Below are positions 1 to 64,000 of a stretch of DNA of 64,000 nucleotides, in pieces; the stretch's first letter is position 1, and each line of letters opens with the position of its first letter. The notes below the pieces were generated by a model that saw only the letters and a program-made list of their open reading frames with translations, searched no databases and was not told the origin of the DNA. Origin of the DNA: a virus; the IMG/VR virus record IMGVR_UViG_3300047510_001029, positions 18,150-82,149 of that record, one strand, 5' to 3'. A program made the translations under genes and the position numbers.

Positions 1-1574
1 GAAATCTGTCCAAAGTTAGAGTTAGAGTTTGTAATTGAAGCATCGCCACCAGTTTGAGCATCAAAATGCTTATTAAATCCAATCGCAAATACAGAAACTA
101 CCTGAATAAATGCATCATTTGAAATCTTAATATGCGAAGATTCCCACCCTTGTCGATAAATTGCATCGGAATCTAAATGATAGACTTTACTTTCATCTGT
201 TTGAGAGGATCCTTCCGATAAAGCAGCACCATAAACTGTACTATAATTTACGGACTGATAGGTTCTCGATGGTTTATCGTATTTTGCAAATGCTCGATCA
301 TCTTTTTGTAGAGAAACTGCCGTGAATTGTGCTACAACGGTACTTCTAAAACCAGATGCCTTACTTCCATCAGCATGAAGTCCATTCATACCCCAAACTG
401 AACGAAGAGAGCAGTTAAAGATATACGGAGAAGCACCTGATACAGTATCAGTTTCTACAGTAACTGTTGCGCCAGAAAAACTTGGACTTGCTGAAATTGT
501 TACATATGATTCTAGTGCAGGTAAAAGATAAGTGAATGAAGTTGGACTCAGAATATTTTGAACAGTAGTTGAAATATTATAGTTGTCCGTTAGACCAGTG
601 CCATCACCAACTCCTTTAATTTTGATCGGAGTTCCTTCATTTAAACCGTGCTCTTGTGTAGTTGTCACGGTCACAACAGCACTTGCTACAAAACCATTTC
701 CAGAAATAATGTTAGAAATTTCGAGTGGATCTGAAGCAAAAGCTCCTACAATTTCCCATTCTGGATTTCTCTTTGCAAATCCATCAGAATCAGATGGAAA
801 TTTTTCACGAATTTCACGATATGCATTATAAGCATTAGAGACCTTACTATAATACATATCAAGGTCTGTGAGACCATAAGAACTTACTTCATTTACACCA
901 TCACAAAACTCAAAGCAAGTTAGTTTGTGGTGAGAAAAGTTAGGTGTTGATAAATAAACTCCACCAAAATTATCGGGGTTTGTATAAACCAATCCACTTG
1001 AGTCCCCATCAAACATGGAGAATTGCCAGAAATAACAAGCACCAGTAATTCTAAAAATTGCAGAATTATCTACATTATCATCAGTTGGATTTGGAATATA
1101 TTTTGGACGAATTTTTGTTTTTCTAAGATCTAGACCAACAATTGAAGTTCCTCTTGGTACTACAACACCACCATAGTAACTATTGAACTTATAAAGAATG
1201 TTATCTTCTTGGTTTAAATCAAAATTAGATTCTAAACCAAGAGAAAATACTGAAGACGCAACAGATTCTGACCCCGATCTACTAACTGCTTTTGCTCCAG
1301 AATTATCGTAAATTGCCCATCCTGGGCGGTTATCTACTAGATGTTCTCCAGGAAAAAGAAGAATTGTCGTCTTTTCTACGAGGTCGTTATTATTTCCCCG
1401 TACATATGAAAATCTTGCCGCTTCTAAAAGTGCTCTCTGAATCGTTTTAAATGGACGAGCAAGAGAATTGCCTTGATTTTCAATACCATCAGTAGAATCA
1501 AGGTCGTTTGGATTTACATAAAGAATACGACCTTCGGTATTCTTAATAAAATTGTCTAATTTATTCAGAGGCAT
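1..1574 (-). CDS. Large virion structural protein, 5' part only (cut by window edge)
   Basis: The frame is open without a stop from an ATG at 1574 to the left edge, giving the first ~524 residues. It begins MPLNKLDNFIKNTEGRILYV and continues with a conserved-looking stretch (ENQGNSLARPFKTIQRALLEAARF). From memory this N-terminus matches a large structural protein conserved in T4-like cyanophages. The 'RPFKTIQRAL' segment followed by short beta-rich stretches resembles the opening of beta-helix (pectate-lyase-like) fibre or baseplate proteins, but that is inference. The upstream minus strand carries a CTAAATAA late-promoter-like string at about 1606-1613. The C-terminus lies outside the window, so domain content and total length are unknown. 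Confidence 0.75.
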   Translation of the reverse strand, partial: MPLNKLDNFIKNTEGRILYVNPNDLDSTDGIENQGNSLARPFKTIQRALLEAARFSYVRGNNNDLVEKTTILLFPGEHLVDNRPGWAIYDNSGAKAVSRSGSESVASSVFSLGLESNFDLNQEDNILYKFNSYYGGVVVPRGTSIVGLDLRKTKIRPKYIPNPTDDNVDNSAIFRITGACYFWQFSMFDGDSSGLVYTNPDNFGGVYLSTPNFSHHKLTCFEFCDGVNEVSSYGLTDLDMYYSKVSNAYNAYREIREKFPSDSDGFAKRNPEWEIVGAFASDPLEISNIISGNGFVASAVVTVTTTQEHGLNEGTPIKIKGVGDGTGLTDNYNISTTVQNILSPTSFTYLLPALESYVTISASPSFSGATVTVETDTVSGASPYIFNCSLRSVWGMNGLHADGSKASGFRSTVVAQFTAVSLQKDDRAFAKYDKPSRTYQSVNYSTVYGAALSEGSSQTDESKVYHLDSDAIYRQGWESSHIKISNDAFIQVVSVFAIGFNKHFDAQTGGDASITNSNSNFGQI

Positions 1575-1609
1575 CGTATTATGACTTCTAAATTATTGCT
1601 ATCTTTTAT

Positions 1610-1921
1610 TTAGCTGGTCAAATCTTCCTCATCAAAAAGATATTCTACATCTGGTGGCATATCCTCTGGGTTTTCTAGGTCCATTGGGAACAAGCAAGGA
1701 TGTGCCTCTTCGTCTATAAGATAGAACGAGTTTTTATATAAGTCTTCTGGTTCAAAAGCTCTATATTTGTCTGCTGTTCTACAGAGTTCTTGGTCGTATA
1801 AGTGCCCGTCTGGGAGCTCATCAAAGGTAAAGGGAATCTCGTTGATGAAGTACATTTTCACAATCATACTACCATTATTGTACCAACAGTATGCGTGACT
1901 GATTCTGTACTTAAAAGACAT
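1610..1921 (-). CDS. Small acidic hypothetical protein (103 aa)
   Basis: I chose the ATG at 1921 (MSFKYRISHAY...) because an earlier in-frame start would run into the tRNA-Leu gene. The protein is hydrophilic, with an acidic C-terminal half (DLENPEDMPPDVEYLFDEEDL) and several Tyr/Trp residues; no known domain is recognised. A late-promoter-like AATAAATA lies just upstream, between this gene and the tRNA, so it could be transcribed separately from the tRNAs. A shorter start (MIVKMYFINE) is possible. Function unknown. Confidence 0.6.
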   Translation of the reverse strand: MSFKYRISHAYCWYNNGSMIVKMYFINEIPFTFDELPDGHLYDQELCRTADKYRAFEPEDLYKNSFYLIDEEAHPCLFPMDLENPEDMPPDVEYLFDEEDLTS

Positions 1922-1944
1922 AGGGTTTTGTGCCCGACATCTTA

Positions 1945-1952
1945 TATTTATT
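1945..1952 (-). promoter_or_regulatory. T4-type late promoter-like motif AATAAATA
   Basis: On the minus strand the string AATAAATA sits 24 nt upstream of the ATG at 1921. T4-like phages use TATAAATA as the late -10 element, with no -35. One mismatch in an AT-rich genome makes this a modest call. Confidence 0.35.
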
Positions 1953-1956
1953 TTAA

Positions 1957-2237
1957 TGCGAGTAGGGAGACTTGAACTCCCACGGGCAATGCCCAACAGA
2001 TTTTCTTACCACTATAGTTTTCACTACCCTTTCGGTTTGTGGTCTGGACTATACCTTCACCATACCTTTCGGTTTAGGTGTTCCCCGTCTAGTCTCTACA
2101 CCTTCATCTTACGATGCTTGGCTCGGTATTGCCATTTTACAGGTTTCACCGAATTTGAGGAATTACACTCATAAAGTTTCCTAAATGAGGCTCAATTTTC
2201 ATAAGTCTGGTGTGTCTACCGATTCCACCATACTCGC
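1957..2237 (-). tRNA. trnL-UAA: tRNA-Leu(UAA), interrupted by a group I intron
   Basis: Exon 1 is 2237-2203 and exon 2 is 2004-1957, giving an 83-nt mature tRNA with A as discriminator. Acceptor arms GCGAGTA/TACTCGC pair perfectly. The D-arm (GGTGGAATCGGTAGACACAC) is typical of tRNA-Leu. A long variable arm (TTGGGC...GCCC) marks a class II tRNA, and the T-arm is GGGAG-TTCAAGT-CTCCC. Joining the exons gives the loop CTTAAAA, so the anticodon is UAA; the intron lies between anticodon bases U34 and A35. No CCA is encoded. Position 27-43 is a C-U mismatch. The gene is third in a tRNA cluster, downstream of tRNA-Ile and tRNA-Met. Confidence 0.93.
2005..2202 (-). ncRNA. Group I intron (198 nt) in the tRNA-Leu(UAA) anticodon loop
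   Basis: Hallmarks of a group I core are readable on the minus strand. The P4-region string GGCAATACCGAGCCAAGC is at 2116-2133. The R element GTGTAGAGACTAGACGG is at 2085-2101 and the S element AAGGTATAGTCC at 2046-2057; GACTA and TAGTC form P7. Exon 1 ends in U and the intron ends in G, as required. A GAG in the intron start (ATGAAAATTGAGCC) can pair with CUU of the exon, giving P1 with a U-G pair at the splice site. Insertion site and P1 match the classic cyanobacterial/chloroplast trnL-UAA intron. It is small and carries no ORF, so it cannot mobilise itself by its own endonuclease. Confidence 0.92.
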
Positions 2238-2277
2238 TTGTGAGACCATTATAACTCATAGAGTTGTAGTGGTCAAG

Positions 2278-2350
2278 TGCTGGTTGCGAGGATCGAACTC
2301 GCCTCCCATCGATTATGAGTCGATTGCATTCGCCAGATTGCTAAACCAGC
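2278..2350 (-). tRNA. tRNA with CAU anticodon (Met, or Ile if lysidine-modified)
   Basis: A 73-nt cloverleaf: acceptor GCTGGTT/AACCAGC with discriminator A, D-stem GCA/TGC, anticodon stem ATCGA/TCGAT around the loop CTCATAA (anticodon CAU), and T-arm GGCGA-GTTCGAT-CCTCGC region. CAU can be elongator Met or, after lysidine modification, Ile for AUA codons; the sequence alone does not decide. The neighbouring tRNA already appears to read AUA, which favours Met. Only 4 nt separate it from the upstream tRNA. Confidence 0.9.
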
Positions 2351-2354
2351 AAGG

Positions 2355-2426
2355 TAGGACTGCTGTGAATTGAACACAGTTCACACCGTTATAAGCAGTG
2401 GGCCTTAACCAATAGGCGACAGTCCC
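2355..2426 (-). tRNA. tRNA-Ile(UAU)
   Basis: A 72-nt cloverleaf: acceptor GGGACTG/CAGTCCT (with a terminal G-U pair), discriminator A, D-stem GCC/GGC, anticodon stem CACTG/CGGTG, loop CTTATAA, T-arm CTGTG-TTCAATT-CACAG. The anticodon reads UAU, which pairs with the Ile codon AUA. Most bacteria read AUA with a lysidine-modified CAU tRNA, so a true UAU tRNA is uncommon. AUA-rich, AT-rich phage genes would benefit from it. Confidence 0.85.
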
Positions 2427-2428
2427 AT

Positions 2429-2447
2429 AAAACCCCGAGAATCAGGG
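2429..2447 (-). terminator. Weak hairpin with short U-run after the 57-aa gene
   Basis: On the minus strand CCCTGA-TTC-TCGGGG forms a 6-bp stem (one G-U) followed by UUUU. The stem contains the stop codon of the 57-aa gene. The U-run is short, so it is more likely an attenuator or an RNA-processing signal before the tRNAs than a full stop. Confidence 0.45.
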
Positions 2448-2615
2448 TGCTTCGTTGTTCAACTCAGTGTATATTCGTATGAGTTGCTCATCCGCAGGCA
2501 TCATAACTGCTGTCCGCCCATCTTCACCAATTATACCTAAACTCTCTCCGTTTTCAACTCTCTCAATCAGTTCGTCAAAACGTTCTTGAAATTCTTCCAC
2601 GGTGAAAACTTCCAT
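2442..2615 (-). CDS. Phd/YefM-antitoxin-like small protein (57 aa)
   Basis: The ORF starts at ATG 2615 (MEVFTVEEFQERFDELIERV) and ends ...TELNNEAP. The pattern 'VEEFQERFDELIERVENGESLGIIGEDGRTAVMMP' resembles the N-terminal DNA-binding half of Phd/YefM antitoxins. No toxin gene is adjacent, so it is probably a stand-alone regulator or a decoy antitoxin; this is inference. Similar short proteins are, from memory, common in T4-like cyanophages. It directly precedes the three tRNA genes and is probably co-transcribed with them from the promoter at 2867-2895. Confidence 0.75.
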   Translation of the reverse strand: MEVFTVEEFQERFDELIERVENGESLGIIGEDGRTAVMMPADEQLIRIYTELNNEAP

Positions 2616-2623
2616 TTTTTCGT

Positions 2624-2631
2624 TATTTATA
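2624..2631 (-). promoter_or_regulatory. TATAAATA late-promoter motif
   Basis: An exact TATAAATA lies on the minus strand 8 nt upstream of the ATG at 2615. The spacing would give an almost leaderless mRNA for that gene, so it may serve the downstream tRNAs instead, or be a chance match. Confidence 0.4.
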
Positions 2632-2639
2632 GTATAGCA

Positions 2640-2840
2640 TCACTGCCCATAAACTGCAAGGTCTGCATATTGGATTTGGTCAGGTTCAAGATTGGCAGTC
2701 ACAACTTCCAACACATTCATAAACTGCTCGGTGGTTTCACAATTGACCTCTTTGGTACTTCCTTGATCGCTGAGAAGCAAGAAGGACTTAGTGCATACGT
2801 CAATTACAATGCCTTGTACAGTTTCTTGTGTGATACTCAT
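2640..2840 (-). CDS. Conserved small hypothetical protein (66 aa)
   Basis: Start chosen at ATG 2840 (MSITQETVQGIVIDVCTKSF) rather than the upstream ATG at 2864, because the sigma-70 promoter at 2867-2895 puts the transcription start close to 2860. The protein reads as a compact beta-rich fold with 'SFLLLSDQGSTKEVNCETTEQFMNVL'. I recall close relatives in T4-like cyanophages but no function. It is first in a short unit that continues through the Phd-like gene into the tRNAs. Confidence 0.7.
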   Translation of the reverse strand: MSITQETVQGIVIDVCTKSFLLLSDQGSTKEVNCETTEQFMNVLEVVTANLEPDQIQYADLAVYGQ

Positions 2841-2866
2841 TAGGTGGTTTTGTTGATTACCCACGT

Positions 2867-2895
2867 ATTATAGAGCACCCCGGGGCGGGTGTCAA
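2867..2895 (-). promoter_or_regulatory. Perfect sigma-70 promoter TTGACA-N17-TATAAT
   Basis: The -35 TTGACA is at 2895-2890 and the -10 TATAAT at 2872-2867, with exactly 17 nt between. The spacer can itself form a small CACCC/GGGTG hairpin. The -35 overlaps the stop codon region of the upstream structural gene (ends 2892). It reads into the 66-aa gene, the Phd-like gene and the tRNA cluster. Confidence 0.9.
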
Positions 2896-4811
2896 GTCCC
2901 AATGATCCCATATCTGCCTCTGGAAGCGTCAAATTTGTTCTTGACCTCATCATCCGTATAAGATCTCTGATACACTTTTACGACCGATACTGATATATTA
3001 GAGTAAATGTTTTCATCAGTCCAGGCAGCAATCTTAGTTGTAGTTGTACTTGCGGTTCCCAAAGCAACATCCCCAGAATAAGTAGCAACTCCAACACCAT
3101 TGACATAGAGTTTGGTATTATTTGTTCCGTTTCTTACAACAACACCGTGATACCAAGCACCATTTGTAATTGCAGATCCAACAAGAGTTGTAGTTGCAGC
3201 TCCAGAAGAAACAGTATAGATTAATCTGTTTTTAGAAATCCCAGAGAATATTCCACTTTGTCCATAAGAAACTCCCAGCATATTAGTGCTTGTAGAAGTT
3301 GAATTTACATCTACAATTGTGTTTGCATAATTCAAGTAATTTCCAAAACTAAAAGTTGATGAAACTGTATCATTATTGAGAGATTTGGGGCTGATATAAA
3401 CACTTCCGATTCCAATTGCAGTTACCGTTGTTCCAACAGAAACAATAGTCGATAATCCCACAACATTTTGACCTACAGCAATACTTGTGGTTGTAATACC
3501 AGTAATAATGCCAGAAATAGGTCTAACTGTGCCAGCAGCAGATACAACTGAATTAAAGATACTGGATGGACCTCCATTAACCTTAAACCAGGTTTCCATT
3601 GTCCAGGTTGTTCCTACACCCAAAACATTAGCTTGATTTGTTGTTTTAATTCCAGTTTGTACATATTGATCAATTGCATTAAATGTAAAGTAATTGCCAT
3701 CAGAAATACTATAAGAAATAGAAGTACCTATTGGATATATCGTTGCATTATTTCCATATCCACTTCTATCATACCAAATTGTTCCAATACCCGAATATGA
3801 ATCAGGATCTCCAACATCTAGATATAAAACAGTAGCATCAGCATTTATTGTTACATCAGTATTATAATTTTTAACTGAGGCAATTGCTCCTAGATTCTTT
3901 GTTTCTCTTGCTACAATTTGATTATCAATTCTTTTAGATCCCCAAGCAGCAAGTTCTTTTTCGCTTTTATTTTCTTTGATTGTGTTTAAATCTTCTCTTA
4001 AAGAATCTCTTTGCTTTCTTAGATCAATAATTTCGTTGTATAAAACTCGAATACTAGTTCCAATTCCAACGCATCTGGCAGGATTAGTAGCGCCACTATA
4101 AGTACGAAATACACTTATAACTCTTGCATTATGATCAGATTGAGTTTCTGATATATCAAATCTACCATTTCCTATATTATCTCCACTACCATCAACTTTA
4201 TTTCCAGTTAATGTCCTATCTTTATTTTTATAGAAATTAGGATCTTGCAAATTTCGATATCCATATCCAGAATATTCAGGAGTAAGATTATTTACAGAGT
4301 CTGGTTCAAAGGGATTAAGTATATCATATCTTGCTGTAGGTCCTGCGACATTTGGATATATACGAAGATTTTCAACCTCTTCCTTTACAGTAACATTAGT
4401 TCCATAAAATGTTCCCAGAAAACTAAAAATACCACCACTGTAGGCAATTCCTGGCCAACAATTACCAGTTGCTGCTTCGTCAGATAAAATAACAATTTGT
4501 TCTTTTTTTACATTAATTTGATTATTCAAAGAAATAATTTCATCATCTATGATTTTACAGAATGCTTGAAGAGTTTCTGCTTCATTAGCGAACTTAGATC
4601 TAAGTTCTGAATCAACTCCTTCGTTGATATAATTACTAGGTTGTTCCGTAACCTTTTCAGTTAAAGTTCCATCAGAATTTTGTTCTGTTTCAACAACTGT
4701 AATTGTTTCGGGAACAGTTAAATTAGTTTGAGATTCTAAGGCCCCAATTAGTTGATTCTGTTCGTCTTCAAGAATTTTAAGAACATCACTTCTCAAATTT
4801 TCATCAATCAT
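2892..4811 (-). CDS. Structural protein with C-terminal LamG/ConA-like domain (639 aa)
   Basis: The N-terminal ~280 residues contain helical, coiled-coil-like stretches (LQAFCKIIDDEIISLNNQINVKKEQIVILSDE at ~85-115 and a Lys/Glu-rich stretch near 265-295). From ~325 onward it is beta-rich and fits a laminin-G/concanavalin-like jellyroll: 'ETWFKVNGG', 'GAWYHGVVVRNGTNNTKLYVNGV' and 'KVYQRSYTDDEVKNKF' are the usual strand signatures of LamG_3 domains. Such proteins serve as fibre or neck decorations that bind glycans. It is the last gene of the minus-strand baseplate operon and has its own late-promoter-like motif. Confidence 0.75.
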   Translation of the reverse strand: MIDENLRSDVLKILEDEQNQLIGALESQTNLTVPETITVVETEQNSDGTLTEKVTEQPSNYINEGVDSELRSKFANEAETLQAFCKIIDDEIISLNNQINVKKEQIVILSDEAATGNCWPGIAYSGGIFSFLGTFYGTNVTVKEEVENLRIYPNVAGPTARYDILNPFEPDSVNNLTPEYSGYGYRNLQDPNFYKNKDRTLTGNKVDGSGDNIGNGRFDISETQSDHNARVISVFRTYSGATNPARCVGIGTSIRVLYNEIIDLRKQRDSLREDLNTIKENKSEKELAAWGSKRIDNQIVARETKNLGAIASVKNYNTDVTINADATVLYLDVGDPDSYSGIGTIWYDRSGYGNNATIYPIGTSISYSISDGNYFTFNAIDQYVQTGIKTTNQANVLGVGTTWTMETWFKVNGGPSSIFNSVVSAAGTVRPISGIITGITTTSIAVGQNVVGLSTIVSVGTTVTAIGIGSVYISPKSLNNDTVSSTFSFGNYLNYANTIVDVNSTSTSTNMLGVSYGQSGIFSGISKNRLIYTVSSGAATTTLVGSAITNGAWYHGVVVRNGTNNTKLYVNGVGVATYSGDVALGTASTTTTKIAAWTDENIYSNISVSVVKVYQRSYTDDEVKNKFDASRGRYGIIGT

Positions 4812-4835
4812 TTTTATTCAATCTCTCTTTGTTCT

Positions 4836-5708
4836 TTATTTATTTTGTTGATTTAGATCATTAATCTGTTTTTGGAGTTCTTCAATTTGTTTTTGTTGTT
4901 CCTGAACTGCTGAGATTAAAATAGGAACAAGTTTTTCATAGCGAATTAACTTATAATTTTCATCATACATCTTTCTTTCACCGACAAGATCAGGAGCGAT
5001 TTCCTCAACTTCTTGTGCGATAAGTCCATATTGTCTTTTAACTTTTCCAGGATAACCATATTCATCATCAGGTTCTCTGAATTCTTGTAAAAATGAAGAA
5101 GGGCACTTATCTTCTCTCCAATCAAAACGAACTGGTTTTAAATCCAAAACAATATCCAGACCATTTTCAAATCTCTCAATATTCTTTTTTAAACGAATAT
5201 CTGATGTTGCATCTGGATCTGTTGATATTTTAAATCCATTAAATGACCAAAACCCATTTAAATTCCCCTTTGGAGAGGTTAAATCATCCGATGGAGTAAC
5301 AGTAAAATGCTCTGGAACTACGTCAGCCTTTAATCCTGCAAAATTATTAGTTATTGCAGAATAATCCACATCTAAGGCACCTGTTTTTATAGATGATCCA
5401 ATTTCAAAAACTGTTCCAAGAGTTTGTGTGATTCCAGTTACAAAGACTCCAGACCATCCAGCAATAATTCCAAAAGAACCAAAAATATTTGGAATTACTG
5501 GTTTTAGATCAAATGGATTTTTAAGCATCCATAAGTTACCACAAAGTAATTTTTCTCTTAATGTTACAGAATTACTTTGCTGAACGGTTTCTCCTGAAAT
5601 AATTACATTACTACCAAAAGTAGTTTCAGTGGAATTAAAGGTTTTTTTTCCTTTTTCGGGAAAATCTGGGAACCCTAAAAATTTTAATACAAGTGAAATA
5701 AGTCCCAT
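4836..5708 (-). CDS. Tail fibre-type protein with self-cleaving S74 chaperone domain (290 aa)
   Basis: The last ~120 residues are a Peptidase_S74 / intramolecular chaperone domain. Ser169 in 'TSDIRLKKNI' followed by Lys174 fits the Ser-Lys autocleavage dyad, 'YGLIAQEVEEIAPDLV' is the second signature, and a Gln/Glu-rich coiled coil (QEQQKQIEELQKQI) closes the protein. Family knowledge: this domain trimerises beta-rich fibre tips and then cuts itself off. If so, the mature product is the first ~168 residues. It starts 1 nt within the end of the preceding gene and lies downstream of hub genes, consistent with a baseplate spike or fibre component. Confidence 0.88.
   Translation of the reverse strand: MGLISLVLKFLGFPDFPEKGKKTFNSTETTFGSNVIISGETVQQSNSVTLREKLLCGNLWMLKNPFDLKPVIPNIFGSFGIIAGWSGVFVTGITQTLGTVFEIGSSIKTGALDVDYSAITNNFAGLKADVVPEHFTVTPSDDLTSPKGNLNGFWSFNGFKISTDPDATSDIRLKKNIERFENGLDIVLDLKPVRFDWREDKCPSSFLQEFREPDDEYGYPGKVKRQYGLIAQEVEEIAPDLVGERKMYDENYKLIRYEKLVPILISAVQEQQKQIEELQKQINDLNQQNK
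4837..4844 (-). promoter_or_regulatory. Late promoter-like AATAAATA
   Basis: Minus-strand AATAAATA lies 25 nt upstream of the ATG at 4811, overlapping the stop of the preceding gene. One mismatch to the T4 late consensus. Confidence 0.4.
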
Positions 5709-6280
5709 TAGATTACTCCTACAGATCCTAGTATTGATGAAAGTAAATCTTGACCTTGTGCTATTTGAGATACTGCATCATAATTATGTGCCAAAGAAAA
5801 TGCCCTCACAAGGAAATTATTAGTAACTGCATTACCATTTATCGCAATTTCATCTATTTTATCTGCCTCTAATTTAATTCTTCCAGACCCTGCATTTATA
5901 TTAACATTTCTACCTGCTTTTAGATCTAAGTCCTCTCCAGCTTCTATCATTACAGTGTGTGCTTTGATTTTAACTGCACCAGTACTTGTTGCTGTAATTG
6001 TAATATCTCCACCCTGACCCGTAATACAAATATCTACATCACCTTCAGATCCTTTTTTACCCGCAGAAATTTCAATACCTCTGTCATTTAAAATCTTATA
6101 AGATCCAGACTCATTAAAAGTTTGAAGATGTTGATTATTTTCTTTGGTAAAAGAATATATGTTAAAAATTGATGATGAATCTGCGTTTGGTCGAGGATCA
6201 TTAGTTGTAATTACGAAATTTGGACCAACGCTAATAAAGTCCTTAGCTTCATAATTTAATTTTAGTGCGATATCTGCCAT
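5708..6280 (-). CDS. Baseplate spike-like beta-helix protein (190 aa)
   Basis: Residues ~75-160 are a run of short alternating strands (GIEISAGKKGSEGDVDICITGQGGDITITATSTGAVKIKAHTVMIEAGEDLDLKAGRNVNINAGSGRIKLEADKI region) like the beta-helix of T4 gp5 C-terminus and VgrG spikes. It directly follows the gp5-like hub gene (6-nt gap), so a plausible reading is that the spike part of gp5 is a separate protein here. That split is inference. Membrane-puncturing role expected. Start ATG 6280 is the only sensible start. Confidence 0.65.
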   Translation of the reverse strand: MADIALKLNYEAKDFISVGPNFVITTNDPRPNADSSSIFNIYSFTKENNQHLQTFNESGSYKILNDRGIEISAGKKGSEGDVDICITGQGGDITITATSTGAVKIKAHTVMIEAGEDLDLKAGRNVNINAGSGRIKLEADKIDEIAINGNAVTNNFLVRAFSLAHNYDAVSQIAQGQDLLSSILGSVGVI

Positions 6281-6286
6281 TTTAAA

Positions 6287-8308
6287 TTATATTGGACAAT
6301 CTATTTGTGTTTGAATTTTAGTTCCTAGGAAAATAGGACCAAACACTGGACTTATAACAGCACCGAATCCTGTTTCAGAATTTACAGTAATTCTAGGAAG
6401 ATCTGTAATTTCAACACTATTTATTGGTCTAGCAGATATAATACGCCCATCTTCAATAGTTAAATCATATTCATTTCCAAAATCATCAGTTGCCGTATCA
6501 CCTTCAGAGTAATTAAGACCAGAAGATTGAATTACAGTATCCGTAACTCCACTAGGTTCTTGATCTCCAATTGGATAACCAATTCCAGGAGATACAATAT
6601 AAATCGCCTCAAGTTCTCCCTTATCATTAATTACAGATCTTGCCTTTGCTCCGTATCCTAATCCACAATTGTCTGTGATTTCAACAAATGGTGGGAAACG
6701 ATAACCTGAACCTGCATTTGTAATAGTAGCTCCAATAATACTAGTTGTTTGGAAAACGTTCTGATATAAAGATGTACTTTGAATTATAGATCCAAAAATT
6801 GGAGCAGCAGCGCCATTTATACCACCCCCACCAAAAATCTTAAGAGTTGGAGGACCACAACTTGTTGGAGTTCCAGTATAGCAAGAATTAATGTCTCCCC
6901 CAAATTCTAGAGAAGAATTTCCATTCAAAATATCCACAGCCGAATTGATTGAATCTACAGAATTTTGAAAACTTTGTGATACTCCAGATACTCCTTGAAC
7001 CGTTGATTCCACAAGAGATGATACATTATTAACTGCATCCATAATATTTTGAAGATTAGTACTTTGAGGATTTTTTGGGCCAACACCAATAATCCATTCT
7101 TTTGTTCCGTCACATTTTGTATTACTTTGCCCACAATCAAGAGATCCGAATAAACCAGTTAATCCTCCTCGTAAGAAACTAGCAACATTAAAAGCAACTC
7201 CCAAAATACTAAGAATTCCATCTAGGGCAGAAGTTAAACCAGCAGAAACTTGATCTACAACTGCGTTTAACATTACACCAATAAATTGTTCTGCGGCACA
7301 TGTTACAAAAGATTTTACATTTTGAATAAGTGAGTTTAGAATTTCTACTATAAATCCTGCTAACCCATCCACAACTGCATTTTTAATGCAAATAATCGCC
7401 TTTTCAAGTATTTGGACTGGAACAATACAGGCATTTTCTGCCCTACATCCTGCTTCGTGTGCAATTGCTGGATTTTGAGTAGCAGCGTATGTTGCTCCAT
7501 AAACTGCAATATATAAAGCTTGTATTCCTCTTGGTATGATTCCAGGTTTTTTTTCATCACCCACTAGAAATAATTCTAACCTTTTAAACATCTCATTGAT
7601 TACCCAACCCAAAGCACCTTTAATAACTTCAGCAGTATTTCTAACTTTTAAATTATATTCGCCAATTTTTGCCTGTTTATCTTGAATCCATTTAAGTAAA
7701 TTATCAATTTCCGATTTAATTACTGGTTGAGTTGTGTTCTCACAAGTATTTGCCAATACAACTTTTGTTCCTACTGCACTCGATGCTGTTTGTCCTTTAT
7801 TAGGATCAATTGCCGGAGGTACTCCTCCTGAAGTGATAGTACCTTCATTTGTAGGAGTCCCTGTAGGTAATCCTCTCATAGATAAATCTGGTTTTGGTAT
7901 ATTTTTAGTATATCCAGTAAAAGGTGTAAATGGATTTTGATAATTTAAATCTCCCCAAGTATCCGTCTTTCCCAATACACCCATAATGACAGGAATTTGG
8001 GCATTATCACCATCCATAAAGAACCCAATTACCATATCACCTTGTCTTACTTTTGGATTTGTGCCATAAAAAGCACCACCAGATCCAGCAGTTGTTGGCA
8101 ACATTACCTGAGCCCAAGGTAATTCTTCATCACTCAAATCATTAGGGTCAAGAGAATGATAACCAAGAATTCTAACCTTAACTCTAAGACCCCAACCATT
8201 TTTATCTGCTTGTTCTTGCCACACTTCAACAGGAGGAATTTGCCCCAACCACCAACGGAAACCATCCCTACCTATAAAATGACTTTGAAGTAATGATTGG
8301 TCTAACAT
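6287..8308 (-). CDS. 5: Baseplate hub protein, gp5-like OB-fold (673 aa)
   Basis: The first ~140 residues match the gp5/VgrG OB-fold: 'VKVRILGYHSLDPNDLSDEELPWAQVMLPTTAGSGGAFYG' followed by 'VRQGDMVIGFFMDGDNAQIPVIMGVLG' is the classic arrangement. The remaining 530 residues have helical and beta segments but no lysozyme catalytic signature that I can see, unlike T4 gp5. Lytic activity is probably supplied by the hydrolase encoded at 9640-11664. The C-terminal part has repeats of the type 'AGSGYRFPPFVEI' / 'SPGIGYPIG' seen in many phage structural proteins. It forms the central hub with the gp27-like protein encoded next to it. Confidence 0.82.
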   Translation of the reverse strand: MLDQSLLQSHFIGRDGFRWWLGQIPPVEVWQEQADKNGWGLRVKVRILGYHSLDPNDLSDEELPWAQVMLPTTAGSGGAFYGTNPKVRQGDMVIGFFMDGDNAQIPVIMGVLGKTDTWGDLNYQNPFTPFTGYTKNIPKPDLSMRGLPTGTPTNEGTITSGGVPPAIDPNKGQTASSAVGTKVVLANTCENTTQPVIKSEIDNLLKWIQDKQAKIGEYNLKVRNTAEVIKGALGWVINEMFKRLELFLVGDEKKPGIIPRGIQALYIAVYGATYAATQNPAIAHEAGCRAENACIVPVQILEKAIICIKNAVVDGLAGFIVEILNSLIQNVKSFVTCAAEQFIGVMLNAVVDQVSAGLTSALDGILSILGVAFNVASFLRGGLTGLFGSLDCGQSNTKCDGTKEWIIGVGPKNPQSTNLQNIMDAVNNVSSLVESTVQGVSGVSQSFQNSVDSINSAVDILNGNSSLEFGGDINSCYTGTPTSCGPPTLKIFGGGGINGAAAPIFGSIIQSTSLYQNVFQTTSIIGATITNAGSGYRFPPFVEITDNCGLGYGAKARSVINDKGELEAIYIVSPGIGYPIGDQEPSGVTDTVIQSSGLNYSEGDTATDDFGNEYDLTIEDGRIISARPINSVEITDLPRITVNSETGFGAVISPVFGPIFLGTKIQTQIDCPI

Positions 8309-8314
8309 ATTTGT

Positions 8315-9640
8315 TTATTTTCTACCAAAAGTATCTCTAATTAATTTTAAAGAGGTATAAGAACGAGTAGCATCAAAATGATGACATAACTCTTTAATCA
8401 TATATAGACCACTTTGATCCTCATCATATTCTCTAGCAGATGCTCTTGAAATCTTAGGAAATAGACATTCAATTACATCACCAGCTCTCAGATTTGTATT
8501 TGAAGGAACCATCACATTCAAAGTTTGCATAAACATATTATTGTATCTCATCAATACTTGCGATTGGTATTCTGTTGGATCTGCATTTGTGCTTGTAGAA
8601 ATTCCCGGTTGCATTGTTCCAACATCAAGAACTCCTGTAATAATTCTCGTCGGACAATCTCCTAAAGTTTTCCCAGCATTATCAGAAATTTTAGGTAAAT
8701 TAATTAATTCTTTTCCAAGATTGTTTGTATTGTCTGCATAATCACTATACTTGAATGTAACTTTGCCTGGTTCAGTAATAGATCCTGTTAATGGATTGAA
8801 AAAATATCTGACATTTGAATATGTTCCTAATCTTAGTTTTTCAATTAAATTTTGATTTTTTTGTATCGTATAATTTAAAATTTTAAAGTCATTATTCGTT
8901 CTCTGACCTTCAGCATCATAAGTTTCAGTTGCTTCACTATATGTAAAGGTCTCTTTTTTTGGTTGTTGAGTTAATAAATCAATTGATCTAAATTGAAATC
9001 CATCAACTGTCTGATAAAAGAAAAACCCCGCCGTGCCACTTCCCGATTTTTCTGGAACACCTTTTGAAGCTAACCAAGTTAGAACAGTAAATGGTTTTCT
9101 AAGATTACCAATGAAAGAATAATTATTTGATGTTTGATCTAATGTACCAATTTTATTTGCTCTCAATACATCTGTAAGAATTTTATTTACGGATTCATTA
9201 ATTGGTAAGTTTGCATATTTTTTAGCAACTCTAGTTGTCTCATTTGTGATTGCTTCCCTAGACACTAAATGAAGAGTAAAACTTTCTTTGTTGTTCTCGG
9301 CAATTACATCACTTATGCTAGAAACATACAAATAAGTCTTAGGATCAAATGAAAAATCTAGTCCTGGATTTCCCTCTCTATTTCCAGCAATTTTCATTCC
9401 AACTCTCTCTCCTCCTCTTAAAGGAAGACCAGTGTAAATTGCTTGTAATTGATTATCTTTACTATCTGCACCGACAACTGTATTACCCGTATTAATAACT
9501 CTGATTTTTGCAGTGATGGTTGGTGAGAATATATCCTCATAATAATCAATCATCACAGAACCTGATGTAATATCTACAGTTCTTGACTGATCATTTGATT
9601 CAATCGTAATTTCTTCAAATATTGACTGTTTAATTGACAT
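8315..9640 (-). CDS. Baseplate hub protein, gp27/gpD-like (441 aa)
   Basis: Size, position immediately before gp5, and the layout suggest a gp27-type hub ring protein: an N-terminal beta-barrel (TVDITSGSVMIDYYEDIFSPTITAKIRV), a middle domain with 'LTWLASKGVPEKSGSGTAGFFFYQTVDGFQFRSIDLL', and a C-terminal barrel ending 'GLYMIKELCHHFDATRSYTSLKLIRD'. The middle motif is typical of gpD/VgrG-like hub proteins. T4 gp27 is 391 aa. Assignment is by fold logic and synteny, so moderate. The stop codon overlaps the start of the next gene in the operon. Confidence 0.65.
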   Translation of the reverse strand: MSIKQSIFEEITIESNDQSRTVDITSGSVMIDYYEDIFSPTITAKIRVINTGNTVVGADSKDNQLQAIYTGLPLRGGERVGMKIAGNREGNPGLDFSFDPKTYLYVSSISDVIAENNKESFTLHLVSREAITNETTRVAKKYANLPINESVNKILTDVLRANKIGTLDQTSNNYSFIGNLRKPFTVLTWLASKGVPEKSGSGTAGFFFYQTVDGFQFRSIDLLTQQPKKETFTYSEATETYDAEGQRTNNDFKILNYTIQKNQNLIEKLRLGTYSNVRYFFNPLTGSITEPGKVTFKYSDYADNTNNLGKELINLPKISDNAGKTLGDCPTRIITGVLDVGTMQPGISTSTNADPTEYQSQVLMRYNNMFMQTLNVMVPSNTNLRAGDVIECLFPKISRASAREYDEDQSGLYMIKELCHHFDATRSYTSLKLIRDTFGRK

Positions 9641-11664
9641 TAGACGTAATTTAAATCTAAGAGAAGTTTATTTTTTATAAAATTATTTAACAAGGCAGAT
9701 TCATTAATTGAAAATGTAATGCCATCACCACCGCCACCTGACACAACTTGTTGTATGATGGGAGAACTTCTATCATCAATTACAACTACTTTTCTTCCTT
9801 GTCTTTCTTGCGTTATTCCTTCCGCAAGACCTTCTCTATAAGAACTATCTATTTGTGCTTGCTGTTCTTCTTGAGTAGTAGTTGCTGCTGGAGTAGGAAC
9901 TAATGGAACTGATGGTCTTGATTGAGGTGTTACTTGGGTTGGAGTTTTCTTAATTGGGTGATTTTTTAACCAGGTTGGAATATCTTCACGAGTTTTAAAA
10001 TTTCCCATTGAATCTGGAGCATCTTTTGAGATCTCCCAGTGTAAATGAGGTCCAGTAGATCTTCCAGTACTTCCAACATATCCTAACAATGCTCCCTGAT
10101 TAAATCTTTGACCTTTTTTAACTTCAGCAGGCTTTAACATGTGACCAAAGAAATGATATGATCCATAAACATCATCTTTCCATATAATCCAATACCCATA
10201 CCCAGCTCCGTGATCGGGACCTCTTCCAGGAGCACGATTTTCATGTGTAACAATACCAGAAAAATATGCATAAAGTGGAGTTCCTGAAGGGGATGCTAAA
10301 TCATATCCGGTGTGAGGCTTTCCCTTCCTCAATCCCATAACAGAAGTTATAACAGCACCTGAATTAGGTTTAAATGGACTAAAAGGAACTCTTGCAGGTC
10401 TTCTTCCCATAGAAGAACCGCTATCTCCAGAAACTGGAGCAAAATTAGATGATGGGACAGGTCTTGCTGGAGGTGGAGATGTTGATGGCGGTGTTAAACC
10501 TAAATTTGGAATTTGCCCAACTGTTGTTCCACTATATCCATACTGCCATCCAAAATTATTATCACCTGCTTTTCTTTGAATTGATCCAGAAAATCGATTA
10601 TTTGAAGCTTTAAAATCTGTCCTTCCACCAACAAATTTTACTGCTTCTTTTTGTAATGTTGGATTTGTAATATTGTTAGCAACTCCCTTTATAGTTGAGA
10701 CAGAAAATCCAGTTGCTTTTGCTGCAGATTCTGCGTCAGTAATTTCATACCATTCTGGATTTGGTATTTGTTTTCTATCACTTCTTGGTTTTGGACGTTC
10801 CCAAGTTGGTTGATATTGACTTTCTCTTAAAATAAGTTGTCGAATATTTTTAGATCCATAAGCACCAGATGCTACACGATTATAAATTGATTGTGCTACG
10901 TCTGCTTGCCCTTGAGGATCACTATCTTCCCTAGAGACAACTGCAACCAAAGTCCAAAAATCAGAATTTCCTCCACGAGTTCCAGATGGTGGTTGGGGTT
11001 GTCCTGTTCCACTATCCTGTTCTTGTTGTTGTCTTTCTCTTTCTAATTGATCTGAACCAAGTGGAGGAATATCAGTAAAAGGTTGAAGAATTACATTAAA
11101 TGCATCTATAATTCCTTTTCCCAAATCATCAACATTTGTCATTAAATTTTCAAATGAATTTTTTAATCTTGAAGAACTATCTAAGAAATCAAAACTCGAA
11201 ATATTAGTAAGAGCTGCGCCAAAAACATTGGTAATTCCCGTTAATACTTTTAGAGTCTCATCACCATAATTACTTAAAATACTTCCAGCAGTTTTAAGTC
11301 TTCTAACAAGTTGATTTCCTAGTGCAGACCAGGTTGGTATATTACTCAAAAGCCATCCTGCAGTTGCATACTTTAAAAATCCCATCAATCTATCACCAAT
11401 ACTCAATCCTTGTTGAGTTGTTGTCGCTAAAGATTTTGGACCCCTTCTTGCTCTGACAAGAGTGGGTGCTAGTAATTGAGTTTGTAAAATATTTCTTCGA
11501 TCTCTCTCTTCTCTTCTTTTTTTAATAGTTTTAATACTTGAATATAAATTTGTTTTTTGCTTTATATTGGAAGTTAAAGAAGACTGTATTGATTTAGCAG
11601 TTTTCCCTGTCTGTGCTGCTGAAGATCTTAAACCTTTGAGAGAAATTGTAGGTTTTATTGCCAT
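9640..11664 (-). CDS. Tail-associated double peptidoglycan hydrolase: SleB-like + M23 (674 aa)
   Basis: N-terminal ~200 residues: basic coiled region then hydrophobic helices (FLKYATAGWLLSNIPTW), like a tape-measure or hub segment. Residues ~235-375: cell-wall hydrolase SleB-type domain, with Glu246 in 'VVSREDSDPQGQADVAQSIYNRV' as the likely catalytic acid and 'NNFGWQYGY' near the end. Residues ~435-550: LytM/M23 endopeptidase with Zn ligands His451 and Asp455 (HTGYD) and His542 of 'PHLHWE', plus His508 and His540. Pro-rich linkers separate the domains. It probably cuts glycan and peptide bonds of the host wall during injection, replacing the lysozyme missing from gp5 here. Lies in the hub operon. 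Confidence 0.88.
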   Translation of the reverse strand: MAIKPTISLKGLRSSAAQTGKTAKSIQSSLTSNIKQKTNLYSSIKTIKKRREERDRRNILQTQLLAPTLVRARRGPKSLATTTQQGLSIGDRLMGFLKYATAGWLLSNIPTWSALGNQLVRRLKTAGSILSNYGDETLKVLTGITNVFGAALTNISSFDFLDSSSRLKNSFENLMTNVDDLGKGIIDAFNVILQPFTDIPPLGSDQLERERQQQEQDSGTGQPQPPSGTRGGNSDFWTLVAVVSREDSDPQGQADVAQSIYNRVASGAYGSKNIRQLILRESQYQPTWERPKPRSDRKQIPNPEWYEITDAESAAKATGFSVSTIKGVANNITNPTLQKEAVKFVGGRTDFKASNNRFSGSIQRKAGDNNFGWQYGYSGTTVGQIPNLGLTPPSTSPPPARPVPSSNFAPVSGDSGSSMGRRPARVPFSPFKPNSGAVITSVMGLRKGKPHTGYDLASPSGTPLYAYFSGIVTHENRAPGRGPDHGAGYGYWIIWKDDVYGSYHFFGHMLKPAEVKKGQRFNQGALLGYVGSTGRSTGPHLHWEISKDAPDSMGNFKTREDIPTWLKNHPIKKTPTQVTPQSRPSVPLVPTPAATTTQEEQQAQIDSSYREGLAEGITQERQGRKVVVIDDRSSPIIQQVVSGGGGDGITFSINESALLNNFIKNKLLLDLNYV

Positions 11665-11665
11665 T

Positions 11666-12943
11666 TTATATCACCACATTATAATTTAGTTGAGCATATA
11701 ATGTGTAAAAATTATCAGGATTTGCAGAAGGAATTAATGGAACATCAGTTAAAGTTCCACCTCCACTAGAAGCAACTGTAGATTCTTGTTGATTGCCACT
11801 TTGAAGATAGACAACATCTGGAGCAGGTTCTGCGGGAGGTTGTAAGTTCCTTTGCTGTGCTGGTGGAGTTTGAACTTGAGATTGGTCGGATCTAAATGGA
11901 ATTACTTGAAGTCGTTGTGGTCCTGCTGGTTGTGCTGCAGAAGTTGTTGTGCTTGTAACAGGAGCTGCCACTTCTCCTGCAGAACCTGCAGAAGCACTTG
12001 AGGCATCTAAATTAGTTTCTCCATCATTCATTCCAAAAAGATTTGGAATAGATAAACCTTGAAAATCAAAATTTCCAAATTGATTTGTAATATTAGACAA
12101 CCCTTCTTTTATTTGATCTCCAAAAAAACTATATGCTAAAGCTGCCGAACCTGTAAGTGGATTTGGTAATAATGCAGCAGCGCCATATACTCCAGCACCA
12201 ACATAATCCCCCTCCATAGCAGAAGAAACTGCACCAAATCCAGAAGCAAGTCGTGTTATTGGTCCCAAAAATCTTTGTAGAGACCTTAAAGCACCACCAC
12301 CTCCAGGTGAAGTAGTTGTTGGTCTCGGAGTTGGAGTAGGTGTTGGCGTTGGGGTTCCTTTTCCTAATAATTTACTAAAAGCATCAGCAATAGCTTTAAA
12401 TGGAGATTTAGCAAGAGATAATATTCCCTTTGATATATCATCCACAACCCCACCAATAGACTTTAAAACTGACCCAAAACCATTTTTAATAGTTCCTAGT
12501 CCAGATCCTATCGCACCAAAAATATTTGTTAAAAGACTTCCAACTCCAGCAAGAGTACTTTTACCTAAATCAACTGCTTTACCTAAACCTTTTAAGAATA
12601 CTCCACTAACAGCACCAACAAACAAAAAATTTAAAGCTTTTTGAATATTACCAAAAGTAGAACTTAAATTTCTTTCTAATTTATTTACAGGTTCTACAAA
12701 AGAAGCAGATACTTGCCTTTCAAGTGCTTCTTCTTGACCCATTCTAATTTTTCTTTCAGATAAAAGTTGTTGATCTCTTCTTTCATCTAAAAGTCTTTGC
12801 TGATCTTGGGCACCGTCAGTGCGAATTAAATTTGCAATTCCTATAAGACCGTTATTAGTTGAAACAAGTTCCGAACGAACTCCTTCTACCTGACTTTGAA
12901 GACCTATCAGTTCAATACTACTTGTAGGAGTTCCGTTAGCCAT
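11666..12943 (-). CDS. Tape-measure/hub-like structural protein (425 aa)
   Basis: An N-terminal coiled-coil (LQSQVEGVRSELVSTNNGL..., Arg/Gln-rich to ~75), then long hydrophobic Gly-rich helices at ~100-190 (GAVSGVFLKGLGKAVDLGKSTL, GSLLTNIFGAIGSGLG). A Pro-Thr linker (TPTPTPTPTP) follows at ~200, a second hydrophobic segment at ~225-290, and a low-complexity C-terminus. This profile fits a tape-measure or gp29-type hub protein. It is short for a tape measure of a long contractile tail, so it may be one of several central tail proteins together with the gene downstream. Specific T4 orthology not established. Confidence 0.55.
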   Translation of the reverse strand: MANGTPTSSIELIGLQSQVEGVRSELVSTNNGLIGIANLIRTDGAQDQQRLLDERRDQQLLSERKIRMGQEEALERQVSASFVEPVNKLERNLSSTFGNIQKALNFLFVGAVSGVFLKGLGKAVDLGKSTLAGVGSLLTNIFGAIGSGLGTIKNGFGSVLKSIGGVVDDISKGILSLAKSPFKAIADAFSKLLGKGTPTPTPTPTPRPTTTSPGGGGALRSLQRFLGPITRLASGFGAVSSAMEGDYVGAGVYGAAALLPNPLTGSAALAYSFFGDQIKEGLSNITNQFGNFDFQGLSIPNLFGMNDGETNLDASSASAGSAGEVAAPVTSTTTSAAQPAGPQRLQVIPFRSDQSQVQTPPAQQRNLQPPAEPAPDVVYLQSGNQQESTVASSGGGTLTDVPLIPSANPDNFYTLYAQLNYNVVI

Positions 12944-13109
12944 TCGGTGAATTCTTCAGGTTTTCTTCTTCGATATACTGTTGGAGTAAAGTAATATAAA
13001 TTTCGCGCTCCCAAGGGATCATATTTTCTAACTCTGTTAATGAATATTTATGATGCTGAATGAGAGCAAAGTTAGTTTTATAATATGACGCAAGATCTTC
13101 GTGCGCCAT
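12936..13109 (-). CDS. 51: gp51-like baseplate hub assembly protein (57 aa)
   Basis: Short ORF from ATG 13109 (MAHEDLASYYKTNFALIQHH) to a stop at 12936, overlapping the next start by 8 nt. 'LTELENMIPWEREIYITLLQQYIEEE' is typical of phage tail-assembly chaperones of the gp51 type that sit right after gp26 in T4-like phages. In T4, gp51 acts catalytically in hub assembly and is not in the virion. Synteny with gp26 supports the call. Confidence 0.7.
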   Translation of the reverse strand: MAHEDLASYYKTNFALIQHHKYSLTELENMIPWEREIYITLLQQYIEEENLKNSPNG

Positions 13110-13111
13110 TC

Positions 13112-13831
13112 CTAGGCGAAAAAAGATGTTAAACCCTCAAGTACAACTTCACTTTCGACGCCAGTATTTGGATTCTTAACTTTAACAGTATGAGAAAGTT
13201 TAGGCATCGTTTCAAAGAACTTTTCAACTTCTTTAAATTGTTGAGAAGTCAGTTGTTCTAGAAACTCATTTAATTCTTTTTTGGTAGAATCTGCCGCCGC
13301 CCAAGATTCTTCTTCACTATAAATTTGTTCAATACAAGAAGCAATCATATTAAAAGTATCTTGAATTCCACTATTATCTTCGTTTGAGAAATTATTCTTA
13401 ACGAATTCTTGCATTGAAGGATATTTCATTCTTAAAGTTAAACTTTCATCAAGTTTAATATCTCTCGAATGTTCTGATTTTACAACTACTTTAATCTCAT
13501 CTAGATTAATTGTTGCAGGAACTTGTGTTGTTCCATCGTCTGGACAAGTTAAAAGAACATCAACATCTTCACCGACTGATTTTCCACGAATGTTTAGAAA
13601 GAGATATTCAATATCAAAGATTGATAATTGATCAACTTTAATTCCGCGAGTTAGAATGCAATTTCCAATTACAGTTTTTAATGCGTCTGCAATTTGCTTT
13701 GGATCTTCACTCTCCATCGCAATAATCAGAATCTTTTCTTCTTTAACTAGAAAAGGTCTGTATTTAATTTTCTTCTTTAATGAAGGAATTTCCAACTCAT
13801 AAGTTGGTGTTGCAATTGTTGGTAAAGGCAT
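13112..13831 (-). CDS. 26: Baseplate hub subunit gp26 (239 aa)
   Basis: The opening 'MPLPTIATPTYELEIPSLKKKIKYRPFLVKEEKILIIAMES' region is the signature of the T4 baseplate hub family (gp26 type). The protein is acidic and soluble, with a predicted helical C-terminus (LNEFLEQLTSQQFKEVEKFFE). In T4, gp26 is part of, or needed for, the central hub. It lies between the tail-tube-like gene and gp51, the expected order. A TAAATAA late-promoter-like stretch is visible just upstream (13850-13862). Confidence 0.85.
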   Translation of the reverse strand: MPLPTIATPTYELEIPSLKKKIKYRPFLVKEEKILIIAMESEDPKQIADALKTVIGNCILTRGIKVDQLSIFDIEYLFLNIRGKSVGEDVDVLLTCPDDGTTQVPATINLDEIKVVVKSEHSRDIKLDESLTLRMKYPSMQEFVKNNFSNEDNSGIQDTFNMIASCIEQIYSEEESWAAADSTKKELNEFLEQLTSQQFKEVEKFFETMPKLSHTVKVKNPNTGVESEVVLEGLTSFFA

Positions 13832-13859
13832 AATAACCTAAAAACTTCAGTAAATTTAT

Positions 13860-14675
13860 TTAGTTGATAACTGGGCGTCCTTGAGCATCAAAGAATCTTC
13901 TATTAACTTCAGCAGTTGTTCTCGTATCTATATTAGCGTCATAAAAAACAACACCACTGTTACCACGAACTGGAATCAGTCTAGATGTTGTTACATCTCC
14001 AGTTTGAGTTGATTGCTTGTTATTATCATCACCTATAAAAGTGTTGATGCTGAGTGCTCTTCCTGCAATGTAACGATCAAATTTAAATGTCGCAGAAACT
14101 TTCATAATCTCAGATGATTGATAAGAAATTGTAGGTGCGCTCATAGCATAAGGCCAAAGACCTATAAACCTGTATTCTATTTCTTGATTATAATCTCTAT
14201 CAAATTTTAAAATTCTAGTGAAACTACACTTATAAGTTTCTGGATATTGCATTCTCATAAAGTAGTTTGCATTTGCCTGATTGACTGGCGGCAAACTACT
14301 TCCAAGTGGATTATGAGAACCACTTGCAATGAATTCCATCCAAGATTCTAAAAACTTCATTTGTTGATAATTACTATCAACATAAAAATCCAATCCAATT
14401 TCATCATACATTCTGGCAGTAGCAAATTTTTCACTAACTCCAGTGAAGTTTCCATCAACATTTTTAGTGGCAAAGGATGCTGTTGGAAGAGATGCATTGA
14501 AACAAAGCAGACCCGCATTTTCAGCAACAAATGGTAAAGTTACTGACCTGCGTATCAAATAATTTGTCAAGGGAACAGGTAGTCCTCCAAAAATTACTTG
14601 ATAATGAGATGTTTGTGCTAGATTTCCAAAGAGTGATCTGAAAGTAGATATTTTTCTGGGTCTTATTGTCGACAC
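13860..14675 (-). CDS. Tail-tube-like baseplate protein, gp54 candidate (271 aa)
   Basis: Tail-tube fold features: 'NYLIRRSVTLPFVAENAGLLCFNASLPTASF', 'FATARMYDEIGLDFYVDSNYQQMKFLESWMEFI' and 'YPETYKCSFTRILKFDR' are typical of gp19/gp54-like T4 tube proteins. Because gp48 (tube cap) is clearly encoded at 16263-17144, this one best fits gp54, the tail-tube initiator; a minor tube protein is the alternative. First gene of the long minus-strand hub operon, divergent from the plus-strand cluster. Confidence 0.65.
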   Translation of the reverse strand: MSTIRPRKISTFRSLFGNLAQTSHYQVIFGGLPVPLTNYLIRRSVTLPFVAENAGLLCFNASLPTASFATKNVDGNFTGVSEKFATARMYDEIGLDFYVDSNYQQMKFLESWMEFIASGSHNPLGSSLPPVNQANANYFMRMQYPETYKCSFTRILKFDRDYNQEIEYRFIGLWPYAMSAPTISYQSSEIMKVSATFKFDRYIAGRALSINTFIGDDNNKQSTQTGDVTTSRLIPVRGNSGVVFYDANIDTRTTAEVNRRFFDAQGRPVIN

Positions 14676-14742
14676 TCTAAATACCTTATATGAGTATTAT
14701 GCTACAGTTATTTAGATGTCTTCTTACAACGGAAAGTTAAAT

Positions 14743-14750
14743 TATAAATA
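14743..14750 (+). promoter_or_regulatory. Exact T4-type late promoter TATAAATA
   Basis: TATAAATA lies 25 nt before the ATG at 14775 in the divergent intergenic region and is followed by a purine-rich AAGGGAGACC that can act as ribosome site. It should drive the homing endonuclease and gp4-gp53 genes. A weaker CTAAATA faces the opposite direction at about 14709-14715 for the hub operon. Confidence 0.7.
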
Positions 14751-14774
14751 TAAGGGAGACCTAACATAAAAATA

Positions 14775-15434
14775 ATGTTTGTATATCAAATAATTAATAA
14801 AATCAATAATAAAAAATATATAGGAATAACATCTAGATCATTAAATAAAAGATTTAATGAACATAAAAAACATTTAAATTGTGGAATAGCAAAAGCAATA
14901 GTAAAATATGGAGAAGAAAATTTTTATATTGAAAAAATAGAAGAATGTAAAGATTGGGATAATTTATTAGAAAGAGAAAAATTTTGGATTAGCAAAATTA
15001 ACCCAGAATATAATCAAACATTAGGTGGAGAAGGCTTACTGGGATTTAATCATACGGAAGAAACTAAAAATAAAATAAGTTTAAAAAATAAAGGAAAATC
15101 TGCACCTGATCCAAAAGGTGAAAGATTAAAAGAGTATAAAAAATTATACGGAAATTTTTGGACTGGAAAAAAACATACAGAAGAATATAAAAAATTAAAA
15201 TCAATAGATAGATTAAATTACTATCAAACAGAAGAAGGACAAAAACAACGCAAACAAATATCACAAACTTTAAAAGAAAAAGGAATAAGGCCCCCAAATG
15301 ATAAATTGGGTTTATCAAAAGGAACAAAGTGGTGGAATAATGGAAAAATTAATAAAAGATCTATTGAAAGTCCGGGACAAGATTTTGTGCTTGGAAGAAT
15401 AAAGGGGCAATGGAAATGGGATAAAAATAAATGA
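14775..15434 (+). CDS. GIY-YIG homing endonuclease with NUMOD3 motifs (219 aa)
   Basis: N-terminal GIY-YIG nuclease: 'VYQIINKINNKKYIGIT' supplies the two catalytic Tyr/Gly triads, Arg in 'RSLNKRFNEH' and Glu in the 'EREKFWI' segment complete the site. Residues ~105-125 ('GFNHTEETKNKISLKNKGK') and ~140-155 ('GKKHTEEYKKL') are NUMOD3-type DNA-binding motifs. It is free-standing, Lys- and AT-rich, and its stop overlaps the start of gp4 by 4 nt, so it has been inserted neatly at the head of this operon. Family knowledge: such Seg-type nucleases spread by cutting intronless/endonuclease-free alleles. Confidence 0.92.
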   Translation: MFVYQIINKINNKKYIGITSRSLNKRFNEHKKHLNCGIAKAIVKYGEENFYIEKIEECKDWDNLLEREKFWISKINPEYNQTLGGEGLLGFNHTEETKNKISLKNKGKSAPDPKGERLKEYKKLYGNFWTGKKHTEEYKKLKSIDRLNYYQTEEGQKQRKQISQTLKEKGIRPPNDKLGLSKGTKWWNNGKINKRSIESPGQDFVLGRIKGQWKWDKNK

Positions 15435-15874
15435 AAAAATTTTTGCAAGGGAAATACTCACCAAAATTTCCAAAAAAATATAAAGGAAATCCCTGTGAAA
15501 TATACTATAGATCAAGTTGGGAACGTAAATTTATGAAATATTGTGATACAAATGAAAACATTTTAGAATGGTCCAATGAAGAAATGTTTGTTTGGTATAA
15601 ATCTCCACTAGACGGAAAACCTCATCGTTATTTTCCCGACTTTCTAATTAAGGTGAAAGAAAGTAGTGGAGCAATTAAAAAGTATATGATTGAGATTAAA
15701 CCAAAAAGACAAACAATTCCTCCACCAAAACCAAAGAGACAAACTAAGCAATATATCAGTGAGGTCTATGAATATGCCAAAAATCAATCCAAGTGGGAAG
15801 CAGCAAGAGAGTGGTGTGCTGATCGTGGATACGAATTTAAGGTAATTACGGAAAACGAACTCGGTATCAAGTAA
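15431..15874 (+). CDS. 4: Head completion protein gp4 (147 aa)
   Basis: 'WERKFMKYCDTNENILEWSNEEMFVWYKSPLDGKPHRYFPDFLI' followed by 'MIEIKPKRQT' is the conserved core of T4 gp4 (gp50) head-completion proteins, which resemble a TnsA-like nuclease fold (E...D...E-x-K). Length matches T4 gp4 (~150 aa). It acts on filled heads before tail joining. Start overlaps the endonuclease stop; its own stop overlaps the next start (TAATG). Confidence 0.9.
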   Translation: MKKFLQGKYSPKFPKKYKGNPCEIYYRSSWERKFMKYCDTNENILEWSNEEMFVWYKSPLDGKPHRYFPDFLIKVKESSGAIKKYMIEIKPKRQTIPPPKPKRQTKQYISEVYEYAKNQSKWEAAREWCADRGYEFKVITENELGIK

Positions 15875-16254
15875 TGCCAAGAAAGACTCTTCAACAAAAA
15901 TCAAAAAGAAATCGAGTAGCAAGACTCGTAAAAGAACTGAATGGAACTGAAAGAGCGGATGATATAATGCTTGAACTAATGGGCATTCTTAGAGAAACTA
16001 AAGACCCCCCAAGAGCAGGAGCATTTTACATTTTTGTTTATAATGCTAAGACTCCAAATACAAGATACGATCAAAACCCCCTAGTTGCCGTTACGAATGT
16101 ATATAAGTGGGGATTTAGAGGATTTAATTATCATTGGGGAGAAGAAAGGCAATATACTTGGGATGAAGTTGCTGGAGGAATGTATGAGGTTTATCAAGAA
16201 GAGCTCAGCGATTTAAGAAAACTACCTTTTGGAAATATTCGTCTAAATAGTTAA
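15874..16254 (+). CDS. Conserved hypothetical protein in the gp4-gp48 cluster (126 aa)
   Basis: A basic N-terminus (MPRKTLQQKSKRNRVARLVKEL) is followed by a compact domain with many aromatic residues (GAFYIFVYNAKTPNTRYDQNPLVAV, WGFRGFNYHWGEERQYTWDEV). I do not recognise a T4 counterpart. It is translationally coupled to gp4 and precedes gp48 by 8 nt, so a structural or assembly role is likely. Confidence 0.7.
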   Translation: MPRKTLQQKSKRNRVARLVKELNGTERADDIMLELMGILRETKDPPRAGAFYIFVYNAKTPNTRYDQNPLVAVTNVYKWGFRGFNYHWGEERQYTWDEVAGGMYEVYQEELSDLRKLPFGNIRLNS

Positions 16255-16262
16255 AAAAGTAA

Positions 16263-17144
16263 ATGGCAGAACTGTTAAGATATCCACTTACTAAGCTTGA
16301 TTCTTCTGATGATTATTTAAAGATTACTGCGCTTGAATATAAAGCTCCAGGATTTTCACCTGTCCAAAATAGTCCCACTCCTCTTGCAGCACCAACAGCA
16401 GGAGATCCTAGAGATGTAAAGAAAGAATTGGATTATTTTATACTTCCTATTCCTGAAGACATAAAGGATACGAATGCTACTGGATGGGGAGAAAGTTCTT
16501 TAAATCCATTAGAAGCAGGAACAGCAGGTTTATTACAAAATTTAGGAAGTTTAGATATAAACGCAATAAAAAACACTGCAAACACAGCACTTGATGAACT
16601 TACTGGTGGATCAGCTCAAAAATTTTATACTGCTTTAGGAATAAAACTAGGAACTAACATATTATTTGGAGGAAATACATCTATTGATAAAACTCTTTCA
16701 AGATACGCAGGAGCAGTCACTAACTCGAATATTGAATTAATTTTTTCAGGTGTTTCTTTAAGACAGCCATTTTCATTTGCATTTGATATGGTCCCTCGCT
16801 CACAAAAAGAAGCACAAGTAGTCAAACAAATCATTAGAAAATTTAAAAAATATAGTGCTGCAAAAAGACAAGGAGTAGGAACTGGTAGTGGATTATTCTT
16901 AAAGGCACCTGATGTATTCCGACTTGAATATATGAGTGGAGGAAATCGTCATCCATATCTAAATAGATTTAAAATTTGTGCTCTTACTGGAGTAGGAGTT
17001 AATTATACTGGTTCTGGAACTTACGCAACTTATTCTGATGGAGCACCAGTAAATATAGTTTTAAGTCTTACTTTTAAAGAACTCAGCCCAATATATGCTG
17101 AGGATTACGATACAGGAATAGGCGCAGAGGGAACAGGATTCTAA
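16263..17144 (+). CDS. 48: Baseplate tail-tube cap gp48 (293 aa)
   Basis: The stretch 'LSRYAGAVTNSNIELIFSGVSLRQPFSFAFDMVPRSQKEAQVVKQIIRKFK' is the hallmark of T4 gp48, and 'YTGSGTYATYSDGAPVNIVLSLTFKEL' is the typical tube-fold C-terminus. T4 gp48 is ~364 aa, so this is shorter, mainly in the N-terminal half. It caps the baseplate to start tube polymerisation. The stop overlaps the gp53 start (TAATG). Confidence 0.88.
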   Translation: MAELLRYPLTKLDSSDDYLKITALEYKAPGFSPVQNSPTPLAAPTAGDPRDVKKELDYFILPIPEDIKDTNATGWGESSLNPLEAGTAGLLQNLGSLDINAIKNTANTALDELTGGSAQKFYTALGIKLGTNILFGGNTSIDKTLSRYAGAVTNSNIELIFSGVSLRQPFSFAFDMVPRSQKEAQVVKQIIRKFKKYSAAKRQGVGTGSGLFLKAPDVFRLEYMSGGNRHPYLNRFKICALTGVGVNYTGSGTYATYSDGAPVNIVLSLTFKELSPIYAEDYDTGIGAEGTGF

Positions 17145-17791
17145 TGAGCTATTTCAGAGAACTTCCAAACTTAGAGTATCAATCATTCTTATCGAATAGA
17201 AAGTCTTCAAGTGATTATTTACTTGTAAAAAATCTATTTCGTAGAGTTAAACTTCGTGATGACTTACAAAATGTATTCACTATCTTTGATAAGTATCAAA
17301 TTCCCGATGGATCACGTCCAGAACTTGTTGCAGAAGAACTTTACGGAAGTGTTCAGTATGATTGGGTTGTATTAGTAACTGCTGGAATTACAAATGTAAG
17401 AGATCAATGGCCCCTTTCTGATAGACAAATTTATGATTATGCGGAAGAAATTTATGGTGAAGATTTGAATGCAATTCACCATTATGAAACTACAGAAGTC
17501 AAAGATTCGCAAGATCGTTTAATTCTTCCCGCTGGTAAAGTTGTGGATTCTGATTTTACAATTCCAAATCCAGATAATATTATTACTACACTCAATCCTG
17601 TTAATGGAATAACTAATTACGAATATGAAGTTCGTAAGAACAATGAAAAAAGAGGTATTTACGTCCTAAAACCAAGATATTTACAACAAGTTCTTCTTGA
17701 TACTAGAAGAGAAATGACTTATGGTAAGTCATCGCAATATGTAGATAATAAGACTATTAAGACCGAGAATACCAGAGTTACCTCACCATAA
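17144..17791 (+). CDS. 53: Baseplate wedge protein gp53 (215 aa)
   Basis: 'MSYFRELPNLEYQSFLSNRKSSSDYLLVKNLFRR' and 'PELVAEELYGSVQYDWVVLVTAGITNVRDQWPLSD' are strongly conserved gp53 features (wedge protein with LysM-like core). Length is close to T4 gp53 (196 aa). Its 3' end overlaps the convergent Mom-like gene by 9 nt, leaving no room for a separate terminator. Confidence 0.9.
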   Translation: MSYFRELPNLEYQSFLSNRKSSSDYLLVKNLFRRVKLRDDLQNVFTIFDKYQIPDGSRPELVAEELYGSVQYDWVVLVTAGITNVRDQWPLSDRQIYDYAEEIYGEDLNAIHHYETTEVKDSQDRLILPAGKVVDSDFTIPNPDNIITTLNPVNGITNYEYEVRKNNEKRGIYVLKPRYLQQVLLDTRREMTYGKSSQYVDNKTIKTENTRVTSP

Positions 17792-18370
17792 GAGATTTAA
17801 AGACTTATCAAAGACCATTACATATCGGTGTTTGCGGGAGCGTTCTTTCCATTCTCCTGCAGCACCTTTAACTTTGCCTCTAGAGTGTTTAGTTCCGTCT
17901 GCAAAGTAGAAGTCTTTTTTTGGGTCTGAGAGTCCGCAATATTGGAAATTACAAGCGCGATAGATTGTGCCAGAATGAAAATCACTATCAGCGTAAGAGA
18001 TAATTGCTTTAACTTCAGTATCCTTCCGTAACTGTCTAATCGCTCTTGAAACAAACCAAGAAGTGATATTATGCTCACCAGATTGTATGTCTGGGTGGAT
18101 GCAGAGACGCGAAAGTTCAAAAAGTCCTTGTTGTTCATTTCGTTCTAGACCAAAAGCGCCTTTGGCAATTTCTGGAACAGGGAGACCCGTGAAAATTATT
18201 GCCCCAAGCAATTGTCCAATATTTAAAGGAGAGAAATCATTCTTCTTAAAAAGTCCATAATTATACCCAGACTTAAAATCCTTTGAAATATCTTTGAGAT
18301 AGTGATAGGTCAGTAGAAGTTCTTCTGCCTGTTTTTTTGTAATTCGGTCAATGTAGTAATCAGATTTCAT
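17783..18370 (-). CDS. Mom-like GNAT-fold protein, putative DNA base modification (195 aa)
   Basis: 'LFELSRLCIHPDIQSGEHNITSWFVSRAIRQLRKDTEVKAIISYADSDFHSGTIYRACNFQYCG' has the strand-helix layout of the phage Mu Mom family (acetyltransferase-like fold): 'ELSRL' strand, 'SWFVSRAIR' helix, 'ISYAD' strand, 'GTIYRACNF' motif. Mom adds an acetamido/carbamoylmethyl group to adenine to resist restriction. Whether this protein does the same chemistry is inference. It lies downstream of gp32 behind a terminator and converges with gp53. Confidence 0.7.
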   Translation of the reverse strand: MKSDYYIDRITKKQAEELLLTYHYLKDISKDFKSGYNYGLFKKNDFSPLNIGQLLGAIIFTGLPVPEIAKGAFGLERNEQQGLFELSRLCIHPDIQSGEHNITSWFVSRAIRQLRKDTEVKAIISYADSDFHSGTIYRACNFQYCGLSDPKKDFYFADGTKHSRGKVKGAAGEWKERSRKHRYVMVFDKSLNLLW

Positions 18371-18399
18371 AAAAAAAGGGGAGACCCTTGACCTCCCCC
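18371..18399 (-). terminator. Rho-independent terminator after gp32
   Basis: Minus strand: GGGGAG / CTCCCC stem around a 9-nt loop, then seven U. It sits between the gp32 stop and the ATG of the Mom-like gene, so it should limit expression of the latter or let only some readthrough pass. Confidence 0.85.
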
Positions 18400-18415
18400 G
18401 TATTATAGCACAGAA

Positions 18416-19333
18416 TCAGTCGTCAGATGCCAACTTTGCGAAGTATGAAAGCGCATCGTCATCATCATCCTCAACGGGAGCACGACGAGTCGGTTTCAAA
18501 TTATTAAGTTCGCTGCGGAGTTCGTCATCAAGGTCGGGAGCAGAACCACGGGTGTTGTCCTCACTCTCAACTTCTTCATCCACACGGGAAGAACCTTTAG
18601 AACCCAGAACATAACCAAGACGCTTTTTCAGTTCGTCATAGGTTTTGAACTGATCGGCAGCGACGAGTTCAGCAAGAGAATATTGCTTTTTCCAGACTGA
18701 TTCCAGTTCATCATCGTTGTCTAGGAGAGCAGAAGGATTCGCAAACTCGCTGGAATCATAGTTACGATAACCAGCAACATTCTTTGCCTTCAGTTTGAAG
18801 TTAGCACCCTTCCAGAAGTCAAAGGGGTCAATTGCTTCCTCATCTTCAAACTCAGGTTGCATTGCAGCAGTGAGTTTATCAAAGATTTTTTTACCAAACT
18901 TGAACAAGAAGACTTTACCTTCGTTCTCAGGATTAGCAGGATCCTTCACAACGTAAATATTGCTAATGTAAGTCAGTTTGCGCTTCTGCTTACGTGCCAG
19001 TTCTTTACCTGCATCAGTTCCATTGTTCCACAGTTCGGTATTCATTTCCGAAACGGGATCTTTTTGCCCCATAGTGGTCAAAGAATTTTCAATATACCAA
19101 CCGCCAGGACCTTGAAAGGCGTGGCTATAAAGTTTCACAAAGGGCAGATCTTCACCATCGGGAGCAGGCAGAAAGCGAATGACTGCGTAACCATTACCAG
19201 ATTTGTCGCAATCAAGTTTCCACACACGATCATCGCCAGATGATGTATTATTATTCATTTTTTCAACTTCTTTCACCAGTTTTTCGGTGAGAGAACCAAG
19301 TTTAGATTGTTTTTTAAGGTCGGCAAAACCCAT
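18416..19333 (-). CDS. 32: Single-stranded DNA-binding protein gp32 (305 aa)
   Basis: Similar in length to T4 gp32 (301 aa), with the same architecture: basic N-terminus for cooperativity (MGFADLKKQSKLGSLTEKLVKE), OB-fold core (YAVIRFLPAPDGEDLPFVKLYSHAFQ, GWYIENSLTT, LTYISNIYVVKDPANPENEGKVFLFKFGKKIFDKL, FDFWKGANFKLKAK), and an acidic Ser/Asp-rich tail (VEDDDDDALSYFAKLASDD). The Cys/His zinc ligands of T4 gp32 are not present in the equivalent region. It coats ssDNA in replication and recombination; gp59, its partner, is two genes upstream. Its own sigma-70-like promoter is at 19378-19406. Confidence 0.95.
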   Translation of the reverse strand: MGFADLKKQSKLGSLTEKLVKEVEKMNNNTSSGDDRVWKLDCDKSGNGYAVIRFLPAPDGEDLPFVKLYSHAFQGPGGWYIENSLTTMGQKDPVSEMNTELWNNGTDAGKELARKQKRKLTYISNIYVVKDPANPENEGKVFLFKFGKKIFDKLTAAMQPEFEDEEAIDPFDFWKGANFKLKAKNVAGYRNYDSSEFANPSALLDNDDELESVWKKQYSLAELVAADQFKTYDELKKRLGYVLGSKGSSRVDEEVESEDNTRGSAPDLDDELRSELNNLKPTRRAPVEDDDDDALSYFAKLASDD

Positions 19334-19377
19334 TTTAGATACCTCGGATAGTTTGGATTCGGGAGATTTACTTAGAT

Positions 19378-19406
19378 ATTATAACAAAAAATCACTTATC
19401 AGTCAA
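19378..19406 (-). promoter_or_regulatory. Sigma-70 promoter TTGACT-N17-TATAAT for gp32
   Basis: -35 TTGACT at 19406-19401 and -10 TATAAT at 19383-19378 with 17-nt spacing. The -35 lies inside the 3' end of the DUF1825 gene. Predicted leader before the gp32 ATG is ~38 nt. Confidence 0.85.
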
Positions 19407-19728
19407 GATACTTTTTAAGTGATTCAATAGTTTTTGTCATACTACCAAAAAGAATGCTCATATCAGTCTCTGGTGGAAATCCCATCAGAGCAACTGACTT
19501 TCTTAGGTTTTCTTTCATTTCTACCGCTTCTGGGTCGTCAGAAAGAGAAAGTCTGGTGTACATAATTCGCTGCTTTTCAAGCAGTCGTGTCATTTTTTCA
19601 ATGTGTTCCAGTTTGTCTTCTCGGGGCATCATACCAAAAGTTAAAATACTTTTGTATATAAACTCCTGAAGTTCGTGAATTTCTTTTAGTTCTTCCTGAA
19701 TAAGTTCAGAATCAAAAAAACTACTCAT
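19399..19728 (-). CDS. DUF1825 family protein (109 aa)
   Basis: Starts 'MSSFFDSELIQEELKEIHELQEFI', then 'FGMMPREDKLEHIEKMTRLLEKQRIMYTRLSLSDDPEA'; this matches the layout of DUF1825, an all-helical family of cyanobacteria and their phages. The C-terminus 'MSILFGSMTKTIESLKKYLD' fits too. Function is unknown. It overlaps the gp59 stop by 8 nt and so is part of the gp33-gp59 operon. A host-derived origin is plausible because the family is essentially cyanobacterial. Confidence 0.75.
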   Translation of the reverse strand: MSSFFDSELIQEELKEIHELQEFIYKSILTFGMMPREDKLEHIEKMTRLLEKQRIMYTRLSLSDDPEAVEMKENLRKSVALMGFPPETDMSILFGSMTKTIESLKKYLD

Positions 19729-20308
19729 TTACAATATCCCTCAAAATTCGCTTGTACTGAAACACATCAATATTTAGAAACGGCATATACTTTTTAATTT
19801 TTAAACTTACGGTTTCCCACACCGGGTCCAGAAGTTTCCTGTCAAACTTATTCCCGAACAGGAATATTATATCATAAATTACCAAAGTTTCAATACAAAT
19901 CTTCCCGCTCAGGAATTTTTTTAGAATTGGTGGATGCCCTTTGGAGCAGTTCAGAGCATCTTCTAATTTTACTTCCGAGAACAATTCGGTTGATTGCTCC
20001 TTGAACAAGTAACTCAAACTCTGCTGTCTTTTCATCCATTCCTGGTAGTTTCTTTCTCCAGAATTGATAATTTCGCCAATCCATATGCTTTGGGGATTAT
20101 CTGCTACTATAAAGTTTGATACTAAAAAATCTACTATTTCTTTATCGGAATACTTACGACTGGTTTTCTCGAAAAAATATCGGTCTTTGCGTTTGTTAAA
20201 TGATGTAAGTGTTGCTCTTGTTTTTTTATATTTAAAGTAATCATATTTGGGATTGGTGAAATGATTCTTAATTCCCAAATATGCTTGATAAGTTTCAAAA
20301 GGTGACAT
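19721..20308 (-). CDS. 59: gp59 helicase loader (195 aa)
   Basis: 'ETYQAYLGIKNHFTNPKYDYFKYKKTRATLTSFNKRKDRYFFEKTSRKYSDKEIVDFLVSNFI' aligns in pattern with T4 gp59 (VYKLYLMIKQHMNGKYDVIKY ... KRRDKYFFQKLS). All-helical, basic, 195 aa versus 217 in T4. It loads gp41 helicase on gp32-coated forks. It overlaps gp33 upstream by 1 nt and the DUF1825 gene downstream, a tight operon. Confidence 0.88.
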   Translation of the reverse strand: MSPFETYQAYLGIKNHFTNPKYDYFKYKKTRATLTSFNKRKDRYFFEKTSRKYSDKEIVDFLVSNFIVADNPQSIWIGEIINSGERNYQEWMKRQQSLSYLFKEQSTELFSEVKLEDALNCSKGHPPILKKFLSGKICIETLVIYDIIFLFGNKFDRKLLDPVWETVSLKIKKYMPFLNIDVFQYKRILRDIVNE

Positions 20309-20622
20309 CAGATAGGCAAACGAGCACGGGAAGTTTTCTTCATAAAGTTAAGACTAATCGCATCATACTTTAATCTTTCTTTGAGAGGTTTGGAGACTAG
20401 TTTAGTAACCGATTCTACATCAATACCGTTGATTTCACAATAATGACAAATAGCATCAATATAATTGCAGTTTTCTTCCGCAACTATTTTTTCAATTTCT
20501 AAAGCAAACTTGGAAGGAGTAAGAAACTTATCTTCTATTGCTTTTTCTAATTCTTTGTTCGTTTCCGTTTGTTCCATAGATTCTATATTAATTTCTAGAA
20601 ATGTCTCTAATATATTTGCCAT
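20308..20622 (-). CDS. 33: gp33 late transcription co-activator (104 aa)
   Basis: Small protein with a central 'LTPSKFALEIEKIVAEENCNYIDAICHYCEINGIDVESVTKLVSKPLKERLKYDAISLNFM'. This is the usual form of gp33 in T4-like cyanophages and sits directly before gp59 as in T4. gp33 bridges RNA polymerase to the gp45 clamp at late promoters. T4 gp33 is 112 aa. Driven by the promoter at 20644-20672. Confidence 0.85.
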   Translation of the reverse strand: MANILETFLEINIESMEQTETNKELEKAIEDKFLTPSKFALEIEKIVAEENCNYIDAICHYCEINGIDVESVTKLVSKPLKERLKYDAISLNFMKKTSRARLPI

Positions 20623-20643
20623 AATTTAACATTAATAATATGT

Positions 20644-20672
20644 ATTATAAGATAAAATAATAGTTTAGTCAA
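20644..20672 (-). promoter_or_regulatory. Sigma-70 promoter TTGACT-N17-TATAAT for gp33-gp59
   Basis: -35 TTGACT at 20672-20667 and -10 TATAAT at 20649-20644, spacing 17 nt. The -35 overlaps the stop of the upstream nuclease gene. ATG of gp33 at 20622 leaves a leader of ~15 nt. Confidence 0.85.
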
Positions 20673-21346
20673 GCAGACATTAGTTCAAGTTTATCATTCA
20701 CAAACTTTTTAATATATTCCACAACAAGCTTCATATATTTGTTCAGGTCTCTTTCTTCATAAACAACACATTCACCATTTTCACACGCCATAATAATTAC
20801 AAGTTTTTTAACTTTAATATCTGTCATCTCGTAAAGTGCCATTCCATAGAACATAGCCTGAACGAAATAATTCTCAATCCAATCTCTTGGTTTTGGTTTT
20901 TTAGAAGTCTTAAAGTCTATGATGGCAAGTTCTCCATCAAACTCGGCAATACAGTCAGTAGTACCGGCAACACCAAGTTGTTTACTATATAGAGCTCCTT
21001 CCAGACAGTAGATATTATCAATCCTATTCAGATTAGATTTAGCAATCTTAAAAAGAAAATCTGATATGGGTTGAACAGGAGGAAGGTCCCTATTATAAAG
21101 ATAGTTCTCAACTAAAGTATGTAGGTCTGTTCCACGACTTGTTGCTGCTTTGGTGATACGGTCAGCCTCTTCTGTGCCGACCTTTTTTCTCCACTTAACA
21201 AAGATTTCCTTATTAAAATGACTGGTTACGGAAGTGATAGAGACCAACTTGAGTAGTTGGTCTTCATCGGGTACGGAATAATATCGGACTCCATCAATTG
21301 TTTCTCTTTCAAGTTGAGGAAGTACATTATCAAGATGATTAAACAT
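20669..21346 (-). CDS. PD-(D/E)XK family exonuclease (225 aa)
   Basis: Motifs of the RecB-like nuclease fold: His76 and Glu80 in 'GTDLHTLVENYL', Glu116, Asp131 in 'AGTTDCIAEF', then Asp144-Phe-Lys146 in 'LAIIDFKTSKK', and a Gln-Tyr-like helix (FVQAMFYGMALYEM). This is a DNA-processing nuclease probably used in recombination or host DNA breakdown. The start overlaps the PhoH stop by 1 nt. Confidence 0.85.
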   Translation of the reverse strand: MFNHLDNVLPQLERETIDGVRYYSVPDEDQLLKLVSITSVTSHFNKEIFVKWRKKVGTEEADRITKAATSRGTDLHTLVENYLYNRDLPPVQPISDFLFKIAKSNLNRIDNIYCLEGALYSKQLGVAGTTDCIAEFDGELAIIDFKTSKKPKPRDWIENYFVQAMFYGMALYEMTDIKVKKLVIIMACENGECVVYEERDLNKYMKLVVEYIKKFVNDKLELMSA

Positions 21347-22098
21347 TAAAAACCTGCTTCTAGTTTTGCAATAATGTATTCTTTGACAAGTCCAGAACGA
21401 ACAATATCATCTACACCAAATTCGATTATATCAAATGATGGCATTTTACGCAATACGGTCATAAAATCAACGATTCCATTACGCTCATTTGTTTTCTGAA
21501 GGTCGCTCTGAGACGCATCTCCACAGAACATAATCTTTGAGTTCTCACCAACACGAGTGATAATAGAATCTAGTTCGTGATATGACATATTTTGAAACTC
21601 ATCCACAATAATAATAGAATTATCGAGAGTGGTTCCTCTGAGGAATGAAGTGCTCCAGAACTTAATGGTTTCCTGTGCCTTGAGATTGCCATAAAGCATC
21701 TCAAATTCGGCATCACTTGAAAGTTGGAACATATACTTCACCATATTCTTATAAGGAATCTGGTAAATGTCCGACTTATCATCATAAGAACCGGGAAGAA
21801 ATCCAATTTCTCTTGTGGCAACTAAAGAACGAACAAGATAGATTTTTTCGTAGGGTGTTCTTTCATCCAAAACCTCACGAAGAGCATTATAAAGAGTGAT
21901 AAAAGTTTTACCCGTACCGGCACACCCATAGGCAACCAAGTGCTTTTGGGCGGCATAAGAATTAAAAAGTTTCTTTTGATTTTCGGTAAGTGGGTCAATA
22001 TCTACTAGATATTCAGCACTTAACGGTTTTTTACGCTTCATTTGACGAGTTGTAAGACCAACCCCGATTGGTTGCTCTGCTCTTTTTCTTCTTGCCAT
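21346..22098 (-). CDS. phoH: PhoH-like ATPase (250 aa)
   Basis: Walker A GCAGTGKT at residues 58-65, Walker B 'SIIIVDEFQNMS' near 165-175, and the sensor-like 'KIMFCGDASQSDLQ' are diagnostic of PhoH. The RNA-helicase-like ATPase is common in marine phages; its real role (RNA metabolism or phosphate stress) is not settled. It begins with a basic tail 'MARRKRAEQP'. Tight spacing with the 80-aa gene upstream (1 nt) and the nuclease downstream. Confidence 0.95.
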   Translation of the reverse strand: MARRKRAEQPIGVGLTTRQMKRKKPLSAEYLVDIDPLTENQKKLFNSYAAQKHLVAYGCAGTGKTFITLYNALREVLDERTPYEKIYLVRSLVATREIGFLPGSYDDKSDIYQIPYKNMVKYMFQLSSDAEFEMLYGNLKAQETIKFWSTSFLRGTTLDNSIIIVDEFQNMSYHELDSIITRVGENSKIMFCGDASQSDLQKTNERNGIVDFMTVLRKMPSFDIIEFGVDDIVRSGLVKEYIIAKLEAGF

Positions 22099-22099
22099 A

Positions 22100-22342
22100 T
22101 TAGAGTTTTTTTACAGTTGATTTTGGTGCTTTACTTGCATTGTCCAATACCTGATTCCATGAAGGATGCTTAGAAATTAATTTATTGCGCCAATCTCCCA
22201 CTTCACCGGGAGTAGCACACCCCTCAGACCAATCTCTTTTCCATTCAGGATTGTCTTTATACCACTGCATAATGTCGTTAACACTCATTTCAACGACTTT
22301 CTTTTCGCCAGTTTCTTTATGAATAATTGGATATATTGCCAT
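22100..22342 (-). CDS. Conserved hypothetical protein (80 aa)
   Basis: Reads 'MAIYPIIHKETGEKKVVEMSVNDIMQWYKDNPEWKRDWSEGCATPGE...'. The opening resembles phage small FmdB-like regulatory proteins, but the zinc cysteines are absent. The first gene of the PhoH-nuclease operon; a CTAAATAA string precedes it by ~25 nt. Function unknown. Confidence 0.7.
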   Translation of the reverse strand: MAIYPIIHKETGEKKVVEMSVNDIMQWYKDNPEWKRDWSEGCATPGEVGDWRNKLISKHPSWNQVLDNASKAPKSTVKKL

Positions 22343-22372
22343 AAGTTTTAATAATATGTAAGATTATTTAGA

Positions 22373-23128
22373 TCAGGGACTCAGACGTGCCTTGTGCAGA
22401 CGCTTTTCTTCATAGTAACTGAAGATTTCAGGAACCCATTCTTTCATTACAGGGACCATACCTTCGCAAAGTGCCTGAATCTCTACTTGAGCATCCAGTT
22501 TTGCTCTCAGGTCTAAGAAGTGCAGTGCGGCACGAAGAGAGAATGAGACCACAAAGTTTTGACGAATGTTCTGAGGAAGGTAGTCACGAAGATGTTCCTC
22601 TGCCATACCACGCTGTTCGTAACCCTCAGCATACCTCTCAGATGCCGCCAGACAGAACTTTAACTGCCTTTCATAATCTTCCCTTGTCCATTCGTACTTG
22701 TGCCCTTTACGGTCCAGGTAGAGACCTTCTGGGCGCACATAATAAACCTCTTCTGGTTTCAGTTCTCCCTTAGCAACCTTCAATACGCGACGACCAGTAT
22801 AACGCTGAGACTGAACATCAAAGGATACTCCAACACGGTGAGTTCTTGCCTGAACAATCACATTATGAACGAATCCAACACAGTCCAGAGAGATGGCAGG
22901 ATGCTCCAGCGGTCCCCAATGACCTCTTTCATTTGCGAGAAGTTGTTCAATTACCCATTTACCACAATCTTTTTCACCAGGAGTCATTTTGGTGTGAATG
23001 GGATCTTCCGAATAATCGTTCTTACCCGCCTGATAAACAAGAGTCTGAGGAAGTTGTGTCTGACGAATCATTACAACTTTCATATGACGATCCAGTTCAA
23101 GAAGGTCTTTTGCTTTAATTGGTTTCAT
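22373..23128 (-). CDS. thyX: Flavin-dependent thymidylate synthase ThyX (251 aa)
   Basis: The ThyX signature is present as 'RTHRVGVSFDVQSQRY' at 95-110, a slight variant of RHRxxSxxxxSxRY. Also 'NERGHWGPLEHPAIS' (first substrate/FAD motif) and the C-terminal 'NFVVSFSLRAALHFLDLRAKLDAQVEIQALCEGM' (second motif). It makes dTMP from dUMP using FADH2 and methylene-THF, supporting DNA synthesis independent of the host enzyme. Start codon overlaps the stop of the 55-aa gene (ATGA). Confidence 0.95.
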   Translation of the reverse strand: MKPIKAKDLLELDRHMKVVMIRQTQLPQTLVYQAGKNDYSEDPIHTKMTPGEKDCGKWVIEQLLANERGHWGPLEHPAISLDCVGFVHNVIVQARTHRVGVSFDVQSQRYTGRRVLKVAKGELKPEEVYYVRPEGLYLDRKGHKYEWTREDYERQLKFCLAASERYAEGYEQRGMAEEHLRDYLPQNIRQNFVVSFSLRAALHFLDLRAKLDAQVEIQALCEGMVPVMKEWVPEIFSYYEEKRLHKARLSP

Positions 23129-23292
23129 TTTTTACCAAATCCTTTTGATGTTTTTACTTCTAGTTCTGCAAATTCTTCCTTAATAATTCGCAACTGTGAT
23201 TTCATTTCCTTTAATTGTTCATCGGAATATAAGTGATCTTGCTTAATTAATCTTCCAAGCAATTTTATAAGTTTTTTTGCTCTTACCGACAT
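23125..23292 (-). CDS. Small basic hypothetical protein (55 aa)
   Basis: From ATG 23292: MSVRAKKLIKLLGRLIKQDH..., ending KTSKGFGKK. A single helical hairpin with many Lys/Arg residues is likely. It is coupled by overlap to the 48-aa gene upstream and by ATGA to thyX downstream, which is the main support that it is real. No function recognised. Confidence 0.7.
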   Translation of the reverse strand: MSVRAKKLIKLLGRLIKQDHLYSDEQLKEMKSQLRIIKEEFAELEVKTSKGFGKK

Positions 23293-23438
23293 TAGTTAAA
23301 AACCTCATCATAATCAACTTCTTCTGGACGAATATCATCATACTTATATTGCTGAGTATCTGGATATACTTCTGCCTTGAGTGCGTCCAAGAGCAGTTCC
23401 ATATTCCGAATAATTAATTTAAGTTTGTCCTTATCCAT
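23292..23438 (-). CDS. Small hypothetical protein (48 aa)
   Basis: From ATG 23438: MDKDKLKLIIRNMELLLDAL... with an acidic C-terminus (DIRPEEVDYDEVFN). First gene behind the promoter at 23460-23488 and coupled to the 55-aa gene and thyX. Function unknown. Confidence 0.7.
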   Translation of the reverse strand: MDKDKLKLIIRNMELLLDALKAEVYPDTQQYKYDDIRPEEVDYDEVFN

Positions 23439-23459
23439 TTAGATTAATATTCTGTTTTG

Positions 23460-23488
23460 ATTATACAAAAAAAGAGAGGACTTGTCAA
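23460..23488 (-). promoter_or_regulatory. thyXp: Sigma-70 promoter TTGACA-N17-TATAAT, embedded in a terminator
   Basis: -35 TTGACA at 23488-23483 lies in the terminator loop, the 17-nt spacer is the terminator's 3' arm plus U-run, and the -10 TATAAT is at 23465-23460. It serves the 48-aa/55-aa/thyX operon. Confidence 0.88.
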
Positions 23489-23498
23489 TCCTCTCTTT
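23467..23498 (-). terminator. Rho-independent terminator ending the small-protein unit
   Basis: Minus strand: 10-bp perfect stem AAAGAGAGGA/TCCTCTCTTT, 8-nt loop, then U-run of seven. It closes the unit of three small genes (23509-23824). Confidence 0.9.
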
Positions 23499-23508
23499 GG
23501 AAAAAATA

Positions 23509-23595
23509 TCACTTATAAAGCCACTGAATATACATTGATAAAATAATAGTCAAAAGAGCGATTCCAGCACTCATTGAGACTATGAGATTTGCCAT
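23509..23595 (-). CDS. Tiny membrane protein (28 aa)
   Basis: MANLIVSMSAGIALLTIILSMYIQWLYK: a single predicted transmembrane helix. Its ATG overlaps the stop of the 32-aa ORF and a terminator follows 11 nt after its stop. Such single-helix peptides are common in cyanobacterial photosystems and phages, but no specific identity is claimed. Confidence 0.55.
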   Translation of the reverse strand: MANLIVSMSAGIALLTIILSMYIQWLYK

Positions 23596-23693
23596 TATTT
23601 TGCTCCGATTAGTTGTGCTAATTGTGCTAAATGACGACGCTCTTCTTTTTGTTTTTGTTCTTTGATAAGTTGCAGGAAGTTGAGTTTTTTCAT
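23595..23693 (-). CDS. Tiny basic helical protein (32 aa)
   Basis: MKKLNFLQLIKEQKQKEERR..., a charged helix. Good ribosome site (GGAGGTGA) just upstream, inside the end of the 43-aa gene; ATGA coupling to that gene. Function unknown. Confidence 0.55.
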   Translation of the reverse strand: MKKLNFLQLIKEQKQKEERRHLAQLAQLIGAK

Positions 23694-23824
23694 CACTTCA
23701 CCTCCTTTACAAACTTAACCCCACGATAAGTCTCATTATACTGTTGGGGTTGCTGTTGTGCCTGCTGTTGCTGGCGACGAACTTCGGTGTCATAAGAAAC
23801 ACCACGATATACGACTTGTGACAT
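23693..23824 (-). CDS. DUF4278-like small protein (43 aa)
   Basis: MSQVVYRGVSYDTEV then a Gln-rich linker and 'YRGVKFVKEVK'. The doubled 'YRGxxY/F' unit is the mark of DUF4278, a family of cyanobacteria and cyanophages of unknown role. Ribosome site AAGGAGAACCC precedes the ATG. First of three coupled small genes. Confidence 0.65.
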   Translation of the reverse strand: MSQVVYRGVSYDTEVRRQQQQAQQQPQQYNETYRGVKFVKEVK

Positions 23825-23974
23825 TAGGGTTCTCCTTAGTTTTTAGGTTAAAGAGCGTTCCTTCAGTCGGCGTTTGCGTTCGCTATTTGCGAATAGCGAA
23901 TGAACGATCCGTTCCGCGTCGGCTTACTTCCGTCCCGTAGGATGAACGTTATAGTATATATTCTATCACAACAT
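23825..23974 (-). promoter_or_regulatory. GC-rich structured 5' leader of the small-protein unit
   Basis: This 150-nt stretch has no credible start codon. It is much richer in G+C than its surroundings and holds a strong hairpin (TTCGCTATT-tgcg-AATAGCGAA on the plus strand, ~23878-23899) and a GAACG-N3-CGTTC palindrome nearby. It leads into the DUF4278-like gene and may be a structured leader or a protein-binding site. The AT-rich right end (TATACTATAAC on the minus strand) may hold a promoter, but no good -35 is seen. Confidence 0.45.
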
Positions 23975-24022
23975 AAAAAAAGTAGCAATAGATACTAAAT
24001 TGTATCATCTCGCTACTTTTTT
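23975..24022 (-). terminator. Strong, potentially bidirectional terminator
   Basis: Long inverted repeat AAAAAAGTAGC ... GCTACTTTTTT with an inner GATAC/GTATC stem. A T-run is present on both strands. It closes the gene at 24078-24434. Confidence 0.88.
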
Positions 24023-24077
24023 GAAAAATCTTAATAGGGAATTTTTACCCCGAAAATTTTTTACCCCATATGGGAAA

Positions 24078-24434
24078 TCACTTTCGCTTTTTCTTTTCGG
24101 GAGATTTATATCCCCAAGTCTTAGGATTATGCTTACCATAACCCCAACTAATACTCTTCAGATTATCACGAAACTTATCCCAGTACATATCAAACAAACG
24201 AGTTCTTGTTCCTCTTGTAAGATCAAAACAAATCTTATCATCTACCATGTATTTGATAATGTAAGCATCATTTGGAGCTTCTTTGGTACAGACTTCAGCA
24301 TAAGAACCATTTTCAACCATTATTTCACAACCGTAGCGTGACTTACAGGATTCTTTTTCCGCTGGTGTCCAAAATTCCATATGGTTTTCTTCTTTTAAAG
24401 TCTTTTCAGACGTTTCTTGTGTTTTATTTCTCAT
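24078..24434 (-). CDS. Hypothetical protein (118 aa)
   Basis: The residues before the second Met (MEFWTPAEKESCKSRYGCEI...) are charged and could be a poor extension, so the true start may be at residue 19. The body has 'GSYAEVCTKEAPNDAYIIKYMVDDKICFDLTRGTRTRLFDMYWDKF' and a Lys-rich end. I recall similar proteins in T4-like cyanophages without function. Confidence 0.7.
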   Translation of the reverse strand: MRNKTQETSEKTLKEENHMEFWTPAEKESCKSRYGCEIMVENGSYAEVCTKEAPNDAYIIKYMVDDKICFDLTRGTRTRLFDMYWDKFRDNLKSISWGYGKHNPKTWGYKSPEKKKRK

Positions 24435-24455
24435 TATCTAAACTCCAAACTATAG

Positions 24456-25079
24456 TTATGATCGTCCCCCCCACTGAACGTCAGGGTATGCTTCAACAAT
24501 AATTTCTTTTGTAATCTTATATTTTGTTTGCAGTTTCTTGTCTTTAACAAGAATTAGAATTTCTGCTTCAAGTGGATGAAGTCCTTGTAGAATATTAATG
24601 AACATTGTTTCTCTACGAAGAGAACTCAGACCATCATTGCCACCTTTTACAAAATTATAAAATTTTTGATACTCTTTACGAATTGAAGAACGTCCCTGAT
24701 CCTGAGATCCAAGAGAATTGCTACCTATTTCTTCCATTTTAGAAACGGCATCAGTAATCTTCTCACTAACAGTTCCACTGAAAGAATTTTGTTCCCCAAC
24801 GCTTGCATAAGGAACATCCCCTACTGGAAGCATAGAAATAATACTTTCATCAAAATTCCAAATAAAAAGTGTTTTTAGACAAGGATGGTCATATTTTCTG
24901 AGAGCCTCTACTTTTTTAGCATTGCTTCTTTGCTTACAGACAGCGTTCAAAATTTCAAACACAAAAGGATTTGTGGGGAGATCTGGAATTGTTTCAACTG
25001 CTGCCTTTGTTTTTGGTGTAGTTGTTTTTAAAATCTTCGTAGTTGGTGATTTTTTAGTCACAGTCGGTTTTGTAGTCAT
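24456..25079 (-). CDS. Conserved T4-like phage protein (207 aa)
   Basis: A Thr/Lys/Pro-rich N-terminus (~40 residues) precedes a helical domain: 'FVFEILNAVCKQRSNAKKVEALRKYDHPCLKTLFIWNFDESIISMLPVGDVPY' and 'LRRETMFINILQGLHPLEAEILILVKDKKLQTKYKITKEIIVEAYPDV'. This family is widespread in T4-like marine phages, always unassigned to my knowledge. Its helix-rich 'ALRKYDHPCLKTLFIWNFDE' part looks like a protein-protein interaction module. Confidence 0.75.
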   Translation of the reverse strand: MTTKPTVTKKSPTTKILKTTTPKTKAAVETIPDLPTNPFVFEILNAVCKQRSNAKKVEALRKYDHPCLKTLFIWNFDESIISMLPVGDVPYASVGEQNSFSGTVSEKITDAVSKMEEIGSNSLGSQDQGRSSIRKEYQKFYNFVKGGNDGLSSLRRETMFINILQGLHPLEAEILILVKDKKLQTKYKITKEIIVEAYPDVQWGGRS

Positions 25080-25120
25080 AAAAATTAAAAATAAAGTTTT
25101 CTATAAGTTAATTTATAATA

Positions 25121-25351
25121 TTATTCTTCTTCATCTTCATCATCATAATCGTCAAACAATCCTTCTTGAAAGGTTACGGCAACCACTTCATCAGGAATTA
25201 CATTACCATGTTGATCAAAAAACTCTGGGTGTAGTTTTGGTTTGTCTTGATGCTCCATCATATATTCTCTAGAAACCCATCCAAGCACAATCCCAAGAAT
25301 AAAAAATAAAACAATTAAAAATGAACCGAAAACTAAACTAACTGCTAACAT
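25121..25351 (-). CDS. Small membrane protein with acidic tail (76 aa)
   Basis: An N-terminal transmembrane helix (VSLVFGSFLIVLFFILGIVLGWV, ~5-27) and a cytoplasmic acidic tail ending DDYDDEDEEE. Single-pass membrane anchor; function unknown. Confidence 0.7.
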   Translation of the reverse strand: MLAVSLVFGSFLIVLFFILGIVLGWVSREYMMEHQDKPKLHPEFFDQHGNVIPDEVVAVTFQEGLFDDYDDEDEEE

Positions 25352-25550
25352 CTTTTTTTCTCCGGGAAACTATTTTTTTCCTTAATGAAAAAGAAAATTC
25401 AAAATAAATGGTAACTTCCCGATTTAGAAAGCATACCATCTTCTCAAAAATGATATGGAAAGGATAGGTTTGCTTTCTGTTTCCTCCATATAATAGAACT
25501 TCAATGCCACGATTTCTGTGGTCATTATTATTTATCTTTACTTTAGACAA
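25338..25550 (-). CDS. Doubtful small ORF next to glutaredoxin (70 aa)
   Basis: Begins plausibly (MSKVKINNNDHRNRGIEVLLYGGN) and overlaps the glutaredoxin stop by 8 nt and the next start by 14 nt, as real genes do here. The second half, from ~47 (VTIYFEFSFSLRKKIVSRRK), looks like non-coding translation. It may be a real short gene whose end has been frameshifted. Confidence 0.35.
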   Translation of the reverse strand: MSKVKINNNDHRNRGIEVLLYGGNRKQTYPFHIIFEKMVCFLNREVTIYFEFSFSLRKKIVSRRKKDVSS

Positions 25551-25779
25551 TTTGTTTTTCTTTCAAAAATTTAATTGTATCTATACAACCCCCAAGTTTC
25601 TTGTCTTCACAAAGAACTTGAGGAAATGTTGCGTTAGGTCCGAATTCTGTTGTGAATTCTTCTCTAGTAAAATCTTCTCCTAAATTATACACCACAAAGT
25701 TGCTTCCTGTCAATTCCAATACTTGTTTGACTTTATAGCAATAAGGGCACTCTGATTTTGAATATACAGTAAAGTTCAT
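25543..25779 (-). CDS. grx: Glutaredoxin (78 aa)
   Basis: Catalytic CPYC at residues 11-14 (SKSECPYCYKVKQVLEL), cis-Pro in 'ATFPQVLCEDKKLGG' and the 'GGCIDT' helix start, the usual GSH-binding glutaredoxin pattern. It likely reduces ribonucleotide reductase, as T4 NrdC does. Near-typical length (T4 NrdC 87 aa). Confidence 0.93.
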   Translation of the reverse strand: MNFTVYSKSECPYCYKVKQVLELTGSNFVVYNLGEDFTREEFTTEFGPNATFPQVLCEDKKLGGCIDTIKFLKEKQIV

Positions 25780-25811
25780 AGTTTATGTTATTTTATATTA
25801 ATTTATATAAG

Positions 25812-25835
25812 AAAAAAGAGGAGATTTCTCTCCCC
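25812..25835 (-). terminator. Rho-independent terminator/attenuator upstream of glutaredoxin
   Basis: Minus strand: GGGGAGA-gaaa-TCTCCTC (one G-U) then six U. It lies between a near-perfect promoter (25916-25944) and the glutaredoxin gene. Confidence 0.8.
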
Positions 25836-25909
25836 TTATTATACCACCATTTCACTTCTCCCACCACAGAGAAGGTCTTCATTCTCAAAGATACAAAGAA
25901 GTTGAAGAC
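25812..25909 (-). ncRNA. Candidate small RNA or attenuated leader (~95 nt)
   Basis: The stretch from the predicted start (~25909) to the terminator carries no convincing gene: the only ATG gives a 29-aa frame running through the terminator. It contains an internal CTTCTC-tgtggtgg-GAGAAG hairpin and the terminator hairpin. Either a free-standing phage sRNA or a leader controlling glutaredoxin. Confidence 0.4.
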
Positions 25910-25915
25910 TTTGAT

Positions 25916-25944
25916 ATTATAAGAGAATTATATGATTCTGTCAA
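25916..25944 (-). promoter_or_regulatory. Sigma-70 promoter TTGACA-N17-TATAAT
   Basis: -35 TTGACA at 25944-25939, -10 TATAAT at 25921-25916, 17-nt spacing. The -35 overlaps the stop codon of the glycosyltransferase gene. Confidence 0.88.
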
Positions 25945-27359
25945 TCGGGTTCAGCATCAAAAAAGAACATCTGCCACAATCTCGCATTCTCCATCACCGT
26001 ACCAAAATACTCTGAAGCAGAATGAATGGCACTAGCATCAAAAATAACAAGACGATTATAGACATTTCCAAGAACATCTACAGGTTCCCAAGGAGTTCCA
26101 TCTAAATGTGGATCTCCAGGAATATCTTTCCAAGCAGCATCCCATCCTTCATCATGAAAAGTTCTTGCTCTAGTTTGTTTATGAGCATATAAAGTTGTTC
26201 CACATTGATAAGGAGCATTTGGAGTTAGATATAACATTCCACCCCATTGTTGATTATCACAATGCCATACTAAAGGTTCTCCAGCCCAAGCAACCTGGAA
26301 TCTACCATTCATATCATATCCTTCCCATCCCGTAACTTTTTTACCCATTATTTCTTCAAATCTTTCCTTTAAACCTGGAAATAAAAATTGCTGGTGAGTT
26401 CTTCTACCAATGAATCCTCTTCCAAGACCACCTTCAAGATAGTCTTGTTTTAAAGCAAATTCTCTCATCTGATCTGGATTCTCATAAAAATTATCAACAA
26501 TCCAACAAGTCCCTCTGGTTTTTACATATCCAGGATTGACTAATAAAAAGTTTGTTTCTTCTTGATCTTCCGAATCTTCACTGAAAAACCATTCTACCGA
26601 TTTAGATTTTCCATATTTTTCCCACCAATCACGAACTAAATGTGAAGAATATTTCTGATTATCCTTAAGATTTGATTCAATAAACTTAGGATAAAAAGAG
26701 GACGCAATCTCCGTATTTTCTACAAACAATGGAAGAGTATATACTGTTTCTTTATTGTCTGCATTAAACAAAACATTTTCAATAAAAGGAACTGTATTAG
26801 GATAATATGGTAGATTTAAATCAAATATATTTTCCCCTTTACAGTGAAAATCAATAAGTTGTTTTGCATATCTTCTTGAAACAATGTAAGAACAAGCTGA
26901 CCAATTATCCCATACATACGAATGAAACTTCATAAACCTATCTGCACTATCAGAAGTTTCGGTTTCAAAGTTTCTGATTAAAGAAAGTTGTATGATTCCC
27001 CAATTAGAAGGTAAATGATTAATAAAATCATCCCATGTGAAATTCCATTTTTCATTTAGTTCTAGTAAAACATCATCCTCACAAAAAAATCCATACTCCT
27101 CATCCGTATTTGTATACCATTCAGATATAGCCCTAAGGTGAGATATAACCGCACAGATTTCACCTCGATTCATCTCACCCAAAAAAGGACTAGAAACATC
27201 AGAGATATCACTTAAAGAATTATTTACACCATCATAAGCATAGCAAAATTTAATATTTAAATTATATTTTTCAACTTGTTGTGAAATAATTTGATGCCTA
27301 TGACTAGATTGTTCTAGTGTCACACAATTTATGACAGGAAAATTAATTAAATTATTCAT
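25941..27359 (-). CDS. GT25-type glycosyltransferase fused to a 2OG-oxygenase-like domain (472 aa)
   Basis: Residues ~1-270 read as a GT25/LPS-type glycosyltransferase: 'PVINCVTLEQSSHRHQII', 'GEICAVISHLRAISEWY', then the acidic 'YGFFCEDDVLL' metal motif and 'WSACSYIVSRRYAKQLID'. Residues ~285-472 form a second domain with HxD at His366/Asp368 (VWHCDNQQWGG), a distal His446 (SAIHSAS) and Arg460, the iron- and 2-oxoglutarate-binding set of double-stranded beta-helix oxygenases (DUF6445-like). This order, sugar transferase then hydroxylase, resembles animal collagen lysyl hydroxylase LH3. Abundant collagen-like proteins are encoded nearby. Substrate is inferred only. Confidence 0.75.
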   Translation of the reverse strand: MNNLINFPVINCVTLEQSSHRHQIISQQVEKYNLNIKFCYAYDGVNNSLSDISDVSSPFLGEMNRGEICAVISHLRAISEWYTNTDEEYGFFCEDDVLLELNEKWNFTWDDFINHLPSNWGIIQLSLIRNFETETSDSADRFMKFHSYVWDNWSACSYIVSRRYAKQLIDFHCKGENIFDLNLPYYPNTVPFIENVLFNADNKETVYTLPLFVENTEIASSFYPKFIESNLKDNQKYSSHLVRDWWEKYGKSKSVEWFFSEDSEDQEETNFLLVNPGYVKTRGTCWIVDNFYENPDQMREFALKQDYLEGGLGRGFIGRRTHQQFLFPGLKERFEEIMGKKVTGWEGYDMNGRFQVAWAGEPLVWHCDNQQWGGMLYLTPNAPYQCGTTLYAHKQTRARTFHDEGWDAAWKDIPGDPHLDGTPWEPVDVLGNVYNRLVIFDASAIHSASEYFGTVMENARLWQMFFFDAEPD

Positions 27360-27360
27360 T

Positions 27361-30186
27361 TTAAAATCCTAGATGTTTTCTTCTTACAAAACTTAAATCA
27401 TATGTTGTTTCTGAAATTGAATGTTCCTTTCCTTTAAATGGTAAATCTTCAGGGCTACACATTCTCCAACCAGGTCCCCATTTTTCTGTCAGATATTCTA
27501 TATTTAAATTATTTGAATGATCTAATTTTTCTTTAAGTTCTGGTTCACTTTTTTGTGTTTGACATCCCTCTTTATAATATTCAGTCTTATCCCCGTGCCC
27601 GTGATAATAATTTGAGTTCAGGGACATTACTTTTTTAATGGAATGATGTTGAAATCTCATTATGTAATCAGAGTCTTCACAATAAGCAGGATATAAATTC
27701 TCATCAAACAATCCAAACTTTTGAACGACATGATCCCTCATTAAGAATACATCCCAACTACCCACACCAAAGTCTCCAGCGTGTCCGTGAATTATTCCAA
27801 TCTCAGAATCAGATTCGGCAACGGAAACCATTTCCTCTAAGAATCCAGGGCAAAAAGCAACATCATCACTCACAATAATCCAATAAGGTGCCATCATATA
27901 AGATTTAATAATTAAATTCCAAGCACCACCACATCCAATGTTTGCTGGCATATGACAAACTTTAATATTTTTAATATATTTGTGGGTGATCTTGGTTAAG
28001 TTATTTAATTCTTCATCAAGCTGACCTCTTCCATTATTATTAATAATAACAAAATTATCAACTGGATAATCAACGCTTTCTAAAAGACGTTTTATCCAAT
28101 AACAATTATTTACAACCGCCGTTCCAATCACCGGAATACTTTTTTTTTTATCTTCGATATTATTTTCAATATAAATCATAAACTGTGCATGACCATATTC
28201 ATTATACCATTGTTCAAATGGTACAAGAAAGTCTTCATTGAAGATTATATCAGTTATTTCTCTACCACTCAGTTCAAACACTTTATAATTATTATGATCC
28301 TTTAAATAAAGATTTATAAAATTTCTAAATTTTTCCATAGAATTACCATTACTGGTAAAATGCCACTCACCTGCGATGTACTTAACATTATTCAAGAGAA
28401 AATTTTTATTTTCTTCAGTAAATACATCATATTCTCCACCTTCACAGTCAATTTTTAGAAAATCTATGTGATTAATATTATTTTCCCTAAGAATGTCTTT
28501 AAAGGTTTTTGATTTATAAAATCCTTGATGAAAATGAATGTAATCATTTTCAGTAGGTTCTTTGAAATCACAAGTTTCACTAGAAACTGAAGAATCAATA
28601 ATAGTTACGGGAAATCCACTTAAATTATTTTTGATAGTGTCAATTAAATTGACAGAAGGTTCTATACAGTAAATATGTTTTGGATTTTTATTTAATACTG
28701 AATAAGAAAATGCTCCAACATTTGCACCAATGTCCATTACAATGTCATTTTCTTTTACTGAAAAAAATCTATCATAGATATGATCTTGAAATATTTCTTT
28801 CCCAATGATATTTTTTTCCTCATCAGATAATACTCCCCAATCAAAATCTTCAGTTGAGATTTTTTTATTATTGATGTTCATAGGAAGTTTGTTTTTAAAT
28901 AACTGATTTAAATCTATTTCAACATTCATTTTTTTAAGATTATCAATAGCTTTTTGTTGGAAAGTATCTGCCATCTGATAATTCTTAAGAAGATCTAAAA
29001 GTAAATCTCTTGATTCTTCACACAACCCACACCACCAACTGCTGATTGCTTTCTGAAAAAGAAGCGCATATTCCCCAGGATAATTCACGACTGTTCTCAG
29101 TGGTGATGGATTTAAATCAGCAACTTTCAATCCTATAGAAGAAATTGTGAAAGATTCATTCCAACTTCCATCTTTATTTTCCTTTTCATAAAACTTACTC
29201 ATCAGATAATAAGCTTCTGGTCTTTTGGGACAAATCGCAAGAGCGTGTAGAAGAAAACCTTTCACAGTAAAGTTGCGAGTACCCTGCGAATCAAAGCACA
29301 TAGCACCACGAATCAGACACTCATACTTAAGAAGGTCATCATCTGTTCTTTCTGCCGCACGGAGATAATAAGAAACTGCTGTAGCAGTCTGTCCGATGTC
29401 ATGATAATAAACTGCTAAATCAAAGTTGTGTTCTGCGTTCTCTGGTTGATTAATGTAATTATGAAGAAGTTCAGTCAAATCAGAAGAATTATATTTTTGT
29501 TGAGTTTTTTGTATTCTACAACAAAAATAACAAGAACTTTCCTGACAATCTGTTCTAATTACATTATTAAAAATATAACCAAAATAATTTTCATCATTGC
29601 GCCCATTATCTAAAATTTCAAATCCATTTTGAATAAGTTTATTCTTCCACCAGATTGGAGGAAAAACTGATTGATGAAGAATGTATAATTGGTCATCAAT
29701 TACAACTTCATGAGGAATTTTAGATATACCAAAGGAACAGATTCCATCTTCTTTTAGATGCTTTTTAATCTGTTTCAGCATATTATCAATCTTATCCACA
29801 GAGATATGTTCGAAAACTTCCTCCGAATGAATGTAATCAAATTTTAAAGGCTCATCGTTCTCATACAACTGATATTCTTCTGTAATGTCACAAAGAAACA
29901 AATTGGTATTGTGGTATTTGTCCCAGTTGTATTTTCCGCTTCCAGTTAAACAATTAGAACTTCCCTCCAATCCGATTGCATCATGCCCTCTTTCAATAAA
30001 ATCAACTACAAACTTTCCACCAGAACAACCCAAATCAAGAACAGAAATTTTTTTTCCACCAAAATATTGTATAACTTCAGATATTAATCCAATCGAACTA
30101 AAATTATCATTCACACACCCAACGGGACAAAGATGATCTGGAGAATCTAATGCTACTTCTTTTTTTGCATCTAATTTAAAAGTCAT
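27361..30186 (-). CDS. Three-part fusion: methyltransferase + FkbM methyltransferase + GT2 glycosyltransferase (941 aa)
   Basis: Residues ~30-200: SAM-dependent methyltransferase (ISVLDLGCSGGKFVVDFIERGHDAIGLEGS). ~235-430: helical repeats of TPR type (AVYYHDIGQTATAVSYYLRAAERT). ~455-640: FkbM-type methyltransferase (DIVMDIGANVGAFSYSVL ... HIDFLKIDCEGGEYDVF). ~690-941: GT2-like glycosyltransferase (NNCYWIKRLLESVDYPVDNFVIINNNGRG, YWIIVSDDVAFCPGFLEEMV). Such scaffolds add and then O-methylate sugars, probably on fibre or cell-surface glycans. One nt separates it from the GT25 gene and 9 nt from the next methyltransferase. Confidence 0.8.
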   Translation of the reverse strand: MTFKLDAKKEVALDSPDHLCPVGCVNDNFSSIGLISEVIQYFGGKKISVLDLGCSGGKFVVDFIERGHDAIGLEGSSNCLTGSGKYNWDKYHNTNLFLCDITEEYQLYENDEPLKFDYIHSEEVFEHISVDKIDNMLKQIKKHLKEDGICSFGISKIPHEVVIDDQLYILHQSVFPPIWWKNKLIQNGFEILDNGRNDENYFGYIFNNVIRTDCQESSCYFCCRIQKTQQKYNSSDLTELLHNYINQPENAEHNFDLAVYYHDIGQTATAVSYYLRAAERTDDDLLKYECLIRGAMCFDSQGTRNFTVKGFLLHALAICPKRPEAYYLMSKFYEKENKDGSWNESFTISSIGLKVADLNPSPLRTVVNYPGEYALLFQKAISSWWCGLCEESRDLLLDLLKNYQMADTFQQKAIDNLKKMNVEIDLNQLFKNKLPMNINNKKISTEDFDWGVLSDEEKNIIGKEIFQDHIYDRFFSVKENDIVMDIGANVGAFSYSVLNKNPKHIYCIEPSVNLIDTIKNNLSGFPVTIIDSSVSSETCDFKEPTENDYIHFHQGFYKSKTFKDILRENNINHIDFLKIDCEGGEYDVFTEENKNFLLNNVKYIAGEWHFTSNGNSMEKFRNFINLYLKDHNNYKVFELSGREITDIIFNEDFLVPFEQWYNEYGHAQFMIYIENNIEDKKKSIPVIGTAVVNNCYWIKRLLESVDYPVDNFVIINNNGRGQLDEELNNLTKITHKYIKNIKVCHMPANIGCGGAWNLIIKSYMMAPYWIIVSDDVAFCPGFLEEMVSVAESDSEIGIIHGHAGDFGVGSWDVFLMRDHVVQKFGLFDENLYPAYCEDSDYIMRFQHHSIKKVMSLNSNYYHGHGDKTEYYKEGCQTQKSEPELKEKLDHSNNLNIEYLTEKWGPGWRMCSPEDLPFKGKEHSISETTYDLSFVRRKHLGF

Positions 30187-30195
30187 TTCAATACC

Positions 30196-30891
30196 TCAAA
30201 GTACAAGATCGTCGTCTTCAAAAAGATCTAAAAGTTTGTTTGGTCCTATTCTATTATCAAGCATTTGATGTGGAATTACGAATTCATAATTGAAACTATC
30301 TTTCCACAAAAAAGCAATTTCAGAAGCAATTGCCTTCTGTTTATCAAAATCAAATTGAATATAATCATGAAAATTCATTTTAGGAAATCCAATCAAGGTG
30401 TCATTATTAAGTTGATATATCCATCTATGATGATGGTATCCTTTGTAAGGTAATCCACAATTTGATTTATATTCAAATGTAACTAGTTCAGTATATTTTG
30501 AAGGCATACTAATAAATCCAGCCTTGCCAATATGATTAATCATTTCACAAGTTATTTTTGGATTATTAACATCCTCAAGAGTATGACTACAGATTACAAA
30601 ATCAAACTTACCGTTCTTTTCAACATCTTCTAATACAACATTCCATTCTCTTGGATCATCAATATCTACTTTGAAAATTTTAATCTCATTTTTAGATACA
30701 TTACTAATATCTTTAGGTTCTAAAAAATTATCTACAACGTGAGTAATCCATTCAATTGCCCAAGGATTTGCTCCTGCCCCAATATCAAGAACTCTATGTT
30801 TATGATCATTAATATCAAAGAGAGATTGAAGATAATTAAATGCTAAATTATGATTTGTATTGATGTGTGATAAGTTTTTTGCCAAAATCAT
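30196..30891 (-). CDS. Class I SAM methyltransferase (231 aa)
   Basis: Motif I 'HRVLDIGAGANPWAIEWI', motif II-like acidic 'IFKVDIDDPREW', motif IV 'FDFVICSHTLEDVNNP' and 'KAGFISMPSKYTE' are typical of Rossmann methyltransferases acting on small molecules or glycans. Its start overlaps the stop of the glycosyltransferase upstream by 4 nt. Substrate unknown. Confidence 0.8.
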   Translation of the reverse strand: MILAKNLSHINTNHNLAFNYLQSLFDINDHKHRVLDIGAGANPWAIEWITHVVDNFLEPKDISNVSKNEIKIFKVDIDDPREWNVVLEDVEKNGKFDFVICSHTLEDVNNPKITCEMINHIGKAGFISMPSKYTELVTFEYKSNCGLPYKGYHHHRWIYQLNNDTLIGFPKMNFHDYIQFDFDKQKAIASEIAFLWKDSFNYEFVIPHQMLDNRIGPNKLLDLFEDDDLVL

Positions 30892-31877
30892 TTTAAAAAT
30901 ACCTCATTAAATTCTTCCATAACACTTTCCTTAGTATAAGAATAACAATACTCACCCCAATCGTAATCTTTAATTTTGTTCTGATCTAAGTTAGTAAGTA
31001 TTGTATATAGTTCGTTCTCATCCTGGTAATATATTGCGCTATCTTTCATCAAATATATGTGTCCGACATCATAATACCAAGGAACTTCTACAGGATTCCA
31101 AGTGATAATCGGTTTATTCCGAAATGAAAATTCGGCAAGAGACAAACTAAAAACTTCACCATCAAGTCTTCCGTGCATCATAGCATCGCAAGTATTCACA
31201 AATCTAGACTTGTATTCTACATCCATAGTCCAAGGAAGATAGATGACTCTTTCGTGCTGAATGAACTCTTTGGTATTCAGAAAAACAAACCAAAGATCTT
31301 TTCTAGAACTGAGTGCTCTGGAAATAGCACCATAAGTAAAGTCAAGATTAAAAGTTTCATATCCACCGTGTCTTCCGAGAACTAAATCTCCCTTTGGAAT
31401 TCCAAGTTCTTCTCTCAAATCATCTTCAATATGTGGGGCATCTTTTTCCAAAATATGATGAACGTATGGATGTACTCCACCGTGTTTATCTGACATATAC
31501 TTACAAACTCCAGCATAAACTGTACCGTGTGGATCATCCATTCTGAAGACACAATGAGTTAAAGTCTTCACGTTCGTTGGCATAATTCCATCATTCTCTC
31601 CCATCTTAATGGCATAAAATGCATCAATCTTATTTCGATCACAAATCAATTCTAACTTTTGTCGAAGAGCATCATTTCTTCCGTCGTTGATCCAATACTC
31701 TGGATATAAAATAACATCAAAGTCTTTGAATCTATCTAAACAATATGTTGGATGTGCGATTGAAGAAATGATTACAGATTCATTTCCTAAGATTTCTCTA
31801 TTGTACTTCGCATACTTATGAAGACATATCTCTGTCCCCCGTTGACCCATTTGAAAACTATGAAATCCTACTCTCAT
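30888..31877 (-). CDS. GT-B fold glycosyltransferase (329 aa)
   Basis: N-terminal Rossmann half with 'MGQRGTEICLHKYAKYNRE' (nucleotide-sugar GT4-like start) and C-terminal half with 'LVLGRHGGYETFNLDFTYGAISRAL', 'CDAMMHGRLDGEVFSLSLAEFSFRNKPIITW', where the Glu of 'GEVFSLSLAEF' matches the EX7E motif of GT4 enzymes. Overlaps neighbours by 4 nt on both sides. Donor and acceptor unknown. Confidence 0.72.
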   Translation of the reverse strand: MRVGFHSFQMGQRGTEICLHKYAKYNREILGNESVIISSIAHPTYCLDRFKDFDVILYPEYWINDGRNDALRQKLELICDRNKIDAFYAIKMGENDGIMPTNVKTLTHCVFRMDDPHGTVYAGVCKYMSDKHGGVHPYVHHILEKDAPHIEDDLREELGIPKGDLVLGRHGGYETFNLDFTYGAISRALSSRKDLWFVFLNTKEFIQHERVIYLPWTMDVEYKSRFVNTCDAMMHGRLDGEVFSLSLAEFSFRNKPIITWNPVEVPWYYDVGHIYLMKDSAIYYQDENELYTILTNLDQNKIKDYDWGEYCYSYTKESVMEEFNEVFLK

Positions 31878-32740
31878 GATATAAACAAATGCGAATACTT
31901 TTCCTTTACTTGATTTGAACTTGACTGAAATAAAAACTCTTGAACTGTCTTAAGTTCAAATATTTTTTGAGGCAAGAGATTAACTGAATATTTTTTTAAG
32001 ATATGATCTTTTCTCCCCAAACAATCTGTAGAGTTTTCTTTTGCTTCAAAATTATTTTGGAGCGATACTTCATCCCAGTGAAGGAAAGATTCCTGTTTGA
32101 TTTTTAATCTATTTAAATCTCCCATCCAACTAAAATGCCAACCAGCATCTTCTACGATTCCATTATCATATGTAAAGACATCAGAATACACAATATCATT
32201 TTTACACAGAGCATAAGACTCACGAATATCAGAGAGAGTATATCTTTGCAAATGATGTTTCATACACAAAAAAGCAGCTCCCCAGGGAACAGGTTGATTA
32301 TTAGGTCCATAAACTCTTAGGTCTGCTCTACCATTTAAGAATATCATAGGAATTCTTAAAATATTATTTGGATTTTGTTTTGCCACATTTGCGTAATACT
32401 CAACAAAATCTGGATTGATGATTTCATCACAGTCCCCTACGATAAAAATATCATCATCTTGTATAAGGTTTGCTGCAACATTTCTCTGCATTCTTTCTCT
32501 TACCCAAGCATTTGGTTCCTTCTCATAAGAAGGTAAATCCAATTCCAGGACTTGAATTTTATCCGATAATAGGCCAAGGTTTTCAAGAGTCTCTTTACAA
32601 GTAAAAGATTTCGAATCTCCTTTATGAGTTTTATTCGCATCACAAATAATAAACTGATCTACCTTATCATAAAGTAGATTAATTCGAAGTTCTAATAATT
32701 CTTTCTCGTTGAAATAAGGAAAACAATCAACTATTCTCAT
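31874..32740 (-). CDS. GT17-like glycosyltransferase (288 aa)
   Basis: 'IVDCFPYFNEKELLELRINLLYDKVDQFIICDANKTHKGDSK' and 'DDDIFIVGDCDEIINP' (DxD) match the GT17 (beta-1,4-mannosyl-glycoprotein N-acetylglucosaminyltransferase) family; 'NAWVRERMQRNVAANLI' and 'DAGWHFSWMGDLNRLKIKQESFLHWD' are further family features. GT17 homologues occur in giant viruses and phages. It overlaps the GH130-like gene upstream by 14 nt. Confidence 0.82.
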   Translation of the reverse strand: MRIVDCFPYFNEKELLELRINLLYDKVDQFIICDANKTHKGDSKSFTCKETLENLGLLSDKIQVLELDLPSYEKEPNAWVRERMQRNVAANLIQDDDIFIVGDCDEIINPDFVEYYANVAKQNPNNILRIPMIFLNGRADLRVYGPNNQPVPWGAAFLCMKHHLQRYTLSDIRESYALCKNDIVYSDVFTYDNGIVEDAGWHFSWMGDLNRLKIKQESFLHWDEVSLQNNFEAKENSTDCLGRKDHILKKYSVNLLPQKIFELKTVQEFLFQSSSNQVKEKYSHLFIS

Positions 32741-33704
32741 TTATAAACTTCTCCATAAAATCTTCAGGAACTTTAAGTAGATAAGCAGCGTTATCCTGAA
32801 ATCCAAAGGTCATTAAAAAATTTCCATTATGTTTTGCCATTCCTACACAGAACTCAACATCACCATCCATAAAATTAAATTCTTTAGTATGAAGAGTAAT
32901 ATTCCAATTCTTGTCCCAGACTATAAAACGATGATAGTATCTTGCATCCTTTCTTCCAACCTCACTATTGAATAAATCAACTTCATGAGTACAAGTTATA
33001 TAATGGTCTCCAACAGTAAGAACCTGTGATCCCCCACGCAAATCTCTAGGAAGAGGAATCATATCTGCCATATGAACTGTAGTCGAAGTTTGTGTTTCAG
33101 GATCCACTTTAACCACTTCTGTTGGATTGGACCACTTCACATAATGAAATGGCATATCAAGAATTGGCATCCAATTCTTTTCACAGTAAGAATTCGGATC
33201 ATTTGGTGGTGGAATGCGGAATCTATCTACTTCCTCCACAGTATTTTCAGAGACAACAATTTCACAGAGTTCCATTCTCCCCGTTCCAATTGTATCTAAG
33301 TCTCTCCTCACACCTGAGATATAAAGTTTCTCGTTCCATTTAAAAATTCTTGCATCCTCTAAACCAACAAAATCCCAAAGTTCTTTATCAGGAAATTTTG
33401 AGGTATCAATTTTATTGAACCTAGTGATAGAGTAATTATCATCCAGTTCGCAATAATAATTATGAGTTCTTAAGTGCATATCATTCTCAGGATGCACATA
33501 AGTCAAAGGACCCCATTGATGTTGAAATAATTTTTTTTCAGAATGATAGAAGGTATAATTAACGTGGCGAATGATTACTCTTATCTTATCTCCATCTACA
33601 AAGATGGAAGGATTCATAATTCCAGTTCCATTAGTATATTCTGCTGGAATTATGAGTGGGTGAATTGAACCACCATTATCTAAGGCAAGTTTTACGAAGT
33701 TCAT
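32727..33704 (-). CDS. GH130-like five-bladed propeller protein (325 aa)
   Basis: 'MNPSIFVDGDKIRVIIRHVNY', 'DFVGLEDARIFKWNEKLYISGVRRD', 'CEKNWMPI', 'LRGGSQVLTVGDHYITCTHEV' and 'VEFCVGMAKHNGNFLMTFGFQDNAAYLLKV' mark a five-bladed propeller of the GH130 type (mannoside phosphorylases/hydrolases). Phage and giant-virus relatives sit in glycosyltransferase clusters, as here. The role could be sugar processing or transfer. A late-promoter-like AATAAATA is 25 nt upstream, so it probably starts this glyco-operon. Confidence 0.7.
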   Translation of the reverse strand: MNFVKLALDNGGSIHPLIIPAEYTNGTGIMNPSIFVDGDKIRVIIRHVNYTFYHSEKKLFQHQWGPLTYVHPENDMHLRTHNYYCELDDNYSITRFNKIDTSKFPDKELWDFVGLEDARIFKWNEKLYISGVRRDLDTIGTGRMELCEIVVSENTVEEVDRFRIPPPNDPNSYCEKNWMPILDMPFHYVKWSNPTEVVKVDPETQTSTTVHMADMIPLPRDLRGGSQVLTVGDHYITCTHEVDLFNSEVGRKDARYYHRFIVWDKNWNITLHTKEFNFMDGDVEFCVGMAKHNGNFLMTFGFQDNAAYLLKVPEDFMEKFINENS

Positions 33705-33728
33705 AAAAACATAATGAGTTCTTGAGAG

Positions 33729-33736
33729 TATTTATT
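33729..33736 (-). promoter_or_regulatory. Late promoter-like AATAAATA
   Basis: Minus strand, 25 nt upstream of the ATG at 33704; one mismatch from TATAAATA. Likely start of the 25941-33704 glyco-operon. Confidence 0.45.
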
Positions 33737-35360
33737 ATCCTAACTGAGTGACTAAAACATTTAAATCTGTTACTGTGATTGGGTTCGTATCCTCAAGATT
33801 TGATATATGAATCTCAACATAATCATTTAGATTATGTTTATGGACATCAGTAAGAGTAACAGATCTTGTATCTCCTTGTGTTCCTTCCATTGTAACTTCC
33901 GATGCTGTCAAATATTCCCCACCATTAGAACTATCATAGATAGCAACTTTAAAATTCGTATATTCGCTTGGAACTAATGTTAAAGTGACCTGAGTAAGAT
34001 ATTCTCTTTCAACTCCAGCAATGCAAGTTAAACGATTATCTGTATGAGTAAATTTTGAGTTTCTTGCACCTGCAGTTGTTGTAATACCAGCAATCTTAGT
34101 ATAGGTATCTGTAGATGCAAAAGAAGTTTGAGTGGCATTATCCTTCATATAATACTGCCCGATTACAAAACTATTATCAATACCTCTGTTCGAATCAAAA
34201 AAGGCATCTCTACCATCTATGTTGGTATGAGTACTAATTCCAAGTTTTGTTCCTGGACCTGAGAAGTTACAAGTTTGAAGAATAAAACTTTCTGCAATAG
34301 CAAAATTTACTCCATCTTGAACTGTAATGCCAGTATATCCAGATGGAACAACAAAAGAGCAAGTTGTTGCGCGAATACGACGAGTGCAACTAAAAGTATT
34401 TGGAAAATTGAGAATAGATTTTGAACCACCTAATCCAAAGTTTCCAGTGAAAAGACACTGATTAAATCCTACTGTACCAGTTGTCCCATCAAAAGTTAAG
34501 TCTTGAGAGTTAAGAAATGCACCATCAAGCATAATGAAGTTGTTATAGGAAGAAATAATACCTACCTTTGCACAGTTGGTAAAATTAACTCCGAACCAAT
34601 CAAGTGCATGAACTGAAGGAATAGATGCTTGAAGATTGATTGCATAAGGTGCTTCAAGAGTAATGTTTCTGATTGGAAGAGAATAAACACTACTCAACAA
34701 AGCGACATCAGTAGCAATACCAGTAGATTTAATTCTACAGTTCTCAGATGATCCACCAAGAATAGTTGTGTTATCTCCAGCAACTAAACGATTACCATTT
34801 AAATCTACAGTTGTTGTGAAGAAATAAGTGTAGTTATCTTTAAGATTGATTACACCATTTACTGGACTTGGGAGATCATTTATAGTCCCGACGAAAATAA
34901 AATTTACAACGTCATCAAGAAACTTGAACTGAGTTTCACCACCTCCACCAATCGTTGCCATCTGCTGTTGGATACGATTAATGAAAAGTTGATAATGATC
35001 GTTAAGTTGTTGAACAGTTACAAATTGTTGATCTAGGGGTGTAAGTGGATCACTGTTTTTTATTTCTGGAGGTTCATTGAGCAAACCTTCATTTAATTGT
35101 TGTTTTGGTATAGGTATTACTTGATTTTTGAGTTCTTGGCGAAGTTCATAAACTTCGTCGTGATGATTTACAATATAATTTTCAAGAAACTGAACATTTC
35201 TTTGAAGTTCTTCTGTTTTTTCCTGTAATTTATCTACTTCTGTTTTTTTCTGATCTGCTTCATACTCCTCAAAAGTTCTTTTCTTACTTGAAGAACTTTT
35301 AGGAGTTGTTTTCTTTTTGGATGGACTAGTATGATGTAGAATTTTAGAATAGTTATTCAT
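33735..35360 (-). CDS. Beta-helix fibre protein with N-terminal coiled coil (541 aa)
   Basis: Residues ~15-65 are basic then a coiled coil (VDKLQEKTEELQRNVQFLENYIVNHHDEVYELRQELKNQ). A right-handed parallel beta-helix follows from ~155: repeated short strands such as 'SLPIRNITLEAPYAINLQASIPSVHALDWFGVNFTNCAKVGII', 'TGTVGFNQCLFTGNFGLGG', 'GITVQDGVNFAIAESFILQTCNF'. The ~410-541 end is a beta-sandwich-like cap. Typical fibre or tailspike build. A TATAAATA lies 17 nt before the ATG. Confidence 0.72.
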   Translation of the reverse strand: MNNYSKILHHTSPSKKKTTPKSSSSKKRTFEEYEADQKKTEVDKLQEKTEELQRNVQFLENYIVNHHDEVYELRQELKNQVIPIPKQQLNEGLLNEPPEIKNSDPLTPLDQQFVTVQQLNDHYQLFINRIQQQMATIGGGGETQFKFLDDVVNFIFVGTINDLPSPVNGVINLKDNYTYFFTTTVDLNGNRLVAGDNTTILGGSSENCRIKSTGIATDVALLSSVYSLPIRNITLEAPYAINLQASIPSVHALDWFGVNFTNCAKVGIISSYNNFIMLDGAFLNSQDLTFDGTTGTVGFNQCLFTGNFGLGGSKSILNFPNTFSCTRRIRATTCSFVVPSGYTGITVQDGVNFAIAESFILQTCNFSGPGTKLGISTHTNIDGRDAFFDSNRGIDNSFVIGQYYMKDNATQTSFASTDTYTKIAGITTTAGARNSKFTHTDNRLTCIAGVEREYLTQVTLTLVPSEYTNFKVAIYDSSNGGEYLTASEVTMEGTQGDTRSVTLTDVHKHNLNDYVEIHISNLEDTNPITVTDLNVLVTQLG

Positions 35361-35376
35361 TCTCGTGTTTTTTTAA

Positions 35377-35384
35377 TATTTATA
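35377..35384 (-). promoter_or_regulatory. Exact late promoter TATAAATA
   Basis: Minus strand; 17 nt upstream of the ATG at 35360 and overlapping the stop codon of the preceding gene. Confidence 0.65.
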
Positions 35385-35760
35385 GTTCAGGTGGAATAGG
35401 CCAATTAATAGTATTGGGGAACTCTTCCTGTTGTGGAACATCTAAGAGTGCTTGGCGATAAGCAATCCAATCATTTTTTTGTTGTTGAGTAAATGCTTCC
35501 CATCGTATTGCATTAATTTTATCCACATAAATTCTTAACCACTTATCTCTAAGTTCTCTCTGTTTTTCTGCAAGTTCTTCTAATGTTGGTTCTGGTGGTT
35601 GTGGATAAACCCATCCAGATTCAGTCCAAGTCCAACCAATATCTCCATCGTGCTGTGGAGCAACTTCAATTCCTGGTGTTGGATTATGTTCCTCTGGACT
35701 ATTCAGAGAAACAACATTGATAACTTTTTTTGTAACTGTATCTAAAAGACAAACTCTCAT
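35380..35760 (-). CDS. Phage tail assembly chaperone-like protein (126 aa)
   Basis: C-terminal half 'RDKWLRIYVDKINAIRWEAFTQQQKNDWIAYRQALLDVPQQEEFPNTINWPIPP' is the typical end of Phage_tail_APC / fibre assembly (Tfa-like) proteins. N-terminal 'MRVCLLDTVTKKVINVVSL' fits their beta-strand start. Placed between the glycine-rich adhesins and the beta-helix fibre, it likely aids folding or assembly of one of them. Confidence 0.75.
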   Translation of the reverse strand: MRVCLLDTVTKKVINVVSLNSPEEHNPTPGIEVAPQHDGDIGWTWTESGWVYPQPPEPTLEELAEKQRELRDKWLRIYVDKINAIRWEAFTQQQKNDWIAYRQALLDVPQQEEFPNTINWPIPPEL

Positions 35761-35764
35761 TTTT

Positions 35765-36652
35765 CTATAAGTATTCTAGTATGTAAATAACACCACCAAT
35801 TCCATCACCACCGGCAGATCCTGCACTAGTATCTATATTAGCAGCACCTCCTCCACCAGCACCATAAGTTACAGATGCAGTGCCTGCAGAAACTGCACCA
35901 CCTTGAGCTGCTCCTCCTCTACCACCTCCTCCCCAATATGATGAACCTCCCATACCTCCTATAGCAATTTCGGCAACATCATTACCTACTCCCGAACCAC
36001 CGTCACCACCCGGAATGTTTATATCTCCACCCGTAGCACTACCTCCAAGTCCTCCAAGACCAGTACCACCAGTTGACGGTGCTCCCCCACCAGATCCTAA
36101 CGCACCACCATTTGCAGTTAGAGTTGCACCTGTTCCGGCGGGATCAAAGGTAGTATTTCCTCCTGCAGTTCCATCAGTACCTCCTGTTTCAGATCCGCCA
36201 GTACCATTTGATCCTACAGTATAAGTGGCAGTTGCTCCCATTTCTGCTGCGGTATAAACTTTAATTACAGTTCCACCAGCACCACCGCCACCACCTCCAG
36301 TTCCATTGGATGTGTCTGCAGCAGCACCATCAGCGCCACCTCCACCTGCTCCACCGCCTGTTACATAAACTATTGCTTTCTTCAATCCTGTCGGCGCAGT
36401 ATAGGTTGCACCAGATCCTGTGGTATAAACTTGAAGTCCTAATAAATGATCCCCTTTGATTCCTTGAATACCTTGAATACCTTGAATACCTTGAATACCT
36501 TGAATACCTTGAATACCTTGAATACCTTGAGTTACTACAGAAATCCCCTGAATACCCATAATACCTTGAGTTCCCAAAGTACCTTGAATACCTTGAACAC
36601 CTTGAGTTCCCTGAAAATTAGAACTTAAAAAATTAGAAAGATTTGTCGGCAT
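35765..36652 (-). CDS. Collagen-like + glycine-rich adhesin, copy 1 (295 aa)
   Basis: After 'MPTNLSNFLSSNFQGTQG' comes a collagen-like Gly-X-Gln stretch (~14-70), then a domain opening 'VYTTGSGATYTAPTGLKKAIVYVTGGGAGGGG' and dominated by GG/GGG runs to the end ([30 protein letters not shown]). This matches the glycine-rich fibre-tip domain (Gly_rich_2), related in style to the polyglycine-II sandwich adhesins of T4-like phages (gp38 of S16). Probably a receptor-binding tip with exposed loops between glycine helices. Tandem paralogue at 36654-37535. Confidence 0.8.
   Translation of the reverse strand: MPTNLSNFLSSNFQGTQGVQGIQGTLGTQGIMGIQGISVVTQGIQGIQGIQGIQGIQGIQGIQGIKGDHLLGLQVYTTGSGATYTAPTGLKKAIVYVTGGGAGGGGADGAAADTSNGTGGGGGGAGGTVIKVYTAAEMGATATYTVGSNGTGGSETGGTDGTAGGNTTFDPAGTGATLTANGGALGSGGGAPSTGGTGLGGLGGSATGGDINIPGGDGGSGVGNDVAEIAIGGMGGSSYWGGGGRGGAAQGGAVSAGTASVTYGAGGGGAANIDTSAGSAGGDGIGGVIYILEYL
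36460..36625 (-). repeat. Collagen-like 9-nt period repeat in adhesin copy 1
   Basis: Runs of a 9-nt unit encoding Gly-Ile-Gln, including eight almost perfect copies of ATTCAAGGT at 36463-36530. Confidence 0.85.
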
Positions 36653-36653
36653 T

Positions 36654-37535
36654 TTATGTATATTCTACAATATAAATGACACCAGTATCTCCAACACCTC
36701 CAGCAGCACCAGTTGTACTATCTATATTCGCAGCACCTCCTCCACCAGCACCATAAGTTACAGATGCAGTGCCTGCAGAAACTGCACCACCTTGAGCTGC
36801 TCCTCCTCTACCACCTCCTCCCCAATAAGATCCCCCCCCAACTCCACCAACAGCAATTTCGGCAACATCATCACCCGCCCCAGAACCACCACCACCACCA
36901 GGAATATTTATATCTCCACCCGTAGCACTACCTCCAAGTCCTCCAAGACCAGCGGCACCAACACCAGGAGCACCTCCACCAGATCCTAACGCACCACCAA
37001 GTCCTGTAATTGAAGAACCAGCACCAACAGGAATAAAGAAACTGTTTCCTCCTGCGGTTCCTGATGTTCCGCCTGCTGCAGCACCAGCACCACCAGCAGC
37101 GCCTACAGTATAAGTTGCAGTTGCCCCTACTTCTGCGGCAGTGTATAATTTGATTGCAGTTCCTCCTGCTCCACCACCACCGCCACCAGAACCAGAGGCA
37201 GTATCAGCCCCGTCAGCACCACCACCTCCTCCACCGCCTCCAGTTACATGAACCAAAGCCTGTATCAATCCTGCGGGAGCAGTATAAGTTGCGTTGGAAC
37301 CTGTATCATAAACAACAACATTTACTGTTGGACCAAGACCTTGAATGCCCTGGATTCCTTGAGTACCTTGAATGCCCTGGATTCCTTGAATGCCCTGGAT
37401 TCCTTGAGTACCTTGAGAACCAGTAATACCTTGAGTTCCTTGAATTCCTTGCGTGCCTTGTGTTCCCTGAATACCTTGAGTACCTTGAGCACCATCAAAA
37501 TTAGAACTTAAAAATGTAGAAAGATTGGTTGGCAT
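36654..37535 (-). CDS. Collagen-like + glycine-rich adhesin, copy 2 (293 aa)
   Basis: Same plan as its neighbour: '[18 protein letters not shown]', ~50 residues of collagen-like triplets, then the glycine-rich tip ([37 protein letters not shown]). Large parts are near-identical to copy 1; differences sit mainly in the loops (e.g. [13 protein letters not shown] versus [14 protein letters not shown] surroundings and the '[19 protein letters not shown]' segment). Copy 1 starts 1 nt downstream of its stop. Late-promoter-like CATAAATA ~40 nt upstream. Confidence 0.8.
37335..37495 (-). repeat. Collagen-like repeat in adhesin copy 2
   Basis: Same 9-nt period as copy 1, with more codon variation, encoding Gly-Thr-Gln and Gly-Ile-Gln triplets. 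Confidence 0.85.
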
Positions 37536-37574
37536 TTTATAATTCCAAAAATTATACTACAACAAACTTTTATG

Positions 37575-37582
37575 TATTTATG
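37575..37582 (-). promoter_or_regulatory. Late promoter-like CATAAATA
   Basis: Minus strand, 40 nt upstream of the ATG at 37535, in the divergent gap with the plus-strand oxygenase gene. One mismatch from TATAAATA. Confidence 0.45.
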
Positions 37583-37613
37583 GTAGAATACATACTATAA
37601 AGTAATTATAAGT

Positions 37614-38192
37614 ATGAGTGAGTTTGTAAGAAAAGGTTGGTATTATCTTCCTAAAATTATTACACCAGAAGAAGCAATTAGTATCAAGTATCAAAATCTC
37701 TGTGGTGCGATGAGTGACTTAGGTTCTCTTGAAGGACACTGGGATCCAGAGAGAGGTAGAGTATTGACTTGTTATGCTCCACCTTCTTGTGCTTTTGTAA
37801 TGAAAAGAGTTCAACCAATTCTAGAAGAACTACTTGGAGAAGAACTCATCCCATCTTATTGGTTCTCTACAACTTATCATAAAGGTGGATGGATGAACTG
37901 TCATACTGACCGCCCATCTTGTGAAATTTCAGTCACGATGAATATTTGTGGTGATGCTGCGTGGCCTATCAAACTCAAAGACCTGACTGGTAAAAGAAGA
38001 GAAGTCGTCACACCAGTTGGAGATGGTCTTGCTTATCTTGGAACGATTGTACCTCACTGGAGAAGTCCTTTGAGAACTCACGAGAATGACCGCTTTATGC
38101 AGTTGTTCCTACACTTTGTTAGAAAAAATGGTCAGTATGCTGACTATGCTTATGACCGAAATGATAAGTGCTATACCTTACTTACCAACTAA
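37614..38192 (+). CDS. 2OG-Fe(II) oxygenase, prolyl-hydroxylase-like (192 aa)
   Basis: Iron site HxD at His97/Asp99 ('MNCHTDRPSCEISVTM') with distal His148 ('IVPHWR') and Arg160 for 2-oxoglutarate, in a double-stranded beta-helix. Its N-terminus 'VRKGWYYLPKIITPEEAISI' is like other cyanophage P4H-type proteins. The only plus-strand gene in the fibre island; its end overlaps the convergent 220-aa oxygenase by 4 nt. Likely substrate (fibre protein, nucleobase or other) unknown; hydroxylation of a fibre is a working idea. Confidence 0.8.
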   Translation: MSEFVRKGWYYLPKIITPEEAISIKYQNLCGAMSDLGSLEGHWDPERGRVLTCYAPPSCAFVMKRVQPILEELLGEELIPSYWFSTTYHKGGWMNCHTDRPSCEISVTMNICGDAAWPIKLKDLTGKRREVVTPVGDGLAYLGTIVPHWRSPLRTHENDRFMQLFLHFVRKNGQYADYAYDRNDKCYTLLTN

Positions 38193-38851
38193 GATACCTT
38201 TACTCCATATTTATCTTGTAATTCTTTGTCTTGCTCTGCTTTCGTCTTAAATCCTTGAACGGTCATCCAATTGACCATCGTATAACGAGTTCCTGAGATG
38301 ACTGGTTCTACTTTATGAGCAAAGAACTGAGAAGATGGAAAGGCAACTAGAAGTCCTGGTTCTGGACGAATGGTTACTCGGAGATCTGGGAATACAAAGT
38401 TTCCACCCTCAAAGTCATCGTTGAGAAAAAGAACTGTAGATACATCACGGTCTATAGACTTCTTCCAGATGATATTTCCATCAGGACACTTCCATTTTGC
38501 TACGGCATCATAGTGTGCCTGGTAGTGTCCTCCTGGATTATAGACCAATAGTTGCGGCATTTCACTATCTTTGATTTTGAATCCATAAAAAGGATTGATT
38601 ACGTGATGAACTATATTATCATAGAGTTCTTTGATTTGAGGAATGATAGTTTCAATATCTGCTGCCTTTACATTTCTTGATTTTAAATCAATTTTTCCCG
38701 GATGATCTTCTCCAGTTTGATTTGCTTTGTCTGGGTCAAAAACTCCCATCTGTTCCTGATGAGAATTCTTTGCGTGATGAATAAGAAACTCAATTGCCTC
38801 TGGTGTAAGAACCTTTGGTTGAATTAGAACATTAGAAAGTAAATCATTCAT
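38189..38851 (-). CDS. Prolyl 4-hydroxylase-like 2OG-Fe(II) oxygenase (220 aa)
   Basis: 'QLLVYNPGGHYQAHYDAVAKW' gives HxD (His113/Asp115), 'FFAHKVEPVISGTRYTMVNWM' gives the distal His179 and Arg189, with the 'STVLFLNDDFEGGNFVFPDL' strands between. This is the standard P4Hc pattern of collagen-prolyl-hydroxylase-like enzymes, frequent in cyanophages. A CTAAATAA late-promoter-like string (~38873) lies just upstream. Convergent with, and distinct from, the 192-aa oxygenase. Confidence 0.88.
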   Translation of the reverse strand: MNDLLSNVLIQPKVLTPEAIEFLIHHAKNSHQEQMGVFDPDKANQTGEDHPGKIDLKSRNVKAADIETIIPQIKELYDNIVHHVINPFYGFKIKDSEMPQLLVYNPGGHYQAHYDAVAKWKCPDGNIIWKKSIDRDVSTVLFLNDDFEGGNFVFPDLRVTIRPEPGLLVAFPSSQFFAHKVEPVISGTRYTMVNWMTVQGFKTKAEQDKELQDKYGVKVS

Positions 38852-38875
38852 ATCAAAATGATGTAAGTATCTTAT

Positions 38876-40717
38876 TTAGTTTGAGTTTGAGGTTGCTGCT
38901 AAAAAACTTCTTGATTGAGGTAATTGAGGTATTGATGTTGTTACGGTTTCTGTGGAGAAATCTAGACGGTCAATGGTACAAACAGAAGGAGGAGCAAAAC
39001 CACCACCAAAGTAACCATAAGAACTACTTGAGGTTGCTGCTAAAGCATCTCTTGCCTGAGATAACTTAGGTGTTGGTACTGTTACGGTTTCGGTAGAAAA
39101 ATCTAAACGGTCTATGGTGGAAATAGCAATACCAGTATTACCACCACCAAAGTAACCATAAGAACTACTTGAGGTTGCTGAAGTAGTTCTTGCTTGAGAT
39201 AACTTAGGTGTTGGGACTGTGACGGTTTCTGTGGAAAAATCTAGACGGTCAATGGTACAAACATAAGCGGGAAGAAAAGCACCACCACCAAAATAACCAT
39301 AAGAACTATTTGAGACTGCTGCTAAAGCACCTCTTGCTTGAGATAATTTAGGTCCTGGTGTTGTTACGGTTTCTGTGGAGAAATCTAGACGGTCAATGGT
39401 GCAAACATAGGTAAAAGAACCATAACCACCAACAAAGTAACCATAAGAACTACTTGAGGTTGCTGCTAAAGAACTTCTTGCTTGAGATAACTTAGGTGTT
39501 GGAACTGTGACGGTTTCATTGGAAAAATCTAGACGGTCGATAGTAGAAAAATCAGCAGTATCGAGAAAAGAATAACCACCACCAAAGTAACCATAAGAAC
39601 TACTTGAGGTTGCTGCTAAAGAACTTCTTGCTCTAGATAACTTAGGTGTTAGTCTTGTTACTGTTTCTGTAGAGAAATCAAGAAGGTCAATGGTGGAAAC
39701 AGTAACACCACCACCAAAGTAACCATAAGTCTTATTACCCACTCTGGGAAACTTTGCGGTATTTGAGACTGCTGATAAATATCTTCTTGCTGTAGGTAAA
39801 TTGTTTCCTGAATTACTGACGGTTTCATTAGAGAAATCAAGACGACTGATGGTGTTTAAGTAAGCACCATTAAAACCACCACCAAAATAACCATAAGAAC
39901 TACTTGAAGTTGCTGGCAATTCTGCTCTTGCTGAAGGTAAATTTTTTCCTGGATTACTTACAGTTTCATTAGAGAAATCTAGACGACTGATAGTACATAG
40001 AAAAATACCTGGAGGACCTGGAATATAACCCCCACCAAAGTATCCATAAGAACTACTTGAGGTTGCTGATGAAAATCTTCTTGCTGTAGGTAAATTGTTT
40101 CCTGGATCACTGACGGTTTCATTAGAGAAATCAAGACGACTGATGGTGCTTATAACAGGAGGAGCAAACCCACCACCAAAGTAACCATAAGAACTACTTG
40201 AAGTTGCTGTCAATTCTGCTCTTGCTGTAGGTAAATTCTTTCCTGGATCACTGACGGTTTCATTAGAGAAATCAAGACGACTGATAGTACATAGAAGAGT
40301 ACCTGGAGCACCTGGAGTATAACCCCCACCAAAGTATCCATAAGAACTACTTGAGGTTGCTGCGAAATTAATTCTTGGTGAAGGTAAATTATTTCCTGGA
40401 TTACTGACGGTTTCATTAGAGAAATCAAGACGACTGATGGTGTTTATAGCACCAGGAGTAGTATCACCACCACCAAAGTAACCATAAGAACTACTTGAGG
40501 TTGCTGCTAATTGATGTCTTACTGAAGGTAAATTGTTTCCTGGATCACTGACGGTTTCATTAGAGAAATCAAGACGACTGATGGTGCTTATAAAAGGAGG
40601 AGCAAACCCACCACCATAATACCCATAAGTCGCACTCTCAGGCCAATATGCAAAGTTTCCGTATGCTACATTTTTGACTTGTTCTGTTCTTGCGTCCTGA
40701 AGTGAAAAGGTAGGCAT
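38876..40717 (-). CDS. Twelve-blade kelch-like protein A (613 aa)
   Basis: After ~30 N-terminal residues, twelve repeats of ~46-52 aa follow: 'YGYFGGG', a variable loop of 3-13 residues, 'STI(S/D)RLDFS(N/T)ETV', 'NLP/KLS', 'AR' and 'AATSSSS'. The GGG after an aromatic strand is the kelch signature. Blades 1-6 (…ISRLDFSNETVSDPG) and 7-12 (…IDRLDFSTETVTVPTPKLSQAR) are two sub-families split by an 'NTAKFPRVGNKT' linker, implying two six-bladed propellers. Likely an adhesin or glycan-binding fibre component. Followed upstream by the sulfotransferase with no gap. Confidence 0.82.
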   Translation of the reverse strand: MPTFSLQDARTEQVKNVAYGNFAYWPESATYGYYGGGFAPPFISTISRLDFSNETVSDPGNNLPSVRHQLAATSSSSYGYFGGGDTTPGAINTISRLDFSNETVSNPGNNLPSPRINFAATSSSSYGYFGGGYTPGAPGTLLCTISRLDFSNETVSDPGKNLPTARAELTATSSSSYGYFGGGFAPPVISTISRLDFSNETVSDPGNNLPTARRFSSATSSSSYGYFGGGYIPGPPGIFLCTISRLDFSNETVSNPGKNLPSARAELPATSSSSYGYFGGGFNGAYLNTISRLDFSNETVSNSGNNLPTARRYLSAVSNTAKFPRVGNKTYGYFGGGVTVSTIDLLDFSTETVTRLTPKLSRARSSLAATSSSSYGYFGGGYSFLDTADFSTIDRLDFSNETVTVPTPKLSQARSSLAATSSSSYGYFVGGYGSFTYVCTIDRLDFSTETVTTPGPKLSQARGALAAVSNSSYGYFGGGAFLPAYVCTIDRLDFSTETVTVPTPKLSQARTTSATSSSSYGYFGGGNTGIAISTIDRLDFSTETVTVPTPKLSQARDALAATSSSSYGYFGGGFAPPSVCTIDRLDFSTETVTTSIPQLPQSRSFLAATSNSN

Positions 40718-41548
40718 TTATAAACCGAACACAGAATACTGAGAAGTTCTTGTTTGCCGCCAGAACTCCATATGATTGTATTTATTCATAACATAGTCAC
40801 TAAGATACTTTGAGTTATCACGATGTATCTTCTCTACCTTATTTCTTACCGTATGCATATTGTCTAACTTATAAACCTCATCGTTCTCATCACACTTCGG
40901 AATGACATTCCCAAAACTATGAGAATAAGAAGGTAATTCCAGAAACTCATAGATACGATTGAGTTCTTGTTGTGGATTTCTTGTAAGGTCATCATATTCC
41001 ACTAACAGAATATTGTTTCTATATCCTTTAGAGAATGCTTGTTGAAGTGCGTGATAAGATTGTCCGATAATACCTTGAGGAGACATTAGGTAATCACAAC
41101 GATTATCATTTGTGATTTCAAGATTGTTTCTAAGAAGTGCTTCATCAATAAAAGAAACTCTTGAAGTTTTATGAATGAGTAAAAGAAACGATGAAAGAAT
41201 ATCCTGAATAGACCTTACGGGACAAATAATCTTTGGATCTTTTGTAATGTAATCTGTAATGTGTTGGATTTGATTGACCCAACCTCTTGACTTATCAATA
41301 ATAATATTCTGTGGAGTATTGAAATAATAGTTATGAGGTATGGACGATAAAACCTTATGTGCTCCTTGTGGATTTGGAGTTGCCTTATATTGTTCTGAGT
41401 TATGTAAAAGGTATTCTTGTGTATAGTGTATCGTATCCAGAAGTGGAGAGTTTGTGGATGCGTGTATCTCTGAATTTTGATTGAGTAGTGCCGTCAAGAG
41501 TGTGGAACCTGAACGTGGAAGTCCAGACATAAAGTAAAAGGTTTTCAT
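40718..41548 (-). CDS. Sulfotransferase (276 aa)
   Basis: PAPS 5'-phosphosulfate loop at residues 8-18 (SGLPRSGSTLL), and the 3'-phosphate motif 'VRSIQDILSSF' at ~111-121 (Arg112, Ser119). 'ILLVEYDDLTRNPQQELNRIYEFLEL' is a further family strand-helix. Transfers sulfate from PAPS to a hydroxyl on a sugar, protein or lipid. Sits exactly between two kelch genes (0 and 4 nt gaps), so it is probably part of their biogenesis. Confidence 0.88.
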   Translation of the reverse strand: MKTFYFMSGLPRSGSTLLTALLNQNSEIHASTNSPLLDTIHYTQEYLLHNSEQYKATPNPQGAHKVLSSIPHNYYFNTPQNIIIDKSRGWVNQIQHITDYITKDPKIICPVRSIQDILSSFLLLIHKTSRVSFIDEALLRNNLEITNDNRCDYLMSPQGIIGQSYHALQQAFSKGYRNNILLVEYDDLTRNPQQELNRIYEFLELPSYSHSFGNVIPKCDENDEVYKLDNMHTVRNKVEKIHRDNSKYLSDYVMNKYNHMEFWRQTRTSQYSVFGL

Positions 41549-41552
41549 AATA

Positions 41553-43421
41553 TTAGTTTGAGTTTGAGAGTGCTGATAACTGTAATTTTGCTGTAGATAA
41601 TTTAGGACTTGGAGTTGATACTGTTTCTGTAGAAAAATCTAAACGATCTCTGGTGGAAACAGAAGCAGTAGGAGTATTACCACCACCAAAGTATCCGAAA
41701 GAACTACTTGAGGTTGCCGCTAAAAATGACTTTGATTGGGATAACTTAGGACTTGGAGTTGATACAGTTTCTGTGGAGAAATCTAAACGATCTATAGTAG
41801 AACGATTAATTCTAGTAGGAACAGTAGGAAGAGCATAACCACCACCAAAGTACCCGAAAGAACTACTAGAAGTTGCTGTTAGAGCACGTCTGTCTATAGA
41901 TAACTTAGAACTTGGAGTTGATATAATTTCATTAGAAAAATCTAAACGTTCTATGGTGGTAACAGTAGCATTACCAGAATTACTACCCCCACCAAAGTAC
42001 CCATAAAAACTACTTGAGACTGATGCTGACCTACCACCCAATTGAGATAGTCTTTGTGTTACGACTGTTGTGATTTCTGTAGTAAAATCTAAACGATCTA
42101 TAAGAGAACTAAAATTACCAGCACCAAAGTAACCATAAGAACTATTTGAAACTCCAGCACTTGCTTCTCTTGCGATTGATAACTTTGGACTTGGAGTTGT
42201 GACTGTTTCATTAGAGAAATCAAGACGATCAATGGTGCTTACAGGAGCAGGAGTAGGAAGTTCTCCACCACCAAAGTAACCATAAAAACTACTTGAAGTT
42301 GTTCCTGGATCAACTTTTGCTTGAGATAACTTAGGTGTTGGAGTTGTGACGGTTTCTGTAGAGAAATCTAAACGGTCTATGGTGGAAAGACCAAAACCAC
42401 CACCAAAGTAACCATAAGTCTTATTGCCTCTGAGAACTGATTGACCTCCTGAGACTGCTGATAAAGATTCTCTTGTTGAAGGTAAATTGTTTCCTGGAAG
42501 ACTATTGGTTTCATTAGAGAAATCAAGACGACTGATGGTGTTTATAATAGCAGGAGTAAGACCACCACCAAAGTAACCGAAAGAACTACTTGAGGTTGCT
42601 GCTAATGATGCTCTTGTTGCAGGTAAGTTCTTACCAGGATTACTGACAGTTTCATTAGAATAATCAAGACGACTGATGGTGTTTATAATAGGACCAGCAG
42701 CACCAATGGCACCACCACCAAAGTAACCATAAGAATTACTTGAAGTCGCCGCTAAAATATATCTTATTGTTGGTAAGTTCTTACCAGGATTACTGACGGT
42801 TTCATTGGAAAAATCAAGACGAGTGATGGTGCATATAAAAGTAGGACCAGGAGGAACAGCACCACCAGCAAAGTATCCATAAGAATTATCTGAGGTTGCT
42901 GATAAATCTCTTCTTACTGTAGGTAAATTTTTTCCCGGATCACTAACTGTTTCATTAGAGAAATCAAGACGAGTGATGGTGCATATAAAAGTAGCGGGAA
43001 AAGAATAACCACCACCAAAGTAACCATAAGAACCACTTGAGATTGCTGCTGAATTTCTTCTTGCTGGAGATAAGTTATTACCGGGATTACTGACGGTTTC
43101 ATTGGAGAAATCAAGACGACTGATAGTGCTCATTTGTGAAGTAGGAGTTGGAGCACCACCACCAAAGTAACCATAAGAACTACTTGAGGTTGCTGCCAAA
43201 TCAAGTCTTACTGAAGGTAAATTGTTTCCTGGGAGACTGTTGGTTTCATTAGAAAAATCAAGACGACTGATGAGGGCTGTGATAGTAGGAGTACCACCTC
43301 CTCCAAAGTATCCATAAGTCGCACTCTCGCTCCAGTTCGCAAAGTTCTTCTGTTCTACATTGAGAATCTGTTTATCATAAACATTATTCAGTCCAAAAAC
43401 ATCCCCTACGAACTTTGGCAT
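41553..43421 (-). CDS. Twelve-blade kelch-like protein B (622 aa)
   Basis: Same plan as protein A: N-terminal 'MPKFVGDVFGLNNVYDKQ' then twelve 'YGYFGGG ... RLDFS' blades in two groups of six, with an 'SGGQSVLRGNKT' linker between. Loop sequences after the GGG differ blade by blade (GTPTITAL, APTPTSQM, YALPTVPTRINRS and so on) while the scaffold hardly changes. Two-nt gap to the 286-aa gene upstream. Confidence 0.82.
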   Translation of the reverse strand: MPKFVGDVFGLNNVYDKQILNVEQKNFANWSESATYGYFGGGGTPTITALISRLDFSNETNSLPGNNLPSVRLDLAATSSSSYGYFGGGAPTPTSQMSTISRLDFSNETVSNPGNNLSPARRNSAAISSGSYGYFGGGYSFPATFICTITRLDFSNETVSDPGKNLPTVRRDLSATSDNSYGYFAGGAVPPGPTFICTITRLDFSNETVSNPGKNLPTIRYILAATSSNSYGYFGGGAIGAAGPIINTISRLDYSNETVSNPGKNLPATRASLAATSSSSFGYFGGGLTPAIINTISRLDFSNETNSLPGNNLPSTRESLSAVSGGQSVLRGNKTYGYFGGGFGLSTIDRLDFSTETVTTPTPKLSQAKVDPGTTSSSFYGYFGGGELPTPAPVSTIDRLDFSNETVTTPSPKLSIAREASAGVSNSSYGYFGAGNFSSLIDRLDFTTEITTVVTQRLSQLGGRSASVSSSFYGYFGGGSNSGNATVTTIERLDFSNEIISTPSSKLSIDRRALTATSSSSFGYFGGGYALPTVPTRINRSTIDRLDFSTETVSTPSPKLSQSKSFLAATSSSSFGYFGGGNTPTASVSTRDRLDFSTETVSTPSPKLSTAKLQLSALSNSN

Positions 43422-43422
43422 T

Positions 43423-44283
43423 TTACTCTAGTTTGAGGTCTTGATTGAATAACGAACTTGTGATTTGTTTTGCTTCTTCTTTCTCTTCAATACCCGAAAG
43501 AAGTGCTTTATCCATACCAGTAATCTCTTCAATACCAGCAGCAACATTTTGCTGAAGTGCGTTCAGGAAATCAAGAGGATTGTTAGGATCTCCAAAAGTT
43601 CCTTTGGTTCTATTCACATCATCAGGAAGAACCGTAGGGGCACTTGCGCGTCTCATAGAACGAATATTACCAGCATTTACGCCAGTCTTTGCAGCAAGTA
43701 GGTCATCAAGAGATTGATTTGCAAGTCTGCGTTCCCAGTAGTTTGGTTGGTCTGCATTATATTGGTCACGAGAAACTAACTGACCACCATTCAATTCAAC
43801 AAGACGATTGATAAGTTTATCAAAGCATTCAAGTTCTTCTACTGAAGACTTGAAACCACGATTGAGTCCTTCAAGCATTCTGTGAAAATGAAATTCATCA
43901 ATATCATACCAAGTGAGTTCTTCACCACCTTGACGATTTTTCCACCAGATTGGTTGAGTCTTATCCTTTCCTTCCCACTTATAATAAAACTCTCTTGCTG
44001 CTCTTTTTGCTTCAATGATTTGTTGGAGTAGTCCTTCTGCTACGCTTCTACGATTGATAATTGCTGCCTTGAATGCGGAAGGAAGTGTAAAGTTATCGTG
44101 AATGATAAACTTTTCAATCTGAAAATCAGAGCGTCCTTGTGCGAGTTCTGTTTCACTTTCAGTCCAACGATTTGCTTCGTTGAGAACTTTCAGCATAAAC
44201 TCATTACTGTCATCTAGAACTTCCTTAGAAGTCGCAAGAGCAATTGCTTCATAGTTATTAGACATAGTATTCTTCAGTTTCAT
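43423..44283 (-). CDS. Hypothetical alpha-helical protein (286 aa)
   Basis: Start ATG 44283 overlaps the stop of the GT/FkbM gene (ATGA); an internal Met at residue 7 is possible. Rich in helices with 'REFYYKWEGKDKTQPIWWKNRQGGEELTWYDIDEFHFHRMLEGLNRGFKSSVEELECFDKLINRLVELNGGQ'. No family recognised. Its location between kelch B and the glycosyltransferase suggests a structural or assembly role. Confidence 0.65.
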   Translation of the reverse strand: MKLKNTMSNNYEAIALATSKEVLDDSNEFMLKVLNEANRWTESETELAQGRSDFQIEKFIIHDNFTLPSAFKAAIINRRSVAEGLLQQIIEAKRAAREFYYKWEGKDKTQPIWWKNRQGGEELTWYDIDEFHFHRMLEGLNRGFKSSVEELECFDKLINRLVELNGGQLVSRDQYNADQPNYWERRLANQSLDDLLAAKTGVNAGNIRSMRRASAPTVLPDDVNRTKGTFGDPNNPLDFLNALQQNVAAGIEEITGMDKALLSGIEEKEEAKQITSSLFNQDLKLE

Positions 44284-45857
44284 TTTTTATTATTTATCGC
44301 AACAAAAATGCCGCTATTCTCATTGAACTTTCTTGTAATACTAACTTCAAAGTTTTTTTCTTCCAGATATTTTTTCAAGTCTTCAAGATTATGTGAGGTA
44401 ATATTGTTGTGATATTCACCAACGATTTTATTGACTTTGCTAAGTAACTTTGAATTGAAAAGAATTTCAAACTCTGAACCTTCAGTATCAATCTTGATTA
44501 GAGATACTTTAGAAAAATGTGCGAGTATATCATCCAACCCTATGGTTGAAACTGTGACTGGAATACCTCTTGGTTGATAAAATGAATGAAGACCTGTGTT
44601 ACATCCTTTCACGACCGTAAGATTTTTTTGCCCCTTCTTATCAGAGACTGCTAGATTATAAGGTTGAAAGTGTTTATAGTCCTTGAGATTGTGAATGAGT
44701 GACTCAAAGTTATTTGGTTCTGGTTCAAAGGAATGAATGTTCTTACATCCCATATCCATACACAACTTCGTGAAGTATCCTTTATGTGCTCCAATATCAA
44801 TTACAATATCATCAGGAGCAAAGGTTTCAATACCATATTCATTCTTATGATAAACTTCGTTGAAGATATATTCATCATCAATATAAACTGCTCGTTTTGT
44901 AACAACCTCAATCAATTCACTCCAATCTCTAGCGATTGTTTTCCAGTTGTAATGATGAATTGCTAGAGATGCTAGGTCATTTGTCGCAGCATAAAAAGTC
45001 TCTGGTTCTTTATCAAAAAATGAAAGTGCCTGAATAATTTCTTTCGCAAAGTTTTGGTGAAATGTATCATCAGGCAACCAACCTCTTGGAGTATTCTGCC
45101 CCGACATCGGAATATACTTCCCTCTTCCAAATGATGTCTCTGGAAGTGCTCCCATATCGGTTGTGATAGGGAAGCAACCACAACTCATTGCCTCCGCTAA
45201 TGAGACACAGAAGGTTTCTTCCCATACATTTGGGTGAATATAAAATGCAGCATCCTGAATATGAGGTAGTAAATCTTCACGGTCAATACAAGGTGAATAC
45301 TCCACACCTGGAAGTGCCTGGAGTTCCTTGTAGATGGAAATGAATGGTGAAGGCTCTAGTCCATTCTCAGTTGTGATGGTCTCATTTTCTCCTTCTCCTG
45401 GTTGAATTGCACCATAAAGAGACATTGAAGAAAACACCTTGAGTTTTGCATCTGGATGATGTTTGATGACTTCTTTCCAGATGGGTACTAATGGTGTGAT
45501 ACCCTTATGAGGAGCAGAAAAGAAGATACAGGTCTTTGATTTTGGTTTTCCTGATGGACGGAACATCTCATCCACACCATTTGGGATGACTGTGATTTTT
45601 TCTGCTGGTGCTCGGTTATACTTGATGTATTGCTCTCTTTCCCAGTTAGAGACACAAACAATACGATCAATCTGCGATACTAACTCTGGAAGTCTTAAGA
45701 GTTGTGGTTGATCGCAGTTATCGTGGGCCCACAGAATTTTATATTGCTTCTTTGATTGTGCTAATTCTTCTATACTTCTTGAGATTTCAACATTATTTGG
45801 AATTGTATAATATTGATTGAGATAATAAAAAGAACTTTCAGTTGCTCCAGATTTCAT
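44280..45857 (-). CDS. GT4 glycosyltransferase fused to FkbM methyltransferase (525 aa)
   Basis: Residues ~1-315: GT4-like GT-B enzyme ('DRIVCVSNWEREQYIKYN', 'KITVIPNGVDEMFRPSG', 'SCGCFPITTDMGALPE' and 'EETFCVSLAEAMSCG', the EX7E region). ~335-525: FkbM methyltransferase ('DDIVIDIGAHKGYFTKLCMDMGCKNIHSFEPEPNNF', 'KVSLIKIDTEGSEFEIL'). It probably attaches a sugar and O-methylates it. Same pairing of transferase and FkbM as in the 941-aa protein. Confidence 0.85.
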   Translation of the reverse strand: MKSGATESSFYYLNQYYTIPNNVEISRSIEELAQSKKQYKILWAHDNCDQPQLLRLPELVSQIDRIVCVSNWEREQYIKYNRAPAEKITVIPNGVDEMFRPSGKPKSKTCIFFSAPHKGITPLVPIWKEVIKHHPDAKLKVFSSMSLYGAIQPGEGENETITTENGLEPSPFISIYKELQALPGVEYSPCIDREDLLPHIQDAAFYIHPNVWEETFCVSLAEAMSCGCFPITTDMGALPETSFGRGKYIPMSGQNTPRGWLPDDTFHQNFAKEIIQALSFFDKEPETFYAATNDLASLAIHHYNWKTIARDWSELIEVVTKRAVYIDDEYIFNEVYHKNEYGIETFAPDDIVIDIGAHKGYFTKLCMDMGCKNIHSFEPEPNNFESLIHNLKDYKHFQPYNLAVSDKKGQKNLTVVKGCNTGLHSFYQPRGIPVTVSTIGLDDILAHFSKVSLIKIDTEGSEFEILFNSKLLSKVNKIVGEYHNNITSHNLEDLKKYLEEKNFEVSITRKFNENSGIFVAINNKK

Positions 45858-45881
45858 ATAAGAATAATGTAGATGTCTTAT

Positions 45882-47744
45882 TTAGTTTGAGTTTGCAGTT
45901 CCACCCATAGCAGATCTATCAAAAGGTAATACCACAGGAGGATTGCTACAAACTTCATTTGAAAAATCAAAACGAGTAATAATATCTCTAAAGGGTGGAG
46001 TAAAACCTCCAGCAAAATATCCATAAGAAGTACCTGAAGCAGATGATGTAGATCGTCTAACACTCGGTAAATTTGCTGGAGGATTACTTGTAACTTCTGT
46101 TGTAAAGTCAAGTCTTTGTATGGTATTAACTATAGCACCTGGAGGAGAATCACCACCACCAAAATACCCGTATAGACCATTTGAAACCGAACTAAATCTT
46201 GCTCTTCCTCCTATCAAATTATTTGTAGGAAGACTATTTACTTCTGTAGAAAAGTCTAATCTACTTATTGTAGTTTGATTTCCAGGATCCCCACCAACAA
46301 TATAACCATAAGTACTACTTTCAGTTGCAGTTAATTCTGATCTTGATGAAGGTAAATTGTTTCCTGGATTACTGACGGTTTCACTGGAAAAATCAAGACG
46401 AGTAATGGTATTTACAATAGGAGGGGAAGGAGAAGCACCCCCACAAAAATAACCATAAGAACTACTTGAGACTGCTGCTAAAGCACTTCTTGCTGCAGGT
46501 AAATTTGAAATAGACGAGTCAGTATCATTAGAAAAACTAAACCGTGTTATATTAGAAATAATCACAGCACCAGTAAATCCACCACCAAAATATGCATTAT
46601 TTGAATCACTTACAACTGCAACAAAACTTAAATCTGTGGGTAATCTTTCGGGAATATCAGTTGAAGACTCTGTAGAAAAATCAAGTTTATTGATAGTAGA
46701 AACATATGTTCCACCAACAATACCTAATCTTCCACCACCAAAATACCCATAAGTCTTATTGCCCACTCTGGGAAACTTTGCGGTATTTGAGACTGCTGCT
46801 AAACTATATCTTGCTGAAGGTAAATTGTTTCCTGGAAGACTATTGGTTTCGTTAGAGAAATCAAGACGACTGATGGTGCTTACTAGACCACTAGTAGGAG
46901 GAATACCACCGCCACCAAAGTAACCATAAGAACTACTTGAGGTTGCTGTTAATCTAGGTCTTGCTGAAGGTAAATTGTTTCCTGGAAGACTATTGGTTTC
47001 ATTAGAGAAATCAAGACGACTGATATTGTTCGTGGATCCAGGATTACTACCTCCACCAAAGTAACCATAAGAACTACTTGAGGTTCCTGCTAACTCACTT
47101 ATTGATGAAGGTAAATTGTTTCCTAGATCACTAACGGTTTCATTTGAGAAATCAAGACGACTGATGGTGTTTATAAGAGCAGGAGTAGGATTAGTACCTC
47201 CACCAAAATAACCATAAGAACTACTTAAGACTGCTGCTAATCCACTTCTTGTACTTGGTAAGTTCTTACCAGGATCACTGACGGTTTCATTTGAAAAATC
47301 AAGACGGGTTATTGTGTTTATACCACCACCACCAAAGTAACCATAAGAACTACTTGAGATCGCTGCTAAATTACTTCTTCCTGAAGGTAAATTATTTCCT
47401 GGATCACTGACGATTTCATTAGAGAAATCAAGACGACTGATGGTGCTTATGAGAGTAGGAGTAGAACCACCACCAAAGTAACCATAAAAACTACTTAAGA
47501 CTGCTGCTAAACCAGATCTTATTGAAGGTAAGTTCTTTCCTGGATTACTAACGGTTTCATTAGAAAAATCAAGACGACTGATGGTGCTTATCCAAAAATT
47601 AGATGATGGTGGTGGAGATGCAATAATACCACCACCAAAGTATCCATAAGTCGCACTCTCGGGCCAACTTGCGAAGTTTTTGTTCGTTACATTCTCATAC
47701 TGTTTCTTATAAACCTTTTTGAGACCAAAAACTCCTTGTGTCAT
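45882..47744 (-). CDS. Twelve-blade kelch-like protein C (620 aa)
   Basis: Begins 'MTQGVFGLKKVYKKQYENVTNKNFASWPESAT', like protein B, then twelve blades. Blades 1-6 are canonical; blades 7-12 have drifted more (e.g. 'NNAYFGGGFTGAVII', 'YGYIVGGDPGNQTT'). The linker 'NTAKFPRVGNKT' is almost identical at DNA level to that of protein A. Some blades have Cys or Val in the GGG motif. Three-nt gap to the GT2-like gene upstream. Confidence 0.82.
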   Translation of the reverse strand: MTQGVFGLKKVYKKQYENVTNKNFASWPESATYGYFGGGIIASPPPSSNFWISTISRLDFSNETVSNPGKNLPSIRSGLAAVLSSFYGYFGGGSTPTLISTISRLDFSNEIVSDPGNNLPSGRSNLAAISSSSYGYFGGGGINTITRLDFSNETVSDPGKNLPSTRSGLAAVLSSSYGYFGGGTNPTPALINTISRLDFSNETVSDLGNNLPSSISELAGTSSSSYGYFGGGSNPGSTNNISRLDFSNETNSLPGNNLPSARPRLTATSSSSYGYFGGGGIPPTSGLVSTISRLDFSNETNSLPGNNLPSARYSLAAVSNTAKFPRVGNKTYGYFGGGRLGIVGGTYVSTINKLDFSTESSTDIPERLPTDLSFVAVVSDSNNAYFGGGFTGAVIISNITRFSFSNDTDSSISNLPAARSALAAVSSSSYGYFCGGASPSPPIVNTITRLDFSSETVSNPGNNLPSSRSELTATESSTYGYIVGGDPGNQTTISRLDFSTEVNSLPTNNLIGGRARFSSVSNGLYGYFGGGDSPPGAIVNTIQRLDFTTEVTSNPPANLPSVRRSTSSASGTSYGYFAGGFTPPFRDIITRFDFSNEVCSNPPVVLPFDRSAMGGTANSN

Positions 47745-47747
47745 TTC

Positions 47748-48407
47748 TTACTCTTCTTGATAAACGTGAGAACCGACGTGTGCTAATTTTATAGAAGTAT
47801 TCAACCAAGTTTCATAACCTACACTCTTTGCCCTTTCAAAAAAAGAAAAATCTTCTGGTAAGTAACTCATATCTTTTTTCAGTTCCAGAAAGTAGTGATA
47901 GGAATTATGAAACTCTTTTTCCGTTGGTGGATAAGAACTATTATTCGTTGCGGGATAATATTTCAACTCTTCACCATATTTATGAGAAATACTCTCAAAC
48001 ACTTTGCGATGAATCAAAGCAAAACCAAATCCAATATTTTCAATTTTTACTAAGTCTCCTTCTTTGACTTCTGGTTGTGAGATATTATAATTATAGCGAA
48101 GTGGAATTCCTTTCATTGGATATGCACCACATACAATATCTTTGCGACTCTCAAATAACCTGAAGACATCTTCAGGTGTAAATCCAACATCAGCATCAAT
48201 AAACAGAATATACTCATACTCTGTGTTATTCATAAAAAAGTTTGCAATTCTGGACCTTGCTTTCGTTACAAGACTTTCATTTGCCATCGTCAAAAGTCCG
48301 TGATCTACTCCTGCAGTTCTCAATTCTTTTCCAAGATTGAATAGACCTTTAGCAGTTTTATCACTTACCATTCCACCATAACAAGGCATTGCAATCAATA
48401 CAGACAT
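47748..48407 (-). CDS. GT2-like glycosyltransferase (219 aa)
   Basis: 'SVLIAMPCYGGMVSDKTAKGL' and 'YEYILFIDADVGFTPEDVFRLFE' (DxD) are typical of GT-A enzymes found in cyanophages; 'GFGFALIHRKVFESI' and a late 'HVGSHVYQEE' fit. Small and without membrane helices, so cytosolic. Sits between kelch C and the 1653-aa collagen-like gene. Confidence 0.8.
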   Translation of the reverse strand: MSVLIAMPCYGGMVSDKTAKGLFNLGKELRTAGVDHGLLTMANESLVTKARSRIANFFMNNTEYEYILFIDADVGFTPEDVFRLFESRKDIVCGAYPMKGIPLRYNYNISQPEVKEGDLVKIENIGFGFALIHRKVFESISHKYGEELKYYPATNNSSYPPTEKEFHNSYHYFLELKKDMSYLPEDFSFFERAKSVGYETWLNTSIKLAHVGSHVYQEE

Positions 48408-48430
48408 AATATCTTCAGTCTTTTAGGTTA

Positions 48431-51400
48431 TTATACTATCTTTTTACCAGAAACACAAACGGCAATTGAATTAATTGTAGAAGCAACTGCAACAATACTA
48501 TCGTTTGTCGCAAGGTATTTTGCCTTATCAAGTATTTCAACCACACTATTTTTAGGTATAGTCATATTATATGCTAAGTATCCTTGACGAACACCCGTGG
48601 TTACAATACCTCCTACAGTTCCTCCACGATAAATGGATACTGAAGCATCAATATCAATATTCAAATTGTAATTGATAATACGAACTGATTGAACTGTAGT
48701 TGGATAAGTTGTTGAAGTATAAATCTCAGTTCCACTTGAAGACGTAACTGTTGAACCGACACCAACATAGTTTGTATCAAATTTCTCCGAATAAACAATA
48801 AACGCATCTAATCCACCATCAACACCAGCAGCAGTTGTTCCTACTCCTGCAAGTGCTTGGAAACGAAGAATGTCTGATGGATTGGCAATAATTGGTTGAT
48901 TGAATAATAACTCTGTTGCGCCTTGATAAGGAACAATCACTCTTTGTGCCATTGGAACGTTCAACCAGTTATTTGAGGATTGAAAGAAGTCTTGTCTTGC
49001 GGACAGATAAAGTTCATTACTAAAGACGTTTGTGAAGTGAATTGACTCAACGATATATTTTTTACCAGCAGTTGATGGGAATGAATAAGCAATTCCTGGT
49101 CCAATAAAGATGTCATTATTTCTATTTCTTTGAGAATCTGCTGTTGAAATACCAGCACCGCCAATACCAGTCGCAATACCTGAGGTTACTGAAACATAAA
49201 TGGATGTTGTAATTCCAGTATTATATACTGCGGCTGCTCCTGTTTGTCCTTTTGGTCCAACATTTGCATAAACTTCCCAAGTTGTTCCATCATAAATGAA
49301 ATCAACTGTAATACCTTTGATGTCAAGTACAAAGTCTTCTGTTCCACCTTCAATCGTGGAACTGTTACGACCAATTGTGAGATTATTTGTTTCCCAATCA
49401 GCACCATCAGCAATTCTTACAGAGTTTCCTGTTGTTGGTGATGCTGGAAGAGTGATTGTAAATGCACCACCAGAAGTATCAGCAATCAGTTGATCGCCAG
49501 TTACAGCAGTATAAGTTGTTGTCTTTTTACTCCAAGATGATGTATTACTAGATCCCTGAATACCTTGGATGCCCTGGATTCCTTGAGTACCTTGTGTTCC
49601 TTGTGTTCCTTGTGTTCCTTGGATGCCCTGAATACCTTGAGTACCTTGAGTTCCCTGAGTACCTTGTATTCCCTGAGTTCCCTGAGTTCCTTGGATGCCC
49701 TGGATTCCTTGAGTTCCCTGAGTTCCTTGGATGCCCTGGATTCCTTGAGTTCCCTGAGTTCCTTGGATTCCTTGACGACCTTGAATACCCTGGATTCCTT
49801 GGATTCCTTGAGTTCCCTGAGTACCCTGAGTTCCTTGGATTCCTTGAGTTCCCTGAGTACCCTGGATTCCTTGAGTACCTTGAGTACCTTGTGTTCCCTG
49901 AATACCCTGGATTCCTTGAGTTCCCTGAGTTCCTTGGATTCCTTGACGACCTTGAATACCCTGGATTCCTTGGATTCCTTGAGTTCCCTGAGTACCCTGA
50001 GTTCCTTGGATTCCTTGAGTTCCCTGAGTACCCTGGATTCCTTGAGTACCTTGAGTACCTTGTGTTCCCTGAATACCCTGGATTCCTTGAGTTCCCTGAG
50101 TGCCTTGAGTACCCTGTGTTCCTTGGATTCCCTGGCGACCTTGAATGCCCTGAATTCCTTGAGTACCCTGAGTTCCTTGGATACCCTGAATTCCTTGAAT
50201 ACCCTGGATTCCTTGTGATCCTGCCCCAGCAGAAGACCAACTCACTCCAGCACCAGTTGAGACGAGAACTGAACCAGCAGCACCTACCTGATTATTAAAA
50301 TCATAAAGAGCTCCACGAAGTCTTAGGTTTCCAGATACATCTAATTTTTGTGTTGGGTTTGTGGTTCCAACTCCAGTATTTCCACTATAAGGTGCAAGTT
50401 GAATTGTTCCATCAGCATTTACATCAATACTTGGAATACCAGAAACATCATTAACTGAGAAGATAGAACCAGTAGTTAAATTATTTGTAATACTGAAGAG
50501 TTGTCCGGCAGAACCTTCCCAACTTAGAGTTCCAGAATTTAAAGTATCATAAGGAACAATATCGATAACAGTTCCAATTCCAAGAGCACCAGTAGAAGGA
50601 TTAAATTGAAGTAGTGTATTCCCCACTCCAAGAATTGTAGAAACTCCAGAAGTTACGGTTACAAATCCAATGTATGCGGTTGTATTTGTCGTGGTGTTTG
50701 TAACAGTAAATCCACCATTATTAGCACCTTGAATACCTTGGATTCCTTGAATACCTTGAATACCCTGGATTCCTTGAGTGCCTTGAGTACCTTGAATACC
50801 TTGAGTTCCCTGCGTACCTTGAGTGCCTTGAGTACCTTGAATTCCCTGACGACCTTGAATACCCTGGATACCCTGAATTCCTTGAGTACCTTGAGTTCCT
50901 TGGATTCCTTGAGTACCTTGAGTACCTTGAATACCTTGAATACCTTGAATACCTTGAGTTCCCTGCGTACCTTGAGTGCCTTGAGTACCTTGAATTCCCT
51001 GACGACCTTGAATACCCTGGATACCCTGAATACCTTGAGTACCTTGAGTACCTTGTGTTCCTTGGATTCCTTGAGTTCCTTGAGTTCCCTGAGTACCTTG
51101 AATGCCCTGAATTCCTTGCGTACCTTGTGTTCCTTGAGTACCTTGAGTACCCTGAGTGCCTTGAGTACCTTGTGTTCCTTGGATGCCCTGAATACCCTGT
51201 GTTCCTTGAGTACCTTGTGTTCCTTGTGTTCCTTGTGTTCCTTGGATGCCCTGAATACCTTGAGTACCTTGAGTTCCCTGTGTTCCTTGTATTCCCTGAG
51301 TTCCCTGAGTACCCTGAGTTCCTTGGATTCCTTGAGTACCTTGTGTTCCTTGTGTTCCTTGGATTCCCTGAGTACCCTGAGTTCCTTGGATTCCTTGACG

Positions 51401-53392
51401 ACCTTGGATTCCCTGAGTTCCTTGAGTGCCTTGAGTACCTTGGATACCCTGAATTCCTTGAGATCCTTGGGTTCCTTGAATACCCTGGCGACCTTGAATG
51501 CCCTGAACTCCTTGAAGAGCAGCATTTTGAATTGTTGCTTTTCTTAAAGTAGTTCCATCATTAGTGACATAAAGAAGATAATCGTTTGATGTAGGAGATA
51601 CTTCCGATCTATCAAAAATTAACCCTGGATTTGCAGAACGAATATTGGAGATTGTGACTCCTGTTCCAAGAGTTGTTTCGCTTAATACTGAAGTTCCTGC
51701 AATCTCATATTGTTTACCGGAGGCGACATTCCAATCCTCACTGGAAGTTAATGCGCTTGCGGTATTGTTCCATGTAATTGTCTTACGAATACCAATAGAT
51801 CCAATTCCAATTCCAGCTCCATCAAGAAGTATATTAGTACCTACGGTGGTTGCGATACCAACCTGAGCATCGGCAAGTTCAATAGTAGTGGAATTAACAA
51901 CAAACTGAGTTCCATCTACATAAAGATCACCCTTAATTCTTACTGCACCAGTATCATTCCCAATTGCGGCAGGATCAATTGTAATTTGAGAAGGACCAGT
52001 AATCGTATTACTGTTAATTCCAATACCAGTTCCAGCAGGACCACCGTGCTGTAAAGTAGTTCCATCAAAAGTTAAATTAGCAGATCCCGTTGGATTATTA
52101 GACCCATCCTTATAAACAACTTGATTTGCAGAACCTGCTACGGGACCAGTAATTCCCTGAATACCCTGGATTCCTTGAGTTCCTTGAGTTCCTTGAGTTC
52201 CTTGAATACCCTGAGTTCCTTGGGTTCCTTGGATTCCCTGGCGACCTTGAATGCCCTGAATTCCTTGCGTACCTTGGGTTCCCTGAGTACCTTGGATACC
52301 CTGGATTCCTTGAGTACCTTGAGTACCTTGGATACCCTGAATTCCTTGAGTACCTTGAGTACCCTGAGTGCCTTGAGTACCTTGTGTTCCTTGGATGCCC
52401 TGAATACCCTGTGTTCCTTGAGTACCTTGTGTTCCTTGGGTTCCTTGAGTTCCTTGGATGCCCTGAATACCTTGAGTACCTTGAGTTCCTTGGATTCCTT
52501 GTGTTCCTTGTGTTCCCTGAGTACCTTGAGTTCCCTGGATTCCTTGAGTACCCTGAGTTCCTTGAGTTCCCTGAGTACCTTGAATGCCCTGAATTCCTTG
52601 CGTACCTTGGGTTCCTTGCGTACCTTGGATACCCTGAGTTCCCTGAGTTCCCTGAGTTCCCTGAGTTCCCCGAGTTCCTTGGATACCTTGAATACCCTGA
52701 GTTCCTTGGATTCCTTGTGTTCCTTGTGTTCCTTGTGTTCCCTGGATTCCCTGAATACCCTGGATTCCTTGAGTACCCTGAGTTCCTTGAGTTCCTTGAA
52801 TACCCTGAGTTCCTTGCGTACCTTGGATACCCTGAATTCCTTGAGTTCCCTGCGTACCTTGAGTACCCTGAGTTCCCTGAGTTCCTTGGATGCCCTGAAT
52901 ACCTTGAGTACCTTGAGTTCCCTGTGTTCCTTGGATTCCTTGAGTACCTTGAGTACCTTGGATACCCTGAATTCCTTGAGTTCCCTGCGTACCCTGAATT
53001 CCCTGACGACCTTGAATACCTTGAATACCTTGAAGACCCTGAAGAGCTGCTGTTGCAATTGGAACCCAAGAAACTCCAGCACCAGTTGATGTAAGAACTG
53101 ATGTTGCCGTACCAACTTGATTATTAATGTCATAAAGTCCAGCACGAAGTCTTATATTTCCATTTACATCCAAAAGTTGTGATGGGTTTGTGGTTCCAAT
53201 ACCAACAGAACCACTAATAAAAGCACCACCACCATAAACCTGTAATATCTGTCCTGATGTTCCACTATCTACAAATGTGGTTCCTATACCAACCTTATCA
53301 ACACTTACATATGCCTTATCCTGGAACGCAAGGTTCCCAAGCATACTATTGAGTGGTACTTGATTTGGTCCAGTTCCGTATAGGTTTGCCAT
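48431..53392 (-). CDS. Giant collagen-like fibre protein 1 (1653 aa)
   Basis: N-terminal ~115 residues of fibre type (VGIGTTNPSQLLDVNGNIRLRAG motif). Three collagen-like blocks follow, of ~297, ~263 and ~220 aa, made almost only of Gly-Ile-Gln and Gly-Thr-Gln triplets with rare Gly-Arg-Gln; proline is nearly absent. Globular spacers separate them: a ~200-aa module (DLYVDGTQF ... YEIAGTSVL) and a ~180-aa one (NNGGFTV ... 'GTTNPTQKLDVSGNLRLRG'). The C-terminal ~340 residues are beta-rich (SKKTTTYTAVTGDQLIADTSGG) and may be the tip. The ATG at 53392 is 3 nt upstream of the preceding gene's stop. Confidence 0.88.
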   Translation of the reverse strand: MANLYGTGPNQVPLNSMLGNLAFQDKAYVSVDKVGIGTTFVDSGTSGQILQVYGGGAFISGSVGIGTTNPSQLLDVNGNIRLRAGLYDINNQVGTATSVLTSTGAGVSWVPIATAALQGLQGIQGIQGRQGIQGTQGTQGIQGIQGTQGTQGIQGTQGTQGTQGIQGIQGTQGTQGTQGTQGTQGIQGIQGTQGTQGIQGTQGTQGTQGIQGIQGIQGTQGTQGTQGIQGTQGIQGIQGTRGTQGTQGTQGTQGIQGTQGTQGTQGIQGIQGTQGTQGTQGTQGIQGTQGTQGTQGTQGIQGTQGTQGIQGIQGTQGTQGTQGTQGTQGIQGIQGTQGTQGTQGTQGTQGIQGIQGTQGTQGIQGIQGTQGTQGTQGIQGIQGRQGIQGTQGTQGIQGTQGTQGTQGIQGIQGITGPVAGSANQVVYKDGSNNPTGSANLTFDGTTLQHGGPAGTGIGINSNTITGPSQITIDPAAIGNDTGAVRIKGDLYVDGTQFVVNSTTIELADAQVGIATTVGTNILLDGAGIGIGSIGIRKTITWNNTASALTSSEDWNVASGKQYEIAGTSVLSETTLGTGVTISNIRSANPGLIFDRSEVSPTSNDYLLYVTNDGTTLRKATIQNAALQGVQGIQGRQGIQGTQGSQGIQGIQGTQGTQGTQGIQGRQGIQGTQGTQGIQGTQGTQGTQGIQGTQGTQGTQGIQGTQGTQGTQGIQGIQGTQGTQGTQGTQGTQGIQGIQGTQGTQGTQGTQGTQGTQGTQGIQGIQGTQGTQGTQGIQGTQGTQGTQGIQGIQGIQGRQGIQGTQGTQGTQGTQGIQGIQGIQGTQGTQGIQGTQGTQGIQGIQGIQGRQGIQGTQGTQGTQGTQGIQGTQGTQGIQGIQGIQGIQGIQGANNGGFTVTNTTTNTTAYIGFVTVTSGVSTILGVGNTLLQFNPSTGALGIGTVIDIVPYDTLNSGTLSWEGSAGQLFSITNNLTTGSIFSVNDVSGIPSIDVNADGTIQLAPYSGNTGVGTTNPTQKLDVSGNLRLRGALYDFNNQVGAAGSVLVSTGAGVSWSSAGAGSQGIQGIQGIQGIQGTQGTQGIQGIQGRQGIQGTQGTQGTQGTQGIQGIQGTQGTQGTQGIQGTQGTQGIQGTQGTQGTQGIQGIQGIQGRQGIQGTQGTQGIQGIQGTQGTQGTQGIQGTQGTQGIQGTQGTQGTQGIQGIQGIQGRQGIQGTQGTQGIQGIQGTQGTQGIQGIQGTQGTQGIQGTQGTQGTQGIQGIQGTQGTQGTQGTQGIQGIQGIQGSSNTSSWSKKTTTYTAVTGDQLIADTSGGAFTITLPASPTTGNSVRIADGADWETNNLTIGRNSSTIEGGTEDFVLDIKGITVDFIYDGTTWEVYANVGPKGQTGAAAVYNTGITTSIYVSVTSGIATGIGGAGISTADSQRNRNNDIFIGPGIAYSFPSTAGKKYIVESIHFTNVFSNELYLSARQDFFQSSNNWLNVPMAQRVIVPYQGATELLFNQPIIANPSDILRFQALAGVGTTAAGVDGGLDAFIVYSEKFDTNYVGVGSTVTSSSGTEIYTSTTYPTTVQSVRIINYNLNIDIDASVSIYRGGTVGGIVTTGVRQGYLAYNMTIPKNSVVEILDKAKYLATNDSIVAVASTINSIAVCVSGKKIV
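49555..50217 (-). repeat. Collagen-like block 3 of giant protein 1
   Basis: 9-nt period coding repeat (~220 aa). It contains a higher-order tandem copy: ~49745-49930 and ~49925-50110 are almost identical. Confidence 0.85.
50727..51515 (-). repeat. Collagen-like block 2 of giant protein 1
   Basis: 9-nt period coding repeat (~263 aa). Two internal stretches around 50787-50880 and 50961-51030 share long identical strings, pointing to unequal exchange. Confidence 0.85.
51516..52140 (-). repeat. Inter-collagen spacer module, duplicated at 62206-62834
   Basis: This ~620-nt spacer and the one at 62206-62834 are near-identical over long stretches on DNA level, for example directly after each collagen block (a shared string beginning AGAGCAGCATTTTGAATTG on the plus strand) and around the YEIAGTSVL segment. 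Confidence 0.85.
52150..53040 (-). repeat. Collagen-like block 1 of giant protein 1
   Basis: 9-nt period coding repeat (~297 aa) of Gly-Ile-Gln/Gly-Thr-Gln with rare Arg triplets. Confidence 0.85.
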
Positions 53393-53395
53393 TTA

Positions 53396-53752
53396 TTACC
53401 CGAATATTCTATAAGGTGTCTTGGGATTATCAATTACAAATTGTCTTAGGTTTTCAGCAATATCACCACTTAAAATTCTTACATTAATATGCCAACCATC
53501 AAGTTTTATAGGATCTTCAATTGTAATCATCTCACCTGCTTCATTTGGTTCCCACTTACCACCTTTGTAAATAGTTCCAACTTCATCTATACAATACTGA
53601 TGAGTTGCTGAAATGATATAATCTTCATCTTGATATGCTGTTAAGTTCTCATCAATTTGATAAATTTGTTCTTGCGGCATCGTATATCCAGCAACTTTAA
53701 GTGCCGATAATGCTTCTTCTTTTGATGAAAACTTTAAGTAGTAATCAATCAT
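53396..53752 (-). CDS. Hypothetical protein (118 aa)
   Basis: 'DYYLKFSSKEEALSALKVAGYTMPQEQIYQIDENLTAYQDEDYIISATHQYCIDEVGTIYKGG' and a tail 'KLDGWHINVRILSGDIAENLRQFVIDNPKTPYRIFG'. Single small alpha/beta domain, known (from memory) in cyanophage fibre regions; possibly a fibre chaperone or assembly factor. Preceded by CATAAATA. Confidence 0.65.
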   Translation of the reverse strand: MIDYYLKFSSKEEALSALKVAGYTMPQEQIYQIDENLTAYQDEDYIISATHQYCIDEVGTIYKGGKWEPNEAGEMITIEDPIKLDGWHINVRILSGDIAENLRQFVIDNPKTPYRIFG

Positions 53753-53767
53753 AATATGTTTTATTAG

Positions 53768-53775
53768 TATTTATG
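53768..53775 (-). promoter_or_regulatory. Late promoter-like CATAAATA
   Basis: Minus strand, 16 nt upstream of the ATG at 53752 and overlapping the end of the preceding gene; one mismatch to TATAAATA. Confidence 0.45.
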
Positions 53776-55069
53776 AGGTGAGATTTATGAGTTGTTGATT
53801 GGTGAGTTGGATTGGATAATAGGTGAGACGACTTATGGTTCCGTTTAAATAAGTAACGCCAGTTCCAGGAGCACTACCTATTATGATATTGTTTGGACTT
53901 GTCGGTAATAGAACAGAACTATCAGTTATAGGTGTATTTCCATTAATAGTTCTTGATGCTATAGTTGATGAATAAGAACATCCAGTTTTCATTAATCTAT
54001 TTGCAGAATAAAAGATTGAACCAAGTGTATATACACTTGTTGTTCCGTCCTTAACTATACTTAAAACTGGTGTTCTTCCACCACCAGAAAACAAACGAAT
54101 GTAATTAGATGTTCCAGATTGAGATACAGAAAATAAACCGTGATTTTTAGTTGTATCTGCTACATCTATTTGAATATGACTTGAAATAAAACTTCCTTCG
54201 TTTGAATTAAACCAACTTGAGAAATTAATTCCCTCCATAGAAGCATTATCAGCACTTCTTGTGACTGTAGATGCAGTTGTTGGTATATAAGATGTTGGAA
54301 ATGCTCCTGCTTCTAATTGTGCTCCCCAGATATAGATTCCTGATGTTCCGTCACCTGTATATACTGAGGAATTTGTAATACTGTTAACCAAATAAAGTTG
54401 AATGAATAGAGAAGTAGAGGTATTTGAAGTAACAGTTAGTATTACCCTATACCAATCATTTGGATACTTAACTATTGATGAAGACGCACTGGAAAAACCA
54501 CTTCCATAAGTTCCGGGATTTGAATGAACTGTTCCAGAAACTACATTAAATTCTCCTACAACACCAGAACCACCGGACTCAATTCTTAATCCAACTCTTC
54601 TATTTCCTTTTGATTTTACAAAAATAGAAAAAGTATATGTAATTGATGATGCTGCTTTTGTTATAAATTGATTAAAATAATGGTAGGCATTTGATGTTGT
54701 ATTTTCTATAAATGCATCTGCCGTTGTATTTCCATCAGGTGCAGTAATAAGATTTATAGATATTGCACCACTACCAAGACCGTAAATAGCATTACTAAAA
54801 TCTTGACTATAAGTCAATAAGTTCTGCCTACTCTCCTCAATCAACAATCCCAAACTTTGTCCTGTGATTGGGTCGTGGTCGAATCTTGGTTCATTCGCAA
54901 TAGCAGTTTTCATAAGGCCATCAGGACCAAAATAAGTTCCTGTACTTCCACGAGTGAATGTAATACGTGGGTCTAACTTTTTCGCAAGAGCAAATCTCAA
55001 ATCCAAAGAAGGACGAAGATTTGGAAAATCTGTGTTTTGTGATTGTTTTTGAAGAGAAAGTATAGACAT
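53771..55069 (-). CDS. ConA-like fibre/spike protein, tandem copy 1 (432 aa)
   Basis: N-terminal 'LDPRITFTRGSTGTYFGPDGL' and 'FDHDPITGQSLGLLIEESRQNLLTYS' are the hallmark of a phage fibre family with carbohydrate-binding-module/concanavalin-like domains. The middle (~100-260) is a CBM-like sandwich (NAYHYFNQFITKAASSITYTFSIFV ... GIYIWGAQLEAGAFPTSYIP); the C-terminal ~150 residues are a second sandwich (SADNASMEGINFSSWFNSNEGSFISS). Probably glycan-binding. Two tandem paralogues lie upstream. Confidence 0.8.
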   Translation of the reverse strand: MSILSLQKQSQNTDFPNLRPSLDLRFALAKKLDPRITFTRGSTGTYFGPDGLMKTAIANEPRFDHDPITGQSLGLLIEESRQNLLTYSQDFSNAIYGLGSGAISINLITAPDGNTTADAFIENTTSNAYHYFNQFITKAASSITYTFSIFVKSKGNRRVGLRIESGGSGVVGEFNVVSGTVHSNPGTYGSGFSSASSSIVKYPNDWYRVILTVTSNTSTSLFIQLYLVNSITNSSVYTGDGTSGIYIWGAQLEAGAFPTSYIPTTASTVTRSADNASMEGINFSSWFNSNEGSFISSHIQIDVADTTKNHGLFSVSQSGTSNYIRLFSGGGRTPVLSIVKDGTTSVYTLGSIFYSANRLMKTGCSYSSTIASRTINGNTPITDSSVLLPTSPNNIIIGSAPGTGVTYLNGTISRLTYYPIQLTNQQLINLTS

Positions 55070-55070
55070 C

Positions 55071-56408
55071 TTATTGTGTTAGATATTGAAGTTGATTATC
55101 TTTAAGTCTTCTTGGATAATAAGTAAGTCTTTTTATGTATCCTGATGGTGCCGATTGAAATCTTGAGGCACCATAAATCAACAACTGATTGCAAGTAGGA
55201 ATATCACCACTTCTATCAGTTGCAGGTTTTAATCCATTCACAGTAAATGCAAAATCATCTTTTTTATATGCAAGAATTGCTTTTCCAATTCTTTGAGGAC
55301 TTCCAGATACAGTAGTATCAAAACTATTAAATGTATAAGAACCATCAGGAGAGTATGAAACTGCACCAAAAAATTGGTTTTGCGCTGCTCCTCCAGATGC
55401 AGTTTGTGTATAAATTCTCATTACATTTCTATTTACATCTGTTCCTGTAAGTGAAACAAATGCATCATAAGTAAGTGAAGAACGAGTAGTGATGTTATTG
55501 AGGTCTGCGTATAAGGTTCCCTCACTTGAATTATACCAACTTGAGAAGTTAGTTCCAGTCATAGAAGCAAGGTCAGCAGAACGAGTAACCCTTGAAGCAG
55601 AAGTAGGTATAAAAGAAGTCATAAAAGCACCATTTTCAACTTGTGGTCCAAAGAAATACAAATAAGAATTTCCATCACCAGTATAGTTTCCATAAGGACC
55701 ACCATTATTTCCACCAGAACTAACACTATTTGTAAATCTAAAATCAAATCCAATATTTACAGATGCTGTTGCTGTTGCTGTTGCACCAAATCTCCACCAA
55801 CCATTTGGATATTTTTCTACGAATGTAGTATTTCCAGAACTATTAGATAAAACTCTTCCATTTAGTGGGTCAAAAGTTATAATTTGAAAAGTAGTAAATG
55901 CAGTATTCCAAAATAATATACTAAAATATCTTGGAGCAGAACCAGTTGGTTGCTTTGCAAATACCGAAACAGTATAAGAAGTTCCAGATGCTACAGTTAT
56001 ATTTTGACTAAATCTTCTTCCACTCGCAGTTGTAGTACTTTCAGTAAATTTAATTGTGTTTGTACTTCCGTCTGGAGCAATTTGTGTTGTATCTATACTT
56101 AAAGTACCTGTACCTCCAGTACTCCAACTGGTAGTTACATTTTGTCCCGAATATAACCAATCATTATATCTACTCTCCTCAATCAATAATCCCTTACACT
56201 CACCAGTCACAGGGTCATAATCAAATCTTGGCTGATTTGTATCAACAGTTTCAATCAAACGATTACGATTGACCCGAGTTCCAATACTTCCTCTGGTGAA
56301 TGTAATGCGAGGGTCTAACTCTTCTTGTGTGAAATCCAAATCTAAACTTGGACGACAGATTGGATAATCTAAATCAGTATCACCACGACCTATGAGTATT
56401 TTAGACAT
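55071..56408 (-). CDS. ConA-like fibre/spike protein, tandem copy 2 (445 aa)
   Basis: Same architecture as its neighbours: 'LDPRITFTRGSIGTRVNRNRLIET', 'GECKGLLIEESRYNDWLYSG', a middle CBM-like segment ending 'FFGPQVENGAFMTSFIPTSAS', and a C-terminal part with 'FSSWYNSSEGTLYADL' finishing 'IKRLTYYPRRLKDNQLQYLTQ'. One-nt gap to copy 1, 4-nt gap to copy 3. Divergence in the middle domain suggests different ligands. Confidence 0.8.
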   Translation of the reverse strand: MSKILIGRGDTDLDYPICRPSLDLDFTQEELDPRITFTRGSIGTRVNRNRLIETVDTNQPRFDYDPVTGECKGLLIEESRYNDWLYSGQNVTTSWSTGGTGTLSIDTTQIAPDGSTNTIKFTESTTTASGRRFSQNITVASGTSYTVSVFAKQPTGSAPRYFSILFWNTAFTTFQIITFDPLNGRVLSNSSGNTTFVEKYPNGWWRFGATATATASVNIGFDFRFTNSVSSGGNNGGPYGNYTGDGNSYLYFFGPQVENGAFMTSFIPTSASRVTRSADLASMTGTNFSSWYNSSEGTLYADLNNITTRSSLTYDAFVSLTGTDVNRNVMRIYTQTASGGAAQNQFFGAVSYSPDGSYTFNSFDTTVSGSPQRIGKAILAYKKDDFAFTVNGLKPATDRSGDIPTCNQLLIYGASRFQSAPSGYIKRLTYYPRRLKDNQLQYLTQ

Positions 56409-56412
56409 CTTC

Positions 56413-57750
56413 TTATTGTGTTAGATATACTGCTTGATTATCCAATATTCGTTTTGGATAATAAGAAAGTTTTCTTATAGTTCCGTTTAAATAATTAAAT
56501 CCATTATGAGAAGAACCTATATTTAATGTAGAAAATGTAGATGTAGTTGGTATTCTTGGAATATTTAATCTTGCAAATTGATATTTAATATTTCCATCAT
56601 TAATTGCTATTGCTACACTTTTATTATCAATCATAGCAACACTTTTTATATCTCTAACTTGACTTGCATTTCCAAAAACACCACCAATACTTGTACTATT
56701 ATAGTAAGGTATAACTTGGGGAAGTCCAGCATATCTAAACAGTATTCTTTCGGTGATTGCCGTATTTGTAAGTTGCCAATAGTATGCACCATTATTAGAA
56801 GCATAAGGTGCAACACCAGAAAAGAAAACACTTAAATCTGTTGGAGAACCAAACCAACTCGTAAAATTAGTTCCAGTTATAGAAGCAACATCAGCACTTC
56901 TTGTGACTGATGATGTCGTTGTTGGTATATAAGATGTTGGAAATGCTCCAATCTCATACTGAAGACAAGAAAACTGAAATCCATTTATACCATCAGCATA
57001 ATAAGTTCCTGTTGCACCTGTCGGACTATTTTTTCTACGACACTGAATATAAAATGAAGCACGATTTCTTATTGTTGCTCCTTGAGTATATCTTATACTC
57101 CAAACTACTTTATACATTCCAAAAGGCATTAATGTAATTTGTGGAGCAATCAACTCAGAAAATCCAGATGCACCACTTAAAGATTTGGAAACAATATTTC
57201 CATTTGTTAAATCAGGTAAAAGTTCTGCAAAAATGTAATTTGATGTTCCATCGGTATCAAATTGAATTACAATATCTGGAACATACAAACCATTTCCAAC
57301 TGCAGTAAAATAACCACTAAAAGAAACATCAACTGTTCCACCACTTGCAGCAGTGAATGAATAAGTTGTAAAATTATAAATGGAAGGAAAAACTGCATTT
57401 CCCAAAGTAGGAACAAACTTTTTAGCAGTCACTCCATCAGCACCCGTAGCAGTTCCATCACTTACACTTCCACCATTTCCAAGTTGAGTTCCGTGAAAAT
57501 AATTACTTCTACTCTCCTCAATCAAAAGTCCTCTACACTCACCACTAATCGGGTCATAATCAAATCTTGGTTGATTTGCTGGTGCTGTCTCAATCAATCC
57601 ATTCTTATTCACAAAAGTTCCAATCGAACCCCGAGTGAATGTAATGCGTGGGTCTAAACTTTGAGAGTTTGCAAAGTCTATATTAAGCGTTGGAGATACT
57701 ACAGGTACATCTAAATCAGCACTTTGTATTCCATCTCTTATAATACTCAT
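56413..57750 (-). CDS. ConA-like fibre/spike protein, tandem copy 3 (445 aa)
   Basis: 'LDPRITFTRGSIGTFVNKNGLIET', 'ECRGLLIEESRSNYFHG', then a longer, divergent middle domain (AVFPSIYNFTTYSFTAASGGTVDVSFSGYF) and the shared 'YEIGAFPTSYIPTTTSSVTRSADVASITGTNFTSWF' followed by the second sandwich and 'IRKLSYYPKRILDNQAVYLTQ'. Its start overlaps the stop of the giant collagen-like gene upstream by 4 nt. Confidence 0.8.
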   Translation of the reverse strand: MSIIRDGIQSADLDVPVVSPTLNIDFANSQSLDPRITFTRGSIGTFVNKNGLIETAPANQPRFDYDPISGECRGLLIEESRSNYFHGTQLGNGGSVSDGTATGADGVTAKKFVPTLGNAVFPSIYNFTTYSFTAASGGTVDVSFSGYFTAVGNGLYVPDIVIQFDTDGTSNYIFAELLPDLTNGNIVSKSLSGASGFSELIAPQITLMPFGMYKVVWSIRYTQGATIRNRASFYIQCRRKNSPTGATGTYYADGINGFQFSCLQYEIGAFPTSYIPTTTSSVTRSADVASITGTNFTSWFGSPTDLSVFFSGVAPYASNNGAYYWQLTNTAITERILFRYAGLPQVIPYYNSTSIGGVFGNASQVRDIKSVAMIDNKSVAIAINDGNIKYQFARLNIPRIPTTSTFSTLNIGSSHNGFNYLNGTIRKLSYYPKRILDNQAVYLTQ

Positions 57751-60700
57751 AACGTAATTACCTGCCTCACAACTTTCACATTATTGTTTGGATAGGTTGG
57801 AGTAAGTAGTAATCTTGCATTTGCACCAGAAATATCAGCACTAAAGGTTCCGAGAATATCATTATTTGCAATTCCAGCATATTCAACAAAGTCGGCAGTA
57901 GTTCCATCCTGAAGAACTAAAATATCACTGACTTGATAATTTGTTGAAACTCCCGTGATTGCATTTGTATAAGCAACCTGTCCTCCAGCATTTGAACTGT
58001 TGCGATAGAAACCAATTGCAAGTGAAGTACCAGCAGTAAATGTTATGCCAACTCCAAGTGAAGTTCCAAGAGTAAATGTTGTTGTTGTTGGAATGCTTAC
58101 AACATAATAATCAGTACCAGCGGTTAGTCCATTAGAGGTGCTAGAAGAACGGATAATGTCATTCACAAACAATCCGTGTGCTGTGAGTGATGTGAATGTA
58201 GAAACACCTACAGAACCAGTGATTGTTGTAATCGTATTTGTGAGTGTAGTTCTATCAACTGAAAGGACTGATGCAGTCGAGTAGTTAGAACCAGAATAAT
58301 AAACAGTTCCACCAGTTCCTGTAGTTGGTTGCTGAAGTAATAGGGAACTTGTAATGACTCCATCAAAGATAGTTGCAAGACCCGTAGCAGAAGTTCCAGT
58401 TCCGCCCAAGAATGTAAGAGTTGTAGTTCCGACTCCAACACCAGCGGTATAACCAATACCAACACTTGTGATAGATCCAAGTGTGAGAATTGCACCAGAT
58501 GGGGAAGCAGTAGACCCAACAGAAACTTGAAGTCCTGAACCACCCGACGCTGTGAGAACATCGCCAGCAGCATATCCAGTTCCCCCAGAAATTACACTCA
58601 ATTGTCCTACAGTTCCGTTTGAAATTGTAAGAGTTCCTTGTGCCGCAGAACCATTACCAGAAGAGGTTGTGAAGTTTATATTAAATGTTCCTGCAGTGTA
58701 CCCTCTTCCTCCAGTTGTAATACCACCTAATACTGAAATCTGCCCTGGGCAAGTTAATTGAACGTGATATTTTGCAGAACGGAATGTTGCCGTTGCGAAA
58801 GTATCTACTGCAACTTGGTTGGTGTTTGTGGTTGTGGTGTTTGTAGTCTCAAATGCCAGAGCATCTTTGACTTGTAGAGTTGCTACTGGATTTGTGGTTC
58901 CTATACCAACACCAATAGTATTAATTCTTACTGCTTCGTTTGAAGTTGTATTTAATCCACCCCCAGTATGAATGGTTAAAGTATTTGCTACTGGAACTTT
59001 TAATCTTGGACCACCAGAATTTAACTCAATTTCTGGGTCAGCAGCAGAAAGTCTTATATCACCAGCAACATCTAATTTTGCTCCTGGATTTGTATTACCA
59101 ACACCAAGATTACCAGTTGAAGGATTGAATACTAACTTTGTGGAAGAAACACCAACATTCGTAGAAATGCCAGAAGTTACATCTTCAAATACAATAAATC
59201 GTGCTGCATTTGTCGATTCATCATTAACAACAGTAAATCCACCATTATTATTACCCTGAAGACCCTGTAAACCTTGTGTGCCCTGGGTTCCCTGAGTACC
59301 TTGGATACCCTGAATACCTTGAGTTCCCTGAGTGCCCTGAGTTCCTTGCGTACCTTGGATACCCTGAATACCTTGAGTTCCCTGAGTGCCCTGAGTTCCT
59401 TGCGTACCTTGGATACCCTGAATACCTTGAGTTCCCTGAGTGCCCTGAGTTCCTTGCGTACCTTGGATACCCTGAATACCTTGAGTTCCTTGTGTTCCCT
59501 GAGCACCTTGAATGCCTTGAATTCCCTGGATTCCTTGAATTCCTTGTATTCCCTGGGTTCCCTGGGTTCCTTGAGTACCCTGGATACCCTGAGCACCTTG
59601 AGTGCCTTGAGTGCCTTGAATTCCTTGTATTCCCTGGGTTCCTTGAGTTCCTTGAGTTCCTTGGGTTCCTTGGGTTCCCTGAGTACCTTGGATACCCTGA
59701 ATACCTTGAGTTCCCTGAGTACCTTGAGTACCTTGGATACCTTGAGTACCTTGAGTACCTTGAGTACCCTGAATACCTTGAGTTCCTTGAGTACCTTGGA
59801 TACCTTGAGTACCTTGGATACCTTGAGTTCCTTGAGTACCTTGGATACCCTGAATCCCCTGGCGACCCTGGATACCCTGAGATCCTTGTATACCCTGTAC
59901 CCCCTGAACAGAATTTATATCTAAAGTAATAGTCGCGGTTCCACCAGAAACAGTTGCAGTTATTCCAGCGCCAACAAAATCTAATATTGTTGCGTTACCC
60001 TTTAAATTACCTTCATCTTTAATTGTAATAGAACTTGTTGTTGCGGCACCTGCTGAACTTACTGCACCCCATCCCCAAGTTCCATCTCCATTCGCAATTG
60101 GAACATAAGTTGCTGCACCAAAATCAGTACCATTTGGTGAAATTTTATCTACATCAATAGCATTAATTCGGGTAATATTATCTTCAACTTGAATTCCACC
60201 AGCAGCAAGTCTAACTCCATTAGGTACTTGAGTAGAACCAATACCAACACCATAATTAAATATCCAAGCATCAGTAGTACCAGCACCTAAAGTACCACCT
60301 TTAATCCACATAATTTGCTTATATGTGGATGGAATACTATCAATACCAACAACATCAATATTAATTAAAGGTGTTCCTACTGTAGAGGCAATAGCAATAC
60401 CACCGTGATTTGCAGTTATATCGGTAGAAATATCATTACCAAAAGCATCAGTAGTAATACCAAGTACAATATCTTTATCCTTTACTTTAATTTCATTAAC
60501 GGCCAGGAATGCAGTAGTACCACCAACAGTAATGTTGCCACCAACATAAAGATTGGAACCATCAAAGGTCAGATTATTAGAACCAGTAGGATTATTCGAA
60601 GCATCTTTATAAACAACTTGATTTGCAGAACCTGCTACAGGACCAGTAATACCTTGAATTCCTTGACGACCTTGAATACCTTGAGTACCCTGAGTACCTT

Positions 60701-63700
60701 GGATACCCTGAATACCTTGAGTACCTTGAGTTCCCTGAGTACCCTGGATTCCTTGAGTACCCTGAATACCTTGAGTACCTTGAGTTCCCTGAGTACCCTG
60801 GATTCCTTGAGTACCCTGGATTCCTTGAGTACCTTGAGTACCTTGAGTTCCCTGAGTTCCTTGAGTACCTTGAATACCCTGGATTCCTTGAGTACCTTGA
60901 GTTCCCTGAGTGCCTTGAGTTCCCTGAGTGCCTTGAGTACCTTGAGTTCCCTGAGTTCCTTGAGTACCTTGAATACCCTGGATTCCTTGAGTACCTTGAG
61001 TTCCCTGAGTTCCTTGGATACCCTGAATTCCTTGAGTACCTTGAGTACCCTGAGTTCCTTGGATACCCTGAATTCCTTGAGTGCCTTGTGTCCCCTGTGT
61101 TCCTTGAATACCCTGAGTTCCTTGAGTTCCTTGAGTTCCTTGGATTCCTTGAGTGCCCTGGGTTCCCTGAGTACCTTGGATACCCTGGATTCCTTGAGTT
61201 CCCTGAGTTCCTTGGATGCCCTGAATACCTTGAGTACCTTGAGTTCCTTGAATTCCCTGAGTGCCTTGTGTCCCCTGTGTTCCTTGAGTGCCCTGGGTTC
61301 CCTGAGTACCTTGGATACCCTGGATTCCTTGAGTTCCCTGAGTTCCTTGGATGCCCTGAATACCTTGAGTACCTTGAGTACCTTGGATACCCTGAATACC
61401 TTGAGTCCCTTGAGTGCCTTGCGTTCCTTGGATACCTTGGATACCCTGTGTTCCTTGAGTTCCTTGAGTTCCTTGGATGCCCTGGATTCCCTGGATTCCC
61501 TGAGTACCTTGAGTTCCTTGGATACCTTGAGTGCCCTGAGTACCTTGAGTACCTTGGATACCTTGAGTGCCCTGAGTACCTTGAGTTCCTTGAGTTCCTT
61601 GGATACCCTGGATTCCCTGAGTACCTTGAGTTCCCTGAGTACCTTGAGTTCCCTGAGTTCCTTGGATGCCCTGGATTCCCTGAGTTCCCTGAGTACCTTG
61701 AGTGCCCTGCGTTCCTTGTATTCCTTGGATACCCTGGGTTCCTTGTGTTCCCTGAGTACCCTGAGTACCTTGGATACCCTGAATTCCTTGTGTTCCTTGT
61801 GTTCCCTGTATTCCTTGAGTTCCTTGGGTTCCTTGGGTTCCTTGAGTGCCCTGAGTACCTTGAGTACCTTGAGTACCTTGAGTACCTTGGATACCTTGGA
61901 TACCTTGGATACCTTGAGTACCTTGAGTTCCTTGAGTGCCCTGAGTACCTTGAGTACCTTGAAGTCCTTGTGTTCCTTGGATTCCTTGAGTACCTTGAGT
62001 ACCTTGAGTACCTTGGATACCTTGGATACCTTGGATACCTTGGATACCTTGAGTACCTTGAGTTCCTTGAGTTCCTTGAATTCCCTGAGTGCCTTGTGTC
62101 CCCTGTGTTCCTTGAGTGCCCTGGGTTCCCTGAGTACCTTGAATACCCTGAATTCCTTGAGTACCTTGGGTTCCTTGAATACCTTGAATACCTTGAATAC
62201 CTTGAAGAGCAGCATTTTGAATTGTTGCTTTTCTTAAAGTAGTTCCATCATTAGTGACATAAAGAAGATAATCATTTGCTACTGGTGATACTTCAGGTCT
62301 ATCACTAATAAATCCAGGGTTTGCGTTTCTGATGTTTGAGTTTGTAACTCCTGTTCCAAGAGTTGTGGAAGTTAATACTGAAGTTCCCGCAATCTCATAT
62401 TGTTTACCTGAGGCGACATTCCAATCTTCGCTTGAAGTCAATGCGCTTGCGGTATTGTTCCATGTAATTGTCTTACGAATACTTGTAGAACCAATTCCAA
62501 TTCCAGCTCCATCAAGAAGTATATTAGTACCTACGGTGGTTGCGATACCGATTTGAGCATCAGCGATTTCAACGGTGGTTGAATTAATTGTTGTGGTAGT
62601 TCCATCTACATAAAGATCACCCCTAATTCTTACTACACCAGTATCATTCCCAATTGCGGCAGGATCAATTGTAATCTGCGAAGGACCAGTAATTGTATTA
62701 GTATTAATTCCAATACCAGTTCCAGCAGAACCACCAATTTGAACCGTTGAAGTTGTTTTATCAAATGTGAAGTTAGTAGAAGCTCCAGAAACTCCATTAT
62801 CATTAAAGATAACCTGAGTATTAGATCCAGCAATCGGTCCTACTGTTCCTTGGATACCCTGTGTTCCTTGAGTTCCTTGAGTACCTTGAGTTCCTTGAGT
62901 TCCTTGAGTACCTTGGATGCCCTGGATTCCTTGAGTACCTTGAGTTCCTTGGATGCCCTGGATTCCCTGAGTACCTTGAGTTCCTTGAGTTCCCTGAGTT
63001 CCTTGGATGCCCTGGATTCCCTGAGTACCTTGAGTACCTTGGATACCTTGAATACCCTGAGTTCCTTGAGTTCCTTGGATTCCCTGGATTCCTTGAGTAC
63101 CTTGAGTACCTTGAGTGCCCTGCGTTCCTTGTATTCCTTGAGTACCCTGAGTACCCTGAGTACCTTGGATACCCTGAATACCTTGAGTGCCTTGTGTCCC
63201 CTGTGTTCCTTGGATGCCCTGGATTCCTTGAGTTCCCTGAGTGCCTTGTGTCCCCTGTGTTCCTTGGATGCCCTGGATTCCTTGAGTTCCCTGAGTGCCT
63301 TGAGTACCCTGTGTTCCTTGGATGCCCTGGATTCCTTGAGTTCCCTGAGTACCTTGGATACCCTGAATACCTTGAGTACCTTGAGTTCCCTGAGTACCTT
63401 GGATACCCTGAATACCTTGAGTTCCTTGCGTACCTTGGATACCCTGAATACCTTGAGTTCCCTGGATTCCCTGAGTTCCCTGAGTGCCCTGGGTTCCCTG
63501 AGTACCTTGGATACCCTGAATACCTTGAGTACCTTGAGTTCCCTGAGTGCCCTGGGTTCCCTGAGTACCTTGAGTTCCTTGGATGCCCTGGATTCCCTGA
63601 GTACCTTGGATACCCTGAATACCTTGAGTACCTTGAGTTCCTTGGATGCCCTGGGTTCCCTGAGTACCTTGAGTTCCTTGGATGCCCTGGATTCCCTGAG

Positions 63701-64000
63701 TTCCCTGAGTGCCCTGGGTTCCCTGAGTACCTTGGATACCCTGAATACCTTGAGTACCTTGAGTTCCTTGGATGCCCTGGGTTCCCTGAGTACCTTGAGT
63801 ACCTTGAGTACCTTGAGTTCCTTGGATGCCCTGGGTTCCCTGAGTACCTTGAGTTCCTTGGATGCCCTGGATTCCCTGGATTCCCTGAGTTCCCTGAGTG
63901 CCCTGGGTTCCCTGAGTACCTTGGATACCCTGAATACCTTGAGTACCTTGAGTACCTTGGATACCCTGAATACCTTGAATACCTTGAGTTCCTTGAGTAC
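57747..64000 (-). CDS. Giant collagen-like fibre protein 2, partial (at least 2084 aa)
   Basis: The frame ending at 57747 stays open to the right edge, so the true start is outside the window; there is no in-frame stop between 62441 and 64000, and that stretch is homologous to protein 1. Collagen-like blocks are at about 59257-59910 (~218 aa), 60650-62205 (~518 aa) and 62835 to the edge (>388 aa), all Gly-Ile-Gln/Gly-Thr-Gln. Spacer modules resemble those of protein 1 (DLYVDGT..., YEIAGTSVL, NNGGFTVVNDESTN). The C-terminal ~480 residues are beta-rich with Gly-rich 'GITTGGRGYTAGTFNINF' and 'GGTGYAAGDVLTASGGSG' repeats. Confidence 0.88.
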   Translation of the reverse strand, partial: TQGTQGIQGIQGIQGTQGTQGIQGIQGTQGTQGTQGTQGIQGIQGIQGTQGTQGTQGIQGTQGTQGTQGTQGTQGIQGTQGTQGIQGIQGTQGTQGTQGTQGIQGIQGTQGTQGTQGIQGTQGTQGIQGIQGTQGIQGIQGTQGTQGTQGTQGTQGTQGIQGIQGTQGTQGTQGTQGIQGTQGIQGIQGTQGTQGIQGIQGTQGTQGTQGIQGIQGTQGTQGIQGIQGTQGTQGTQGTQGIQGIQGTQGTQGTQGTQGIQGIQGTQGTQGTQGIQGIQGTQGTQGTQGIQGTQGTQGTQGTQGIQGIQGTQGTQGIQGIQGTQGTQGIQGIQGTQGTQGTQGTQGIQGIQGTQGTQGIQGIQGTQGTQGTQGTQGTQGTQGIQGTVGPIAGSNTQVIFNDNGVSGASTNFTFDKTTSTVQIGGSAGTGIGINTNTITGPSQITIDPAAIGNDTGVVRIRGDLYVDGTTTTINSTTVEIADAQIGIATTVGTNILLDGAGIGIGSTSIRKTITWNNTASALTSSEDWNVASGKQYEIAGTSVLTSTTLGTGVTNSNIRNANPGFISDRPEVSPVANDYLLYVTNDGTTLRKATIQNAALQGIQGIQGIQGTQGTQGIQGIQGTQGTQGTQGTQGTQGTQGIQGTQGTQGTQGIQGIQGIQGIQGTQGTQGTQGIQGTQGLQGTQGTQGTQGTQGTQGIQGIQGIQGTQGTQGTQGTQGTQGTQGTQGTQGIQGTQGTQGIQGIQGTQGTQGTQGTQGIQGIQGTQGTQGTQGTQGIQGIQGTQGTQGTQGTQGTQGIQGIQGTQGTQGTQGTQGIQGTQGTQGTQGIQGTQGTQGIQGIQGIQGTQGTQGTQGIQGIQGTQGTQGTQGIQGIQGTQGTQGIQGIQGTQGTQGIQGIQGTQGTQGTQGTQGTQGTQGIQGTQGTQGIQGIQGTQGTQGIQGIQGTQGTQGTQGIQGTQGTQGTQGIQGTQGTQGTQGIQGIQGTQGTQGTQGIQGIQGTQGTQGTQGIQGIQGTQGTQGTQGTQGTQGTQGTQGTQGTQGIQGIQGTQGTQGTQGTQGTQGIQGTQGIQGTQGTQGTQGIQGTQGIQGTQGTQGTQGIQGIQGTQGTQGIQGRQGIQGITGPVAGSANQVVYKDASNNPTGSNNLTFDGSNLYVGGNITVGGTTAFLAVNEIKVKDKDIVLGITTDAFGNDISTDITANHGGIAIASTVGTPLINIDVVGIDSIPSTYKQIMWIKGGTLGAGTTDAWIFNYGVGIGSTQVPNGVRLAAGGIQVEDNITRINAIDVDKISPNGTDFGAATYVPIANGDGTWGWGAVSSAGAATTSSITIKDEGNLKGNATILDFVGAGITATVSGGTATITLDINSVQGVQGIQGSQGIQGRQGIQGIQGTQGTQGIQGTQGIQGTQGTQGIQGTQGTQGTQGIQGTQGTQGTQGIQGIQGTQGTQGTQGTQGTQGTQGIQGIQGTQGTQGAQGIQGTQGTQGTQGIQGIQGIQGIQGIQGAQGTQGTQGIQGIQGTQGTQGTQGTQGIQGIQGTQGTQGTQGTQGIQGIQGTQGTQGTQGTQGIQGIQGTQGTQGTQGLQGLQGNNNGGFTVVNDESTNAARFIVFEDVTSGISTNVGVSSTKLVFNPSTGNLGVGNTNPGAKLDVAGDIRLSAADPEIELNSGGPRLKVPVANTLTIHTGGGLNTTSNEAVRINTIGVGIGTTNPVATLQVKDALAFETTNTTTTNTNQVAVDTFATATFRSAKYHVQLTCPGQISVLGGITTGGRGYTAGTFNINFTTSSGNGSAAQGTLTISNGTVGQLSVISGGTGYAAGDVLTASGGSGLQVSVGSTASPSGAILTLGSITSVGIGYTAGVGVGTTTLTFLGGTGTSATGLATIFDGVITSSLLLQQPTTGTGGTVYYSGSNYSTASVLSVDRTTLTNTITTITGSVGVSTFTSLTAHGLFVNDIIRSSSTSNGLTAGTDYYVVSIPTTTTFTLGTSLGVGITFTAGTSLAIGFYRNSSNAGGQVAYTNAITGVSTNYQVSDILVLQDGTTADFVEYAGIANNDILGTFSADISGANARLLLTPTYPNNNVKVVRQVITL
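59257..59910 (-). repeat. Collagen-like block nearest the C-terminus of giant protein 2
   Basis: 9-nt period coding repeat; a ~63-nt unit is repeated in tandem three times or more between ~59285 and 59480. Confidence 0.88.
60650..62205 (-). repeat. Longest collagen-like block of giant protein 2
   Basis: ~1.55 kb of the 9-nt period repeat (~518 aa), with longer identical sub-blocks such as 61021-61110 versus later copies. Confidence 0.88.
62206..62834 (-). repeat. Inter-collagen spacer module, second copy of 51516-52140
   Basis: Second copy of the spacer in giant protein 2, flanked by collagen blocks just as in protein 1. The part nearest the right edge (FTFDKTTSTVQIGG versus LTFDGTTLQHGGPAG) has diverged. 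Confidence 0.85.
62835..64000 (-). repeat. Upstream collagen-like block of giant protein 2, cut by window edge
   Basis: 9-nt period coding repeat to the right edge, with super-repeats of ~90-110 nt (for example around 63160-63350). Confidence 0.88.

Follow-up and report, generated by a model that had tools for sequence, protein, structure and literature searches.

Long, nearly proline-free Gly-X-Gln blocks in two tail-fibre genes of a T4-like cyanophage

The usual account of collagen stability rests on proline, hydroxyproline and charge pairs. In a 64,000-nucleotide stretch of the IMG/VR virus record IMGVR_UViG_3300047510_001029 (positions 18,150 to 82,149, hereafter the window), two minus-strand genes, named here gene A and gene B, carry six unbroken Gly-X-Y blocks of 73–174 triplets each (219–522 aa) in which proline and charge are nearly absent. 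The locus raises the question of what kind of protein these blocks belong to, and what could hold them together.

The six blocks together comprise 639 triplets, of which 371 are GTQ, 236 GIQ and 11 GRQ, the remainder being a few GLQ, GVQ, GSQ and GAQ plus end triplets. The Y position is about 98% Gln, and Thr occupies at least half of the X positions. Proline occurs three times (GPV, GPV and GPI), each time in the final triplet of its own block, and the charged residues amount to 12 Arg, with no Lys, Asp or Glu. An earlier note on this DNA had described six long blocks almost entirely of Gly-Ile-Gln and Gly-Thr-Gln, without proline or charged pairs, and these counts bear it out. Glycine at every third residue over such unbroken lengths makes the blocks collagen-like, and they lack the Pro/Hyp or charge-pair stabilization that is usual, though not obligatory, in collagen-like proteins. 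The Pfam collagen model exceeded its cut-off at 40 places, a score that mirrors the Gly pattern more than the fold, and a PDB sequence search with block A1 returned only collagens, matched by composition. Computed at 0.286 nm per residue, the blocks would form rods of 63–149 nm if triple-helical, in agreement with the previously proposed 60–150 nm for blocks of 220–520 aa. Prolyl hydroxylation was considered and rejected: 2OG-Fe(II) oxygenase genes are present (38189–38851), but the blocks offer no proline substrate. Separately, all 11 GRQ triplets were found to be flanked by GIQ on either side, a rule that does not hold in the wider viral set of 273 listed runs described below.

Gene A (48431–53392, minus strand) is an open reading frame encoding a tail-fibre protein of 1653 aa with three Gly-X-Gln (GXQ) shafts. 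Its N-terminal head domain (53039–53392), 70–81% identical in the viral loci L021–L026 and weakly matched by tail-fibre PHROGs, is followed by block A1 (52139–53038, 100 triplets), spacer A_i1 (51512–52138), block A2 (50720–51511, 88 triplets), spacer A_i2 (50222–50719), block A3 (49547–50221, 75 triplets) and a C-terminal region with the tip (48434–49546, tip proper 48434–49216). Spacer A_i1 opens with the cap AGSANQVVYKD..LTFDG, matches structural PHROGs, and is 82% identical to spacer B_i1 of gene B and 46–68% identical to other viral fibres, while modules of A_i2 recur at 63–77% identity in other viral fibres and S-SKS1. AlphaFold monomer models of the tip (pLDDT 38) and a spacer (pLDDT 36) were too low in confidence to use.

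Gene B (57747–63998, minus strand) is likewise an open reading frame for a tail-fibre protein, and its 5′ part lies past the contig end. It consists of block B1 (62832–63992, 129 triplets up to the contig edge), spacer B_i1 with its cap (62202–62831), block B2 (60636–62201, 174 triplets), spacer B_i2 with its cap (59904–60635, modules 58–89% identical in other viral fibres), block B3 (59247–59903, 73 triplets) and a C-terminal region (57750–59246) that is 67–98% identical in L020–L026. A complete copy of 2722 aa, with blocks of 169, 174 and 73 triplets, lies at 3332–11506 of L020. If fully triple-helical, the shafts of gene A would total about 226 nm and complete gene B would form a rod of about 357 nm.

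The source virus is a T4-like cyanophage whose gp32 is 80% identical to that of Synechococcus phage S-SRM01. T4-like structural genes lie in the window, the adjoining tail proteins belong to phrog_5939, and the spacers of both genes match tail-fibre, baseplate and virion-structural PHROGs. The collagen blocks therefore adjoin phage fibre domains and sit among tail genes, as in phage collagen-like tail fibres, which upholds the proposal of collagen-like tail-fibre shafts divided by non-collagen caps. IMG/VR relatives have spacers and tips in common with genes A and B, and other long viral GXQ proteins also bear tail-fibre modules. Tips 60–66% identical to that of gene A (L012–L019 and S-SKS1) sit on quite different shafts, and in L014 a B-like N-terminal half is fused to an A-like tip. 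The range first assigned to the fibres, 48431–64000, does hold all six blocks, but it also includes four non-collagen genes (53396–57750) and misses two short GXQ stretches, which form the stalks of small minus-strand fibre genes with glycine-rich domains (35765–36652 and 36654–37535).

The repeat unit in the DNA is nine bases long, and stretches of at least 150 nt recur exactly inside and across blocks. Given that fibre modules are also shuffled among relatives, the blocks might be read as mainly a DNA-level satellite that expands by recombination and encodes a disordered, flexible linker whose fold is not under selection. Yet Gly and Gln persist unchanged through hundreds of triplets despite variation at synonymous positions, and thus the pattern is maintained at the protein level; the order of X residues is non-random and is not mirrored at synonymous Gly sites. 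These features rule out a pure satellite. The same GXQ rule also governs fibres with quite different X residues, and block lengths are identical in a second contig, so that we regard even the broader satellite reading as highly improbable. That contig, the separately binned L020/L011 (IMGVR_UViG_3300044701_002547), also rules out an assembly artefact: the B blocks show 0 differences over 3384 nt compared, and gene A has 5 mismatches in 4959 nt, all close to the N-terminus and none in the blocks. The nine-base unit leaves every frame open through the blocks, but only the minus-strand frame connects them to conserved domains. As for the order of Ile and Thr, the pooled spectrum peaks at 4.65 triplets with a power just above the shuffle limit, and other phages have other orders; we therefore claim no helical meaning for it.

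The blocks are not unique to this phage. Viral scans yielded at least 120 loci, and the matches listed gave a set of 273 different GXQ runs, spread over 99 loci. Across these 273 listed runs Y is Gln in 94.3% of triplets and Pro makes up 2% of X, which can otherwise be nearly any residue (Thr, Leu, Val, Asn, Ile and Phe among them); long runs of GVQ or GFQ occur in viral relatives. The median Pro per triplet is 0.00 in the viral runs, against 0.37 in comparable bacterial GXQ runs. We define here a viral Gly-X-Gln class by more than 90% Gln at Y and less than 2% Pro; the blocks of genes A and B fall within it, and 34 of 120 GXQ loci among the matches listed do so with less than 5% charge as well. 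The blocks thus belong to a class that is widespread among viruses and whose constant is Gln at Y, not Thr. No description of such a class was found in the open-access literature on proline-free, Gly-X-Gln or cyanophage collagens. The "extreme length" first ascribed to the blocks is relative: 4% of the viral GXQ runs listed have 174 triplets or more, and the longest listed, in L210, reaches 370.

Hydrogen bonds or glycosylation of Thr had been suggested as stabilizers. Among the 273 listed viral runs, however, 99 have less than 10% Ser/Thr at X together with less than 2% Pro; Thr glycosylation therefore cannot be the class-wide stabilizer, and neither it nor Thr hydrogen bonding survives as a general mechanism. 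In the present phage, Thr is frequent at X and a glycosyltransferase-like gene of uncertain role (phrog_1574; 47748–48407, minus strand) directly follows the gene A tip. Sugars stabilize the BclA spore collagens, and this enzyme might similarly glycosylate X-position Thr. Such a gene follows the A-type tip in every collagen-bearing tip locus (the window, L012, L013, L014 and L015–L018), with copies about 83% identical in L012–L018 even where the fibre is less conserved, and in the two tip loci that lack collagen, L019 and S-SKS1, a 2OG-Fe(II) oxygenase takes its place. The tips of these two are near-identical, however, which makes the exchange one event; the enzyme's closest outside relative (52%, in L355) lies in a kelch-like/sulfotransferase/glycosyltransferase cassette without collagen, and the same cassette is found in the window. 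In described Thr-rich collagens, moreover, Thr stands at Y, not at X as here. We consider glycosylated rods in this phage unlikely.

We favour, as probable, a reading in which the products of genes A and B are modular and probably trimeric tail fibres, with globular spacers and tips alternating with collagen-type shafts that rest on Gly, on Gln(Y) contacts and on globular caps. Gly at every third residue would allow three polyproline-II chains to pack, and the Y-Gln side chain could contact both the backbone and the X′ residue of the adjacent chain. This one set of contacts, repeated along the rod, would substitute for Pro/Hyp and salt bridges and leave X mostly free (Thr/Ile in the present blocks). 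The recurrent caps, ..ATIQNAALQ before a block and ..GPVAGSANQVVYKD..LTFDG after it, may fix the chain register and keep the trimer together. Polyproline-II helices do not favour Thr, Ile or Val, and bare GTQ/GIQ rods may therefore be weakly stable unless capped or modified. In Pro/Hyp-rich host peptides, an axial Gln(Y)–Phe(X′) pair is known to stabilize the triple helix (PMC9599227). The shafts may serve as very long spacers that hold the tips off the baseplate, and may also supply the repeats through which tips and spacers are swapped.

The absent proline, the beta-branched X residues and the long GVQ/GFQ runs of relatives are odd for a classical collagen, and the two short GXQ stalks of this phage attach to glycine-rich domains. 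The shafts might then be another polyproline-II/polyglycine-II assembly, like the adhesin bundles of phage S16-type gp38. But single-chain bundles need turns every few triplets and none occur in blocks of up to 174 triplets, or in the listed run of 370, and phage fibres are usually trimers; we judge this quite unlikely. More tentatively than for the trimeric fibres themselves, we suggest that viral Gly-X-Gln could be a separate collagen class that arose in viruses of bacteria, in which a network of one Y-Gln per triplet would suffice without Pro, Hyp, charge or Thr, X would be free, rods could span hundreds of nanometres, and helix geometry might differ from that of animal collagens.

A viral class nearly without Pro, Hyp and charge provides natural sequences for asking what suffices for a triple helix, and GXQ sequences, if stable, would be simple recombinant collagen materials for which hydroxylation is unneeded. 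For phage biology, the estimated lengths suggest very long cyanophage shafts with swappable tips.

The difference from known collagens holds up. In viral collagens described previously, Pro fills 22% and Asp/Glu 35% of X positions, and Arg/Lys 38% of Y positions (Ghosh 2012, PMC3368898). The EPclPs of E. coli O157:H7 prophages resemble A and B in being phage tail-fibre proteins whose Gly-X-Y shafts lie between phage-fibre domains, and are trimeric with a shaft melting at 42 °C; in them Pro accounts for 48% and Asp/Glu for 36% of X, and Arg/Lys for 31% and Gln for 14.5% of Y (PMC3368898), whereas in A and B Pro and charge are near zero, Y is almost always Gln and the blocks are much longer. FibU of S. 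aureus phage 80alpha (PMC7048315) and P5 of PRD1 also place a Gly-X-Y stretch in a virion fibre, but the FibU stretch of about 31 residues, like one of about 18 residues in a capsid protein (PMC8968730), is very short by comparison. Synechococcus phage DSL-LC02 (OR032571) has proline-poor GTQ/GTT shafts and the same post-block cap (86% over 29 aa), but its shafts are shorter (up to 55 triplets) and Y is often Thr; other viral relatives carry Leu, Val, Asn or Phe at X. The bacterial Scl1/Scl2 and Lcl collagens and the Paenibacillus-type GPQ/GDQ collagens share long Gly-X-Y repeats, the last also with Gln at Y, but they are Pro- and charge-rich cell-surface proteins with no non-collagen domain in common with A and B. 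NCBIfam Scl/Lcl matches fall on the repeats, the best stretches (675–900 and 1056–1280 of gene A) being collagen blocks, and in place of the family-specific domains and cell-wall anchor the non-collagen parts match phage families. The long tail fibres of T4 (gp34–gp37) are long and trimeric and have weak PHROG links to the A and B spacers, but their shafts are beta-structured and those of A and B are Gly-X-Gln.

The virus record is 82149 bases long, and the window spans its bases 18150-82149. Its gp32 protein (18416-19333) shares 80.5% identity with gp32 of Synechococcus phage S-SRM01 and about 75% with those of P-SSM2 and S-SKS1. Together with the T4-like hub-lysozyme and the matches of the inter-block spacers to tail-fibre, baseplate-wedge and virion-structural PHROGs, this marks the virus as a T4-like cyanophage and A and B as tail-fibre genes; the host is presumably that of its relatives.

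Gene A (48431-53392, minus strand) encodes 1653 aa with blocks of 100, 88 and 75 uninterrupted Gly-X-Y triplets, while gene B (57747-63998, minus strand), open at the contig end, encodes 2083 aa with blocks of 129, 174 and 73 triplets, the first of which, B1, is cut by the contig end. As the earlier note had described, these six blocks consist almost entirely of GTQ and GIQ (371 and 236 of 639 triplets) and are nearly devoid of proline, with no charged pairs: Pro occurs three times, always in the final triplet of a block, Arg 12 times, and Lys, Asp and Glu never in the 639 triplets. The range 48431-64000 assigned to the fibres does hold both genes, but it also takes in four other genes located between A and B and misses two smaller Gly-X-Gln (GXQ) proteins at 35765-37535. 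Three tandem paralogous tail proteins (phrog_5939; 53771-55069, 55071-56408 and 56413-57750) lie between A and B, and such paralogues are also in tandem in loci L020-L026. The two smaller proteins (35765-36652 and 36654-37535) are paralogous fibres (phrog_863) with a short GXQ stalk and a glycine-rich domain that gives weak Gly_rich_2 matches, and they recall gp38-type adhesins.

In another IMG/VR contig, IMGVR_UViG_3300044701_002547 (L020/L011), the B blocks compared show no nucleotide differences from the window, and gene A shows five, none within the blocks. Since this independent contig carries identical blocks, the blocks are real. Gene B is complete there (2722 aa; 169, 174 and 73 triplets), and at 0.286 nm per residue the rods would measure ~357 nm in B (complete copy) and ~226 nm in A, provided that they are triple-helical throughout.

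The 639 triplets are encoded by 54 distinct nonamers, with variable third codon positions and constant Gly and Gln. Ile and Thr are not randomly arranged at X (9 isolated Thr observed vs 59 expected), and their order has no mirror at synonymous Gly sites. A pure DNA satellite would give neither this synonymous variation around constant Gly and Gln nor a non-random X order unmirrored at Gly sites; the GXQ pattern is maintained at the protein level. Mostly, II or I is followed by TT-TTTTT, isolated T being avoided; GRQ triplets have GIQ neighbours on both sides in 11 of 11 cases, and the Ile/Thr orders differ in other phages. Codon usage in the blocks also departs from that elsewhere in the viral genes (Ile ATC 58% vs 15% and ATA 3% vs 27%; Thr ACT 77% vs 44%; Gln CAG 38% vs 21%).

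The blocks are connected by recurrent modules. In three cases the sequence that follows a block opens with GPVAGSANQVVYKD..LTFDG or a close variant, and AALQ is frequent as the final residues before a block. Identity is 82% between spacers A_i1 and B_i1, and 46-68% between these two and spacers of other viral contigs. The C-terminal tip of A is found on very different shafts across loci: in L014 the N-terminal half is B-like but the tip is A-like, and L019 and S-SKS1 have the tip without collagen. The modules are exchanged.

A glycosyltransferase gene (47748-48407) follows the A tip, as it does in all tip loci with collagen, while in the collagen-free tip loci a 2OG-Fe(II) oxygenase gene (2OG-FeII_Oxy_5; L019, 8779-9360; S-SKS1 locus L027, 1272-1853) takes its place. 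This swap suggests that the phage enzyme may modify the fibre; however, the two exceptions have tips near-identical to each other, and the nearest outside relative of the enzyme (52%, L355) sits in the same kelch-like/sulfotransferase/glycosyltransferase cassette without collagen. In the window, three paralogues of ~620 aa with YGYFGGG repeats (phrog_19111; 38876-40717, 41553-43421 and 45882-47744; the single copy tested has Pfam kelch repeats) alternate with glycosyltransferase and sulfotransferase genes, and the cassette recurs in L015 and L019, two contigs that carry the tip. The sulfotransferase (40718-41548), which is conserved near the fibre genes in related phages at 73-78% identity, may modify host or virion glycans.

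IMG/VR was sampled by two scans of at least 120 loci each; because the sample order may be non-random and related contigs were retained, the figures are indications, not rates. Among the matches listed, 40% of runs with 60 or more Gly triplets, whatever their type, held less than 0.02 Pro per triplet, many of them being Gly-(Ser/Thr)-Ser, as did 74% of loci with at least 30 consecutive GXQ triplets; the longest run reached 370 triplets, all GXQ, with no Pro. A second proline-free viral repeat class, Gly-(Ser/Thr)-(Ser/Asn) (L083, L103, L116, L087 and L097), reaches 329 triplets among the matches listed. The matches listed include 273 distinct viral GXQ runs from 99 loci, with 15,216 triplets in all. 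Gln occupies Y in 94.3% of these, and the residues at X include Thr (21%), Leu (16%), Val (13.5%), Asn (12%), Ile (10%), Phe (5%) and Pro (2.1%). Bacterial and archaeal genomes gave 83 stretches of the same pattern, many from Paenibacillus and relatives with GPQ/GDQ/GEQ. With GQQ runs left out, median Pro per triplet was 0.37 in these vs 0.00 in the viral matches listed, and 6 of 58 vs 76 of 97 fell below 0.02 (Fisher p = 3e-17). Tail-fibre modules are also present on several other long GXQ proteins. A and B are collagen-like phage tail fibres of a Gly-X-Gln type without proline. This type is widespread among viral contigs; an open-access literature search found no description of Gly-X-Gln viral collagens as a class.

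Prokaryotic and viral collagens are stabilised by Pro at X and by charge (PMC3368898; PMC13138384), and sugars on Thr are a third means (PMC8968730). All three fail for the class, since there is almost no Pro or charge here and Ser/Thr at X is missing in 99 of the 273 viral runs among the matches listed, so that Thr glycosylation, proposed earlier as one possible stabiliser, does not hold for the class. The constants across the viral class are Gly and a Y-position Gln. In a triple helix, the Y side chain touches X' (axial) and X (lateral) of adjacent chains. For an axial Gln-Phe pair within a Pro/Hyp-rich host peptide, a crystal structure and melting data show a stabilising effect (PMC9599227). 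We infer that a Y-Gln network, together with trimeric caps, would hold the rods together. This idea is testable because the cultured Synechococcus phage DSL-LC02 (OR032571) carries proline-poor relatives of these fibres, which are shorter and have the same cap.
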